This document shows, in pieces, positions 1 to 64,000 of a DNA stretch of 64,000 bases. The notes under the pieces are model-generated. The model was not told the DNA's origin, made no database searches, and saw only the letters and a list, made by a program, of their open reading frames with translations. Each line of letters starts with the position of its first letter. Positions within the stretch are counted from its first letter, which is position 1. The stretch lies in the NCBI GenBank assembly GCA_008933995.1, contig WARS01000126.1, positions 565,765-629,764 on the forward strand, in the 5' to 3' direction. The DNA is from Datnioides undecimradiatus. Taxonomy: Eukaryota; Chordata; Actinopteri; Lobotiformes; Datnioididae. The position numbers and the translations under genes are program-made.

Positions 1-124
1 GAGGAGTAACACTGTGCCGCATCACTGAATATGTGATGTCAGCAAAACTATATATATGTTGCCTTTTCTGAGATGTGTATATTTTAATGCACTGCATACC
101 TGATATAGTGTGATTCTTGTGCAG

Positions 125-437
125 TTTCCTGATGGAAAGAGTGGTGAGTGGTTCGGCTATTTGACACAAGAAGGGAAAGTGGCACTGGATTTTAAGGGAG
201 GTCCCTTTAAAGGTGAGAGCGTGATTGAGATGTAAAATAACAGAAAAACTTGTTAAATGACCTTAATTTTTGTATTATACAATACAGTTTAACAACAGAT
301 AGTCCATTTATGCTTGCAGTTTTGCCTGGTTGATGGGATGATTGCTTCTCCTCTCTTCTTCAGGCTTCTTCCATGTGCCTCGCTGCCTGTACATGTGTGA
401 GCGCATTCTCGATGATCTGCTGTCTAACAAGGACTGA
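125..437 (+). CDS. renbp: renbp, 3' end: N-acylglucosamine 2-epimerase (last two coding exons)
   Basis: Two exons, 125-212 and 364-437, join in phase (GG|C codon) with AG acceptors and a GT donor at 213. The reading contains [15 protein letters not shown], then KGGPFKG across the junction, then [12 protein letters not shown] and a short tail before TGA (435-437). This is the conserved C-terminal end of RENBP, the enzyme interconverting N-acetylglucosamine and N-acetylmannosamine, also known as renin-binding protein, an (alpha/alpha)6-barrel cytosolic protein. The rest of the gene lies upstream of the window. The tail after the conserved CLYMCE segment is about 12 residues, shorter than the mammalian tail as I remember it. 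Identification rests on this roughly 53-residue segment, which is very distinctive. Confidence 0.9.
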
Positions 438-721
438 AACCACTTGGCTTGCTGAACCAAATGCTATCACTGGAGGGGCACCGAGGCACTGTCCCCGCCT
501 CTTCTCTTGTACTAAAACATTCACTAAGTAATGTTTTACATCAAATGTGCCTTTAACATACACTCTGAACCTCTGACCCAGATGTTTTAAAGAGTGTGTA
601 TCTTTACCTCCTATTCATTCCACTTCATTCAACCAGTGAAGGAACTCTGCTATATGTATTTTAAACACATCAATTGCTACTCTACAACATACGGGTGAAT
701 CAATATGTATGTTAGCACTAT

Positions 722-909
722 ATTAAAGCTGCAGAACCTTTTGCTTGTGACCTGCTTGGCATTTGTAAACGGCCAGTCAGTTAATTGTATATTGACATTT
801 TACAGCTGATCATTAAATGTGCAGTGCAAAGTATGCAAATGTCATTGAATTCATTTGGAATTAGACATTCAATCACTGCTGCCGGAGAGACCTTCTACTG
901 CAGGAAATA
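722..909 (+). terminator. renbp candidate poly(A) signals
   Basis: ATTAAA occurs at 722-727 and an AATAAA-containing stretch at about 903-909, 285 to 470 bases after the renbp stop. Either could end the transcript. The choice between them cannot be made from sequence. Confidence 0.45.
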
Positions 910-983
910 AATGTGTTGAAACCAAAACAGCAGAATTGTTGGATATAAAACCAAAGCAATGAGCTGAAAATATCATTGTGCAA

Positions 984-1052
984 TATATCTATATATCTAT
1001 CTCTATATCGATTGATGTAGATATAGATAGATACAGATCGATATAGATATAG
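984..1052. repeat. TATC/GATA microsatellite with inverted halves
   Basis: A run of TATCTA-type units is followed by GATATAGATAGATA-type units, so the two halves are partly complementary and could fold. It looks like a degenerate (GATA)n/(TATC)n microsatellite. Confidence 0.7.
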
Positions 1053-2195
1053 GAAATTAAAATTGGGAGTAGTGTGTATGGTAGAATATACAGAATATTT
1101 AATCTGAAAATGCAATATCTCAAATATCAATCCCAATACTAATGACTGGCCAAAGTGGCATCATTTGTCCTTGGAAGAATGATATCTGATATCAGGGTGG
1201 ATATCTGAGATGAAATTTGAGAGGAGGAAGAATATCACTGGATGGATCCGACATGTTCATTTAGACTGGGAGTAGCTAAATGGTGAATATCTCCAACAGA
1301 TATAGCCTTCAGTCAGCCTAATAATTAATTGTTGGAATGGTCACTTAGACTATTTAGGAATTTAAAGACACCTTAAACTGAGTTTTGAATCATAGATGTC
1401 AGTTCTGACAGGTAATGTCATTATCTCATAGTGAGGGGGACTGTAGAATATAGAGACTAAATGATTTTATATATATATATATATATGAAATGTCATTACA
1501 GGGTGTGCAGGGTGGTATTAAACGTTACAGCTTGAAAAATCGTGGTGTGTATGAGCTAAATGTTTTGGCTTTATCTTTAGACCTATTTTAACATTTAAAG
1601 TGCGCGCTGGCAGTTGCACAGTGGTCTCAACGGCCCCTGTGAATATGGATGTGTAACAAACAAACGTGACTTGGTTGGCAGAGCGGAACCGGAACCTGTA
1701 ATGTCTAACCGGACGTTGGTAGAAAAGATAGTTCAACGGTAGCAGGGCTTGGTAACATTACTGCTCTACTTTCACGCGGCGTTAACAGGAAACGGACGTC
1801 AGGAAACAAGAGAACGAAATTTAACCCAAACTACGGCTCTGCTTTTTAACAAACACTTCCGTAGTACAAATACATCCAACACAAACTGAAAAACTGATTG
1901 GCTGCTTTGAACACAACCCGTGTAACAAACCGGAAGTTCGCTGTAACAAACGCGGTACATTAATGGAAGCCGAGCGATGAAGCTCCAGCAGGAAAATGTT
2001 GTTAACGCGAATAACACGGCGGTTTACTCAGCATGTGTGTGACGGAGCGACCTCACTTTATATTATTATAAGTACGAAAGTAACGAGGAAAACAACTAGC
2101 GTACTTCCGCGTAGCGTTACCATTAACTCTTTATGGCCATGGCTGCCATGTAAACACAGTTAGTGTTAGCATGATCCAGGGATTATCCTGCCCCG
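1053..2195 (+). other. Intergenic stretch and lrif1 5' region
   Basis: No supported gene. It holds a short (AT)n run at about 1466-1486. From about 1600 to 2200 there are many CG dinucleotides in an otherwise CpG-poor neighbourhood, just before the first lrif1 coding exon. That fits a TATA-less, CpG-type promoter and 5' UTR of lrif1, but the transcription start cannot be placed. Confidence 0.5.
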
Positions 2196-5100
2196 ATGGT
2201 CATTAACGCCGCTGGTTTTATAAACCAGCTTGGGTTCATGCGCGATGTATCCCTCAAGTAAAGGAATGGATGCGGTGCACAGGTACAGTTACACTTACCT
2301 GATACATCATAGACCAAAATTAAGTTTAGCAATAAAGAAATCCGATAATTGACAGACTTGACCATCCACAGTCCCCTTTATATTTGAGTTTATGGAGTAT
2401 TTCTCTAATGGTTCAGATTCCGTTAGTTTATATTCTGTGGCTCTAACCATGAGTCAGCACCATGACTAAGTCTATTAAACATAGTTATTATTCAACTAAT
2501 CAGTGGTATTATCATTGATCATTATAAAACAGTATTAATTTGGTTATGAGTATAATACCAACAGTTGCCAAAAATGCTTCCCATTGTAATGGATACGTTT
2601 AAAGGAATAATTCACCATCATTGATTTTGACATCAAGTATAATGCCAATATAAGCGATATTGTGATTGTTAAAAGTGAAATATTTAATAAATTATTCTTA
2701 TCTAACGTTTCTCTTAAATGGTGGAATGAGATAAAATACCTCAGCCATCAGGTTCACCATTTTTCAGATGGCAAAGCTAGAATCTGACAGTGTTCCAGGC
2801 TAATGATAGTAAATTCAGTATGTGCTGTTTCTGTGTTTCAGTATTTTGTGTTCACACAGAAAAAACATGCAGGGACTTAAAGGGCATGCACATGTGTTTT
2901 CAGTGACTCTGGCTCAATACACCTGTTGACAGGCAGAAATGGGTGGAGCTACGCTGGCAATTACAACTTGCTGTGTACTTCCTGGGAACTCTAAGGTGTA
3001 CATCACATTTCATTGATGACTCATAAGAGAGAGTCAAAATTATTAACACTGAAATGTCCAATCCAGTATATCAAAACCGTATTTGCATTGCACATTGTGT
3101 CACTGATCATACCATGGAAATAAGGTGTATATAAATCATTCTTATAGCTTTACTAATTCAGTGAACTGAAATGTAGAGAATGTTGCAATATTCAGCTGTA
3201 GCCGATAGTAATTGTCACAGTTTAGCACACCTGCTGATACCTCTTAATGCACTTCATGTCCATGATTCTTGCAGTTTTCCAGATCCAGATGGTTCAAAGT
3301 CCTTATTTTAAGTCACTTTGGATACAAGCGCCTGCTAAATAAATGTCATGTTTGCCTGTTGTTTTCACACTGTGGAATGTTACGTTGTATGCTGTGAAAC
3401 AGGCCTGTAGTTTTAAACATCTCATTTCCCAGAAGTTTGAACTATTCATTTAAGAACTATACTCTCACACTGTGTGAACTATGTGAATTGTAAAAACAGC
3501 TTTACATTTCAACCTTCCTGTTCTCAACTAACATGTTCCTGTGCTGTATTGTTGGTTTTCTGCAGTGGAACTGGTGTCTTCTACCAGGCAATGCCTGCTG
3601 TTGGAGCCGATGGAAAGAACATCATGAAACTGATTCCTGTGCAAATGATCGATGGACAGTTTTTCCAGAGAACAAGCAGACCCAAAACGGATTTTACTCC
3701 ACAAAGAGCCCTAACCGTAAATATTCCCTCAGCACCTGTTCAAGTGGTTAAAAAGGCATCTTTGAGTCCTTCTGCCACCCAGCAAGCTGTCAGGAAGCCT
3801 GTTTCACTCGCGAATACGTTGCACAATCAAGTAGGTTTGGATCGTTGTAATTCACTAAACAAGTGTCCGCCACAGGAACAGAAGTTAAAAGCGACAAACT
3901 GTGAGAGATTAGCAAAACTTCCAAGCCAGCTCCCGGTGACAGTGAAATCTCCAGCACTCCCTAGAGGACAGTACCTACAGATACCACATAATGCACAAGT
4001 CCGAACAGTCCAAGCATCTGAACTACCTGCAGGAATCAAAAAACAGATTTTTACTTCATCCGCCAGCTCTTCTCCAGGTTCAAGCTTACCCAGTGTAATC
4101 TACGTGTCACCTATCACGACGGTGAATCAAGATGTCACTCCACCACGAGATCCTTCACTTCACTCGCTCAAGCTTTCCAAGACGTCAAATAGACCTGCAT
4201 CTGGGCCAATGCAGAAAGCTTCGACACCACATTTAAAACTCATTCCAAAGGTTTCACAGAGGCCCAACAGCCCCATAAAGTGGGTGATTGAGGAAGAAGA
4301 CAGCTCAAGGCTGCCAACTGTTGATCCTCTGAATTCTCCTTCAGTTACCTCGGAGATTCTTTCAGTTGTGGCGGAGAGAGAAAATGCCTTCAAGCGTCAT
4401 GACACCAACACAAAACCGGTTTCTCAGCTGAGTCCGGGCAAAAGTGATCAAGGACAGGAAAACGCCTTGGTCATGTGCAACGGGAAGGTGTTTTTTGTTG
4501 CCAAAAAATGCAGCCTGCCGCGTAAAATGGGAAAAGGCAACTCACCAAACACGGCAACAAAAAGTGAAGAAGTGGAAAATACCACGGTGCCTCCATCTAA
4601 GCAGCCACGTGAGTCTGCTGCACCTGAGATGAAGCAGGACCTCAGAATTATCAGTCTTGATGAGTCAGATGAAGTGATTGACCTTTGTGATGATGACACA
4701 GAGGATGACTCATCCCAGCAAGCGGCATCAGTAAACTTGTCAGCAGTCACTCAACTGGATGAAGACAACGTCATCTTTGTGTCGTATATTCCACCCAAGC
4801 CAGAGCCTCAGTCCGCACAAGACGTGAGGGTAAAAACACAAATGGCACCCGAGAGGGAAACAGACCAGATGGTCACCAGCAGCTCAAACACTGCGACGGA
4901 ACCAAAGAGCCTGGATGGTGCAGCTGACCAGAGCACTTTAGTCAGCACAGTCAGAAATGTCACACGTGATTGTGGTTCAACAGTGATGAGCATGCACGGC
5001 AGTAAAGACTCAAATATCAACGGTCAGCAGAGCACCTCCACCCACCAGCTGGAGAGCATGGAAGTGCATGTAGAAACAGGGAAACCAGTGGATGCCTGCA

Positions 5101-6539
5101 CCTCCGACAGCAGCACTGGAATATTCACGCAAACAGGAAAAGAAACAAACAGAACAGAGGTGAGGGCACTACTCTTGTTTGATCTATATAATATATTGTA
5201 TACGTGTTTTTGATAGAAGCATGGAAAATAATTCTGATGCATTTAACTGCACGGTTAATGTAGAGCAGAGTTTGTTTCCAGTGCATGTCAACATGCAAGA
5301 GCTTTGAGTCTGTACAGTGCATGTGCAGTTTTCATTTCAGTGTCATAAACCAAATGTTTGGTCACATTAAACATCCTTCTAACAAAGATTTGATCATGAG
5401 AAGCGGCCTGTTGCAGCCCTTCTCCTTCTGCTCAGCCTATTTACAGTATAGACCTTGTCAGTAAACTATGAAAGCATTGTAGAATATGACATCAGCCTCA
5501 GCTACACATTGCTAATGAAAGACTCCTACTTTATAAATATCTCATTAACAAAGATTGTGGTTAACATAACCTGCCGTCAGTATCTTAACATTGTTGATAT
5601 GTGTATGTTAGCATGTTAGCACCACTGTTTCAGAGTCAATAGCATGGCTTAATAACTGGCAGACTTGTTGACATGTTGTTTTGATGACAGAGTGTTACTT
5701 CTTTCTGCTTGCAGAGCTCCGTGAGTGCTGCGACGAGGCTGACGTCTTCTCTGTTACCAAAATCCTGTGCAGCCGCCGACCATCTGCTGAGGCAGATGTT
5801 TCAGATAAAAGCTGATGTCAGAATTTGCCTGCGGAGGATCGATGAAGCCTCACCCGCGTCAGTCAGCCATCCTGAGACTGACCGTTGTGGTCTCGTCGAT
5901 GTCAGACAAGCGAAGGAACTAGCTGAGCAGGAGGGGTCAACAGACTCTGCCTCTCCAACACTTTGTTCACATCTCAAACTGAACACAAAACCTCTTCCTG
6001 CCTTGAAATGCATCTCAGGTCATAGTTCATGCATGGGAACGTCATATGATGTGGAAAGTGAGCCAGTGATTGGCTACGTGGAACCAATAGATGAGGATTT
6101 CCTCAGCACAGATGAAAATGACATCCCCAGGTCACAGGACGTAGACTTCCAGAGACAGACTCCGACTTGTGTGGATCTGAATTCAAGCACACGGAGGATG
6201 GGAAGAATGAGGAAGCGCACAATCTGTCCGTGTTGCATCCCTGGTTCTCAAGATCCTGCGGCAAAGTACACAGCAAAGTCATGGGCACTAGAGAAGTTCG
6301 CATGGGCGACAGAGCAGGCAAGTAAAAAAGGTGGAAAAACAAAGGCTGTGAGAAAAAATGGAATAACGGCGAAGAACAAGCAGAACGGTTCCACTCCTGA
6401 GTTTCCTGCCAGCGACAGTTCATCCACAACATCCATGGACTCTGATGAACTGAAACGACACGAACAGATTCACAGACTCAGGGAGCTTCTGAGAGAGAAG
6501 GAGGCAGCTTTAGAAGTGATGAGAAACAGCATGAGCTGA
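2196..6539 (+). CDS. lrif1: lrif1: ligand-dependent nuclear receptor-interacting factor 1
   Basis: Proposed coding exons are 2196-2257, 3566-5159 and 5715-6539, with phases joining cleanly to give about 826 residues (human LRIF1: about 769). In the family this nuclear protein binds the retinoic acid receptor, HP1 and SMCHD1 and supports silent chromatin. Landmarks are FYQAMPAVGADGKN near the N-terminus, LPVTVKSPALPRGQYLQIP, LPSVIYVSPITTV, ENALVMCNGKVFFVAKK, the exon-3 segment FQIKADVRICLRRI and the C-terminal HRLRELLREKEAALEVM. All match LRIF1 in order. The last one is the coiled-coil segment and contains an LxxLL at about 807-811. VIDLCDDD at 391-398 looks like a SUMO-interacting motif (inference). 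Exon 1 is the weakest part: ATG 2196 is the first in-frame ATG after a stop, ATG 2238 is an alternative, and the donor is CTCAA|GTAAAG. Confidence 0.88.
3306..3354 (+). repeat. SINE-type 3' tail relic in lrif1 intron 1
   Basis: The stretch AAGTCACTTTGGATACAAGC followed by GCCTGCTAAATAAATGT closely resembles the shared 3' tail (AAGTCGCTTTGGATAAAAGC...) of several fish SINE families. No tRNA-like head was recognised upstream, so this is a tail fragment. Confidence 0.65.
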
Positions 6540-8264
6540 GATAAAAAATATTCTAACATACTGCAAGGTTTGTTATAAGTTAACAGATTTATTTTAGTAT
6601 ATAACAGTTATTACTGTTCACTTTTGTTGTCACTTAACACAAACTAACACAGGTATCACATGAGCTTCAGTACAGTGTAAAGGATTTATGGCGTTAACAT
6701 GCACGAGCTTCTAGTTTCACAGCGGTGTGGTACGGAGGTGTGTGCAGACAGACTGGGCAGCGGCCACGTGTCCAGAGCTGGCAGTCACAGGACTTTAAAG
6801 TTAGCATTAATGAAAAATAAGATTTTTCTCTTGAATCAGATGTTCACTATCAATTTATCAGGAAGTTTACATTGTAAGGACAGTGATTACCAGCTCATAC
6901 AACTTCACGTAACAGGCCCTTGATGAAACAGCCTGTTGTTGTTGTTCCTGCCACAGGCGTCAAACCTTATGTTACGTTCACGCTTTTGGCATTGTTTTAT
7001 TTTTATTTATTTCCTGTTTTTATGTTTCTCTCTGAGAGGAAGCTGTCATGTAGATGTCGACTTCTCAGCAGATTATTTATTGTACCTGTAACATTGTTTG
7101 CAAAACATTCTGATGTCGTTATCGCATCATCTTTAACCTCGCACCACCTTTAGGTGTTTATTTAGTGTACAGATGCAGAGTGCGCAGCTGAATATGATCA
7201 TATTACCACCATGCCACACTGTGAGTATCTCCAAATAATTGGCCCAGTAACGATTATACACCCGTTCAACGTGGTGCTGCACATCACACACACCGCCATG
7301 AACAGTTCACTGCTATGAAACTCCAAGGTCACCGCCTTACATGTTGAAGGTTAAATCGATTGAAGAACCTTTAAGAAGTAACATTGAATCAGTAGCTCTA
7401 ACATGCTACAGATGTGTCCCCGGACTCTTTTCAGAATGTTAAGTTTAAATAGGCGAACTATCCCTCCCGGCTCATTGAATCCACCTCCTGGCTTTTTCAA
7501 AGACTGCGAGATGCACTTTAAAGCTCAGAAAGTAAAACTTATGATTTATGAGCAGGCTATGCCACATGTATTGATCTATAGGTCCAAGAAAATTAAATGA
7601 GAAGTGGGAAATGAGCAATGCAATCAACTGTTTTAAGTTTCACCTCAGCTAGAGCTTCAAAGAGGAGGTACTTCATCTCTTTGAGTGAGGGTTTGTCGAG
7701 GCATTGAGGTGAGTACAGTAAAGCTAATACTGTATACTAACACTGTAAGTCTGCCTGATGAGCAATGAATGCTTCGGTTAACAGCTAAGTGTGGGTTTGT
7801 ACACACTCAAAACATTTTCTGTTTTATATTTGTGAAAAATGCTGTGTTATGAGGAGTTATTGAATGTCATGCAGGTCGTGTTTATGAAATACTAATGCAA
7901 TATTTATATTTTATTGGGGCACACAAATAAATTCGCCAGTTAAAATGATCAACGTGAGCTTTTGTTGTTTTTAAGATAGGTTCATCAGTCAGTCATCAAG
8001 CATCAATCATATGTAGCCTGAATACAGAAATATGAGCTGCCTGTGGGCTGAAAGTTCAGACATGAAGAGATGCCCCAGGGCTGCTACGTCAGACTTCTGC
8101 TATGTGTGTCAGGCCTTCAGAATAAAAGTCGATACTTACAAAGTCAAAGTCGAGGTGATCTAATTACAGGGCAGATGATGCAATTTGGTATGTAATTGCC
8201 ACACCCACTAAATGATCACGAAGATTAGTAGGTGTTTCTAGGAATTATTATCTTCAATGTACAA
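6540..8264. other. lrif1 3' UTR and intergenic spacer
   Basis: No coding region is recognised. Short ORFs here are AT-rich and match nothing known to me. An AATAAA at 7926-7931 is a possible distal poly(A) signal for lrif1, but no proximal signal was convincing. Confidence 0.4.
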
Positions 8265-9827
8265 GCCAGTCTGAGCATTGTCTCAATCAACCGGAGAGTA
8301 ATTAGATCCAAACCCTCAACCTGTCTTTTGGACCCCATCCCAACTCATCTTCTAAAAGATGTTTTCCCCCTGATTGGCTCTTTTATATTAGACCAGATCA
8401 ATCTGTCATTACTAACAGGTTATGTTCCACAGGCTTTTAAGGTTGCTGTCATCAAACCTCTACTCAAAAAGCCTTCTCTCGACCCTGGTGTTTTAGCGCA
8501 CTATAGACCAATATCCAACCTCCCCTTTATTTCTAAAATCCTTGAAAAGACCGTAGCTGATCAGTTATGTGATCACCTGCAGAGGAGCAGTTTATTTGAA
8601 GCATTTCAGTCAGGATTTAGAATAAACCACAGCACAGAAACAGCATTGGTTAAGGTTAGCAACGACCTCCTAATAGCTTCTGACAATGGCCTCGTCTCCT
8701 TACTTGTCCTGCTAGACCTCAGTGCTGCATTTGACACCATCGATCACGGTATCCTACTACAAAGACTAGAACATGTCATTGGCATTAAAGGAACAGCACT
8801 AAGCTGGTTTAAATCTTATCTATCTGACAGATTCCAGTTTGTCCACGTTAATAATGACTCGTCCGTGCACACAATGGTTAATCATGGAGTTCCACAGGGT
8901 TCTGTGCTTGGACCATTATTGTTCTCCCTTTACATGCTCCCCTTAGGCAATATTATTAGGAAGCACAACATAAATTTCCACTGCTACGCGGACGATACAC
9001 AGCTATATTTATCTATGAAACCAGAAGAAACAGATCAATTAGTCAGACTTCAGACATGTCTGACAGACATTAAGGCATGGATGACTTATAATTTTCTGCT
9101 CCTAAATACAGACAAAACTGAGGTGATTTTGTTTGGGCCTAAACACCTCAGAGACAGGTTATCTGACCTCGCAGTCGCTTTGGATGGTGTTACCCTGGCC
9201 TCCAGTTCTACTGTGAGGAACCTGGGAGTCATATTTGACCAGGATATGTCCTGTCAGTCCCATATTAGGCAGGTCACTAGGACTGCCTTCTTTCACTTGC
9301 GCAACATAGCTAAGATTAGGAGTATCCTGTCCAAAAATGATGCCGAAAAGCTGGTCCACGCATTTGTTACCTCAAGGCTGGACTATTGTAATTCCTTGTT
9401 GTCAGGTTGTCCGACTAGCTCACTGCGAGGCCTCCAGCTCATCCAAAACGCTGCTGCGAGGGTTCTGGTGGGAATTAGCAAGAGAGATCATATTTCTCCG
9501 GTCTTAGCTTCTCTTCATTGGCTCCCTGTAAAGTCCAGAATAGATTTTAAAGTCCTTCTTCTTACCTACAAGGCCCTTAATGGCCAAGCTCCATTGTACC
9601 TCAATGAGATGCTAAGTCCCTATCAACCCAACAGATCACTTCGCTCCCAGAGTGCAGGTTTGCTTGTGGTTCCCAGAATCTCCAAAAGTAGAATGGGAGG
9701 CCGAGCCTTTAGCTATCAGGCTCCTCTCTTGTGGAACCAGCTGCCAGTCTGGGTCCGAGAGGCAGACACCCTCTCTACTTTTAAAGTAAAACTTAAAACC
9801 TTCTTGTTCGACAAAGCCTACAGCTAG
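8265..9827 (+). CDS. LINE reverse transcriptase (open, 5'-truncated ORF2)
   Basis: The frame is open from 8232 to the TAG at 9825-9827; LINE-like sequence begins around [17 protein letters not shown]. Reverse transcriptase motifs appear in order: [61 protein letters not shown] and YADDTQLYL (YADD near 8985). A C-terminal thumb/tail region ends in [20 protein letters not shown]. In the family this protein reverse-transcribes the LINE RNA at a nicked target. No frameshift or internal stop is seen across more than 500 codons, which suggests a fairly recent insertion. Without an endonuclease or a natural start codon it is not expected to be autonomous. Confidence 0.88.
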
Positions 9828-10378
9828 CTCTAGTTACCATCTGAACTACACCATCCATGCCATCCCCCAGTTATGCTGCTATAGGCCGAGGCTGCTGGGG
9901 GACGTCCCATGATCATCTCCACACTCCTCCTCTTCCCTCTCTCTCCTTAAACTCCATTAGCTCTGTGTCCTCTCTCCCCTAGTGCTGTGCTTGTTTCTCT
10001 CTGGTCTCTCTCTCTCTGTACCTCTCTACAGATACCTGTGGCTCCAGAGCTGAACATCTGACCTGTGGCTCCACCGACCTGCCCCGTGTCCTCTGCTGCC
10101 TATTGCTGTCATTTGCTGTCATTATTCTATATTGTCCCCCCCCCAACCGGTCAAGACAGATGGCCGTCCACCTAGAGCCAGGATCTGTCCAAGGTTTCTG
10201 CCTGTTAAAAGGAAGTTTTTCCTTGCCACTGTTGCCAAGTGCTTGCTCATGGTGGAACTGTTGGGTGTAACTAACAGTAATGAGTGTGGTCTAGACCTGC
10301 TCTGTTTGTAAAGTGCCCTGAGATGACTTTTTGTTGTGAATTGGCGCTATATAAATAAAATTGAATTGAATTGAATTA
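8265..10378 (+). mobile_element. L2-clade (CR1 superfamily) LINE, 5'-truncated
   Basis: A reverse transcriptase frame is followed by about 550 bases of 3' UTR ending in GGCGCTATATAAATAAAATT and repeated TTGAA units (to about 10376). That is the classic 3' end of teleost L2-type LINEs. No endonuclease domain or first ORF lies upstream, so the copy is 5'-truncated. The left edge is set where RT similarity begins and is approximate. No target-site duplication was found by eye. It sits in the same orientation between lrif1 and its paralog. Confidence 0.88.
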
Positions 10379-10979
10379 ATTCCTCTGCGATTTATAACAA
10401 TGGTCATGAACAAAGTCAGTTTCCATCTCCTCTCCTGTGCTTATCATGACATTGATAATTTGTTTGTTTGTTGATGAAAAATTAGTCCATGCCCTTAAAA
10501 TCAGCCATTTACTGTGCAGTAGTTACATTTTAAAGACAAAGGGACAGATGGGTAGTTTGATGTATAACATGTACTTTTAAATCACATGTCTAACAGTGAT
10601 TTCCTTGCACACAGACAGATTCTAGTTTAAAGACAATCACAAGCCTTCCTGTCGGACACGGTGGTTCAAGAACATTTGTAGTTGAAGAACAAGGAATGAA
10701 GTAGACAATAGATATGATGATATAATTTCTACAGATATAAACTGATACTGATTGATACTTTTACTGTAAATAGAGTCTATAGTCACTGTTGTAGGCTGCT
10801 ATAAAGCCAAATAAGAGGTCCGGATGCATTTCGAGATGCTACTACTCAAGTGATTTCAGGGGGCTGAAGTGTAGCACATACGTTTGTTTAACCTGTTTTG
10901 TCCCTTTAAGAGTTTTAGGCGACGTTTTTATTATGAAAGGTACGTCCCGGAAGTGCAGCTGTTTTCTGATTAAATGAAA

Positions 10980-11030
10980 CTGCATCAGAGCAGCCGGGAC
11001 CTCAGCAGCTAGATAACGTGTTTCGTTCAG
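10980..11030 (+). promoter_or_regulatory. Candidate 5' UTR exon and promoter of the lrif1-like gene
   Basis: CpG-containing sequence from about 10910 to 11350 surrounds a strong donor (TTTCGTTCAG|GTGAGAG, cut after 11030). The first coding exon downstream begins with an acceptor (12278/12279) and only 15 bases before its ATG. A non-coding first exon ending at 11030 would therefore complete the gene. The transcription start is not defined. Confidence 0.45.
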
Positions 11031-12163
11031 GTGAGAGCGACGAAACGGGATTTATTTGACATTATTCACACCACCGTCGACTATAATATGTGGTAGCTAT
11101 GAAACAGAATCCGCATTTATCCGTTTCGATGGTAATTTTAGTTTTCCACGTCCCTCCAATCCTACCGAGGCGCACTGTCTTGTATTACGGACTAAATACT
11201 TAAATACGTTTCATGGCGTTTGTTAAGAAGAAACTAATGGACGTTAAAAACAACGAGGTCTGTCCTCACCTTCACCTCGCGCTTAATTATAAAGGTAGAA
11301 ACAGTAACGCGGCAGGAGACGAATTGCCTTAGTTACACGGGGTGTTCTTCCGCCGGAGGACTTATCGAATGTGTTTCAGAATGTAGGACCTCATAGGGTA
11401 CATGCTTACTGGTTAATTGCAGTGCAGTCACACCTGTTACTCCCCACAAGGATTAGCTGACTCTGGCAGGTGTGTCATTTAGCCGAGCAAGCGTTCTGAT
11501 AAACAATGCGAATCAGCCTCACTGATTTGTTCTCATTAAACTGATCCAAAACTAGGCACCCGCAAGTTATTGTTAGGAAAAACAATGTACTATAAATGAT
11601 ATCAAAAGAGGTTAAAGCAGTCCTCATTAAGACAAATGTAATTGATTTATTATTGATCTAATGCACAACCATGGTGGCCGTAGACTCCACAGGGTATGAA
11701 ATATTGGATCTTGGAGCTAAATTTCAAAATAAAAGTTGTGTTAGTCTGTGATTAATATCCTCACAGGTTAATTCCACATCTTATTTCCACCATCAAAAGT
11801 CACCCGGTGCTCCACGGCCATGACCCTGCTCATCATCCAGACTGTTAGCTGCTGCGGATTGCTGAACCAAGTCAATGCCTGTTACCTCCACGAGGTGACA
11901 ACGCACGATGAGGGCCGACAGCTGAATCAGAGTATTTTTCATATTTTCAGTTTGCCTGAAAAACTGAAAGCCATTCGGTTAATCATGTTAAGAAACAATT
12001 GGCAGATCTTCACGTTAGAAATCAGATGATATTGTGTAGATTCGAGAAATGAAACCAAAACTACCATCTAAAGAATCATCTTAGATTTTTACCTAATAAT
12101 TGCATTGATACTATCCTTAACTACCACTTTATGTGAAAGCATGAAATTATGGTCAGTGCCCAT

Positions 12164-12188
12164 CCCCATCCATCCATCCATCCATCCC
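12164..12188. repeat. (CCAT)n microsatellite
   Basis: Short run of CCAT units in the intron before the first coding exon of the lrif1-like gene. Confidence 0.8.
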
Positions 12189-12278
12189 CCAAAATCAGTG
12201 TGAAGCTGGTTGATCGTTGATGAAACGACCTGTTATGGAGTCTGCGCTTTAACTGAACCACTGTGAATGTGTTTACAG

Positions 12279-14721
12279 GCAAATACACGGAGCATGGATC
12301 TTGAAAGTATGGAAATCTACATCCCGGCGGACACTGAAGTGAAAAGGATCCCGCTGAGGAGTCTACCCAGCTCAATACTCAGACGAATGAGCCTCCCTCC
12401 GGCTGACACAGATGGGTCCAGGAAGCCTGCAGAATCTTCGGAGGGCATATGGATTTGTCCTGCGGTCCTGCGGAAGAAAGGCCAGAAGCCAGCATCCCAC
12501 ACAGGAAGCGGCGTGATAGAAAGCATGTCCTCACTGATGAACAGGGATTTCAGGGCTGCTGTCGGTCCCTTCCGAATGTCCTTTGTCTCCTCCAGCCACA
12601 CAGCTTACAAGGTGCTGAAGGACACGATGCCTGGGAAAAAGGTCTCCACACACACATCTCGCATGTCCCTGTTATCTCTGGACGCGACACCGCGAACGTA
12701 CCATGAAGCTGTGTTCATCTACCAGGGCCGCATCTACCTGTCCATCAGGAAGCCCCGCCGCAACCAGAGCAAACACGAGACAAACAAACCACAGCCGGCC
12801 ACCCAGTCTTCTGTTCTCTCTACATCAGATGTGTCGTCTAAAAGCCAAAGGAAGGTAACGTGACACTCAAGCCACTGCAACAAACCTATGAGTGGGAGAA
12901 CATGGCAGGTCATTTAACAGGCGTGGTTTCAGCCTTTGAAGTGAAATCGGAGTCTACAGCCATGCCAGCACACACAGTGGTGATTTGTCAGTATGCTAAA
13001 ATGTCCACAATGCTAACATATGAATGTTTAACAGGCAATGTCTGCTTAGTTCACTGTCTTAGTAAGCATGTAACGTTTTATTACAGCTGATGATGTCACT
13101 GCATGAAACATCACATGGTCATCAGTGTTATAACTCATTCTGATGAGGACATGAATGTTTAACAGCAGCATCTAAATATAAAGCACATTGCTGACAGTGT
13201 TCGGTCTAAATCAGAGGTTTGACTCTTCGTCTCTTAGGAAGATTTTGTAGGCAGTTATATTTACTCGTTTACATGTGACTTGTTTACCCTCCTGCAGCGC
13301 CAGTCCCCCCAGGCCTCTCTTGAACCTGCAGACAAAGAGGTGCAAAGGAAGAGGGTGCACATCACTTTGCCCCAGATCTCACAAAAACAGTCAAAGGAGC
13401 TTCTCACAAAAACAGACAGCGCAGATCAGGTGAGCGTAACAACAATGGCAACTTCATAAACATAGCACATGCACGGAAAACAAATAATTTGAAAACCACC
13501 TGCACACAACACCAGCAACTCCCGGAAACACTCTCGCACACACCGAGCAGGTTATTGCTGCTCCCAACGCAGACTCCAGAGCTAAAGCTGGCCTAGATCT
13601 CCTCTACCTTCCAAAATACACCAGTGACTGTGTGACCCATTAATAGTTCACTGTGTTACACTGTTATTAAACACAGCACTGACTGTTGCGAGTCAGTATA
13701 CCGAGTTGGATTAGAAAGACACGATGCATCAGGAGAAAACCCTGAATGTCTAAAAATATAGTAACACAGATTTCCATTCACACGCTGAGATATGTCATTC
13801 TGTCAGACATCACTGTTTCTATAGCTGTGCAGCTAGGGTGTCTATAGCAAGCAAGGGTTGCAGGTGAGCATCTGGAGCTTCAGAGTTCCTCAGAAAGATG
13901 TCTGACATGGTTTGAACCACTCATAACTACTTTTTACTCGTCAAACACACATAGACAAGGGTCAAATGACTTGCATCTCAAAGGCAAAAGACACTTTACT
14001 CGAAATAACTCTTAAAGACCCAGCAGGAATGGAGCTCTGTCACAGTACAGCAGTTCTAAGCATCTGTTGTGGGCTTGATCATATGTCTTTACATTTAATC
14101 CAAGCAAAGGAACACGAGCTCCATGTGACAGAAGTTCTTTACATCCCTCAGGAGCTGCTAAATGACACCAGCCCCAAGAAGAAACACACCACATGTAAAG
14201 CAACACACAGTGAAAACATGATGAAAAAGGATGTGACACACAAGGGAAGGGACGTGTCCTCAACCAAGACTGCACGCTCTGTCCCTCAGTCCTCTGACAG
14301 TGTGCACAGCGTGCATGGCCAGTGCCATAAGGATGCCGGAGGAGAGCAGGCTGCAGAGGAAGGACCCAGCCAGGAGCCAGCTTGGTTTCAGCATCAAGGG
14401 GAGCAGCAGCAGGTGGAGCCCAGCAATGACAGTGAGACACAGTACCTGGATGCAGAAGAACCTGAGAGCACCAATCAAAGCAGTGACATGGACAGTAATA
14501 TAAAAAGTGACAGCGGGGAACCTGACATCATGGTGGGCATTGTAGAGCAAAGTAGCAACCAGAGCTGGACCAGGAGAGAGTCACACAGCGCAGCTGCTGC
14601 TTCCACATCCCAAGAGCAGGAGTTTGACTTCACGGAGCTGGCACAGGAGGAGAGAATCGCACGGATGAAGGCCATACTCAGACAGAAAGAAGGGGCTCTC
14701 AAAAACCTGCACTTTTCATGA
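12279..14721 (+). CDS. lrif1-like tandem paralog
   Basis: Exons are 12279-12854 (ATG at 12294), 13298-13429 and 14152-14721, all phase 0, giving about 420 residues. Four places match the neighbouring lrif1 and LRIF1 generally, in the same order: IPADTEVKRIPLRSLPSSI (versus IPHNAQVRTVQASELPAGI); SSHTAYKVLKDTM (versus a VTSEILSVVAER segment); HEAVFIYQGRIYLSIRKP (versus ENALVMCNGKVFFVAKK); and C-terminal RIARMKAILRQKEGALKNL (versus RIHRL-type coiled coil). The LRIF1 segment FQIKADVRICLRRI has no counterpart. The acceptor at 14151/14152 (pyrimidine-rich, ACATCCCTCAG) is preferred over the longer ORF starting at 13966. A nuclear chromatin role is inferred from homology only. Calling it a paralog rather than a distant relative is my inference from collinearity and adjacency. 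Confidence 0.78.
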
Positions 14722-17054
14722 TGGCGGCCCAGTCGCAGCGACATTCAGCAACCACGCTTCAGTTCTCCCGAGCATCCATTCTTAGGTTTGTTAGAAAGCA
14801 TTTAAGTTTGAATCCAGTCAGCGCAGAAGTGACAGACAGGACAAGGACTTGTCCAAGTAGTTTGTTTCTAATGTACCAAACCACTGAGTTATTACTCACG
14901 TCTGATTTAAGTGTCATAACCAGACTGATCAAAGGTCTGAAAGTCAAAAACGTGCAGAGTCACGTTGTTACATTTCTTTGACATTTCCACAAACAGTGCA
15001 TCCTGTTGTCTCCCTGTGTCTTGGCAGCAGGACGAACGTTCCTTGTGGCCTTACACCTTTTCTGAGGTTCTGTTTATAAGTTGTTACAGAAGACGAATAT
15101 GTGAGTAAGACAGTTTTGACAAAAGTCTTGATACTCCATCATGGCGACTTCACTGAGCATCCTCTGGTTTTAAATAACTCTCTGGTATGGGAGTAATTCA
15201 GCGACGGCGGTCAGAACATCCACAGCGTCCAAAATGTAAACAAATATGAAACGGGGCTCACCTTGCTGCCCACCCTCAAACTCACAGTATCCATGGCAAC
15301 ATTACACTTCCTGTTTGTCTTTTACTGTTCATATATTTTTCCAAAAGAACACTTGATGTTCAAATTTCAGTTTGTCACTTTCGACCATTCCCTTTAGTTG
15401 ACTTGAGCATAAAAGCAAAAACTGCTTTTTCTAAGATTAATTCAAAAATGGAAACTTCATTTTCCGTCTCTAGATTCCCTCTTTCAGAGATATCACCTTA
15501 TTTTAAACGTCTCCTTGTCTGTACCTGCTGCCTACATTACCCACAAAGCAGCTCGACTGTTGTCGGTCTAGTCAGAGATTGAGTTGAGTTACATTAGCAG
15601 CTGCTAGTAGAGCCTGGAACCTCTGAAGGCTCGAATTGAATTGTCATCTTTGTGATGTTTTGCTTTTGAAGACAGAGACATAGTTTAGGTTGGTCGCTGT
15701 TTTTTGTCTTGAGAATGTTTATTTAAAGATATTTGCTCAGCTTCACTGGGACACCTTTCTCTTTAGCCCGTTTGTTCCTATCATTGGCTGCTTCCCCTCT
15801 TTAGGTTTAATGTACATACTGTAAATCTTGTATTTAGCTGACTTCTGCTCATGGAGCCTGAATAGTTGCTCATCTGTTGTGTTTGGGATTCAAATGTGAG
15901 ACTGTTCATCCAGACCCGTCCCGACATTTTGTAAAACAGCAGCTGGGACAGCAGCCTGATGTGACTCCTTCACTCTCTGTTTATCCAACCTGCCAATGAA
16001 TGGCTTCAGTTCAGCTCACACTTACATACACAGAAGCAGAGGACCGCCCGCCGTGCTTAGTTTTTTTTTTCTTAAAGGTTATCATGTGTTTATTATACAG
16101 TATCACAAGTAAACAAGTTGTTTTCGCTGACATGAAAATAAACACACTTTCACCAGAAAACAAAAGGTGGATCCCTCTGACTGATGTTAGTCAGACAGCA
16201 GCAGTTTGATGGCAGCTTTGCAACTGCTGTAAGTGATCTGAGATGAACGTGTGACATCGAGGAGTTGCCATTATTGACTCCTGCATCCGACTGTACTTCA
16301 CTCCTAATTAGATACAAACACACACTATTGCTTTGGTTGTAGCCTGCTGGACTGTAGCATGGCTACTGTAAATATGTTCGTGGCAAAGCATGCAAACACG
16401 ATGCAAAACAGCGGCAAAGGTTTCCCACGCACACCTGATACACACTGACCATGGTTCAGCTAACATTGCATTAGTAGATTTCCAAATGCAAATATTGGTA
16501 CATAAAAATAATGCAATGTTGATGTTAAAAACAGAAGGAAGGACACCAACAATAATAATAATCAGCAATCAGAGACCAGATGACAGAGTGCTTTTCTTTT
16601 TTTAGGGTGAACAGGCGACGTACAAACACAGATGCTTGTAGCTGTACTGCAGGGCTTTAATCACAGGGCTGCCCCACACACTCTTTTATTGGACTGCAAT
16701 GAATATTATACACAGCGAAGTCTTTGCCCAAATGAATTTGTCAAATTCATAATCTATATTTTTCTCTCCGTTTGGGCTTGGCCATGTTTTTTCTCACCCT
16801 CACCCTTTTTCTCACCATTTGTGCATCCTGATACAGTTTGGATCCTGTGTGCATGTAAGGAACCTGTCACTGCTTCTTGTTGCTGCTCCTTTTAAATGCC
16901 AGTGTAACAGATCACATAGGACAGCTGCTGTCATTACCTTGCATACTTGGTCAGATGACACTGTGATCATAAAGTGTTAAACACACATATGTAATCAGTT
17001 ACAACCAGCAATAACAGCAGTGATGTTTCAGCGCTGCATTCAGCTTAGCATTGG

Positions 17055-17107
<53 letters not shown>

Positions 17108-17152
17108 GTGTGTGTGTGTATATATATATTGTGTGTGTGTGTGTGTGTGTGG
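17055..17152. repeat. Compound (TC)n-(TG)n-(TA)n microsatellite
   Basis: Uninterrupted CT dinucleotides run to about 17089, then TGTGTATG, TG runs, TA runs and a further TG run to about 17151. The long reading frames across it on both strands are products of the repeat. Confidence 0.92.
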
Positions 17153-17356
17153 ATATTGGCGCTATTTGTACATGCAGGGGTAACAGATGGCAAGGAAAAT
17201 TGTGAGTGTGTATTTGTGTCCGTGTGTGTTTGAACCACCCAATAAAAGTGGATGAAGGCACTAAGCCAGTATTACAGGCAGTTCATATTTCATATATCAT
17301 ATATATATGTATGTGTGTGTGTATGTATATATATATATAGTTATATATATATAGTT

Positions 17357-17399
17357 ATAATTCAGTCATTTTTATGGCATATAAAAATGACTGAATTAT
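17357..17399. repeat. Perfect 19-bp inverted repeat, 5-base loop
   Basis: The left arm ATAATTCAGTCATTTTTAT (17357-17375) is exactly complementary to the right arm (17381-17399), with loop GGCAT. It directly follows a TA-rich microsatellite. It may be a foldback element, a hairpin RNA or a cruciform; no family was recognised. Confidence 0.85.
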
Positions 17400-18300
17400 C
17401 ACGTGTTCTCTGTGATCACTGCTTGTGCTTTAAAGTGTTGATGTCCCTACACAGTGCTGAACTGTTCTCTGTGCTGACGTAGGACCACTAGAGGTCAGGA
17501 GGGCACAGGGTTGAAGTGCTCGGATGATGTGAATCCGTGAGTCTGACAGCCCAACGTCACTCACTCAAAGCTGGAAACGCACATTATGATGCATCACTTC
17601 CAAAAGGCTTCAGGTTAAGTAGACTCAGACCCTCGTAAAGACCTTTCCCTCAAACGATCCTGGAATGACTTTTGAAAGAAATCACCTCCCTCTTTTAGTT
17701 ACACAGTTTACATGTGGTCTTTTCTGGTTCAAAGACCCTACTCCAGATTTGTTTGAGCCGGACTGCTGTAATGTTTTGTCTACAGATCTTCCCTATCTGG
17801 GTTCTGAACTCCTTCAGATAGTTCATGAGGTTGCAGATTCATTTTCAAGTAAAACTACAAAGTCTGACTAAATTACCGTAACCCCACTTCCTCAGTTCAT
17901 TGGTTCTCTATTCTCACTGGATCAGGACTTTAAGGTGGTACTAATGACTTGTTATTGTAAATGGCAGAGGTGAGGTTTACTGCAGGGTAAGGGGGACTGG
18001 AATCAAGATGGCAGCTCCAGGCTCAGGATGCAGACCAGAGGTTTGCAGAGCACGCTGAGACCCAAATACCATCCCATCCAGACTTGTTCCTATAATAACT
18101 GATGAATTATTTAGAATGAACACATTTTGACTAGTTTCTTCTAACCTTTCAACCAACACAGCATTCCTGCACTTTACTGCGCTGGTATAGGCCCAGGAAC
18201 CTCTCAAACCAGCTGTATGCTTTCCTAATCCTCCCAAATGACATGGCTCCGGCAGCCGTATCTGTACATTCCAATAAGCATAGCAAATCCAGGAATCAGT

Positions 18301-18332
<32 letters not shown>
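18301..18332. repeat. (CA)n microsatellite
   Basis: About 15 CA units in unannotated sequence. Confidence 0.95.
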
Positions 18333-18333
<1 letters not shown>

Positions 18334-19338
18334 CGGGCAGACGAGATGAGACAACAGTTAGCGAAATAAGTGAGTCAGCGAGAAGCGACTTCACATGGCG
18401 CGCTCCAAAAAAGGAGGCAAGTCAACAATGAAAACAGAACTTTGACTCAAGAATGGACAGACTCACTTGTTCATTCATCCCAGTTTAAAACCAGTATGCC
18501 TCACATCCATGAACGTGGCCCTTATTAAAAACAGCGAGGTGAAGCGCCACCAGGAGACAGAGCACACAGAGCATCTTTTGTGCAAACATGGCCGCTGAAA
18601 TCCGACCTGCAGCCACAGAAAAGCTAATATTTTCTGAATCATAACGCATTAAACACAATGCAGCAGACAAATCCCCTATGGGCACTCAGGATAATAATGT
18701 AACCAACCACCTTTGTTAAACCCTGCACTTCTCAAATGTCCAGCAGGTGGCACGGATTAATAATTAGGTAATTACTGGATGTGCTGCGGTGGCGCTCACT
18801 GTTTCCAGGACACTTAACACTTAAAATAAGCTAGAGCTTTCTTTCTGTTTCTGTTAAGGTGCATCAGGCCAAACAGAGCGTGTGATGTTCTCAGTTAGAC
18901 GTTGAATTACATTTACACTGTATGAGCACAAGTGATGCAAACTGATGTGTTTCTTAGGAAGCTTAGGTTTTCAGCCAGAGTCTATACAGTACGGTATAGA
19001 ATATTTATTATTGTGATCATATAGTTGGAAAACAGATCAACAGCTACTGAACATCTGAACTTTTATTTATTGTTTTTTATTGTAAATCTGCTGTGATCTG
19101 TTCGGACAGACCACACAAACCGGTGATGCACTCTTTAAAAGGCCAGAACGATGGATATCATGTTTGCGATTACGACAAACGTCCTGTTACAAAGATGGCA
19201 GGAACATAGCAGAACGAGTTCATCCCCGGCCGGTTAAATCATCTGATATGAGTTCCAGATGAGATTTGAGTGGGAAACGTGTGAGGGAGTGGAGGGAGGA
19301 AACCTCGGCGCTGTGTTCCTCCCCTCCGGCTGCCCCAC

Positions 19339-19344
19339 TATAAG
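19339..19344 (+). promoter_or_regulatory. igf3 TATA-like box
   Basis: TATAAG lies 37 bases before the igf3 ATG at 19381, so a start site about 30 bases downstream would leave a very short 5' UTR. The position is plausible but not proven. Confidence 0.4.
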
Positions 19345-19380
19345 GCTGCAGGTCTCCTGAAGTCGGTCCACACAGACAGG

Positions 19381-22300
19381 ATGCACTCCTCATGCTGCCC
19401 TTCAGCCAGACCACAGACACTGAAGGTAAGACCAAAAGTTGCTGATGCACTGTTGTGCAGCAGGCTGATACCTCTCATCATAGAGTTCAGATTATTGGGT
19501 GTTGTTGATTTTTTTATTAGTGCTTCAATAGTTCCCTGTAAATCCCTGGAATCCCTGAAAGGACCTCATTTGTTTCTGTAGATTCACTGGAAATATGGAG
19601 AACATATTGGATTGGTGCACTTATATTCATTTATTTTTGTACACAACATGTGTCCTCAGTAGAGAGATGCATATTCAGCATATGCTTAAACACTCACCGA
19701 CTGTCTTTATTTTGCTCATAAGCATAAATAATTGTTATTTTTTAACGAATTATTACGAAATGTTGGAGCTATAAATGAGAGCATCACTGCAGCTCTTCGG
19801 AAACTGAGCAGTTTAAGTTTCGGGCTGTTTTCCAGACAAAATAAGCATTCTGAGGACACAACTTGCTGAAGGACATCACGTCTTCAGATGATTTATAACC
19901 AAAATGAATCCTGGAGCCACCAGGTTTCAGATATCAGCCTCTTGCACATTTGCAGATTGTCTTCATTGAGTCTATTGAGAATCCCTTTTTTGCTTTTAAA
20001 AAGCGATGACACCAGTTTATATCATTATTCATAATCTAATGCACAATGTTACAGCGGTCTAATTGCCCATAAAACAGGGTAACCTGCGCTGGTTTATTAA
20101 AAAAATGTTGTTTGGAATTTAGAGAATAAGTGTGCAACCCATCACGATATTCTGAAATTTTCACTGGACTTAATAATGCTGGAATTATACGATGCAAATA
20201 TCCCACTATGAAATTAATCCCTTTTTTTTTTTTTAATTTCAATTTTAAAACGTGAGTGAAAGTTACGTCTCATACACGGGGGTTCAAAATTCCCTGAAAA
20301 ATCCCTGAAACAACAGAGTCTATGAAGCACTCTCAGTGGCAGTGAGGTCCCACTGAGATGCCTGCACACTAAACAAAAGCCTTTTAATGTAACTCTGGCC
20401 AGTTTGCAGTCAGTTGACGTTAATAATAATAGTGATGGCAGGTTGACAGAGGCCGAAGGAGTCGGTTGTGCGTTACAGTGAAGTTCTCCTGACAGGTGAG
20501 GGAAGTCACAGTGATTATAATTCAGTCTTTTGGACTTTTTAGACCTTTATTACAAAGTCATGATGAGGTAAAGACACAGAAAGCTTCTGCAGAATCAAAG
20601 CCTTGTCTTGGGCTATTTAAGGTGTGTATTAACAGTTTTCCCCCTTACCTTCAGGTGTTGTGTGTTCGGATGTGTATGTTCTACTCCGCCACCTGTCTGG
20701 CAGGTTGGCCGCTCCCCTCAGAGGCGGCCAGACTGCGCTGTGGTACGGATCTCCTCAGCGACCTCATATTTGTGTGCGGAGATCGCGGAATCTATTTAGG
20801 TAAGCGTGTTTTCTTGCTATCCACTGTGATAACTGATGATGAGATGTGGAACTGGAAACTGTGGCTGTCACAGAGATTGAAAGGCTGGGATTCATCGGCT
20901 AGAGAGCGGGAGCAAGGACAAAAGTTGTATTGCTACAAAAAAAAGTTCCGCTGAAATAATAAAACATACATTTAGTGACAATCTTCACGTCAGTCTATTT
21001 TATTTAATGCTGTCAGTTTCTTCTGCGGTGGTTTCCAGTTTCAGTTGTCACTGCAGAGAGGAGGAGGGTTTGAGGAGAGGGGGAAACAGGAGTGTGATTT
21101 CCATATAATCTGCAACCCAAGGAGAGAACGTCACTGTTCCCAGATCCAAAATGCTTCTGATGTGACTGCACACTAACAGCAAAGGCTTTGTGAGAAAACA
21201 CCCTTAACATCCTTATGGTCTGAGTGTTGCGGGTGAACAGGTCGAAGCCATTGCTGCAGTGTCTGGCCATGCCAAAGGCTTCAGAGTGGATGGATGAAGG
21301 AACACTGACATCCTCTCTTTCAAGTGCATCATATGGAAATCATGCTCCCTTTGTCCCTTTCCCACAAGTAACTCAGACTAGTTGGGTAGCTGGGGTGTTA
21401 GCTGGTAGCTGCAGAGGTGCTAGTTCACCCTCTGGGCACTAGCGAGGCACCCTTGACCAAAGCAGTGAACCCCAAACTGCTCAGACGCAGTTGGGCAATT
21501 TTGTGTGCGTGTGTAAAACACCAATCAAGTGAAAACTATTCCCCAGCCAGCAGATTAATAACATAATTCACACAATAATAGTGGCAGAGAATTTGAGGAG
21601 AATCTTGGAAAAACAGACTAAACCCTAACAACAACTCTGAAGGTTGTCATCAGAAACACATTAAAACACAACAAATCTCAAAATCAAATAATTGTCAATG
21701 TTTCACTTTTCTGTAGTACTCTTTTCTGAGCCAGTACAACTTTTTTCCAATACAAGTGTTTCCAGTGTTTTCTTCTTCAGTTCTGTTTTCATTGTTCTGT
21801 ATTATGGACACATTTGGATACAATCTAATACTGAAACAGGCCCCTTGCACAGTATCAAGCTCAATTAAGGGAACATCTTAAAAGTGCATGCAGCATGGCA
21901 AAGAAAGGCTCCCAGATACTAACTTTACCAGCTTTATTTTATCTGGACCTCCTCTTGCTGCATTCACAACCTTGTTTTTGTTAAATTATGCAATATAATT
22001 CAATAGGTTGTGTGTCTATGTTTTTTGAACACTCTGTTCTACAGATGTCAGGCTCTGCTGTTAGCAGGAAATTATTGAAAAGTGGCCAGGCTGAGGCCCG
22101 TCTGTGTGCAGTGTGCATGTTCTCCCTCTGCCTGCATGCAGCTTATTCCAGGAGTTTAGGCTAAATGATGGCTTGATAGTGCTTGTAGGTGTGAATGTGA
22201 GCATGTCAGTCCTGTGAGCGACCGGTGATCTGTCCAGGGTGTGTAGCTAATTAATGGAACTGATCTGAGTGCAGATTGATTGTATTTTCACTCGTGTAGA

Positions 22301-23938
22301 TTTCATTACATTTAAAAAGCTGATAGGACAAAATGCTATCAATGTTATTCTACCCTGTGTGTTAACACTAGCAGAGGTGCATAATACAGATATGGTCATG
22401 GTCATCTTGTCCACATGAAAACACCGCAGCAACTCTGAGAGAGCTATCAGCTCCACAACAACACATCGCTTTCTATTCATTTATTTACACGAGGACTAGC
22501 CACAACACTTTGCTTCTGCACTGTAGCCATCAACAGCAAAAGATACAAAGTCAGCATTTAATGCAAAGTCATATTTATGATTGACAAAATGTAATTCTGT
22601 TGTTTTATGCAACAGTGGCCCATCATTTAATATTAAGATGACTGTAATTTTAAATTTTAATTTTGAAAAAAGTAATTTTTAAAATACATTCTCTCGTAAC
22701 TGTGCACAGAGAATTACCCACAAGCCCTTTCACTTGATTACCTTTCCCCTGCTCTGACCAAGGCCACCTGCTCCATCTGCTATCAGTGAGTGGTGGCAAT
22801 ACACCAAAATGGCAGCGTACTCACCAGGACACGGTGCCTCAGTGTGTGATAGCTTTATTGTTAAAACAGTCGTTATCTGAGACCAGCTCAGCTTTCGCAC
22901 TAAAAACAGAGAAAGGTGCAGACTGGGAGAAACAGCAGGAACTGTCTGATTGACACAGAGTGGGTACCTGGGTACAGGCAAAAAAACACTGTCAACAAAT
23001 CCTGCTCTTATAGGACAACAAATAGGTTACAAATATCATGTCATGTACACATTGACACGAAACCATGCTCCCCAGAGGAGCACATTTCAATGACCTCCAT
23101 TCAAACTGACATTCCTCTGTCTGCAGGTAAAGGCACGTGGTCTGGGTACGGCGCTCGGCCTAGAGGGAAGGGGATCGTGGACCAGTGCTGCCGGCCAGCC
23201 GGCTGTGAGCTTCAGCATCTGGAGAAGTACTGCGCTAAACCCAAGAGCCAGCAGCACACCACGGCTTACCCAGCCACCACCACAGCAGCTCATACAACTG
23301 CACAGCTTAACATGGTATGACATCCACAGCTTGGGTGTGAAGGTTCCTTTTTGTCCTTTGGAACAGTCGCAGGAGAGAGTATTAACTCAACAATACTGAG
23401 AGCTAAAGCAAACTCTTGAGTTCAGGACACTTTGTCAAACTCTACTGCTGTCTGCTGTCAAATACAGTGCACACTTCACTTTGCAAAAGGTGAACATCAG
23501 TCCAATTAAATATGTGCTGCTAATTTGAGCTAATATGCTGCTGATTTGAATCCAAACATGTGAGAGAAGTGACTTTAGTACCTGAAGCAAAACCGAAAGT
23601 ACACCATAACAACGTTGATATCTGTGATAAAGCCTAGCTGATCAGTGCAAGGTTACCTGCCTCAGACGAGGTGCATGTCCTTGACTCAGCTCTTCATTCT
23701 TATCGTTGTCTTGCAGGCACAGCAGCTCCACACAGTATATCAGAGGAGACTTCTGGAGCACCTAGGGGCCCCCAACAGTCCGAAGAGGGAAGCTTACAGA
23801 AAGAAAACACAGCCTTCAGCTCGTCGGAAAGGCAAAGTGCCATCGTCACGCAGGAGGATTAACTCACAGAGCACCACTCACAGGCCTCCTGTACCCTCTA
23901 GGAGTCCAGTTCGAAGAACCAGGAGATCTGTGTCATGA
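19381..23938 (+). CDS. igf3: igf3: teleost gonadal insulin-like growth factor 3
   Basis: Coding exons 19381-19425, 20655-20799, 23127-23314 and 23717-23938 join in phase to give 199 residues. The N-terminus has a hydrophobic signal-like segment (about 15-33) after an unusual cysteine-containing start. The B domain has Cys44 and Cys56 in RLRCGTDLLSDLIFVCGDRG. A short basic C domain (YGARPRGK) follows. The A domain, GIVDQCCRPAGCELQHLEKY, has Cys84, 85, 90 and 99. The long D/E tail is Thr/Ala-rich, then strongly basic (RRKGKVPSSRRR, RSPVRRTRRS). Intron positions (one inside the B/C region after a GDRG segment) are as in IGF genes. IGF3 is a secreted ligand that acts through IGF receptors in fish gonads to stimulate germ-cell development. 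It is preferred over igf1/igf2 because of the divergent B domain and basic tail. The gap Cys85-Cys90 is one residue longer than the usual CC-x3-C. Confidence 0.87.
21395..21505 (+). repeat. Decayed SINE-like repeat in igf3 intron 2
   Basis: The segment with GGCACCCTTGACCAAAGCAG then TGAACCCCAAACTGCTCAGA matches the body found in many fish tRNA-derived SINEs (GGTGCCCTTGAGCAAGGCAC...CGAACCCC...CTGCTC). Ends are not defined. Confidence 0.5.
22085..22245 (+). repeat. Decayed dispersed fish repeat in igf3 intron 2
   Basis: GGTGTGAATGTGAGCATG and GGTGATCTGTCCAGGGTGTG resemble a very common fish interspersed repeat (GTGTGAATGTGAGTGTG ... GGCGACCTGTCCAGGGTGTA). The family name is not known to me with certainty. 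Confidence 0.45.
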
Positions 23939-24291
23939 CCTTTGACCATGTGAAAAGCGGAATTATTTCCAGTTCTTGGACTGGACCCAGCAGCTTTGCA
24001 AGACAGACTCTGACTATTCTAATATGAACTTGAAACATGGATCCCAGTGGTCGGAAAACGCAGACAGAACTGGAAGGAAAACTGAGTTGCAGGGTGATGT
24101 GACACCCCGCTGGCCATGAAGGTTCTCAGCTCCAAGACAAAGTAGACAACTGAAGATTTGACCTCTGGGCTAGCTGCTGTGACACTAGCCTGTGGGACTG
24201 AGTGGAATCACCCACTGAGCCCCTCTTGCATCTGTCTTTCTGGAGCAAAGTGTCATTGTGTGTGAAAGATGTAATCATAACTGTTATCAGT

Positions 24292-24313
24292 GCCACACAC
24301 ACACACACACACT
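24292..24313. repeat. (CA)n microsatellite in igf3 3' UTR
   Basis: About ten CA units within the inferred 3' UTR. Confidence 0.85.
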
Positions 24314-25247
24314 TGGCATCATGGCCTCAATCTAGTAAACTGGTGATGTTTAACCCATGATGGTCTCAAGCTTGTGACGGTGTTAAAGGCTGCTAAATGC
24401 TACACAAACAACAGTTTTACATTGTTAACCATCCTGTGGCGTGTACAACATGATGCTTGATTTTCACTAATTTGCCTCATTACAACAGCTGGCGTGATCG
24501 TGTATAAGCTTTTCTTACCCGAGAGTTTCACTTCAGTTCCGACTGCAGCAACGTATCCATCCAATGTGTCTTTCAGTTGTATTTAAAGTTGTAAAAAATT
24601 TTTACCCATATTATCACCTTATATTGCTGTTGAAATGAACACTTTAGCATTCAGTAACTTACCACATACTTATTTATAAGCTAGCAGCAACATTAGCATG
24701 TACTGCGGTGTTTCTTGCGTCAACTGTCTGCTGTTCGGGGCTGGGCAGGAAGTGTACAGTGGGGTTTTCCATGTTCTGTTATGTTCCTGCAGTGGAAGAC
24801 AGCTCAGAGATCAGATTCACTGAAAATGTGTCTGCATAGAAACACTTGATATTTACGCTAACTGTGACGTCACTGAAACATTAGCTTGTCAGCCACTGTA
24901 GCTAATGATATCACAATAAAATGACTGGATATCTGACACATGTGCACAGTGTGTGTAGTGTGGTATGGCGCACTGCTGTTCACGTGCATTCCTGATACTT
25001 TTTATAGCACTTTTGAGTGAATTACAGCGTGTAGCTTTACTGTGTTGGGACAGGACACGAGCAGGGCAGGATGCACTGAGCTGCGCACTTACTGAGTGAG
25101 TCCAATGCGACAAAGTGTCATCTTCTTCAGCTGTACTGATTTTTGTTTTTATTAGAGATTGTTAAGTACGGTGTGGATTATTTCCAAATTTGTGAATGAT
25201 ATGTTGTGTGTAAAAGACTTTTATGCGTTCATTATTTATTTCACTGT

Positions 25248-25253
25248 AATAAA
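25248..25253 (+). terminator. igf3 candidate poly(A) signal
   Basis: AATAAA lies 1.3 kb after the igf3 stop, followed by a T/G-rich stretch. No better signal lies closer, so the 3' UTR would be about 1.3 kb. Confidence 0.55.
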
Positions 25254-25868
25254 TATTACAACCTTGCGATTCTTTGTGCTGTTATGACTTGATCTGAAGC
25301 CACTGCAGAAGAAAAAAGAAAAGAAAGTAATTTGAAGTTTGACAATGCCATTCTTCCTTTTCAACGGACGATTTTATAGCAACATAACATTTAACACAAC
25401 TTTGACTTTCAGCTTCACTGACTCATTTCCTGAGATGAATCATCTGATAAAACAAATGGCTATTCTATGAATAATAAGCTTTATTCTGTGATGTGTTTGG
25501 AACTAAAATTCAGACTTTTCAGCCTTAGAGGAAGTCGCTGCCTGTATTTGCAATTACATGCAAGTGCATAGGAAGTCTTCACAGGAGCAACCTACAGCCT
25601 GTTAAATAAAAATGGAATTATTGTAAGGTGATAAATGTATTGAAGTGTGCTAATCTGAACCTGTTTTGGAGAAATATTCCCACACAATTTTGTCAATATT
25701 CACCAGCTTGTGCTCTTAATCAAAAATAGGTTTCCTTTTTTCATGCAGTCTCCTGGTTGGCTCTGTGATACTGTGGCCAGAGCATCTCAGTCACATGACA
25801 GTTCACTTGCTCATATTCTCAGAGGAGAAATATGAGCAAATGGAGCTTGTAGGCAGAAGCCGACACGT

Positions 25869-25897
25869 GATCTGAACTTTTTCCCGAAGTTCAGATC
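25869..25897. repeat. Inverted repeat, 11-bp stem, 7-base loop
   Basis: GATCTGAACTT and AAGTTCAGATC flank the loop TTTCCCG. It lies 0.6 kb past the igf3 poly(A) signal; function unknown. Confidence 0.7.
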
Positions 25898-27339
25898 ATA
25901 ATTTCAGAGTGTTGACAGAGACTACCACCATCTGAAGAGTGGGCAACTGTGGCCACAGTGAGTTCTTATTATTGGTTAACCAAAGTAATGCTAATTCAAG
26001 GTGAATTCACAAACTGACTCTGGAGACTTCGATAGCATCTGACCACCTTTCTCAGTTAATCAAGTGTGACCCAAGCATTGAACTTTGGATATAATATGTG
26101 GTTGATAACATGATAATAGAGGGCTGTATATGTAGGACGATGGAGAACATGATCTCTGCTGTGAGATGTGGTTGCTCCAGTTTAACCCTGGTTCATGACC
26201 TTTGACCTCCCCCTGGTTGATGCTGTAACCTTTGTATGAAAACTGAAGTTTAAAACGAATGGGTTGTTGCCTGGCAACCTCACCATGGCAGCAAAACAGA
26301 AAGTCCACGCCAAGGAAATTGCACATGAACCCCCTGGTGAACCATGTGTCAGTGTTAGGTGGATATGTTTTGCCTTAGGACTGAATCAAGCTTGCTGTCT
26401 CCTCTTTTATGATGTAACAAAAATGACAAGCGGTACAGGAGTTTACATGTTTGACTGTTTCATTGCCAGGTGCAGTGACTGCCTGGGGTCTCAAGGCAGT
26501 GACCGGACCAGTTAGCCAAGCTGAGTGGCTGCTTTTACTAGCTTTACATATACAGTAAACATGATAATACATGATTTAATCTATGGTTCATCACATGTCA
26601 AGGAAAAAAGCATATTTCTTAAAATAATGCAAAAACATGGCATTGCCACAACTTTTTCATTTTTTTGTTTATGTGTTGTCTTTGTATGTCTACTTTATGC
26701 TTCCCTCGGTGTACATCCTGCCCAGCTTTTACTGCGTGCTGCAGAGCAAGGCCAAGTTTTTCATGAAGAATTCTTCTTTCAGAGTCATCCTCAGAGATCC
26801 TGAACCTGTTGTACTTTTCAAAAAAAAGTCTAACTGAACATCTTAGCACTCTCTCAGCTGTCAAACCGAGAAAGCCTGGTATGATTTAAGCACCATCATT
26901 TTGAAGTTACATAATTTTTGTTTTTTTTTTGAGAAAATGCCCAAGTGGTTCAGACACAACAATCCACCACTGTCAGAATATCTCCATGTCTCCACTGATT
27001 CATGAGAAGAGACGCTGCATCACTGCTAATTTTGCATCTGGGCAGAAACATGTATTTGTTTTTTTTTGAGATGGGGTTCAGAGGTGCTTCATGGTGTTGT
27101 CTGATGGGAGCACTGAACTTAGCTGGAATGTAATAGCACTGCCAACCAGCTGGCTAAAGCCTGCCCAGAGCTATGTTGGTGCAGAGCAGATTTCAGACAG
27201 GATATTGGTTAGATTTTAGGAGACACAGCTTGGACTGCTGGGTAGTGATGGCACAGCTGATTCTTCAGGCTGCACCATAAGAGATCACTTCCAAATACCT
27301 GCTATTTTAAAATAAAACCGTCTTGCCCAAGGCTGGCAA

Positions 27340-27560
27340 GGCTGCCTTAAAAGAAGACTTCAATATTTTAGGAAATATGGTTTCTGAGAATGAGAAGTTC
27401 AGATTGATATTAATTTCATATTTGTGTGTTAAGTGCAGGGCTGGAGTAAGCATGTGGTTAGCCTAGCTCAGTATAAATACTGGTAACAGGTGGAGCAGCT
27501 AGCCTAGCTATGTTGAAAGTATACACCCACAGACACCTGTAAAGCTCCCAGATTAGCATG
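27340..27560 (+). repeat. Dispersed teleost repeat (GCTTAGCATAAAGACTGG family) relic
   Basis: CTTCAATATTTTAGGAAATA, then GGTTAGCCTAGCTCAGTATAAATACTGGTAACAGGTGGAGCAGCTAGCCTAGC-type sequence (from about 27457), matches in order a repeat frequent in fish genomes (TTCAATATTTTGGGAAATA ... TTAGCATAAAGACTGGAAACAGG ... CAGCTAGCCTGGCTCTG). Its class is not known to me. A second, poorer copy lies at about 40395-40495. Confidence 0.55.
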
Positions 27561-27748
27561 CTGCATGTGGGCCTAGTGTCTCACCTGGGAAGCTAAAGAA
27601 TCTTACATGCGTCACATTTTTCTGGAAAATCATGTCCTTTATGATAATGATGATAAAACTTTGTGTCATTCCTAGATCGTAAATATGATTTATTCATGTG
27701 TCTGTGTTACTGTTATTGTTGTATCAAATTCCCCTAGGAAGGCTTGGT

Positions 27749-28303
27749 TTAATCTGCTTTGACTCTGCTCCTTGACAGGTTTTTTTGTATACAGAAAGGT
27801 GTTTCTGGCCTTTTGACTCCACAACATAGCAACAGCTGTTCACAGTCGGCTTGATAAGACAGGAAGGGGAGAACTCTCTCTTTGTGGCTGCTTGCGTCAC
27901 AGCCAGATAGTGTTATGCACTCCCATCTCTTCCCATGCAGCGCTCTTTTAACAAAGCCCCCACTCACGTTTGATTCTCATGGCCATGAATGAGCTGTTGT
28001 CGGCCCAAAAGGGTGAATGTTAGAATTGTAACATTTTGCACACATTATATTTTTACGACAAGCCGAACCCTCCTCTGGGATATCATCAGTCACAAACAGT
28101 CGATTTAAACCACATGCTACATTTCCATCTTCTGCAGCCCTCGATCTTTCTGGTTTTACTGCTCTAACTGTGTCCATTAGGTCTCGACTACTTTTGCACA
28201 AACATTTCTCAGACGCAGATGCAGACTTCAAGGTCTGCAGCAAATGACGTGTCTTTGTTACCAAAACACAGCTATATACACTCTTATCACTGCACAATGA
28301 CAT
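27749..28303 (-). other. Unassigned interrupted reading frame
   Basis: One minus-strand frame is open for about 185 codons apart from a single TGA near 27977. The translation is ordinary in composition and cysteine-containing, but matches no family I recognise, and there is no clear start codon or splice signals. It may be a pseudogene, a repeat relic or chance. Confidence 0.2.
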
Positions 28304-29699
28304 GAAGGCTGTTACTATACAGTCAATACATCTTATATTGTGCAGAGAGACCCTGAGCTAAATTTGTGCATACTACTGGATTCCTGGAGACTAAGAAGTG
28401 AAAGCGTACATATGCAATGCAAAGAGGGTTATGGGTCGGCGGTATGATAGTGGCATTGGGGCAAGTGCACCACTTATATTGTGTATTTTGACATTTCTGC
28501 ATACCTTTATGATACTGGTATTATATCAATATCATCTGGGTTTTCTTGGTATATAGTGCAGAAAAAAATGCTTTTGATAATATATTGGTCTTTCTACAAA
28601 GATGCATAAAGAATACTGAACTGAAATTTGTTTAAAATAGCAGCTTCAGATAATCTTTGTGTAGTTATCACAATCTCAATGCACAAATGGGCACAAGGTA
28701 CCTTCCTGCTTCTTTTTTGCAAATCAGCAGACTTGCACTGCCAGGCTCACAGCCGGCACTCAACCTTGACCATTAACACCATATCTGATAGCGTCAATAG
28801 CTGACAGTGTCAGACATCACACAAGAACTGATCTATGGAGGGAAAACTAAAAAACTGACTCATTCACAGTTTAGGTTTTTGCAGCTTTTGTCGATGTGCT
28901 CCAGAATAAACATCATCTCAGGTCAAGAACAACTGAACCTACTGATTTCCTAACTTTAAGTTATACATATTACCAGGTGAAGCCCCCCCCCAAGTTCACA
29001 CGGGCATTCTAAGTTGACAAAGTTTTTTTTTTAGTTTTTTTCTTTAAAGTATAACTCTTGCTTGAACCACTTTGTGAAAACACTGCACAGTATAAACAGC
29101 TTAACAAAAAAAGCCGCTCTGATCTTCACATTTTGTTCCTGACAGTGAGGCTACAGTGTACTCAGTCCCTCTGTCGTGTCTGCAGCGGTGGACCAAAATC
29201 CTTTATCTGCAGTGTTCATGTTTGATTCAGGTGGCGGGGAACATTGGCCTTCAACCACAGACCACCTGGCCAGCTTTGTAGCCTTCTCACTAAACCTGCA
29301 CCAGTGTCAACATGGGCCAGTGTGTGTCAGGCTGTCTGCATTAGACATTCGCTGCATGCTTTTTAATATTAACAAAGAATTGTCTGTGCAGTTTCTGCTG
29401 TAATTGCGTAGTGTTTGGACAGTGATAATAAAAATTCTCATCAGCTCAAAGCTTAAAGTGAAGTACTGGGACAGCCCATCCCATATTGGCTGCAGGCCAG
29501 AGTAAAAAGTTATTTAAGTTATAATGGTGGCATTCAACTCTAGGTGATTATAATATTGATCATTGTGATAACAAATGAAATCTCATTTCTGCACACAGAG
29601 TGACCATGTCCAAAAAAGTGAATTCAACTAAAAAGAGTCATCTGCTCTTGGCAGGATGATTGAATTCTGCACATAACAGACCCTGTGTTTAGTGTATAA

Positions 29700-30280
29700 T
29701 CACCTGAAACTAAGAACTGCATGTTGTCACCTCTGAATGAGCAGCCCTCACCACGGAGACTGCCCTCCTTATGGTGACCTATCGGACAGGATGTGGTCAG
29801 TTCTCATTAGTCTGGACCTTAGCACTGCCTTTGTCATGTCCATCACAGCATCCTTTTAGACAGTCTGAGGCACTAGGAACTTTAAAATGTAACTAAACTA
29901 TATGTGATCTTTGCTACATTCAAGTATGGTGTCCCACAGGGGCCAATTTTAGGAATTCTATTTTCATTGTTGATGTTTTCGTCTTTGGACATATTATTCA
30001 TAGAGATATTGTTTCCTTTCATTTTCATGCTGATGGCACACAGATGTCCCCGTCTGGTAGAACAACTGACATTAAAACACTTTTTCTGCACAGGGGTGAT
30101 TTCAATCGAAAAGAAAACTAAATCCTGACATCTGCTGGATATAGCCTCCTAGCACTGGTTCCTGCTATGTTCTGGAATTTATTTTGCTGTAGACTTTTAT
30201 TGCTGAAACCTGAGGACGTGATCTTTTATCTGTCCCCAGCTGAAACTGGGGTGTATTATTAAAATGAGCTGTCTGTGGCA
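29700..30280 (+). mobile_element. Decayed L2-like LINE reverse transcriptase fragment
   Basis: Broken frames contain LISLDLSTAF and YGVPQGPILGILFSLLMFS, which correspond to the LDLSAAFD and [17 protein letters not shown] motifs of the intact LINE at 8265. After them, a frameshifted remnant can be followed to about 30260 (an AETGV-type segment). Multiple stops and frameshifts show an old, dead copy. Confidence 0.7.
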
Positions 30281-30390
30281 GTTCAGCAGTGAGGGTGTTT
30301 GCTAATTTTACTGCTTATTTATTGCTGATTTGCTGATCATTTGTTTTATTTTTTATGATTGTTGTCCTGTTGGTCTTTATTTGTTATTGT

Positions 30391-30419
30391 ATTATTATTA
30401 TTAGTAGTAGTAGTAGTAG
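30391..30419. repeat. (ATT)n/(AGT)n trinucleotide run
   Basis: ATTATTATTATT passes directly into AGTAGTAGTAGTAG. Confidence 0.85.
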
Positions 30420-30647
30420 AAATTTGTTCCATGATAATGTTGATGTGAAGTTTTTCTATTCACTTGTTTGATGTAAAACACCTCAGATACTGAGACGAGT
30501 TGGGATTTTCATAACAGTGTGAATGTAGTCAACAATGCAATGCATCAATCAATCACCTGTATTTATAAAATAAAAGTAAAGTGTCAAAGTAAAACTAAAA
30601 AACACAAGTAATCAAAAATAAGTTCAAATATTTAATAAAACAATAAA

Positions 30648-31647
30648 TCAGTCCTCTATAGTGGGACTGCAACAGCAACAAAAGGAAGCTGTGATATGAC
30701 TGAAGAGTCTGCGAATCCTCTTCAGAAAGGTATTAGGGCGACCAGAGGAGGCTGAGGCTGTTTGTTTAGCTCCATCAGAAGATGAGGCAGCTGGATCTTC
30801 ATCATGGATGACAGAAGGTAATACTTCACGAGAAGACCAGGCAGCCAAATTTTCATCACAGGAGACAGAATATAGTCTTTCAGAAACAGACCAGGTAGCT
30901 GAATGTTCATCATAGTAAAAAGAAGGTAGTCCTTCATCAGAAGGCCAGGCAGCAGGACTGTTATAGTAAAATGAAATAAGCCTTTCATCAGAAGTGAAGG
31001 CAATTGAGTCTTCATCATAGGAGAAAGAAGGTAGTTGTTCCCCAGAAGACCAGGCAGCTGGATCTTTGTCAATATAAACACAAGGTAATTCTTCATCAGA
31101 AGACCAGGCAGCAGGACGGTTATAGTAAAAATTAATAAGTCTTTCATCAGAGGTGAAGGCAACTGAATCCTCTTCATAGGAGAAAGAAGGTAGTCGTTCC
31201 CCAGAAGACCAAGTATCTGGGTCTTCATCATAGGAGACTAAAGGTAGTGCTTCAACAGAAGACCAAGTAGCAGGACTGTTGTCATAGTAAAAAGAAGGTA
31301 GTCCTTCATCAGAAGGCCAGCTGGCAGGGCTGTTATAGTAAAATGAAATAAGCCTTTCATCAGAAATGAAGGCAACTGAATCTTCATTATAGGAGAAAGA
31401 AGGTAGTTGTTCTCCAGAAAACCAGGCAGCTGGATCTTTGTCAATGTAAACACATGGTAATTCTTCATCAGAAGACCAGGCAGCTGGATCTTTGTCATAG
31501 GAGACTGAAAGTAGTGCTTCATCAGAAGACCAGGCCGCTGAGTCTTTATAACATTTAGCTGGAGGAACATCACTGGAACCAGAAGATACTGGGCTTGCTG
31601 AGTCCTCCACTGTACAGATGTGCATCATGGCTTGGGAGGTACTCAAA
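30648..31647 (-). CDS. Acidic tandem-repeat ORF with basic, tetra-cysteine C-terminal tail
   Basis: A 332-codon minus-strand frame starts at a possible splice acceptor (CTGATCCAG|TTTGAG, exon from 31647) and ends at TGA 30648-30650. After about 35 Ser-rich residues come 14-15 imperfect repeats of 17-18 residues with consensus EDPAAWSSDEELPSFSYD (51 or 54 bases each). Two larger blocks of about four units recur almost unchanged, so the array grew by segmental duplication. The tail contains FLKRIRRLFSHI then ASFCCCCSPTIED: a basic amphipathic stretch plus four cysteines, which suggests membrane association and palmitoylation (inference). It lies about 100 bases past the last kinase exon on the same strand and is probably, but not certainly, its C-terminal exon. 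Other frames are also open for long stretches, as expected of repeats whose length is a multiple of three. ATTAAA on the minus strand at 30631-30636 is a possible poly(A) signal. Confidence 0.6.
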
Positions 31648-31754
31648 CTGGATCAGATATGAAAAATTAATTAGTGAATATGTGAATGAATGAATCAATA
31701 AAGCTATCAATCCACCCAGACTAATGTGAACTCTACTACCGGGCACAAGGTCAC

Positions 31755-33175
31755 TTAGTATGCGCTGCTATCAGGGTGCTTGGTCAGGTGGGACATTGTG
31801 ATGAATGAGTGCTGCAGAACTCGATGGGGAGAACTTCTCTGATCCCCATGAAGATGCAGCAGCTGTTTCATGAGGTCCACAAAAGCCCGCCTGTCCTCAT
31901 ATTCTGTTGCTTTCCTGTCTGGATAGACCTAGATTTGGAAACAGATTTAGGTTAGTTTATCCAGCCCCTTCCTCTTAGAGATAATAAAGATGAATAGCTG
32001 GTACTGATTCAGTCTTTACTCATAGAACAGAGGGTACTTACATTAACTAGGTCATCCAGAGAGCTGGGCAGGTCAATGAAGCTATGCCGATCTTCTGGGT
32101 TTACGTTATTGGCAGCTGCATATTCTTCTGGTGTCTGAATAAAAAAAAAATATGTGAAAAAAAGTTCAAATGAAATGATTTTAATCAGCTCAAACAAAGA
32201 ACAACATGGTTACTCACCATCATCCTCCATGTCAGACCATCAGCAGTCTCCTTCTCACTGAAAAAGCGCCGAGTATATATCCCAGCACTGAGCAGGTGGT
32301 CCTCTGGCTGACCCAAAACATCCACCATGCATTTCATCTGCAGGCAGAAATCACAGAATCACATTGGTTGACAGTCTGCATACATTCTCCACTTGGTTGT
32401 TGACATCTATCGAAGTAGCTGACTTACCATTTGATAGTCACAGTCAACAGGAAAGAGGTTGTCTGTGAGGTAGAGGAAGGCCAGGACGCAGCCGACTCCC
32501 CACGCGTCGATAGCCTCATTGAAGGGCAGGCCGAGGGATACTTCTGGAGCTCTGAGGAGGCAAGACAGAATCAAAGGTGAGAAAGTTTGTTGGCAGGTTT
32601 TAAGGACCAAGAAAACAAGGTGCATGTGTCAAAGAATGACACAAGCTTTGCAGGAAGAACAGATGAACGGTGAAGGATGAAAATACCTGTATCCAATTGC
32701 CTGAAGCAGCATCCCAGGCTCAACTTTGGAGGCTGGAATGGCTTCACCGTCTATTAATTTAACCTTGAGGGGCTGGTCCTCCTTGTCGACTAACATAATA
32801 TTGTCTGGTTTGATATCAGTGTGCAGGATACCCAGATTCTTTAGGGCGTCCAAGGCCACCAACAGCTGCATGGACGAAATAGGAAAGGACGAGATTGGGA
32901 TTTAGCTTCTGTGCAGAATTAAGAATAAAGGTTTTTCTACATTGATGAACACTACATTTGAGTAACAATACATTATTGGTTCCGCGTTTCATTGAAAGAC
33001 CAGTTGTATCCTTGCTGATCATGGGATTACATTTGTGTCCCTAGTGTGAGACATTTAGCATCAACCACACTTCCACTTACCTGCTGCACCAGAGGGGTCC
33101 GAGTTTGGCCACGATGACATTTTTCAATGATGTCAGCTATTCTCTGTTTAGCGTTTCCAAGGTTGAGAACGAACC
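31755..33175 (-). CDS. HIPK-like protein kinase, C-lobe exons (partial, possible pseudokinase or pseudogene)
   Basis: Minus-strand exons, in transcription order: about 33175-33081, 32865-32687, 32551-32428, 32337-32218, 32134-32042 and 31928-31755; all junction phases agree. The translation reads like the C-lobe of homeodomain-interacting-protein-kinase-like proteins, a family expanded in fish: TPLVQQLLVALDALKNLG, catalytic loop HTDIKPDN, YRAPEVSLGLPFNEAIDAWG, MVDVLGQPEDHLLSAG, DRRAFVDLMKQLLHLHGDQR, HSFITMSHL. The activation-segment motif reads KLIDGEA where the family has IDFG, so the DFG phenylalanine is missing through an in-frame three-base loss. No N-lobe (glycine loop, VAIK lysine) was found upstream as far as about 36.3 kb. 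The last exon ends ...SSAY then TAA, directly followed by GTGACC. The most 5' exon is uncertain because its acceptor is weak. Confidence 0.65.
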
Positions 33176-36100
33176 CTCAAATTTGAATCCTTCAAAATTC
33201 GCAATGTACGGTTGTCTTCAACAGATGTCTGTGTCTGTGTGTGTCTCTCTCTCTCTCAGTGCTAAGGTTGAAATGATCACAATCCACCAAACATCTCCTT
33301 CTATACCTACGGTTCTATTACTTCACTTGTCATTTTCCATGGGTTTTCCTGGAAAAACTCAGTTTTTCAGTTATTCTGATGTAGGGTGTGTGTCATCCCA
33401 AAAGGCAGTCCATACTACGTTTCGCCATTTTGAGGTGCCAAGATTATTATGATACTAGGACATAAAGAAAATATCTCCCAAAGAGTCACAAACAATCTTG
33501 AGTGTTGTAAAATGATAACAGAGTGGAAAGAGTCCCTGCAGAGCTGCTCTTGTCTTTAAGTGTAACTGTGCTGTGTGACAGGATCTGATGTTTGAACTTC
33601 ATCAAGCAGCGTGTGATTTATCTTTGACATGGTTTTGGACTAGAGACATGATGAAACATTAACATGTGGGGCAAGGACTTTTTGATTAGTGCCTCTCTTA
33701 TATGTCCAGACTGTGTGGCTCTGAGTTACGTCATGACCCAATCTGCCCGTTATCACATTTGACAGCAGAGGATGAGTGACCACATCAGTCTGAAGAGATA
33801 TGACACTGACATAATCTCAATATTTGGGTGTTTTTCCCATCTTCCCTCATATGGGTTACTGTCACAACCTGTCTGTAAAACTGTGTTTAATATCTTCAGG
33901 ATTTATAACATTTTATATGACCTTCTATGATCCTTTTTAACTCAGAGGATATTCTGCAGGTGTCAAGCATACTTGAAAATACTGAAGAGAGGTTAAACTA
34001 ATTTGCGCGTCACCTGCAACACCTGAAATCTATGTAACATGTCAGCTTCAGCACTTGCACTATTTTACTAATACATAATTGATTCAATTCAATTATGATG
34101 TAACATTACCAATAAGATACAATGATCAGCAGGGGGAGTTTAACATGCTACCCAGCAGTACAATAATCTTCATGAGTAACAACATCAAAGTGACGTTTGC
34201 ATTTCTAAGCACATAATTATAATTCAATAATATAACATACACTATTCTGAAGTTGGTCCTTCTCCATAATAAGTATTAAAATTTTGAATGCAGGACTACA
34301 AAACTTCTTCCATGACTATCTCATATCAAAGGGAGCTGATCAGACAGTAGTTTGACAGTACAGTATGTAACTTGTAGTGACTGCACCTCGCCCCCGGGGA
34401 TGATACTCTCTCTGCAAGTCCTGGAATATTGAAGGCCTATCTGTATCCTTGAGCTAGAAAAATAAACAGTGCTGTAATAAACAGGAAACTGATTAACGGG
34501 CCGGTCATTATGTAACATAATGTACATTAAGGATGATATGGCTTATCATTTAAGGATATGATGAGTTTGTTTCACTGAACCTCTGGACTGAAATGACAGG
34601 ATCACTGTGCAGACAAGGCAGATTTAGATACAATAGAGTCCATTCTAGTGTTAAAGTCCAGATATACATATATATGATGTTAGTGACGTAAGGTGTAATA
34701 AGAATACATGACTGTGGACCTCCTTTTCAGAAATCATATACAGTGTCAGCAAGAATCTGGGCCAAAACACCAGCTGCCTGCAAAAAATCAATGTAAAACA
34801 ATAGATATAATGCAACTTTATTTGACATTTAAGGGTAATACTGTATCAGCTGAAATAATAAATAAGTTTGACCAGCTCCTCCACAATTTACATGGTCTGC
34901 AACAATAACAAGTGAGGAGCCAGTGAGACAGCAATCAGGTACAGTCTGCACGCAGTCTCACAAAACTGAGAAGTGGGAAGAACAGGTAACAGAAGTAAAG
35001 AAACACAACAACAGCGTGCGTGGGCAGTGGTTTTGCATGGCTGTGGCAGAAAGTCTATGGTTTACTCAACAGTAAGCGGTCAATGGACATTTTGAACATG
35101 AATTAATCATCATCATTTTGCATCACTAATGATGTGCTGTGTTTGAGAATTCAAAGACTCAAATAGAATAGCAATAATTAAATATAGTGCTCTATATGAG
35201 TGGTTCACAATGTGTGGTTTGGTGATCCACGTGGGTCCTTTAGGGGGCCTTCAAATGGGCTAAAGTCAGTTCATCGAAATAACCATTTTATATGAGGTCA
35301 GTAAACACATAACCAAACAGAGACCAAGTAATGTCTCAGACTGTCTTTGGTTTCACTCAGTTCAGTCTTTAATCAATGGCTCTTGACTCACTCTTCTTAA
35401 AATATACATATCTCTGTATATACAAAGCTTATTCTGAGTGACAGCCTGACACACACACACAGTATCTGTATCAGCATCTGTATCCCAGTGTTATAAGGGT
35501 CACGTCTGCCTGCCAGTTTATCAGGTCATCAGCAGAGGGAATCAAATCATTTGGAATCACAATCAGGGGACAGTGCCAGATTAATCCATAAGGGGGCTCC
35601 ACTGTCCACTCAAAACTGTCATAGTTAAAGCTACTTTGTGAGATATGTGTATTTGTAATGTGTTTATGCATAAACACAGCTTTGACTATAGCCTCAGAGA
35701 CAATCCTACTGTTGGAGTGATGTTATTCTAAAATCACCGCAAACTTCACGATTGCATGACGGTGACTGTTATACAGATAATAATTGTGCAGCCTATAATT
35801 TTGACAGTTTACATAACATTTTTGATCCACTATGAAAAAACTAGACCACAGCATGTGCTAATATTTCAATACCAGCATCCGTTTAATGGTTAGATAAGTT
35901 GTCGATGGTTAAAAACTATATGTAAAACTATACCTTTGGGCAACACAACAACTAAGCAGTACATGCTGTTCGTGTGTTCACAACATCATTTTAAGTAGGT
36001 TCCTGCATGTGCTGCAGTTTAGCCATCACTGTTTTTGTACATCAGCATCTCTCCTGCTCATGCACTGATACCCAGAGCCTTGGAAATGTCTTTCCAAAGG

Positions 36101-36310
36101 TGCAACATCTTCTGTTGAATCCTGGATGGAATGCAGATGGATTTTTCTCCACCTCTGGAGACGGCGAGCATTCCTTCACTCTGGAGTAAATCTCCCAAGA
36201 AGTTTCTCTGGATGCCTGCAGCACTGGCAGAAAACACAGCTTGTTTTTTTCCTGCCTGATGTAACCACACTCAAGTCTTCTGGACCCAAATCTGTGTAGC
36301 TCTTCTTTTC

Positions 36311-36318
36311 TATATAAA
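36311..36318 (+). promoter_or_regulatory. Isolated TATA box
   Basis: TATATAAA followed by a pyrimidine-rich stretch. No convincing coding exon follows within about 500 bases. It could serve an unseen first exon of dennd2d, or be chance in AT-rich DNA. Confidence 0.2.
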
Positions 36319-37325
36319 ACGCCTCTGTCTCTGAACTCCAGCGGGCTGCGTCACCTCTGGCTCAATCCCCACCTGTCACCATCCCACTGTGGAGTTGACG
36401 GCATTACCTGAAGGACCTAAGCTACACTCTCTGCACCTTTTCCTGTAGATATTGTCATTTGTTCGTAAACTCATTTCCCTTCAGATGAATCTCTATTCCT
36501 GTTTTTTAGGTGGAAGTTTAAAGTGTGTGTCAATAATCGTTTCCTTATTTCTGTAGCCTCTCTGTGTATACCATAATATCTAACAGGAATCACAGAACAG
36601 CAATGTCATGGAGTCTGAATGCTGTTTTCCTGTATGTTCCCCTTTGTGTTCACTCTGTTAGGTCGCTGACCTCAGAGTGTTGTTCATGGTCACATATCCA
36701 CCGAGAATTACCGCCACTGCTCCCCTCATGTCCACCCGGCTTTTGAGTCTGGTTTAGCTTTTTGTTTTGGTTTAAGGCCTTCAACTTAACTGTTCTGGTT
36801 CAGCCTCTGTATCCTGATCAATTTCCAGCAGCAGGCAGCTGTTTTCCATAGCAAACAGCAGACAGACACAGTAAAAGACCAGCTGGTTAATACAGCGGAG
36901 CATCCAGCAGCTAAAGAAACAGACATTTCCCTCAGGAGCTGGTGCAAACCAAAAAGGAGCTAATAGATACAAATAAAACTCTAATTTAATGCTAATGTTG
37001 CTCTGTGTCTGCTGGATTAGTGAACACACACTCCAGCCAAATCTTAAAATAATGAGGAATCGATGTATGAATACGCCTTCAGTTTTAAAGATATCTGTTG
37101 AACACTTTTCCTTGACCTTGCATGAAAACTTCATGAGGTTGAGGAAAGAACTTTATTTTTAACATACTGAAGATGAATACAGTGACAGGCTCAGTGCTCA
37201 GTGCAGACCACGCTACAGGGATTTAGTTAGACAACATTTATGTACTATATTATTTTGTTATGATGATGATATTGAACAGGATCAATATGAAAATCTATAT
37301 ATGTGGATTTTGGAGCTCAGCCAAT

Positions 37326-37440
37326 CAATTCAGTTCAGTTCAATTCAATCTTATATGTCAACTTATAGGTCATCACAGGACACTTTACAAACAGAGCAGG
37401 TGTAGACCACACATAATTGTGGACAATAAGTGTGGATTTA
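37326..37440 (-). mobile_element. L2 LINE 3'-tail fragment, inverted
   Basis: TTCAGTTCAGTTCAATTCAA followed by CACTTTACAAACAGAGCAGG and TAGACCACAC is the reverse complement of the 3' end of the LINE at 10262-10376. A block of about 40 bases is nearly identical. Only the tail is present. Confidence 0.8.
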
Positions 37441-38257
37441 CATGTGTTTTATATTATGTGTATAAAGGTCCTCTATATTTACATTTACTTTTTTGCCTAA
37501 TAACACAACCACGTCACTCTTAATCTCTGTCTTTAGTCATTATTATTCATCCAAATGTGTATTCATATAGTCTAATGTACCAGTTTTACCATTAAGTCAT
37601 TCAATACACATGTAAAATACTTAACACACTATATTTCATGCTCAGGTCTTTGAGATTATATAAGCTTTACTATACTATAACTTAGTTTAAAGTGTTCTTG
37701 CAAAGGCATCTGTAACATGTTTGACTTAAATGTAACTTAATGTGTGATGTGATATCCTTCAGTGCATTTCAGGAACATATATTAGCGGGACCACTTCAGG
37801 TAATTGCAGATATACATTTAATATCCAGGAATTCACCTTATAAACACCACCAATAACTATCTGTGGAACACTCCAACCATGCATGAAAGTAGAATCACCA
37901 CAATTATCACAGTGCATGACTCAGTTTTTAAACCTCAAAGCTTTGGATGGATCATTAATCACCTTACCGCCACTCACCAGCACATCTGTGAGTGCACCCT
38001 GCACTCTGGTGGCCTGTAAGAAGCTCAACAAACCAGGTACACACCAAGAGCAACTGACATAGAGTTTTGGTATTTACTTCAATCAGGATCATCTGCGTGG
38101 CTAAAAGGCTGTTTAACAAATGCATTTATTTAGCCCAGCATCACAAACCAGATATTAGCCTCAAGAACCTTCATAATCTGCACAACATACAAAACACTTC
38201 AGATGAAACTCAAGGGGAGGAACAGAGGAGGGATCCTAAATTAGTATAGATAGATTG

Positions 38258-38260
<3 letters not shown>

Positions 38261-38299
<39 letters not shown>
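38261..38299. repeat. (AT)n microsatellite
   Basis: Uninterrupted TA dinucleotides, about 19 units. Confidence 0.95.
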
Positions 38300-38300
<1 letters not shown>

Positions 38301-40394
38301 GGATCAAGGAGGATGTTGAGTAACTTACTCACCATACAGACCAGAGTCACATGACCATATCACTGTGAAAGAGTTTACATTATTGTCATTCGACAGACAC
38401 AGACTAAGTGTATCCAAGAGCCAAGAGCGGTTAAAATTAATACATCTATATCTATCTATGTTCTCCACACTGACCGGCTTCTTTCAGGTTTTAACTTGTC
38501 AGCTTCCTTCAGCAGTAACAGACACTGCCTCAAGTGACATCACTTGAGGACATTTCTTTAACTTTTCTGTGTCTTTACACATTTTCTGGTAGGGAGTAAG
38601 GTTTGTTCTTAGACAGCCTGAGCTGCCTGAGCTCATCCTGTTCAACCCGCTGCAATGTTATTTATGATGATTAACTTGATAATTAATAACGATTAACAGA
38701 TTAATATGACTTGACTCTGCAGCCTCGAGATGTGTCAAAAGGAAGTTGACAACAGGGAGTGGGTGACACGTTCGCCCTGTCAGCTTTGACTGCTAACCCA
38801 CAAGCTCGGGTTCGTAGAGAGATTGTGTCAAATTCCCAGTAGTGCGTAGACTAAACGGCTCCCAAAGCTGCTGAACAGGTTTCACTGCACAGTCCACTGA
38901 TACACAGATCTATACACGTCGACACACCTACATTGTATCAGCTCTGTCATTGTACTTAACACTGAAAGAGGAAATCCCAGCCCAAGACTGAAGTCCGTCA
39001 ACTGCACATTTTGAAGGTGCACTTCCTCATACATGTGCACTCGCTGCTCCATTGTAACTATTAACGGTCAGACACGCTGCCTGCATACGCTGTATGGACG
39101 AGAGCTTTTTAAACTGGTACTTATTGGTGAAGATATAAAATCAGAGTAATGCCAAAGTTGTAAGATTAGCAGTGGATCCAGTGGGTGAATTTCTGTCACC
39201 TGCTCTGCCGACACAAATGGATAAGACATCACAGCAAGCGCATGTGGTGAGTGTGCAATCCCTCCTAAACCATGCACTTTGTGTGTTGACATCAAGACTG
39301 CAACACTTGTTTGAGTCTGCTCAGCTGTGATTCATTCAGGTCATTTTCATGCTCACTTGACAAATGATTTATGGATGTCTGAGGTATACTGGATGGTGTA
39401 CTCCGTGCTGTCGGTGGCCATTAGGAAGCCAGAGCAAAAACAACAGTGCACAGTGAAATCTGAAGACATTAAACATTTGAGACATTGCCATTTCCTGTGA
39501 ATATCACATGACAGGAGAAAGAGAGAACTTTGATCTTAACAACTTCACTTTTACTTCCTGTGTTACAATCACATTACATGCGCACAACTACTTTGATGCT
39601 AATTCTGAGGGCTGGTGTCAAACTCAACAGGGTACAGTCCAGTACAAGTACTGTATTCCATCAGGGCATTTATGTTGCCACAGCTTGCTATGATGCTTGG
39701 TATTATAATATGCACTAACGGCATCTGAGCAGGTGCAGGCTGAAGTGCTGATTCCTTACATCTCCCACTTTCCCATCGTCTTTTAGTTAGTAATCACTTT
39801 GTGGCAGCTTGATCAAGCAAACTAGATTTTTATCTCAGGGCCTGAGGTTAATAAATAATCTTGAGATAATTCAAAATATGATCTTGATGGGCTTCTCAGT
39901 CATGGAGTACTTCACTGAACTTTATACTTCTATTTCTCTACATTTCAGTAAGGATTCTTATACATTTTGTTCCACTGCACTTTGAAGGGATAGCTGGCAG
40001 TGGGCAAAGGAGAAAGAGTCCTTACTCAAAGGATGAGGAATGGTTGTGGTTTGAGGAGGTGAGAATGTGGGTGAAGACAGGGAGAGAGACTCCAATGACG
40101 TCCTTTACTGACATTCAAGAGATAAGCTAAAGACGTACAGTGCAATTCCAGTTATAAATGTGTGCGTTGGTGATGGAGCCTGTGTGCAAACCACATCATG
40201 TGTTGTGTACTCACGGGCGCGGTCACTGTTGCTGCCTGAAGCCACCTGTTCTTTACCACCTGTGAGTGATAAGCATGTATGCACAGGTATAAAAGCACAG
40301 CCACCAGCCAGAGGCCTCAGTTCACATTTGCATTTGGTGGTTTGATGCAGTTTAATGCCTGTATGTGCATCCTTTGTATGTAATGTGAATTTTA

Positions 40395-40495
40395 TGTGTG
40401 GGTATGTGTAGAGATCTAGAGTCAGGGCTTGGTTAGCCTAGCTTGTTTTAAAGACTGAAGGAAGGAACTAACCGGCTACGTCCAAAGTTCAGCCC
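40395..40495 (+). repeat. Second relic of the GCTTAGCATAAAGACTGG-type fish repeat
   Basis: GGTTAGCCTAGCTTGTTTTA then AAGACTGAAGGAAGGAAC and CTACGTCCAAAG align in order with the copy at 27457-27530, though more diverged. Confidence 0.4.
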
Positions 40496-42955
40496 ACCAA
40501 CACGCTGAAAGCATCTGCATCGTACTTGATGGTGATGCACAGTGTAAAAAAAAAAGTGTAAAAGTTGGTTTCAGAGTGAGCCGCTGTACACACAGACAAC
40601 ATTCAGCTGCAGTAGCTGTGCAAAGCTTCATGAAATCTTTACATCACAGTGAGTTTGTCAGTTTTGGTCCCATTTAGGCCAAAACCAAAACCTGAAGGTC
40701 AATACAAGGTTGTCTGACTGTTTCCACTGCGCACTGGCTTCTTTGAGGCCAAGTTCCTGGAACTTGAGCCCTGCCCAGAATTTGATATTAAATGCAAATC
40801 CTGCATTCAGTTGCAAAGACACGGCAATGAAGTGTTGGGTAGATAAACAGACTGTTTGTTTTAACACGTGACCCCTCCTAAAACCACCAGTTATCTCTTT
40901 ATTTTTAATTAATGCACAGCTAACAAAGATATAGATATGTGTTAATCAGTAAGCTTAAAACATGTTGGTAGGTTTGTTTTTGAACTTTGTTCGCAGCCAA
41001 CTGTCCAGAGCTGGCTGGCAGAACAGGCAAAGTGACATTGTCAGTCTTACACACCAGTGGGTTAGGCAATACTGCAGAAGAATACAGCGCATTTAGAAAA
41101 ATAATACAAATATTGAATTAAAGTCATGGCCTCTAACTGAACGTGTGTTCTTTCTGCTCTCTCTCTCTCTAATGGGGTCTGATCAATGAGATCTCAGCCA
41201 TCTGGATTCATCGGCCCGATTCACAAGCTGTCTGCTCACGTCCAAAAGGGTTTCCCTCTATTTTTAGCACTGACTGTTTCGTTTCAGTCTTCATGTATGA
41301 TGGGCAGTGACTGTGATGCTGCTTTGTGCTGCACTCCCCCATGTCTCCCAACCATCAGTCTCTCCTCTCTGCTGGACCCTCTGGCGAGGAGCATCGCCTT
41401 GCTTCACGTGGTGCTCTTATCTCGGCTTTTCCTTCACTTTAATTTATCCAAAACAAACAAGAAACTTAAAACTCATCACTTCCTGTGCCAGAGGACGTTT
41501 TCCCACGAAAGATCAATAGCTGACTAAAATGTTAAGGCCTTCAGAAACTAATGTATAGAAATTGCACTATTTACAGAAGCAGAAATAATGTTTTACCACA
41601 TCATCAACTAATATTAGAAATACTTCCACTAACCCTACTTTAATGCATTCCACTTGCACACTGGTGGTTTATATTGCTGGGGAGTCTTCCAATAGGGCAT
41701 CATCATGTCCTGTCATTTCGGTTGGCTATAAATAGTGTCCATGTCTTCCCATGCACGACCAGCAATGCTCCTATGCAGCGTATGCAGTATGAGCATCCAG
41801 CTGACAATTCAAACAAGGGTCAGGGGCTCAAGGCTGCAGCAGCAAACTAAGAGAACACCAGTGGCTAAATTGTAGTAAAAGGATGGTATCTGTAAACTGG
41901 TGTTAACTAGTGGGCCAGATGCTGACTTGAGGTTCGAGTGTCACTGCAGAGCAAACAAACTATTAGAGACTAGACAGTATGAGCCTGTGCGCCAAAGTCT
42001 GATAGACCAACATGTTGTTTGCATAAGCTACAGCTAAGAAAAAACAGAATATACAGTGGAACACTTTGTGACTTTAAAACTGCTTTTATTATTTAGCTTT
42101 ATTCTCATGACTTGGTAAAACATGATCATCAAAATCACTATAAAAAATATGGTGTGTGTTCAGGGGAGCATGATTATCCACAGCTTGAACTATGCTAAGG
42201 CACACATCCACTGTGTGGAGACTGCATTTTAGCATTTGAGACACCCTTCGAGGTGAAACACTGTCTGAGCTGTGGGTCAGAGGAAGGAGGATGGTGGAGA
42301 TGAGCAGGCACCAAACAGAGAAATGAAAAGGGTCTTTTTGTTATACAAAGATCACTTCCCTTTTTCTTTTAAACGTGACCACAAATGCTCCAGAATAACT
42401 ATTCAAGTGTTTACTTGCCCATGACGATGCAGGTCATCTGATATTAATTAAGATCTTTCTTCATTCCTAACCAAGCCATTCATGCACCTAAACCCAACAA
42501 GACCCTAGACACACAATGTTTTCCTGCTGACAGATAAGAAAAAGCTTTTATGAGCTGTTCTAAAGCCCAGTCATCAACTTTTTGGTTTAATTTGGAGGAG
42601 ATCTTGCACATACAGTTGGAAATTTTTGACTTGAAGGGTTTATTAAAGTCAGATTCATCCTCTGTCCTCCACCAACATCCAGCGAGGTTCATCCTCTGGG
42701 GACATTTACAGGCAATTTTCTTTGAAACCCAACCATTACCTGAGACATGTTGGACCAAAAGTGACTATTCTGACCCAACAGTAACACTAGATGGAAGGTT
42801 AAGGTTAGGTTATCAGGTTATCAACTGTCATGGCCAGGAGCTGTTGGGATACTAGACACCAGCTAACTAGCACTAGCATTAAATTATACAATTTATTGAT
42901 AAAATCAACTTTGTTTTTAGATTTCAATTAAACATGTATTGTTTCATTTTTTCAG

Positions 42956-45900
42956 AGTTCAGAGAAAGAACTATCTCCGATAACAAGGAGGAGTTTCGGC
43001 TTCTCATCTCTCCGAATCAAAAGTAAGAGAGCGGCTCATACAGTGCATATTCACGGTGATGTAAAGGCTGTAATTTAATACCTGCATCTCAATTAGACTT
43101 TAATTAAATGATACTTCTTCCGTTATGTCATCGTGCACCTTCTGCAGAAAGGCACAACAGTTATGAAGGGAGTGGATTTACCCGACGGAGAGGGCTGCTG
43201 TCTTTCTCATCAGTGCGGGAGACATCAAGAAAGGGTAAAATACAAACTGCCATGAACCCCAGTCTTCTCCAATATGATAACAATAATCCCTTATATTCTC
43301 AGTGTGTTCCCTAATGAAGGACTAGTCAGAACTAGTCAGAGCTTTGAACTGCAGCTGTGATGTTCTTTTTTATTTGTGATCCTAGAGTCAGTCCCAGATG
43401 ACGATGGTGCCTTACAGCCACAGGCTAAGGACTGGATGAGGAAGACAGGTATGTATGAAAGACACCTGAGCATTAAGCGATGCACAGCACACTTTAAGGC
43501 AGATCACTGAAGTCGTGCTTGTGTTACCTGATAGGCATTAGCTGTGTCATTCATGCTTTACAGCCACAGGCTCATCCAGCAGCTGCTTGGCTACAACATG
43601 ACTAGTGACACTGCATTCATACAGGTTTAGAGTGTGGCTTTCAAAAGCGAACACTTGTCATGACTAAGATGGGCTCAGACAGAATACAAAGGGACAAGAT
43701 GTGGATGACAAATGCATATAAAAATGTTTTGATGGTTTGACAGCTTATAAAAAAGTGTGACTGCATACAAAGTGGGAAATCTGCTTCCTGTTCTGTCTAG
43801 ATACACCTCCGCTGATACACCCTTAGTTTGCTGCTGCACCTTCCTACACCATGCAGAGATGGAGCAAAACACCTGCGAATCTTGTTACAAGAGTAAATGG
43901 TTTCAAATAAAATACTATTCTCAAAATACAGTGAAACACATTAAACATCGGGCATTCTGAATTTGTACAAAATGCAAAGCACACATTTTCACAAGGTGTA
44001 ATGCTAGAGGCTTTGGTTAGAGTGTGAACCCAACAGGAAGGAAGAACAGGATGCTGTTGTATCTGAGCAAAACTGTAAATAACAAAAATATACTGAAAAT
44101 AGTATTTCCTGTACAGTTTGATCGGTATGTATAGGAGTAATTCCAGCATGAGAAAGTTTAGACTCAACCACTGCAATCAGTAGCCTGTGTAGATGCCTTT
44201 AAGAACAACCAAAGTTTCACTTATTTCTGATGTTGTAACTGACGGATGAAGCAACACCATCCAGTTTCCTAGTTTTCACCACATCCTATTATTATTTCCC
44301 ATTAAAAGGCATCTACCAGCCCTAAACTGGATTTGTTGCTGTTGTTACGGATTACATTTTAATTTGATTCATTGTCATTGTAATATGTATTTCAACTGAA
44401 ATACAGTTCATCTCTGCCACCTACACAGCTTCCTCCTTACATCCTTAGCTTTGGTGCTGCTGATTGGCTGAGATTTCATGCTCATGCAAATGTTAGGAGT
44501 GATACATCCACAACATCTAACTGTATCATTGCTTTGTATAAATAAGGAAGCCAAATGTATTTGAAAGATGCCCTCTCCGTCTGCACTGTGCTGCTGTCGC
44601 CTTGTTCCATGGAAGTCCAGCTACATCGGTATAGCCTTGCCACCGCAAGAGCTCAAAAACAGCTTATGTTGTAAAAACTACCCCTGCCTCCTGATTATTA
44701 TATTTATGTGCCAAGACTATCTAAAAGAAGGCTGAGGCTGCCTGTAATCAAATCCCGGCAATGAAATAAGGAAACATTTCAAATGAAAAGTTGCAAATTG
44801 TAACCAACTTGCAACTTTGCAAAATGTTTACACTAACCAACTCTGGTAAAACTGTTGCAGATTCCACCACAATCTTGCATGTGGCAACCAAAACACAACA
44901 CTGCTGATGATTGATAGGCAACTTTAAGTATTTGATTAAAATAAGGGAAGGATTGGTTAAATATTTAAATCAGCAGGGCGCCCTTGTCAGTATTTATCTT
45001 TCCCTCGCTAAATGTTTTAGTAGCCTGCGCTCTCGGTGGATGGTGGATGATCTTGTATTCTGTGAGGTGAAAAACATAACGCTGTCCGTGGTCACTATCC
45101 AGGCAGCAAGTGCTCTACAGTTCTTACACAAATCCATTCAATAGTACATAGAGGTCATTTGTAACAGATGGGGTTTGGGGGTTATAAAAACTATTGCATG
45201 TGTTTTCGTGTTACAATTGAATACATGTACAAACAGATGCAGGATGACAGATCTGCAGCCTTTTTCCTGTGGTTCTGACTCTGGAGGTGAATGTTCCAAT
45301 CCGCCTGTACCCTCAAATCTCCACAAAATCTGTTTAAGGGGATGACTCACTACCACCCAACTAGACAGAGGATAAATTGCAAAACAGCATATTAAAGATA
45401 AATTGATGTATTGATTCAGTTGAAGCAAGAGAGGACCACAGGAAATGAAAACATTTTTTTTTTATTTAGACATTAAAGGTATAAATCATTAAATCCAATG
45501 AATCACAGAAATACAAATAATTACTTTCACCATACTTTTAATAAAGATTGCAAAGTTACACAGGGACCTGATTCCCTTTATCATATTCTGAAGATAGATA
45601 TTATAACATAACACTCAGAGACTCATGAGCAATCAGTGCAAAATGGCAATCTATACCTGAGTATTACTGATGAGCACAGTTTTACCTGTTACAGTCTATT
45701 TACCAGCCCCGAGGAGTGCTGCAAAGCCTGTCTTCTGTGGCTGTGAGGGAGCTTTCTAAAGTCTATTATGTGCTATATGGTGCATTACATTGTGCTGCAT
45801 TATGTTTTTATGTCATTTTTAGACCTTACCTGTACCAGGGAACACAAGTCAAGCTACATAGACCTTTGTTGCTTTCTTTGATGCATTGCAAGTCCCCAAG

Positions 45901-48900
45901 TTTTATGAAAGCGCGTTACTAAACAACTGAAAGCTGGTTGTGAAATTAGCCCTCTGCAAAAGATTGTGATCTTGGTTTCAAAGGCTATTTGACAGATGTG
46001 AACTTTATTTGCAGTTGTGGTGTAATTATCCTCCCGAGAGCTCTGGCAGGTGGACAGTATTTCTCTATTTACAAGCTGAGTATTTGTAAATAGTATTTTC
46101 CAGCAATCTCGAAGTGTCTAAACAGTCACGTAAAAGTGGAAGAAAAGTCGTTAAAGTGGGTCTGATTCAGCTCTCTGACATTTAACAGGTCCCTAGGAAG
46201 GTAAAAGCTCCCCCCGGCCTGCACTTACTCAAGCAGTTTGTTGCTGTTGGCTTGTTGAGCTTCTGTGACATCTTTTCGTTGAACTTAAGTTAACCATCAA
46301 GGGGGCGTTCGTGCTGAGAGTGTTGCGTATGCTGTGGTGGGTTTGTCACATTCCGGCACGTTTTCCTATTTGTAGTGGTTATGTTGGAAGCGCCCGTCTA
46401 ATTGTTTTCAACTCGACGTGGTGGCTGACTTTGCTTTAGTTCACTGTGAGCAGGAACTCAGATAGAAGCCGTTTATCGCACATGAATTGAACGCAGCACA
46501 GGAGAGTACCGTTTGGGCACGCGCCCGGCAGAGCCGCCTCAGTCTATGAAATTTGCAGCACGCGGACCGGTGTCGAGCGCGAGTCAGGATGCTGTGTATG
46601 TGCGGGAATGGAGACGATAAAGTGCCACTGCGGTTGCGATACTGACTTTTCTGACAAAAACAGCTGAGGGTGCGTCTGTGGAGTTTAGCAGCCATGAGTG
46701 AAACGGTAACGAGGAGGAGAAAAGGGCCCCGGCTGGCGAATTTAAGGAGCAGATGGAGTGAGTATCGGACAGCTGACACAGCCGAGCCTGCTCACTGTCA
46801 CTTATCTGACTGAATCTCTTTAGAATTGGACCAATTAAGTGACATTTAAACATAATTTAGTTATGAAATTAAAATACAAAAACGTGTTTAGCAGGCACCG
46901 TCACGTACCTGTAGGAACGTGCGGTGTTGACCTGTCTCGAGCAGGTTGCGCCTCCTTGTATATCCGGGTATCAAATAGCCAACCACTTCATGTTTATACA
47001 GCTTCTACATGACTTTGTGTATAGTCAAATGAAACAAAGCACAGTATGTTGAAATTCAAACATACCGAATTGAATAATGGACTCCAATGGTTTGTTTGGT
47101 TGCGCTCAGAGCGATGTGCCTGAGAACCACCAGGACTTCCACATGAATTCACGCATTACTCAGTGCAGTTTGGTATGATACTTACTTTTGGAATGCAGAT
47201 ATTGGAATTCACAATGATGTTGCATTCCCTTAACTCAAAGGAACAAGATTTTAACAGTATGGTGTAGTGTGTCAATCCAAATTCAGACTTTTCTTAGTGA
47301 GCTTACTGCACTACAGCATGTTGCCTCACCTAATATTCATAAATGTATCCACAGATTATTTCATTATTTGCTATTTAATGGATTAATTTGAAGAATCTTT
47401 AATACACTGAGCTCGATTAACAGTCGGAAATGTCTCTGTGTTGTTGCTGTAAGTTACAACAACACCTTTCAACATGGCAAACCCCAGGTGAGGTTTGTGG
47501 CCGGTTGCACATTGAGGCAAGAATGTGGCTGCTGATACATAAAAAGTTCACAACAAAACTGAATTAAGAAGCTAAAGCCTGCTGTGTTTTGCATGCAACT
47601 CTAACCAGACAAGCAGACAGCTTCGATTTGAAATCTGCAGACCACAGGTTTTCTGCGTGGAAACCTGTGTGAGAGGGATTTCGGCAGTTTTTACTCTAGC
47701 CTTTGTGACTGTGCCATTCCTTATAGCATTGACGGCATGGTGTTGTAACATGTTCAGGAGCCTCAGGGCATGAGGCTGTTAAACACAACTGTTATTTACA
47801 CCCACATCATTGGTGAACAGTAGTAGCACAACTAGGCAAAGTGTGTAGGCTTAAGAAACCATGCTCTGATGTAGCTGTGTGGAGAGACTACATAAATGAC
47901 ACAACAACCTAAGATAAGTGTTGCAGTATATTTTTAGGTTTCCCTGCAGCTGACTGAATATAAAGTGCGACTGCAAGGCGCTGGGTGGGGAAACACTGCC
48001 AGCTTTTGCCATTGACGCAGATCAGTATGGTGTCCTGTCAGGAGCGGTTGTGCATTGTACGCCAGAGACCTCGGTACTGGTCGTCATCTGGAGCTTGGGA
48101 GGTGTGCCAGATCGAAACCTGGACAATATCCAGCAAGAAGCTCCTGTTGTGGGACACCTGCAGTTGAACTCTTTCTCCACGCTCTGTATGTGCTCACTTA
48201 ATATAACACACATGTCTTGGTGAATGACAACTCTGGCGGCAAGCCAAACATTGCAGTAACACCCCCAAAACCAACAAGAATGCAGTGTGTGGTCAAGTGT
48301 TGCCAGTTTTGTCTTTAAGCGATCGCCTTGAAGAGCTCCGGTTTCTGTGTGACAAGCTTCTCTTAAACGGAGCGAATCAATATCTTGTGTCTGGACAGTT
48401 ATAAACTGGCAGAGAGGTCCACACCTTTCATTTGAGATTAATACAGACAGGCTGCCTTTCAGTAACATGTATTAAATAAAAATATAAGATTTTGATTAAA
48501 ATTACAACACAAAGTTTGATACAGAGTGTTTTTATCTCTACCAGCCAGGCTTACAGGAACAGCTCCTTCCTGATGTCTCACCGTTAGGTCATCTGTGACA
48601 CAATATTGAGCCTTTAGTTGCGACAACAGAGGGAACAAGTGTGTTACCAATATGTTAAGCTCTTCCATTGTGACTCTGTGATGATCGAGTGACTGGGATA
48701 CATGACTCAATAACTGTAGCAGTCCCTGGTTCGAGCTTTGCCACGGGTCCTCCTCCTGTTAAAGTTCCCCTGCATTTCCATCATGTCAGGACAAAAATGC
48801 CAGAAGAAATGACATGCAAGGAAAACCTCGCCAGAAAGTATGAGAGGTTTATCAAAACAAGGCGAAAATGTTTGAACTGAATGAGGCAAAAAGTCCCAGC

Positions 48901-51900
48901 TGCTCAGGATAAAGAGCAGTAGTTCCAGAGAAACTGAAACTGAAAGACACTGTCCTGCCACTGATATCTGACCCCAATAAGATTTTGATCCACATGTAAC
49001 AGTGAATAAATACAGTCTCCTCGTCATTGTTATTAATATCACTTAAGAATTCATGCTGAAGCTCGCAGCTAGTCTGAGTAATAGCTTTTTCCCAGAATGT
49101 TGCAACAGATGCTAACATTAAAATGTCAAACTAGCTGAAGCCTTGTTTGGTGCAATCGGTATGTTGACGGTGTCTTTACATGCCTGTGGGTGTCACATAG
49201 TCACAGTCTGTCCTTAAAACTGCAAATCCAGGTGGATGTCTCTCTTTTTATCTCTTTAAAAACAGTTTTTCAATTTCACACCCCACGCTGTAGTTTTCAT
49301 GCGTGTTATGCTTTTTTTTGTGAGTCGCATGAATAGTTGTTTAGAAAATTGGAAGACAGGCAAAGATTTCTTACTTTATAGTTAGAGATGAAAGAAATAA
49401 GGATGGTCAGTACACCCCCCCCCCAAAAGTGAGTGAAAAATATAGGCAGTAGATGGTTTCGTCTTGTTTACAGTAACTGCTGCTCTTCTCCATCTCTCAC
49501 TTCGTATTTTATGTCCAGCTGATACCTACCCGTGTGAGAAAAAGCATATTTTAGTAGATATGAGATAACCTTTACACTTCTGAGTGACTACAATCTGTAA
49601 TATGTGACTTTCACTTTTGCTTGGGCTGCTGTCCGGCATGGTATTGTTCTTTCCCTTTCTGTTGTGACATTTTAAGAGTTGTGATTTGTTGATGTTGGGT
49701 AGTTCTTTATGCACAATACCAAAAAATTGATGAGTCCTTCAACAAACTTTTGTTCCAAAGTGAGATTAATTGTCTGAGATTTAGGATGAAGAATACTTTT
49801 ATTCAGTGAACACACTGGAAAAGTATTTAAAGCTGTAAGTTTACCATCTGCATGCAGTTGACAGTGTTTTTCTTTGCGAAATGGGGTTTTCCCACTTCTC
49901 CTGAATGCAGAGCAAGAATGAAAATAATGTCCTCAGAGTCTGCAGTAAACAAATGATTCAGCAGCCTGTTAGTGCTGCAGTATACACAGAGGATTAATAG
50001 GAAAGCCAACCTGTGTTTCAAAACCTTTGTCGTCAGGCAACGGGGAGATGTTATTGATTGTTGCCCACTTGTTATGTACACCAGGAGACTCTGGGTGGCT
50101 TATCTGCTAAAGTAAAGATCATCAGCTGTACAACAACCAGAGCGCCATAGAGAAATCCTTCATGTACTGTTAAAACGTGTAGCACAGACGTGATCTGGAT
50201 TTCAGCTGGTTTGCCTGCATCAGTCCATACCATCAGCCACAGTGCATGAAGTGTGAAATCAGGAGTGTCTGGGGAGCCGTGGCTCGTCACCGTTCAGAAA
50301 CAGCATTCTGTGTGTTAGCGGTCGGGCAGTCTTTGTTGCATGCATAAGATGCGTCCATAACAGCACTACTGAAATACACCAACCGTACCTCAGTAAATGA
50401 AGTAACGCATTCACAATCATCGCATTCAGGATCCAGGCAAGCTATATTCAGATTTTTGTCAGTTCAAAGTATCAGCGCAGTGCCCCAGAGACAGCACATG
50501 CTGCTTTAGGCTGTTTGACTGATTTAAATCAAAGCTATAATAAGTGTGTGTGACCTGCATGGCTCCGTGGGCTCCGTTATGTCACTCTGACAAATCAAAG
50601 AGCGAAATCCAACTGATGAGAAAACCTGAGATCAGGTTTTATTACTGTATGATAAATGACGTGGCTTGGGTCTTATTCCCTACTTCAAGTCACGTTGCAT
50701 CTTATACATCTTGTACATTGATCCTCCACATCTATAACTGAATGCAAAGTCACGTTTCAGTTTTCTTTGACCAAACATGACTTAGTCTGCTGTCCTCAGC
50801 TGTGAATGCTCATCATGAAACAAATTAGTCCTGGTTCAGTTTCTCAGGCTCATTCAAGCCTGAAACAAGTTTCACTTTGGTTGAAATTACAACTTTATAA
50901 GTGATGTTGATCGCAGTATTCACTGATGGGAGTGCTCGGTCTGACAGGTGTTTATTTACCAAGCTTCTCTCTGTGTTGTCCAGGTGAACAGCCTAAAGGT
51001 AACCTCATCTCTGATGACGCTGAGAAACACCGTAAGTACAGCGCTGGAATAACAAGGGCCGTTTTCTCTACAGTACACTTTAATTACCCATCATCTTGAT
51101 TTATAAAATACATGTTTGAGCATAGGAATGGCAGAAAATGTGTCTGAACGCATTAAAACATTAATTTCTCTCCATTTAGTTAAGTAGTGAAAGGGGTCTG
51201 CTGACGCTTGTGGGTGTGAGGAAGCTAATGTTGCTGTGTGAAGGATTCTGCACTGAGCAGCTGCTGGTTTTGTTTCCTCCTCAGCCACGCTGTCAGGTGA
51301 AGATGACGGCGGACGACAAGGGGCCCTCAAGAGGTTCAGTGCCATGTTCTCCTCCTTCCGCAAGGGCAAAAGAGATGGTGAGTGTTACACATTTCATTTC
51401 CAAAAGTCATTCACAATTCCTCTTGACAAACACTCTCTTTCTTATTCCCTGTTAGCACACAGTCAGACCTGAAAGTGGCCCATTTGTACATCCTCATGAG
51501 AAAGGATATCTGGTTAAATGTCTGTTGATATGTTTTAACCTCAAACACACACACAGAGCTCACAGACAATTTAAATTGCTCTCTGCATCTCACTGCTGCA
51601 AACTGCATCAGGCATCCTCAGAGTCACAACAGGCTACACCACCGAACTGAGTGCTGCGTCCTCTTTCTTTGACTTGGGCTAGAGCAGTTGGTTAGAGAAA
51701 CCACACAGTCAGTGTGAGCAGCGCAGATGCTCTTCTGCTACAGCATGTGGCCTGTTTGTTTCCCGCATGATACGCTCAGACTTTTAGCAAAAACAGATAG
51801 CGATGCTGACATCACACCAGCAGAACTGCACCTTTCATTCCATTCATCCCAGTGTCTGTTTCTGTAGAGCATATCACAAATATAATGGCAAATATATATA

Positions 51901-53759
51901 GTGCAAAGGACGACTTCAGGTGAAGGGCAGTAGTTTCTGCAGTGCTCTCTCTGGTTCCCCTATCCTCTCAGTTCTGGTTGCAGCTATTACCTCTCTCAAC
52001 TTTCGTTATCACTCTTCAAAGATGGATGACACCGAACTCGCTGTGCAGACAGAAACACACACAGAGTTGAACCACTGTATTGCTGGTGGCCATTAAGAAA
52101 GGCCTGCTCATAGAAAGATGTGTAGAAAGACTCTTAGTCTTAGTTTCCATGCACTGGTGGAGGCGGGCGGTGTTACACTTTTGATTGTGAGGCCATTATC
52201 TGTGATGTTGATCGTTACATATTGTAAAAAAAAAGATTCTCCATGTGTCTCCAGAACATGGGGAAGTTTTATTCAGTATGACATTAGCGATAGTTGTCAG
52301 GACAGTTGTGGGTTTGCTGCAAACAGGAGCCGCTATTGCCAATTCAGCCTACTTGCTGCCTCCATGCAAAAAATAAATAAACAAATAAATCATACAGCAT
52401 TACATTTCCTGTTTTGACCCCAAAGCATCATGGGAACTCTATTTCCAAAACTTGACAGATCATAACCCCTGCTCCGAGGGATTTAAAGGAACAGTCAAAC
52501 TGGCGCTGTGCCCATAAATGTGGCTCTCTGGGTTGTACCAACTTTGCACTGGCCAAGCTTTGTCAGAGAGACTTGGGTTTAAGTTTTCACGTGAATTCCA
52601 CCAAACAAGTTCCACAAATTAACAGCTCTCTGTGGTGTTTTACCACAACTATCAGCTGACTTCACAGAGTCATTTCAGAGGAGCAGGTGAACATATCTCT
52701 GCAAGGCAGATCAAACCTCATGATCATCAGCGATGTACAGTTTGCACTAGCAGGCCTGAGACACGCTGAGGCACAAGGCTGCCAACCTCAGCACTGAGAA
52801 CTCCTTGCTGGGACGCTTTTATTTGGGACAAAAAGGGAGGAATGCTGCAGAGAACACATGAGCAGGCTGGCAGCTGGCGAAGGAGACTGTTTGTGTGGGG
52901 ATGAATAATGGACTCTGAACAGAGCAGAACAGTCAACAGGGCAGATGGGTATGTAGAGGTGTCAGGGCCAATGTCTGTGGGCAAACATTTGTCGCATGCA
53001 GTGTAAACAAATAATTTTATCAGCAGAGTCACTTGTTCAATCCAGAGAGAGAATGAATGTACACCAGTTCAAAGACAGCACAGTCCCTAGTTGGATTACA
53101 GACAAACATCCATTCAGTTTAATGTTAACTTCCTTGCATTGCACAGTGTTGAACTATTTCCTAAATCTACAGTTCAACAGAAGCATTGCCCTGCTGTGAT
53201 AGGAGCCAGCACAGGTCAGGGATCAGCAGCTGATCCAGTAAGGCCTGTACCTCCTTCCATCTGGATCACAAGGGTCATGCTGCACGCTAAAGCACGATGC
53301 GTTTCCTCATTTCTGCGCAGGGGTCAAAGACACTGAGTCTGTCCAGCCGCTGGGCCCGGCGGTGCCAGACAACACATCCCGGCAGCACCGCTACGTCAGC
53401 GGTCAGTACTTTTTCGAGTACCTGGTTGTGGTGAGCCTCAAGAAGGCCAAGGATGGCAGCAACTACGAACCTCAGATCACCTACCAGTTTCCCAAGGTCA
53501 GTGTGATGGTGTTTTATGGGAGGTTCAATTATCAATATGTCAGTTTGTATATATTATATGTTCGTAAGCAAATAACTTAATGATATATGTGAATATGTTT
53601 CAGTGCAGTATTCTTATTATAACTGTATTAACACCAACATATTACCACAGGTGTTTTTTCTGCATTATATACAATAAACAGATGTTTACATATTGACATG
53701 TTATATACAAATAAACCAATTCTGATATGACAAACGAAAGAGATGGATGCAGAATTTAC

Positions 53760-53811
<52 letters not shown>

Positions 53812-55640
53812 ACTTTCAGAGAGACGGGATGGCGAGATTTCAGAAGGAGGAGGAGGAGAAGACCCTAAAGGCAATCACTCTGTTTTGTTTCCCAGAGGGC
53901 ATCAGCTGGGCTCCTCTGACGGAGTACCACAGGTACGGCCGCTCCACTGTCTGCTCTTTTATCTCTTTGATTCATGGCTCAGTTCATCATCCATCAGCTC
54001 ATTTGGAGTTTACCCCGTCTGTTCCCAGTGAGACCTTCTCCTTTGTTCTGACTGAGGTTGATGGCAGCAGGAGAAATGGGTACTGCAGGAGGTTACTGGT
54101 CAGTACGTGGATTCAAGCTGTCTTCCCTCTGTCATAGTGCAATACTCGTTTTCCAATCTTCATTAATATACCACTCTCCAAACCGCAGCCTGGAGGGAAA
54201 GGAGCCCGACCACCTGAGGCTTACTGCATCATCAGCACGCTGGCCTGCTTCGGCCTCTTCTCCAAGGTGAGTCCAGAATTACAGAGAAGATCGTGTTGAG
54301 TGTGTGTCATCTTATTCCTAAACTTGCATTCATACTTCCCTGCAAACCTTGTGTTCGTTTGTCACCAAACTGTCAGCGTGTTTGTGGCTTTACTTGCTAC
54401 TCCAAGAGATCGCATACACATCCATTCAGGGCTCCCCTGCTGTTATTTCTCACCCTGTTCGCTCACTCTGATCAGTGCGGTTCTGCCTTTAATCAAACAT
54501 TTTATGTGTTATGACAGATTCAGTGCTTGGCCAGCAGGACTTTAGAAAGTGGCGACTTGCCAAATGAGTGTTAAAAGCCCTTCGCTTGGCTCATGTCTCA
54601 GATGGGAAGCAGTGAAAACTGTATGACTGCCCTTCTCTTGTTATTGTGACGTCAATAGTGAATTTCATTGGCAAAATAACAGTAAAGGGCTGACTGAATC
54701 TCTCTTCCTTACAGCCCTACTTTGTAGCTGAGTGTTGTGCTGAGCTGTGCTGCAACTTCCTCCCATGCTTTCTGGAACTCTTGTCATTGTTGTCCAGTTA
54801 GCATGATGCTCTTCTGGGTGACAGCTATTCTGTAGCATTTGGGAAGAGGGAGTGACGATAGATCAGCTGGCACGCAGAGGGAGTGGTGACTCATTTGGTG
54901 CATTTAGTTTGTTTAGTTTAAATATGTGCTCTGTGTTTACTTAACGCTGAACAAGTTGGAGGTCGTCGGCTGCATATTTGTACTGATTTTGATCCAAGTG
55001 TCAGCGTCAAATGATATTCATATCATTTTAATAGAGATGAATGTCACCCGATCAGTGTCACCTCAGTGAGAACAGGCATGATTTAGCCTTTGGACTGATT
55101 TGACTGATATGAATGTTAGCTGTCGGCAGTTAATGCTCCCTATGTGGATTTCTATGTATTGTATACTGTATGTAAGAGGAGCTCTGCAGTGACCTTTGCG
55201 GAACTGCGCTGTGGGTGTGCCACCTGTTTATTATTAACTGGGACACACACCTGTGTCAGGTGCTTTTCTGTTTGTTAAGCCGTGCGTGTCTTTCACTAAA
55301 TACAGACACAATAAGCTGCACAAAAGCAGCCGGGGGACACTGAAGCCGTGTCTGTGTCTGTGAATCTTGTGGGAAGTTTGGCGGCTTTAGCTTTTGATGG
55401 CGATCAAAGGAGCCGCCTCTTCTTAAACTGAACAACACAAGCTAAACCTCAGATGCTGATACATATTGAATTTTAGCACTTCCTCCATTTTCACCTGCTG
55501 TCTCGGTAACTTCAGTTTGATGTAGACTTCAGCCTTTATTCCAACAGTTCAGCATTTAGAGTACGTTTGAAAGAAGCTGAATAATTTCTATTAAAAACTT
55601 TGTTGGGACAGATGAGTGTTGATTTATACTCTATCATGAC

Positions 55641-55674
<34 letters not shown>

Positions 55675-55842
55675 GATATTTGATGAGGTGGAGAAGCGGC
55701 GGCAGATCTCCATGGCCATGATCTACCCATTCATGCAGAAGCTGAGAGAGGCTCCATTCCCAGCTCCGGGAAACACAGTGGAGATTAAGAGCTTCATTCC
55801 TGAGTCGGGCACAGAGGTCAGACGAACCCCCCCCACCCCTTA

Positions 55843-55875
<33 letters not shown>

Positions 55876-58800
55876 AAAGTTTCATAATGTAGATATTAAA
55901 AGTCTGTATGCTATTTTTATCCTATCTTAAATGAACAAAGAGGTCTGCAGAAGGCTGCTTTCTTAAAAAAAGTAACTTAATAAAGGATAGATTTCAGTTT
56001 TCTGTATGAAATCTTTTTTATTTTTTCCTTGAAGCCTTTCTCTGCAGTATATTCCAGGAAAAAACTGTTCATACATCAGGAAGATATATGCTGATACCGA
56101 CGTGTCCTAGATAGGTGAATATCAGCCAGCTGACAAGTCAGTCAGGCTCCACTTTAAGGCCTCAGAATAGCTCGGGCTGACTCAAACAAAACAAATCCTG
56201 GTGCAAGGGACTCATCAAACTTGCTGCGAGTCTTCGTCTCGTGCGTGGAGCGAGCAAAGAGCGCAAAGTGCGACATATGTGGTGCGTGCAGGAACGGGAG
56301 CGGTCAGCTGATCAGACAGGTCGAGGACAAAGCTCGGGGTCAGACAAACTAATAAAACAAGGTGACCTGTTAAAACATCACGCAGTTTACTGTGACACCC
56401 ATCACACAGCTCAGCTCACAGAGGCTGAGTGTTGCTTTCAATCCATCTGTTTATGTGACTGCATCCAGGTTTCATTACGTTATATTTATTGTTATTTACT
56501 GCAGAAAAGCACTGAAGGAAGTAATATAATTATTAACAGTTTTGCATCATTCATTCATGCCTTTGCTTGTATGCCAGTCTCCCATTCATATGCAGAAACC
56601 ATGGGAAATCTTGACCGCAGATGCGGGAGTCAGAGATTTCTGAAAACGACAAGAGCATAGGTGCAGTCTTCTGCTGTAATCTAGATGATTTCCCAGCAGC
56701 TGGTGTTGCTGCATGAAGCAAATATGACTACATTCAGTGACACAAGAGGAAAATGTTACACAGCAGTGGCGGCAGCAGCGGTGGCAGCAGGGGTGGCAGC
56801 AGGGGTGGCAGCAGCGGTGGCAGCAGGGGTGGCTGCGCGGCCCTTTAATCAGAAGCTAGGTTTGATTCCTGCTCCTGCACAGTGAAGTGTTTCTGGGCAA
56901 GACACTGAATCCCAGATCTCTGTGGATGCACGGGGGGCAGTTGACATGCAGTAAGCGCTTTGATTGGTCGGGAACACTAGAACGGTGAGGCGTCGCGGCA
57001 GATGGGGCACCTCTGTTGTAAAATTCCTTATTTCAAACACAGACGCAGTTGAGTCATTGCTCACATGTTGATGAATGAACTGTGAAATAGAGTCTTTAAT
57101 AGAGGCTCAAAGACTTAAGAGCCCACACAATGATGCACACAGCAGGACCAGACAGTGCCTGTGTGCAGTCAGATCCTCCAGGTGGTTGTGTGTGTGTGTG
57201 CGGAGCTGTGTCTGAACCTGCCCTGCATTACCCAACCTTCAGCGCACTTCTCCCGTCAGGCCACTCACCATGTTTCAACAGCTCACAGTCATCTCAGGTA
57301 TTCACCGTTGCAGGCCATTGTTTGTGCTTCAGTAACTGTGAGCAGCCCTCAGGGTGAAGGGAGGTTAAACACACGGCCCTCTAGCTGTGTGAAGACTCGC
57401 GACATTCATCACTGTGAGGTCCTCCCTCCCTGCGGGGAGCGATAGACACTGGGTCTCACTGTTTATAAGCCCCTTCCATCACCTCGCTGCTGTGTCTTAC
57501 TGCAGGCCCTTATTGGTCGTGTTATTGTTGCAGGTGCAGCTGTTTTTACTGGCGCTGGAAACTCCAGTTTGTCTTACTGTTCAGCTGCAGCTATTTCACC
57601 CAATTTCACTTCCAGCTTTTCTTGTTTGAGCTGACTTATTAGTTAGAAATCTGAACTGTTTGCTGTCAAGCTTTCATTGTTTGAGTATTTGTCATTTCTG
57701 TCGCTTAATGTTTGAATCCTAAAATGAGTTTTTTGTCTGAGCTCTAATCTAGAAAGAAATAACTGTGCAGTCCAAACATCTAAGACCACGGTTAGACTTT
57801 AAAGTGACTTATCAGTTGAGTGATGACACGCCGGTACCGCCGCTGACAGTGTTTTGACTCCCCGCCAGATCATCCGCCTGACCCGGCCGTTGGACTCCTG
57901 GCTGGAGCACGTTAACTTCGCCACGCTGTTCAGCTGCCTGACAGACGAGGAGGTGTTACTGGTGTTCGCTGCCACTGTGCTGGAGAGACGGATCATTTTC
58001 ATCGCAGATGAACTCAGGTATTACATGCTACAGCACGCATTCTAGCGTTCGTATTGGCAGCTTTTCAGTCTTAGCCTGAAGATGAAATGTTTAGTCGATG
58101 AAGAGTTATTGCATTTTAGAACGTGACAATATCCAGTGTTGAAATCCATTTGTCAGAGAGTTGAGTTGTTTTTCCCACAGCCCCAGAACAGTTCAGCTTC
58201 AGTTCAGTTCACATACAGTAAAACAAAGACAACTCAGAGGTTCGCTCCATATCTTGCTGCAGATTATTATTATTCCTCTACCAGAAACAAGGCTTATGTT
58301 TTATTAGGAGTTACATATCATGCATTCTTACAATATCTGATAGACCACCACCAACATGTAGTGTTGCAGTGACAGTGAAAACACATTGACAACGTGATAT
58401 CATCATCATTTGTCACTGAAACAGACAAAAACAGGAGCCAGACACCAGGAAACACAGTCACAGTCTCAGACAATGAAACTCATCAGTTCGTGTGTACATT
58501 TCACAACAAAGTTAAAGGACAACTTCTGAGCAGTAACTAAACCTGGACAGTGTGTTTGTAATCTGCTCTGATGTCAGCTCTCTTGTCTGCCCACAGCACG
58601 TTATCCCAGGTCATTCATGCAGTAGCGGCCCTCCTGTATCCCTTCACCTGGCAGCACACCTTAATCTCCACTGTTCCAGAGATCCTGATCGATGTAGTGA
58701 TGGCGCCCACCCCCTACCTGCTGGGGGTCCAGAAACGCCTGCTGGACCTGGTCACAGACCAGAGCGATGTGAGTTATTGCTGAGAAAGCAGTGAAACATC

Positions 58801-59439
58801 TGTGAAAGTCCCAGCGGAGCGCCTCTCACTCTGCCTTTCATTCCCTCTGTAACACAGCTGCTGGTGGTCGACCTGTCTGAGGATAAAAAGGAAACTTTCA
58901 TCGTTTCAGTCAGTACTGATTCATCAACAATACAGCAGCTATAATCATTTGGTAGTGATTTGAAAATTAAAAAGGCATTAGTGTTCACACAAATTGTTGA
59001 ATCTTTGTCCAGATCGGAGATGAAGGCTCTATTCTTCCCCCGAAGCTGCGAACTGAAATCTTAGAGGCCCTCAGTAACAGACCCAAAGAGCCCTGTGAGT
59101 AAACTGCAGCTAATGAAACATAAGTGTGTCAGGAGTATTGTTTTTCTATAATAACAAATGGTAACAAAATGTCTTTTCTTTCAGCGGTGGAGGAGCTGAA
59201 CCGGGTGGTTTCTGAGGCCTTCCTGCTTTTCTTTGTGAAAACAGTCGGCCATTATGGCTCATACGTGAAGCACGGCAGTGCCGGAGCGCAGGGGGCATTT
59301 GAGAAGAGACGTTTCTACAAGGCCATCGAGTCCAAGACCACTCGACACTTTGTCAAGAAGTTCATCGAGACGCAGATGTTCGACCTGTTCATCCAGGAGG
59401 TGGAGCAGCAGCAGCCTGGACCGCAGCAAGGTGAGGACC

Positions 59440-59507
<68 letters not shown>

Positions 59508-60073
59508 AACTGAGAGATGTGATCCAGCTCCAGATCCTCTGTAGGACTGCTGTCAGATAAATGTGCAGGAGGACACGGAGCAGCTGCTCACAGCTGCACA
59601 CTAAATTGTGGGTGGTTGTTAAACTAAAGCGTGGAAACATTTTGCTGCCAGTTTGAGCATCCATCAGGTCATTCCTGTTTAAAAACGAGAATCAAGATCA
59701 CACAGCAACAAAAATGTCATCTGTCATTAGACGAAACACACTGTAACCCTTAAATGTTACAGCTCTTTGATAGTTTCAACAGTTAGATGGATGCGATTGA
59801 TCAAAACTAACTGTTACATCTGAAAACACACATGCTCATCCCGATCATCAGCTGTGTGCACTGGAGTACATTTCTCACTTTTATGTGTGATCAGATGCAG
59901 TTTTATAGTTTATCATATTCAGAATCATTGCATATTGTATTGTCATTAGTTGCTGAGCTCACGTTGTTTGTTGCTCAGCAGTGATTCCTTTCCTCTGTCC
60001 CGCAGGAATATTTCACACAAAGATCCTTGAATACCAAGAGAAGAAGAAAAGGGACAAGACAAAGAAACATTAG
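42956..60073 (+). CDS. dennd2d: dennd2d: DENN domain-containing protein 2D (Rab guanine nucleotide exchange factor)
   Basis: Sixteen coding exons join in phase: 42956-43022, 43148-43234, 43386-43448, 50984-51031, 51285-51377, 53321-53496, 53820-53932, 54029-54098, 54189-54266, 55676-55816, 57869-58017, 58597-58768, 58858-58908, 59013-59094, 59185-59430, 60006-60073. This gives 567 residues without the start exon, which was not found. DENND2 proteins activate Rab9-type GTPases. Domain order is uDENN (QYFFEYLVVVSLKK, ITYQFPK, LKAITLFCFPEG, YCIISTLACFGLFSK), cDENN (VFAATVLERRIIFIADELS, VIHAVAALLYPFTWQHTLIS, PTPYLLGVQKRLLDL) and dDENN (FFVKTVGHYGSYVK, HFVKKFIETQMFDLFIQE), ending ILEYQEKKKRD. These match DENND2D closely. 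The N-terminal exons form a basic, serine-rich extension absent from human DENND2D as I remember it. Confidence 0.93.
46300..46693 (+). promoter_or_regulatory. CpG-rich internal promoter of dennd2d
   Basis: Many CG dinucleotides (for example CACGCGGACCGGTGTCGAGC and GGCACGCGCCCGGCAG) sit within an intron whose flanks are CpG-poor. It lies directly upstream of an ATG and a strong splice donor. No TATA box. Boundaries are approximate. Confidence 0.55.
46694..46757 (+). CDS. dennd2d: dennd2d alternative first coding exon
   Basis: ATG at 46694 (context GCAGCCATGA) opens 21 codons containing SETVTRRRKGPRLANLR, then a strong donor GTGAGTAT at 46758. The exon ends with one base over a codon, exactly what the 50984 exon needs, giving ...RSRW-S-EQPKGN and a 516-residue protein close to the size of human DENND2D (471). 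The preceding 400 bases are rich in CG dinucleotides, unlike the flanks. This is therefore likely an internal promoter producing the short form. Confidence 0.65.
53764..53810. repeat. (GT)n array abutting a dennd2d splice acceptor
   Basis: About 23 GT units end nine bases before the exon starting at 53820. The array takes the place of much of the polypyrimidine tract. Confidence 0.95.
55641..55663. repeat. (TG)n array next to a dennd2d splice acceptor
   Basis: Eleven TG units are followed by GCGCGCATGCGCAG and the exon start at 55676. Confidence 0.95.
55844..55873. repeat. (CA)n array downstream of a dennd2d donor
   Basis: About 14 CA units beginning some 28 bases after the exon end at 55816. 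Confidence 0.95.
56761..56834. repeat. GGTGGCAGCAGG-type minisatellite
   Basis: Units of 12 bases (GGTGGCAGCAGS) repeat about six times in a dennd2d intron, directly before a SINE-like relic. The Ala/Val-rich translation across it is an artefact. Confidence 0.85.
56835..56995 (+). repeat. SINE-like relic in dennd2d intron
   Basis: GGTTTGATTCCTGCTCCTGC (tRNA B-box-like) is followed by ACAGTGAAGTGTTTCTGGGC, AAGACACTGAA and later AAGCGCTTTGATTGGTCGGG. These match in order a widespread fish repeat (CAGTGAAGTGTCCTTGGGCA ... AAAGCGCTTTGAGTGGTCG). Confidence 0.7.
59443..59503. repeat. (CA)n array just inside a dennd2d donor
   Basis: About 30 CA units begin 13 bases after the exon end at 59430. This is the longest dinucleotide array in the window. 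Confidence 0.96.
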
Positions 60074-60316
60074 CTCTGAGCTTGGGACCCTGTGTGTGTG
60101 TGTATATATATATCAGAGTACATAGGAAAAGATGTGAATGTTGCACTGTGTGTTTTATTTCATGCGTTAGTTTGGTTTTAAATAATTATTTACTAATATG
60201 TGAATTACTGTATGGCTGTGTGTTGCTACTACTCTGTGAAACACTGGCAGAATGAGAGAGTACAGTTCTCAGCCTGTGGCCACAGTTTGTCGCTGATGAG
60301 CAGGAAAATCATTTCA

Positions 60317-60322
60317 AATAAA
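60317..60322 (+). terminator. dennd2d poly(A) signal
   Basis: AATAAA 244 bases after the TAG stop, followed by a T-rich stretch. It is well placed and gives a short 3' UTR that includes a (GT)n(TA)n run near 60092-60113. Confidence 0.75.
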
Positions 60323-60550
60323 GACTACTTTTTTAACTCCATGTAGCCGTGCCGATTTCTGGGCGAACAGACCTTGAAACAGTTTGTGTTTGTTGGTTTC
60401 TTTCTAATATAACTGTGCTCTCTGTGATAACTACCTGCTATCAATCCATGAACAAAAGCAGAGATGTCCAGTGCGACTCAGAATGCTAATGCTATATTGT
60501 AACATCAGCACATTAAAAAAGTTACCCTTGAACATATTAATATGAATGTG

Positions 60551-60551
60551 T

Positions 60552-60583
<32 letters not shown>

Positions 60584-60591
60584 ATATATAA
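60551..60591. repeat. (TA)n microsatellite
   Basis: Two TA runs separated by a single-base shift, followed by A-rich sequence. Confidence 0.9.
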
Positions 60592-60639
60592 AAAAAATGA
60601 AAGGTAAGGTAATGCTATAGATATACTCATTCAACTTAA

Positions 60640-60981
60640 TTGCATTATTCACTATCAACCAAACTAAAAATAGGACTGCATCACAGATACACAGCATATC
60701 ACCTCGGACTCCCTCCCTGCGTTTGCTTCTTCCTTTATGCTGAGTTTAGAGTTACAACATGTAGCAGAACACCAGTAGCGAGTCGTTGCTCCCTCCTGTC
60801 GTCCCTTCTAGCACTTTGTAATGGCACAGAGCTACCATCTATACAGTACACAGAGAAAGACTACAATATTTACCCCATAGTGCCACCACACTATTCCGAC
60901 ATCCCTGCAATCACTGCTGAGGCCACTGTGTCAAAAGTGAGAGCTTACATGGAAAGACTGTGCAGACAGTATAGAATATAG
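60640..60981 (+). other. Unassigned ORF (possible repeat-derived)
   Basis: The frame contains SIQYTEKDYNIYPIVPPHYS and VSKVRAYMERLCRQYRI before a stop. The last 60 codons look coding-like in composition (charged, few rare residues) but no family is recognised. There is no upstream acceptor or partner exon that I can support. A repeat-derived origin is possible. Confidence 0.2.
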
Positions 60982-63900
60982 AATACAGAACACTGTGTTG
61001 TCTTTGTGACTTAACATTCAGATCTCTGAGGGGGTGGTTTCAACACAAGTTTTAGTTCACTCTGTTATCTTACTGGAGACAGAAAATCCAAATTTGGTCA
61101 AATGGAAGAAGCCTGGAAGGAGGTTAGGAGCACGCTTCTTCCTGAATGGCATCAATGGAACTTTTCGGTAGAATTGGGAGGCCAAACACTTGCCGCCCAC
61201 CACTGTGGACACTTCAGCCAGTTTTTTTTTTAATGAGTCAGTTGCCCTTCTGTCCTAAAACTCTAACTAACCAAGTTGTTCAGGCTGTCAGTGGAAGAGA
61301 AGCAGCTGGTGACTCCATGTGTTTTTGAGGACACACATGGCAGCCTTCACCCAGTCTCCTCAGGCCAGTAGAGGAAGTTGGCATGGACGAGAACTGTGGG
61401 AGTCGCTGGGAATGAACAAACACGGCAAATATGGAGGAAAACTAGGAAGTAAATCTCAACTAGTTTGTTTTCTTTTTCTTCTCACTCAGTCTTTCTCCAG
61501 ATTGACGCACCCAGTGATTCTCAAACTCAGACAAAAATATCCCAGTCCCCCCTCCAGTGAGTGGTGATGGTGGAGTGGTGGTCTTTGTTTCAAGCGATGC
61601 AAAGTTTTTACATGTAAAACAGAAAAGACTTTCACTAGATTGACAGTGTACTCAAGAGCAGGATAAGGTTTTCGATAATTCATTTGTGTGACATGAATAC
61701 ATGAATGGACTCTGCTTCATTCTCTGTCAAATATTTGTTCATCTTGATACTTCATGTCTTCAATGAAGCATAAAACATGCTTAAAAAATGGTATTGAAAA
61801 ATGTTTTAATGATGCCAAGCGTTCCTGCACTTCCTCTTTTGGAATAAGGACCAACCTGGCAGAAGGAAGCATGTGTGATTTATGTTTTGTTGTGAAGAGA
61901 AGGTGTCAGTGTGTGTTCACATCAGTCACAGCCATCGTCCAAAAATGCCACTGAGGGAGGATCTGAAGTCGGAAAATAATACACTGATTGTACACTGACT
62001 TCTGTGTACACATATATTATTTGTGTGTGTGTTGCTGTGCTTCTTTGTGCCACACACTCCAACTAACAGCCTGTATAATTTCTATTTTTCTTTGAAGCAG
62101 GCTCTCAGTTGTTTTTTATTATGTAAGAAAAGAGTCCCATAATTGGGATAGATATAAGATTATATTGTGTTTCAGAAGAGGCCTTTGATATCGCTGATAG
62201 TAACTTGGCTTTTTCGTCTTTGATTAGACATGAAAGCGCCATTGGCACAATGTGGCACAGCAGTGAGCACAGGCTTGCTCTGCTGTTTTTAATGACCATT
62301 TGCTTTCCATTTGCATAATATGTGGCAGTAAATAGAAGCCTTTGCTTTAGATCAAAAAATATATTCATGCATTTATGTATATCTATCACTGACTAGACAG
62401 AAATGGGCTGCGATGATTACTTTCTGAGCTGACATGAAAGCCAAATTAAAGTTTGATTACAAAGCTTGTCGGATCTTTGTGAGGGTTCATACCTTATCAA
62501 GGTTTGGCTTTGACTGACTTGGCGGTCACATTGAAAGTAAATTGTGTTGTTGCTCATGTTCGGCTTTGACTCACGTGGCCTTTTTGAATGTTTCTGAGCT
62601 TGTAAATCCAGAGAGACTTTTGAAGAGGAGTGAATCTGAAACTGAGGCACAATTCCTGAAGATGAGCAGGAGGCGAATCTCTTTCAGACTGTTTTGTTTC
62701 TGCCCTTTCTTCTTTTCTGACCGACCTGAGGAGACGGGGAGAAGCTAAGGCCAGGATTGCTGTGCTTTGTTTTTGGTTTCAAGGGAATGCATGCATGTGT
62801 TTGTGTGTGTGTTTGTGTGTGCGTTGGTGGAGCAAGAAAGGTAAGCATTTCTTTTATTTAGTACGTTCGATTAACCCTAGTATGCCCATTTAATACTGGG
62901 GACTGTGATGAATATTGTTTATTTTCAGCTAAGGCATCAGGAGCCAAGTTTGTGAGCTATAACTGCTGTTGTGTTGGCGTGTTTTCTCTCTGCTTTATCT
63001 TATGCTGTTTGTTTAAATATGGCTTGTTTAGTTACTGTGGTTCTTTTTCACTTAATTGTTTTTGCCTCCAATTCCCCATATGGGATTGGACTATGACTCA
63101 CTGTAAGTGTTCTTTTATATATTGGATTCTGCCTTGAGTTGTATGACTTGTGTTCATCTATACACCGCATCTATATTTGTCTCACAAGCTGCTCTGAGTG
63201 ATGTAAAAGAAAGTGTGATGTTATGAGGTCAGTCAGTTAGCTGTGGGCTACATGCAGCTTAATTCTGTTAACATTTGACTGATATCCACTACAGACATTA
63301 ATGTTGCAGTTCCTCCATCACCATGCATGTAATGACCACCTGCAATACATATTGAGGTCAACTGAACCTGTAGGGAGTGTTTGTAATATATGATTTATAT
63401 TTGAGAAATGGAAATCTGTTTTCTGTGGACAAGGTTCTATCACTGAGTATGTTCTGCTGGTTCCCACATGTATGGCACCTGTGCATTCTGGTGTGGCTGC
63501 ATGTCTGCTGAGGGAAAGGGAGCAACGTAGATTGTGTGAAACGTTCTGGCCGTGGTGAGGACCAAGGCAAAGTCTATTCCAGCAAATAGAAAGCTGCTTA
63601 GTTTTGACCCCAGTACATCTGCAGACAATTCACAAGAGCCGTAATATATCCCCAACACTGTAAATATGCCTGACAGGTTCACACCTCTACGTACACATTT
63701 GTCAAATTCATGCTGCCATTCCTATCCTCCCCACCACTTCACTCATACCGACTGAGGTGACTGGCTCTCTGTTATCTGAGTTACATAATGCTGTAATACT
63801 TGAAAAAAGCATCACGCATAGAGAACCACTTTCTTGAAACCTCTTTCTTGAAATCTCTTTCTTGGAACTGTCACTCATCCTTTCACTTTCATTCTTTTGT

Positions 63901-64000
63901 TTTTCACCTCTTGACCTCTCAGTGAAGTGAGTTTTTCCTCCTGTCATTTCGTGGTCTTTACTTAGAAAATATTGGAGTTTTTGTGGAAACAGTTTTTCTG

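What the first reader, a model, noticed from the sequence alone, without database searches (positions are those of the whole stretch)
2196..14721. A divergent lrif1 tandem duplicate sits directly downstream of lrif1
The gene at 12279-14721 matches lrif1 (2196-6539) at four places in the same order: the IP..xEV..IP/xLP segment, an SS...LK segment, the EAVFIYQGRIYL / NALVMCNGKVFF segment, and the C-terminal RI.R(M/L)...LRxKE.AL coiled coil. Same strand and adjacency argue for tandem duplication. I do not know of a described LRIF1 paralog. LRIF1 is a chromatin-silencing partner of SMCHD1 and HP1, so a second, shortened copy could be a modified or dominant form.
Basis: partly seen in the sequence, partly recalled or inferred. 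Interest (0 to 1): 0.72.

Follow-up and report, generated by a model that had tools for sequence, protein, structure and literature searches.

The report
Ancient shortened lrif1 paralog in fishes
Just downstream of the fish chromatin-silencing gene lrif1 lies a half-length relative of it, likely an old tandem duplicate, that keeps lrif1's core and C-terminal coil but lacks five of its conserved segments, so it would be a second, still untested partner in the Smchd1 gene-silencing system.

Summary
The gene at 12294-14721 (three coding exons, 420 aa) is a paralog of lrif1 (2266-6539, 811 aa). Pairwise BLASTP is weak (E 0.001). Family profiles are decisive: hhalign 53.5 against at most 27.6 in 200 column shuffles, with core and coil matching separately, in order. 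AlphaFold gives both cores nearly the same order of strands and helices.

It is an uncharacterised fish gene family (database name si:dkeyp-110g5.4). In 32 of 33 species listed with contigs for both genes, both lie on a contig of the same length. A block tree puts the split before the salmonid/spiny-rayed split, weakly (91%).

Gene 2 lacks lrif1's N-terminal strands and its VIDLC, VIFxSYIPP, F.IT and CPCC segments (0 of 60 proteins). The window protein itself has no Pfam hit. Most likely it is a reduced, alternative or competing adaptor of Smchd1; binding and expression were not tested. No paper in the library holds its name.

The parts
2266..6539 (+). lrif1: coding exons 2266-2282 (ATG 2266 or 2245), 3566-5159, 5715-6539; 811 aa
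   Evidence: Splice model; Pfam LRIF1 PF15741 E 7.3e-44, 150.9 bits
3963..4049 (+). lrif1 core block 1 (IPHNAQV..ELP..IKK), strands and helix
   Evidence: Matched to gene 2 12306-12389 by hhalign; AF2 strands and helix
4092..4127 (+). lrif1 core block 2 (VIYVSP strand pair)
   Evidence: mean identity to the gene 2 block only 0.06
4272..4385 (+). lrif1 core block 3 (PIKWVIEE strand, then S..TSEIL helix)
   Evidence: mean identity 0.16 and 0.12
4458..4505 (+). lrif1 core block 4 (ENALVMCNGKVFF hairpin)
4674..4799 (+). lrif1 VIDLC (SUMO-interaction-like) and VIFVSYIPP segments, absent from gene 2
   Evidence: Motif counts lrif1 40/43 and 35/43, gene 2 0/60
6447..6536 (+). lrif1 C-terminal coil, the Smchd1-binding part in published work
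   Evidence: Matched to the gene 2 C terminus; function from passages of PMC10307901 and PMC9226161
8232..9827 (+). LINE-type reverse-transcriptase ORF between the two genes, not part of either
   Evidence: RVT_1 E 8.9e-37
10995..11030 (+). Probable 5' non-coding exon of gene 2; end set by donor CAG|GTGAGA, start uncertain
   Evidence: Inferred from splice signals and from the acceptor at 12278/12279
12294..12854 (+). Gene 2 (si:dkeyp-110g5.4-like) coding exon A, 187 codons, core domain
   Evidence: homologs
12306..12389 (+). Gene 2 block 1 (EIYIPADTEVKRIPLRSLPSSILRR)
   Evidence: hhalign
12441..12476 (+). Gene 2 block 2 (GIWICPAV)
   Evidence: hhalign; AF2 strands 50-61
12573..12629 (+). Gene 2 block 3 (RMSFVSS strand plus AYKVLKDT helix)
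   Evidence: hhalign; AF2
12705..12752 (+). Gene 2 block 4 (EAVFIYQGRIYLSI hairpin)
   Evidence: hhalign; AF2 strands 139-151
13298..13429 (+). Gene 2 coding exon B, 44 codons; nearly or wholly absent from 21 of 47 aligned proteins; no detectable lrif1 counterpart
14152..14721 (+). Gene 2 last coding exon with stop
14629..14718 (+). Gene 2 C-terminal coil (ELAQEERIARMKAILRQKEGALKNL)
   Evidence: hhalign of the last 60 columns 42.9, 44 columns at 36% identity, to lrif1's last residues

Best explanation
The gene at 12294-14721 is a half-length paralog of lrif1 (database name si:dkeyp-110g5.4), likely from an old tandem duplication, and its product is predicted to bind Smchd1 through the kept C-terminal coil while lacking five of Lrif1's other conserved segments, so it would work as a second Smchd1 adaptor that modulates or competes with Lrif1. 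Shown: homology, collinear core and coil, absence of five lrif1 segments, linkage to lrif1 in other fishes, intact frame. Inferred: tandem origin before the spiny-rayed fish radiation. Predicted and untested: nuclear location, Smchd1 binding, competition with Lrif1, and weaker HP1 or SUMO bridging.
For: Profile-profile match of 60 gene-2 proteins to 43 lrif1 proteins: probability 81.8, E 1.1e-5. Of 200 column shuffles 0 reached the real score; reversed 14.1. The N-terminal 165 columns (49.5; 100 shuffles max 29.0) and the C-terminal 60 columns (42.9; 100 shuffles max 19.3; 100 seven-residue-block shuffles max 36.2) each match on their own. The coil matches lrif1's last exon and not the rest (40.4 vs 9.9). 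AF2 order of elements, gene 2: E E H E E H E H E E; lrif1 from residue 135 of its exon 2: E E H E E E E H E E, differing at one element. P0183 meets the PF15741 cut-off (29.0 vs 27 bits) and P0225 nearly does (25.1). Contig of the same length as lrif1's in 32 of 33 species (counted by hand). Five entries are single models running from lrif1 into gene 2: P0074, P0077, P0082, P0154 and P0023. Over 29 of those 33 species gene-2 and lrif1 mean identity are 0.509 and 0.532 (406 pairs, r 0.86), which suggests comparable constraint. Published: LRIF1's C-terminal coil binds SMCHD1 (passages in PMC9226161, PMC10307901, PMC4628070; the last leaves open whether the hinge or its flanking coils are met).
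Against: The window protein itself has no Pfam hit at E up to 10. LRIF1 is hit by only 7 of 60 family proteins at E up to 1 and 6 of 47 at E up to 10, where one member hit an unrelated family slightly better (Cryptochrome_C 0.0017 vs LRIF1 0.003); 1 of 74 distinct family proteins scanned passes the cut-off, and it was picked because the database already listed the domain. Two of the paired blocks are only 6% and 12% identical on average. Coils are low in complexity, and one short coil does not show Smchd1 binding. Both AF2 models are poor overall (mean pLDDT 59 and 49; pTM 0.52 and 0.30), and one helix of gene 2 stands where lrif1 has a strand. The duplication date rests on 98 hand-paired columns and 91% SH-aLRT, below the 95% mark. 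Gene 2 is less conserved than lrif1 in 289 of 406 species pairs. No expression or binding data exist here. No zebrafish or salmonid gene 2 protein was recovered, so its age is inferred from a name and a weak tree.
Confidence: 0.5

Rival explanations
1. Gene 2 is an lrif1 paralog that has left the Smchd1 pathway: the coil dimerises with itself or binds another partner, for example in the gonad.
For: Five conserved lrif1 segments are gone, the paired blocks are only about 22-28% identical to lrif1, and it has further copies in Channa, Caranx, Scortum and probably Trachinotus, which suggests a changing role.
Against: The coil is the best-kept lrif1 part (36% over 44 columns; mean identity 0.35, the highest of six blocks), and the gene diverges about as fast as lrif1.
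Confidence: 0.3
2. Gene 2 is not a separate gene but alternative 3' exons of lrif1, read through into one long transcript.
For: Five entries in other fishes are single fused models; same strand.
Against: Gene 2 has its own core and its own coil, duplicating what lrif1 already has. Only 4 of the 120 listed lrif1 hits are fused. In one fish a gene 2 protein is instead named after the next gene, igf3 (P0178), so such fusions look like annotation errors. A LINE and about 4.5-5.7 kb lie between the genes.
Confidence: 0.05
3. Gene 2 is a decaying, non-functional copy of lrif1.
For: Exon B is nearly or wholly missing in 21 of 47 family proteins and several segments are lost.
Against: Intact frame and splice sites here. 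110 homologous proteins, some of them fragments. Seven invariant and 19 nearly invariant columns across 60 rows. Mean identity between species only about 2 points below lrif1.
Confidence: 0.04
4. The likeness to lrif1 is chance or convergence in two disordered, coil-containing proteins that happen to be neighbours.
For: Pairwise identity is very low; BLASTP E 0.001 and 0.042; 0 Pfam hits for the window protein.
Against: 0 of 200 shuffles; both ends match separately and in order; nearly the same predicted secondary-structure order; one member passes the Pfam cut-off.
Confidence: 0.02

Closest known systems
[quoted passage not shown]
   Same: Collinear beta-rich core (four blocks) and C-terminal coil; phase-0 intron before the coil exon; neighbouring gene on the same strand
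   Different: About half the length; no YQAxPA N-terminal strands, no VIDLC, VIFxSYIPP, F.IT or CPCC segments (0 of 60)
LRIF1 short isoform (LRIF1S, made by skipping exon 2 in humans; PMC10307901, passages)
   Same: A shorter LRIF1 product that would keep the coil region (exon make-up from the paper; that it includes the coil is inferred)
   Different: LRIF1S loses exon 2, which by analogy with the fish gene holds the core; gene 2 keeps the core and is a separate gene, not a splice form
si:dkeyp-110g5.4, 'uncharacterized protein' of fishes
   Same: The same gene family by sequence (up to 65% identity over the full length)
   Different: No function found in print; the link to LRIF1 appears in the databases only as stray names (P0017, P0023) and two precomputed domain hits (P0183, P0225)

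Membership tests
LRIF1 (PF15741) | Pfam LRIF1 profile reached by the window protein itself | tested here: not met
   No hit at E up to 10. One relative, P0183, reaches 29.0 bits against a cut-off of 27; 7 of 60 family proteins hit at E up to 1, none above the cut-off (best member P0225, 25.1 bits)
LRIF1 (PF15741) | LRIF1 core blocks in order (IP..A.V / VYVSP / KWVIEE-helix / ALVM.NGKV) | tested here: met
   hhalign; AF2 element order, one element differing
LRIF1 (PF15741) | C-terminal coil at the very end of the protein | tested here: met
   Score 42.9 / 40.4 against shuffles max 19.3 and 36.2
LRIF1 (PF15741) | N-terminal YQAxPAxGxxG strands | tested here: not met
   lrif1 41/43, gene 2 0/60
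LRIF1 (PF15741) | VIDLC, VIFxSYIPP, F.IT, CPCC segments | tested here: not met
   lrif1 40, 35, 35, 39 of 43; gene 2 0 of 60 for each
LRIF1 (PF15741) | HP1-binding PxVxL motif | tested here: inconclusive
   No conserved strict PxVxL in either fish family. lrif1 has a degenerate VxICL (40/43); gene 2 exon B has a (P/V/L/I)x(V/I)x(L/I/V) in 15 of 26 rows, but exon B shows no homology to lrif1's last exon (E 0.22)
LRIF1 (PF15741) | Binding to the SMCHD1 hinge through the coil | not testable with these tools
Fish si:dkeyp-110g5.4 family | Full-length similarity and linkage to lrif1 | tested here: met
   Up to 65% over 100% of the length; contig of the same length in 32 of 33 species

The most novel reading that the evidence does not exclude
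Spiny-rayed fishes carry a two-adaptor Smchd1 system: full-length Lrif1 that links Smchd1 to HP1 and H3K9me3 chromatin, and a half-length paralog encoded next door that occupies the Smchd1 hinge without that link, acting as a built-in antagonist that sets the strength of epigenetic silencing at hox genes and in the germ line. Some published zebrafish 'lrif1' results could then concern, or be masked by, the paralog.
Probability: 0.2. Interest if true: 0.75.

Novelty: new variant of a known kind. Interest (0 to 1): 0.5.

Why it matters
LRIF1 is an established partner of SMCHD1, whose mutation causes FSHD2 and whose loss in zebrafish mothers gives hox defects in offspring (PMC9226161, PMC10307901; passages read). 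None of the passages I read mentions an LRIF1 paralog. A conserved, reduced paralog beside lrif1 in fishes gives a natural domain-deletion experiment: it shows which parts of LRIF1 can be lost together, and it names a gene to knock out alone and with lrif1. It also warns that fish lrif1 knockouts may be buffered, and that some gene models mix the two genes.

Tried and rejected
Exon B as the counterpart of lrif1's F.IT..V.ICL (possible HP1) segment: not supported, hhalign E 0.22 and at the wrong place.

Solved relatives: none for the lrif1 profile at E up to 1; the gene 2 profile gave only colicin E1 at E 5.9; the two 41-residue coils gave only chance rows, E 1 or worse.

Whole-genome search for further copies: the same request to the genome search was made nine times and answered 'busy' each time; copies elsewhere in this genome are unknown. 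Inside the window tblastn finds one gene 2 and one lrif1. A bacterial-type promoter scan before gene 2 found no more than shuffles and is not relevant to a fish.

Zebrafish link: the published zebrafish lrif1 guide (PMC9226161, passage) reads MQSLFI in one reverse frame. I could not tell whether it lies in lrif1 or in si:dkeyp-110g5.4, since no zebrafish protein is among the rows. Four regexes (IP, SLP, YxG and coil) are too loose to count and are not used.
Full report
Gene models. The window holds two same-strand genes. Gene 2 has coding exons 12294-12854, 13298-13429 and 14152-14721 and gives 420 aa. All introns are GT-AG. Gene 2's introns are phase 0, as is lrif1's last intron; lrif1's first is phase 2. 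lrif1 hits Pfam LRIF1 at E 7.3e-44; gene 2 hits nothing at E up to 10.

Is the likeness real? Sequence against sequence it is thin: BLASTP finds the last 28 residues (43% identity, E 0.001) and the VIYQGRIYL region (E 0.042). I collected relatives of each gene: 55 for gene 2, 180 for lrif1 of which 120 were listed, and 110 for gene 2 with a profile made mainly of its N-terminal region. Searches scored only the candidates sharing most words (7989 and 7997). I aligned 43 lrif1 proteins (A2) and 60 gene 2 proteins (A4), the window's own included. hhalign joins them at probability 81.8, E 1.1e-5, over 159 columns from the IP block to the VIY block (first version with 47 gene 2 rows: 78.0, E 1.8e-5). 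The control I trust most is column shuffling of the gene 2 profile: real score 53.5; 200 shuffles mean 17.0, SD 2.9, max 27.6; reversed 14.1. Cut in two, the N-terminal 165 columns score 49.5 (100 shuffles max 29.0) and the last 60 columns 42.9 (100 shuffles max 19.3; 100 shuffles of seven-residue blocks, which keep coil character, max 36.2). The coil goes to lrif1's last exon (40.4) and not to the rest (9.9). So two separate stretches match the right two places in the right order.

Two further tests agree, with limits. Among single family proteins scanned against Pfam, 7 of 60 hit LRIF1 at E up to 1 and no other family was hit by more than one; in the earlier set 6 of 47 hit LRIF1 at E up to 10 (best 0.003), two hit Piezo_TM25-28, and one hit Cryptochrome_C at 0.0017. 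None of these passes the LRIF1 cut-off. P0183, which I scanned because the database lists the domain for it (2 of 110 rows carry it), reaches 29.0 bits against a cut-off of 27; P0225 reaches 25.1. So 1 of 74 distinct proteins scanned passes. AlphaFold2 gives gene 2's exon A the order strand, strand, helix, strand, strand, helix, strand, helix, strand, strand (mean pLDDT 59, ten-residue blocks up to 88). lrif1's exon 2 shows, after four N-terminal strands that gene 2 lacks, strand, strand, helix, strand, strand, strand, strand, helix, strand, strand, spread over longer disordered linkers (mean pLDDT 49, shared blocks up to 88). The two orders differ at one element, a helix in gene 2 (73-85) where lrif1 has a strand (223-228). 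The shared elements are the blocks that hhalign paired. Neither model matches a solved structure convincingly.

How old and how linked? The exception, Lucifuga dentata, has them on scaffolds of 51,864 and 45,506 bases. Four of the 120 listed lrif1 hits are single models that run on into gene 2 (Toxotes, Lates calcarifer, Trachinotus, Solea), and P0023 of Lates japonicus is a fifth, which points to adjacency and one orientation there. The next gene downstream here looks like igf3 (insulin-family A domain 23.6 bits, cut-off 23), and a gene 2 protein of Amphiprion carries the name IGF3, as expected if the order lrif1, gene 2, igf3 is kept. All named owners of gene 2 are fishes and, to my own knowledge, spiny-rayed fishes; absence elsewhere was not tested. 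On six hand-paired blocks (98 columns; 43 of 103 rows given), gene 2 forms one side of the tree (100%) and spiny-rayed lrif1 excludes both salmonid lrif1 and gene 2 (SH-aLRT 91, below the tool's 95 mark). That favours a duplication before the salmonid split, weakly. Mean block identity of gene 2 to salmonid lrif1 (two proteins) is 0.276 and to spiny-rayed lrif1 0.222; single blocks range from 0.06 (VYVSP) and 0.12 (helix) to 0.35 (coil). Over 29 of the 33 species (those with fused, doubled or scattered models left out) the divergence of the two genes is correlated (r 0.86 over 406 species pairs, mean identity 0.509 for gene 2 and 0.532 for lrif1, gene 2 lower in 289). The correlation mostly reflects shared ancestry, but the similar rates argue against decay. 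Further copies exist in Channa (61% identical), Caranx (two units in one model), Scortum (96%) and probably Trachinotus (86%).

What was kept and lost. Five lrif1 segments are absent from 60 of 60 gene 2 proteins: YQAxPA strands (lrif1 41/43), VIDLC (40/43), VIFxSYIPP (35/43), F.IT (35/43) and CPCC (39/43). VIDLC followed by acids is of the kind that binds SUMO (my knowledge, not tested). No conserved strict PxVxL exists in either fish family; lrif1 keeps VxICL (40/43), and gene 2's exon B has a loose counterpart in 15 of the 26 rows that carry it, but exon B is not demonstrably homologous and is nearly or wholly missing in 21 of 47 rows.

Mechanism. In mammals the LRIF1 C-terminal coil binds SMCHD1 and a PxVxL motif binds HP1 (PMC10307901, passages; PMC4628070, passages). 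LRIF1 forms lacking the SMCHD1-binding part, or both binding parts, lose those interactions and fail to repress AAV vectors (PMC11257396, passages). In zebrafish, loss of lrif1 phenocopies loss of smchd1 with hox derepression (PMC9226161, passages and one section). A protein that keeps the coil and the core but not the rest is therefore most simply a second Smchd1 adaptor with changed or reduced bridging. Whether it competes, substitutes or has moved to another partner is open. I give homology 0.97, Smchd1 contact about 0.5, and net antagonism about 0.2.

Literature. No paper in the library holds 'dkeyp-110g5.4' or 'dkeyp-110g5'. The listings for LRIF1 with SMCHD1, with coiled-coil and hinge, with paralog, and with zebrafish and duplication, and for HBiX1 with HP1 (25 of 87, 7 of 7, 15 of 21, 10 of 12 and 15 of 21 papers listed) show no title or shown abstract start about an LRIF1 paralog; LRIF1 with igf3 gave none. 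I read passages of four papers only. Subscription papers and preprints are not held.

Noticed in passing
window 20493-23938 (+): An igf3-like gene lies downstream of gene 2: insulin-family B-domain-like exon (Pfam Insulin 14.1 bits, below cut-off), A-domain exon (23.6 bits, above the cut-off of 23), and an E-domain-like ORF without a Pfam hit.
   Followed up: partly
P0178 (Amphiprion ocellaris): A gene 2 protein is named 'insulin-like growth factor 3 isoform X1' in databases, and P0189 is named SETD1B: automatic names of this family are unreliable.
   Followed up: no
PMC9226161 methods: The published zebrafish lrif1 guide reads MQSLFI in one reverse frame; whether it targets lrif1 or the paralog could not be checked here.
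   Followed up: partly
P0026/P0029 (Channa argus), P0006 (Caranx melampygus), P0032/P0037 (Scortum barcoo), P0190/P0082 (Trachinotus anak): Gene 2 has further copies in several fishes: 61%, two units in one model, 96% and 86% identical.
   Followed up: partly
window 8232-9827 (+): LINE-type reverse-transcriptase ORF of 531 codons between lrif1 and gene 2 (RVT_1 E 8.9e-37).
   Followed up: partly
window 30648-32901 (-): Kinase-domain fragment beside a long ORF of degenerate SSDE..PS..Y repeats; looks like a fish HIPK-like kinase (name recalled; Pfam Pkinase 28.6 bits, below the cut-off of 31.7).
   Followed up: partly
window 55640-59513 (+): DENN and dDENN exons of a DENND2-like gene, a neighbour that human LRIF1 also has (gene name and human order recalled).
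   Followed up: partly
P0074, P0082 upstream of the gene 2 part: Two fused models share a similar stretch (QTDQL..C.QGN) just before gene 2's first coding exon; could be a real shared 5' exon or a model artefact.
   Followed up: no
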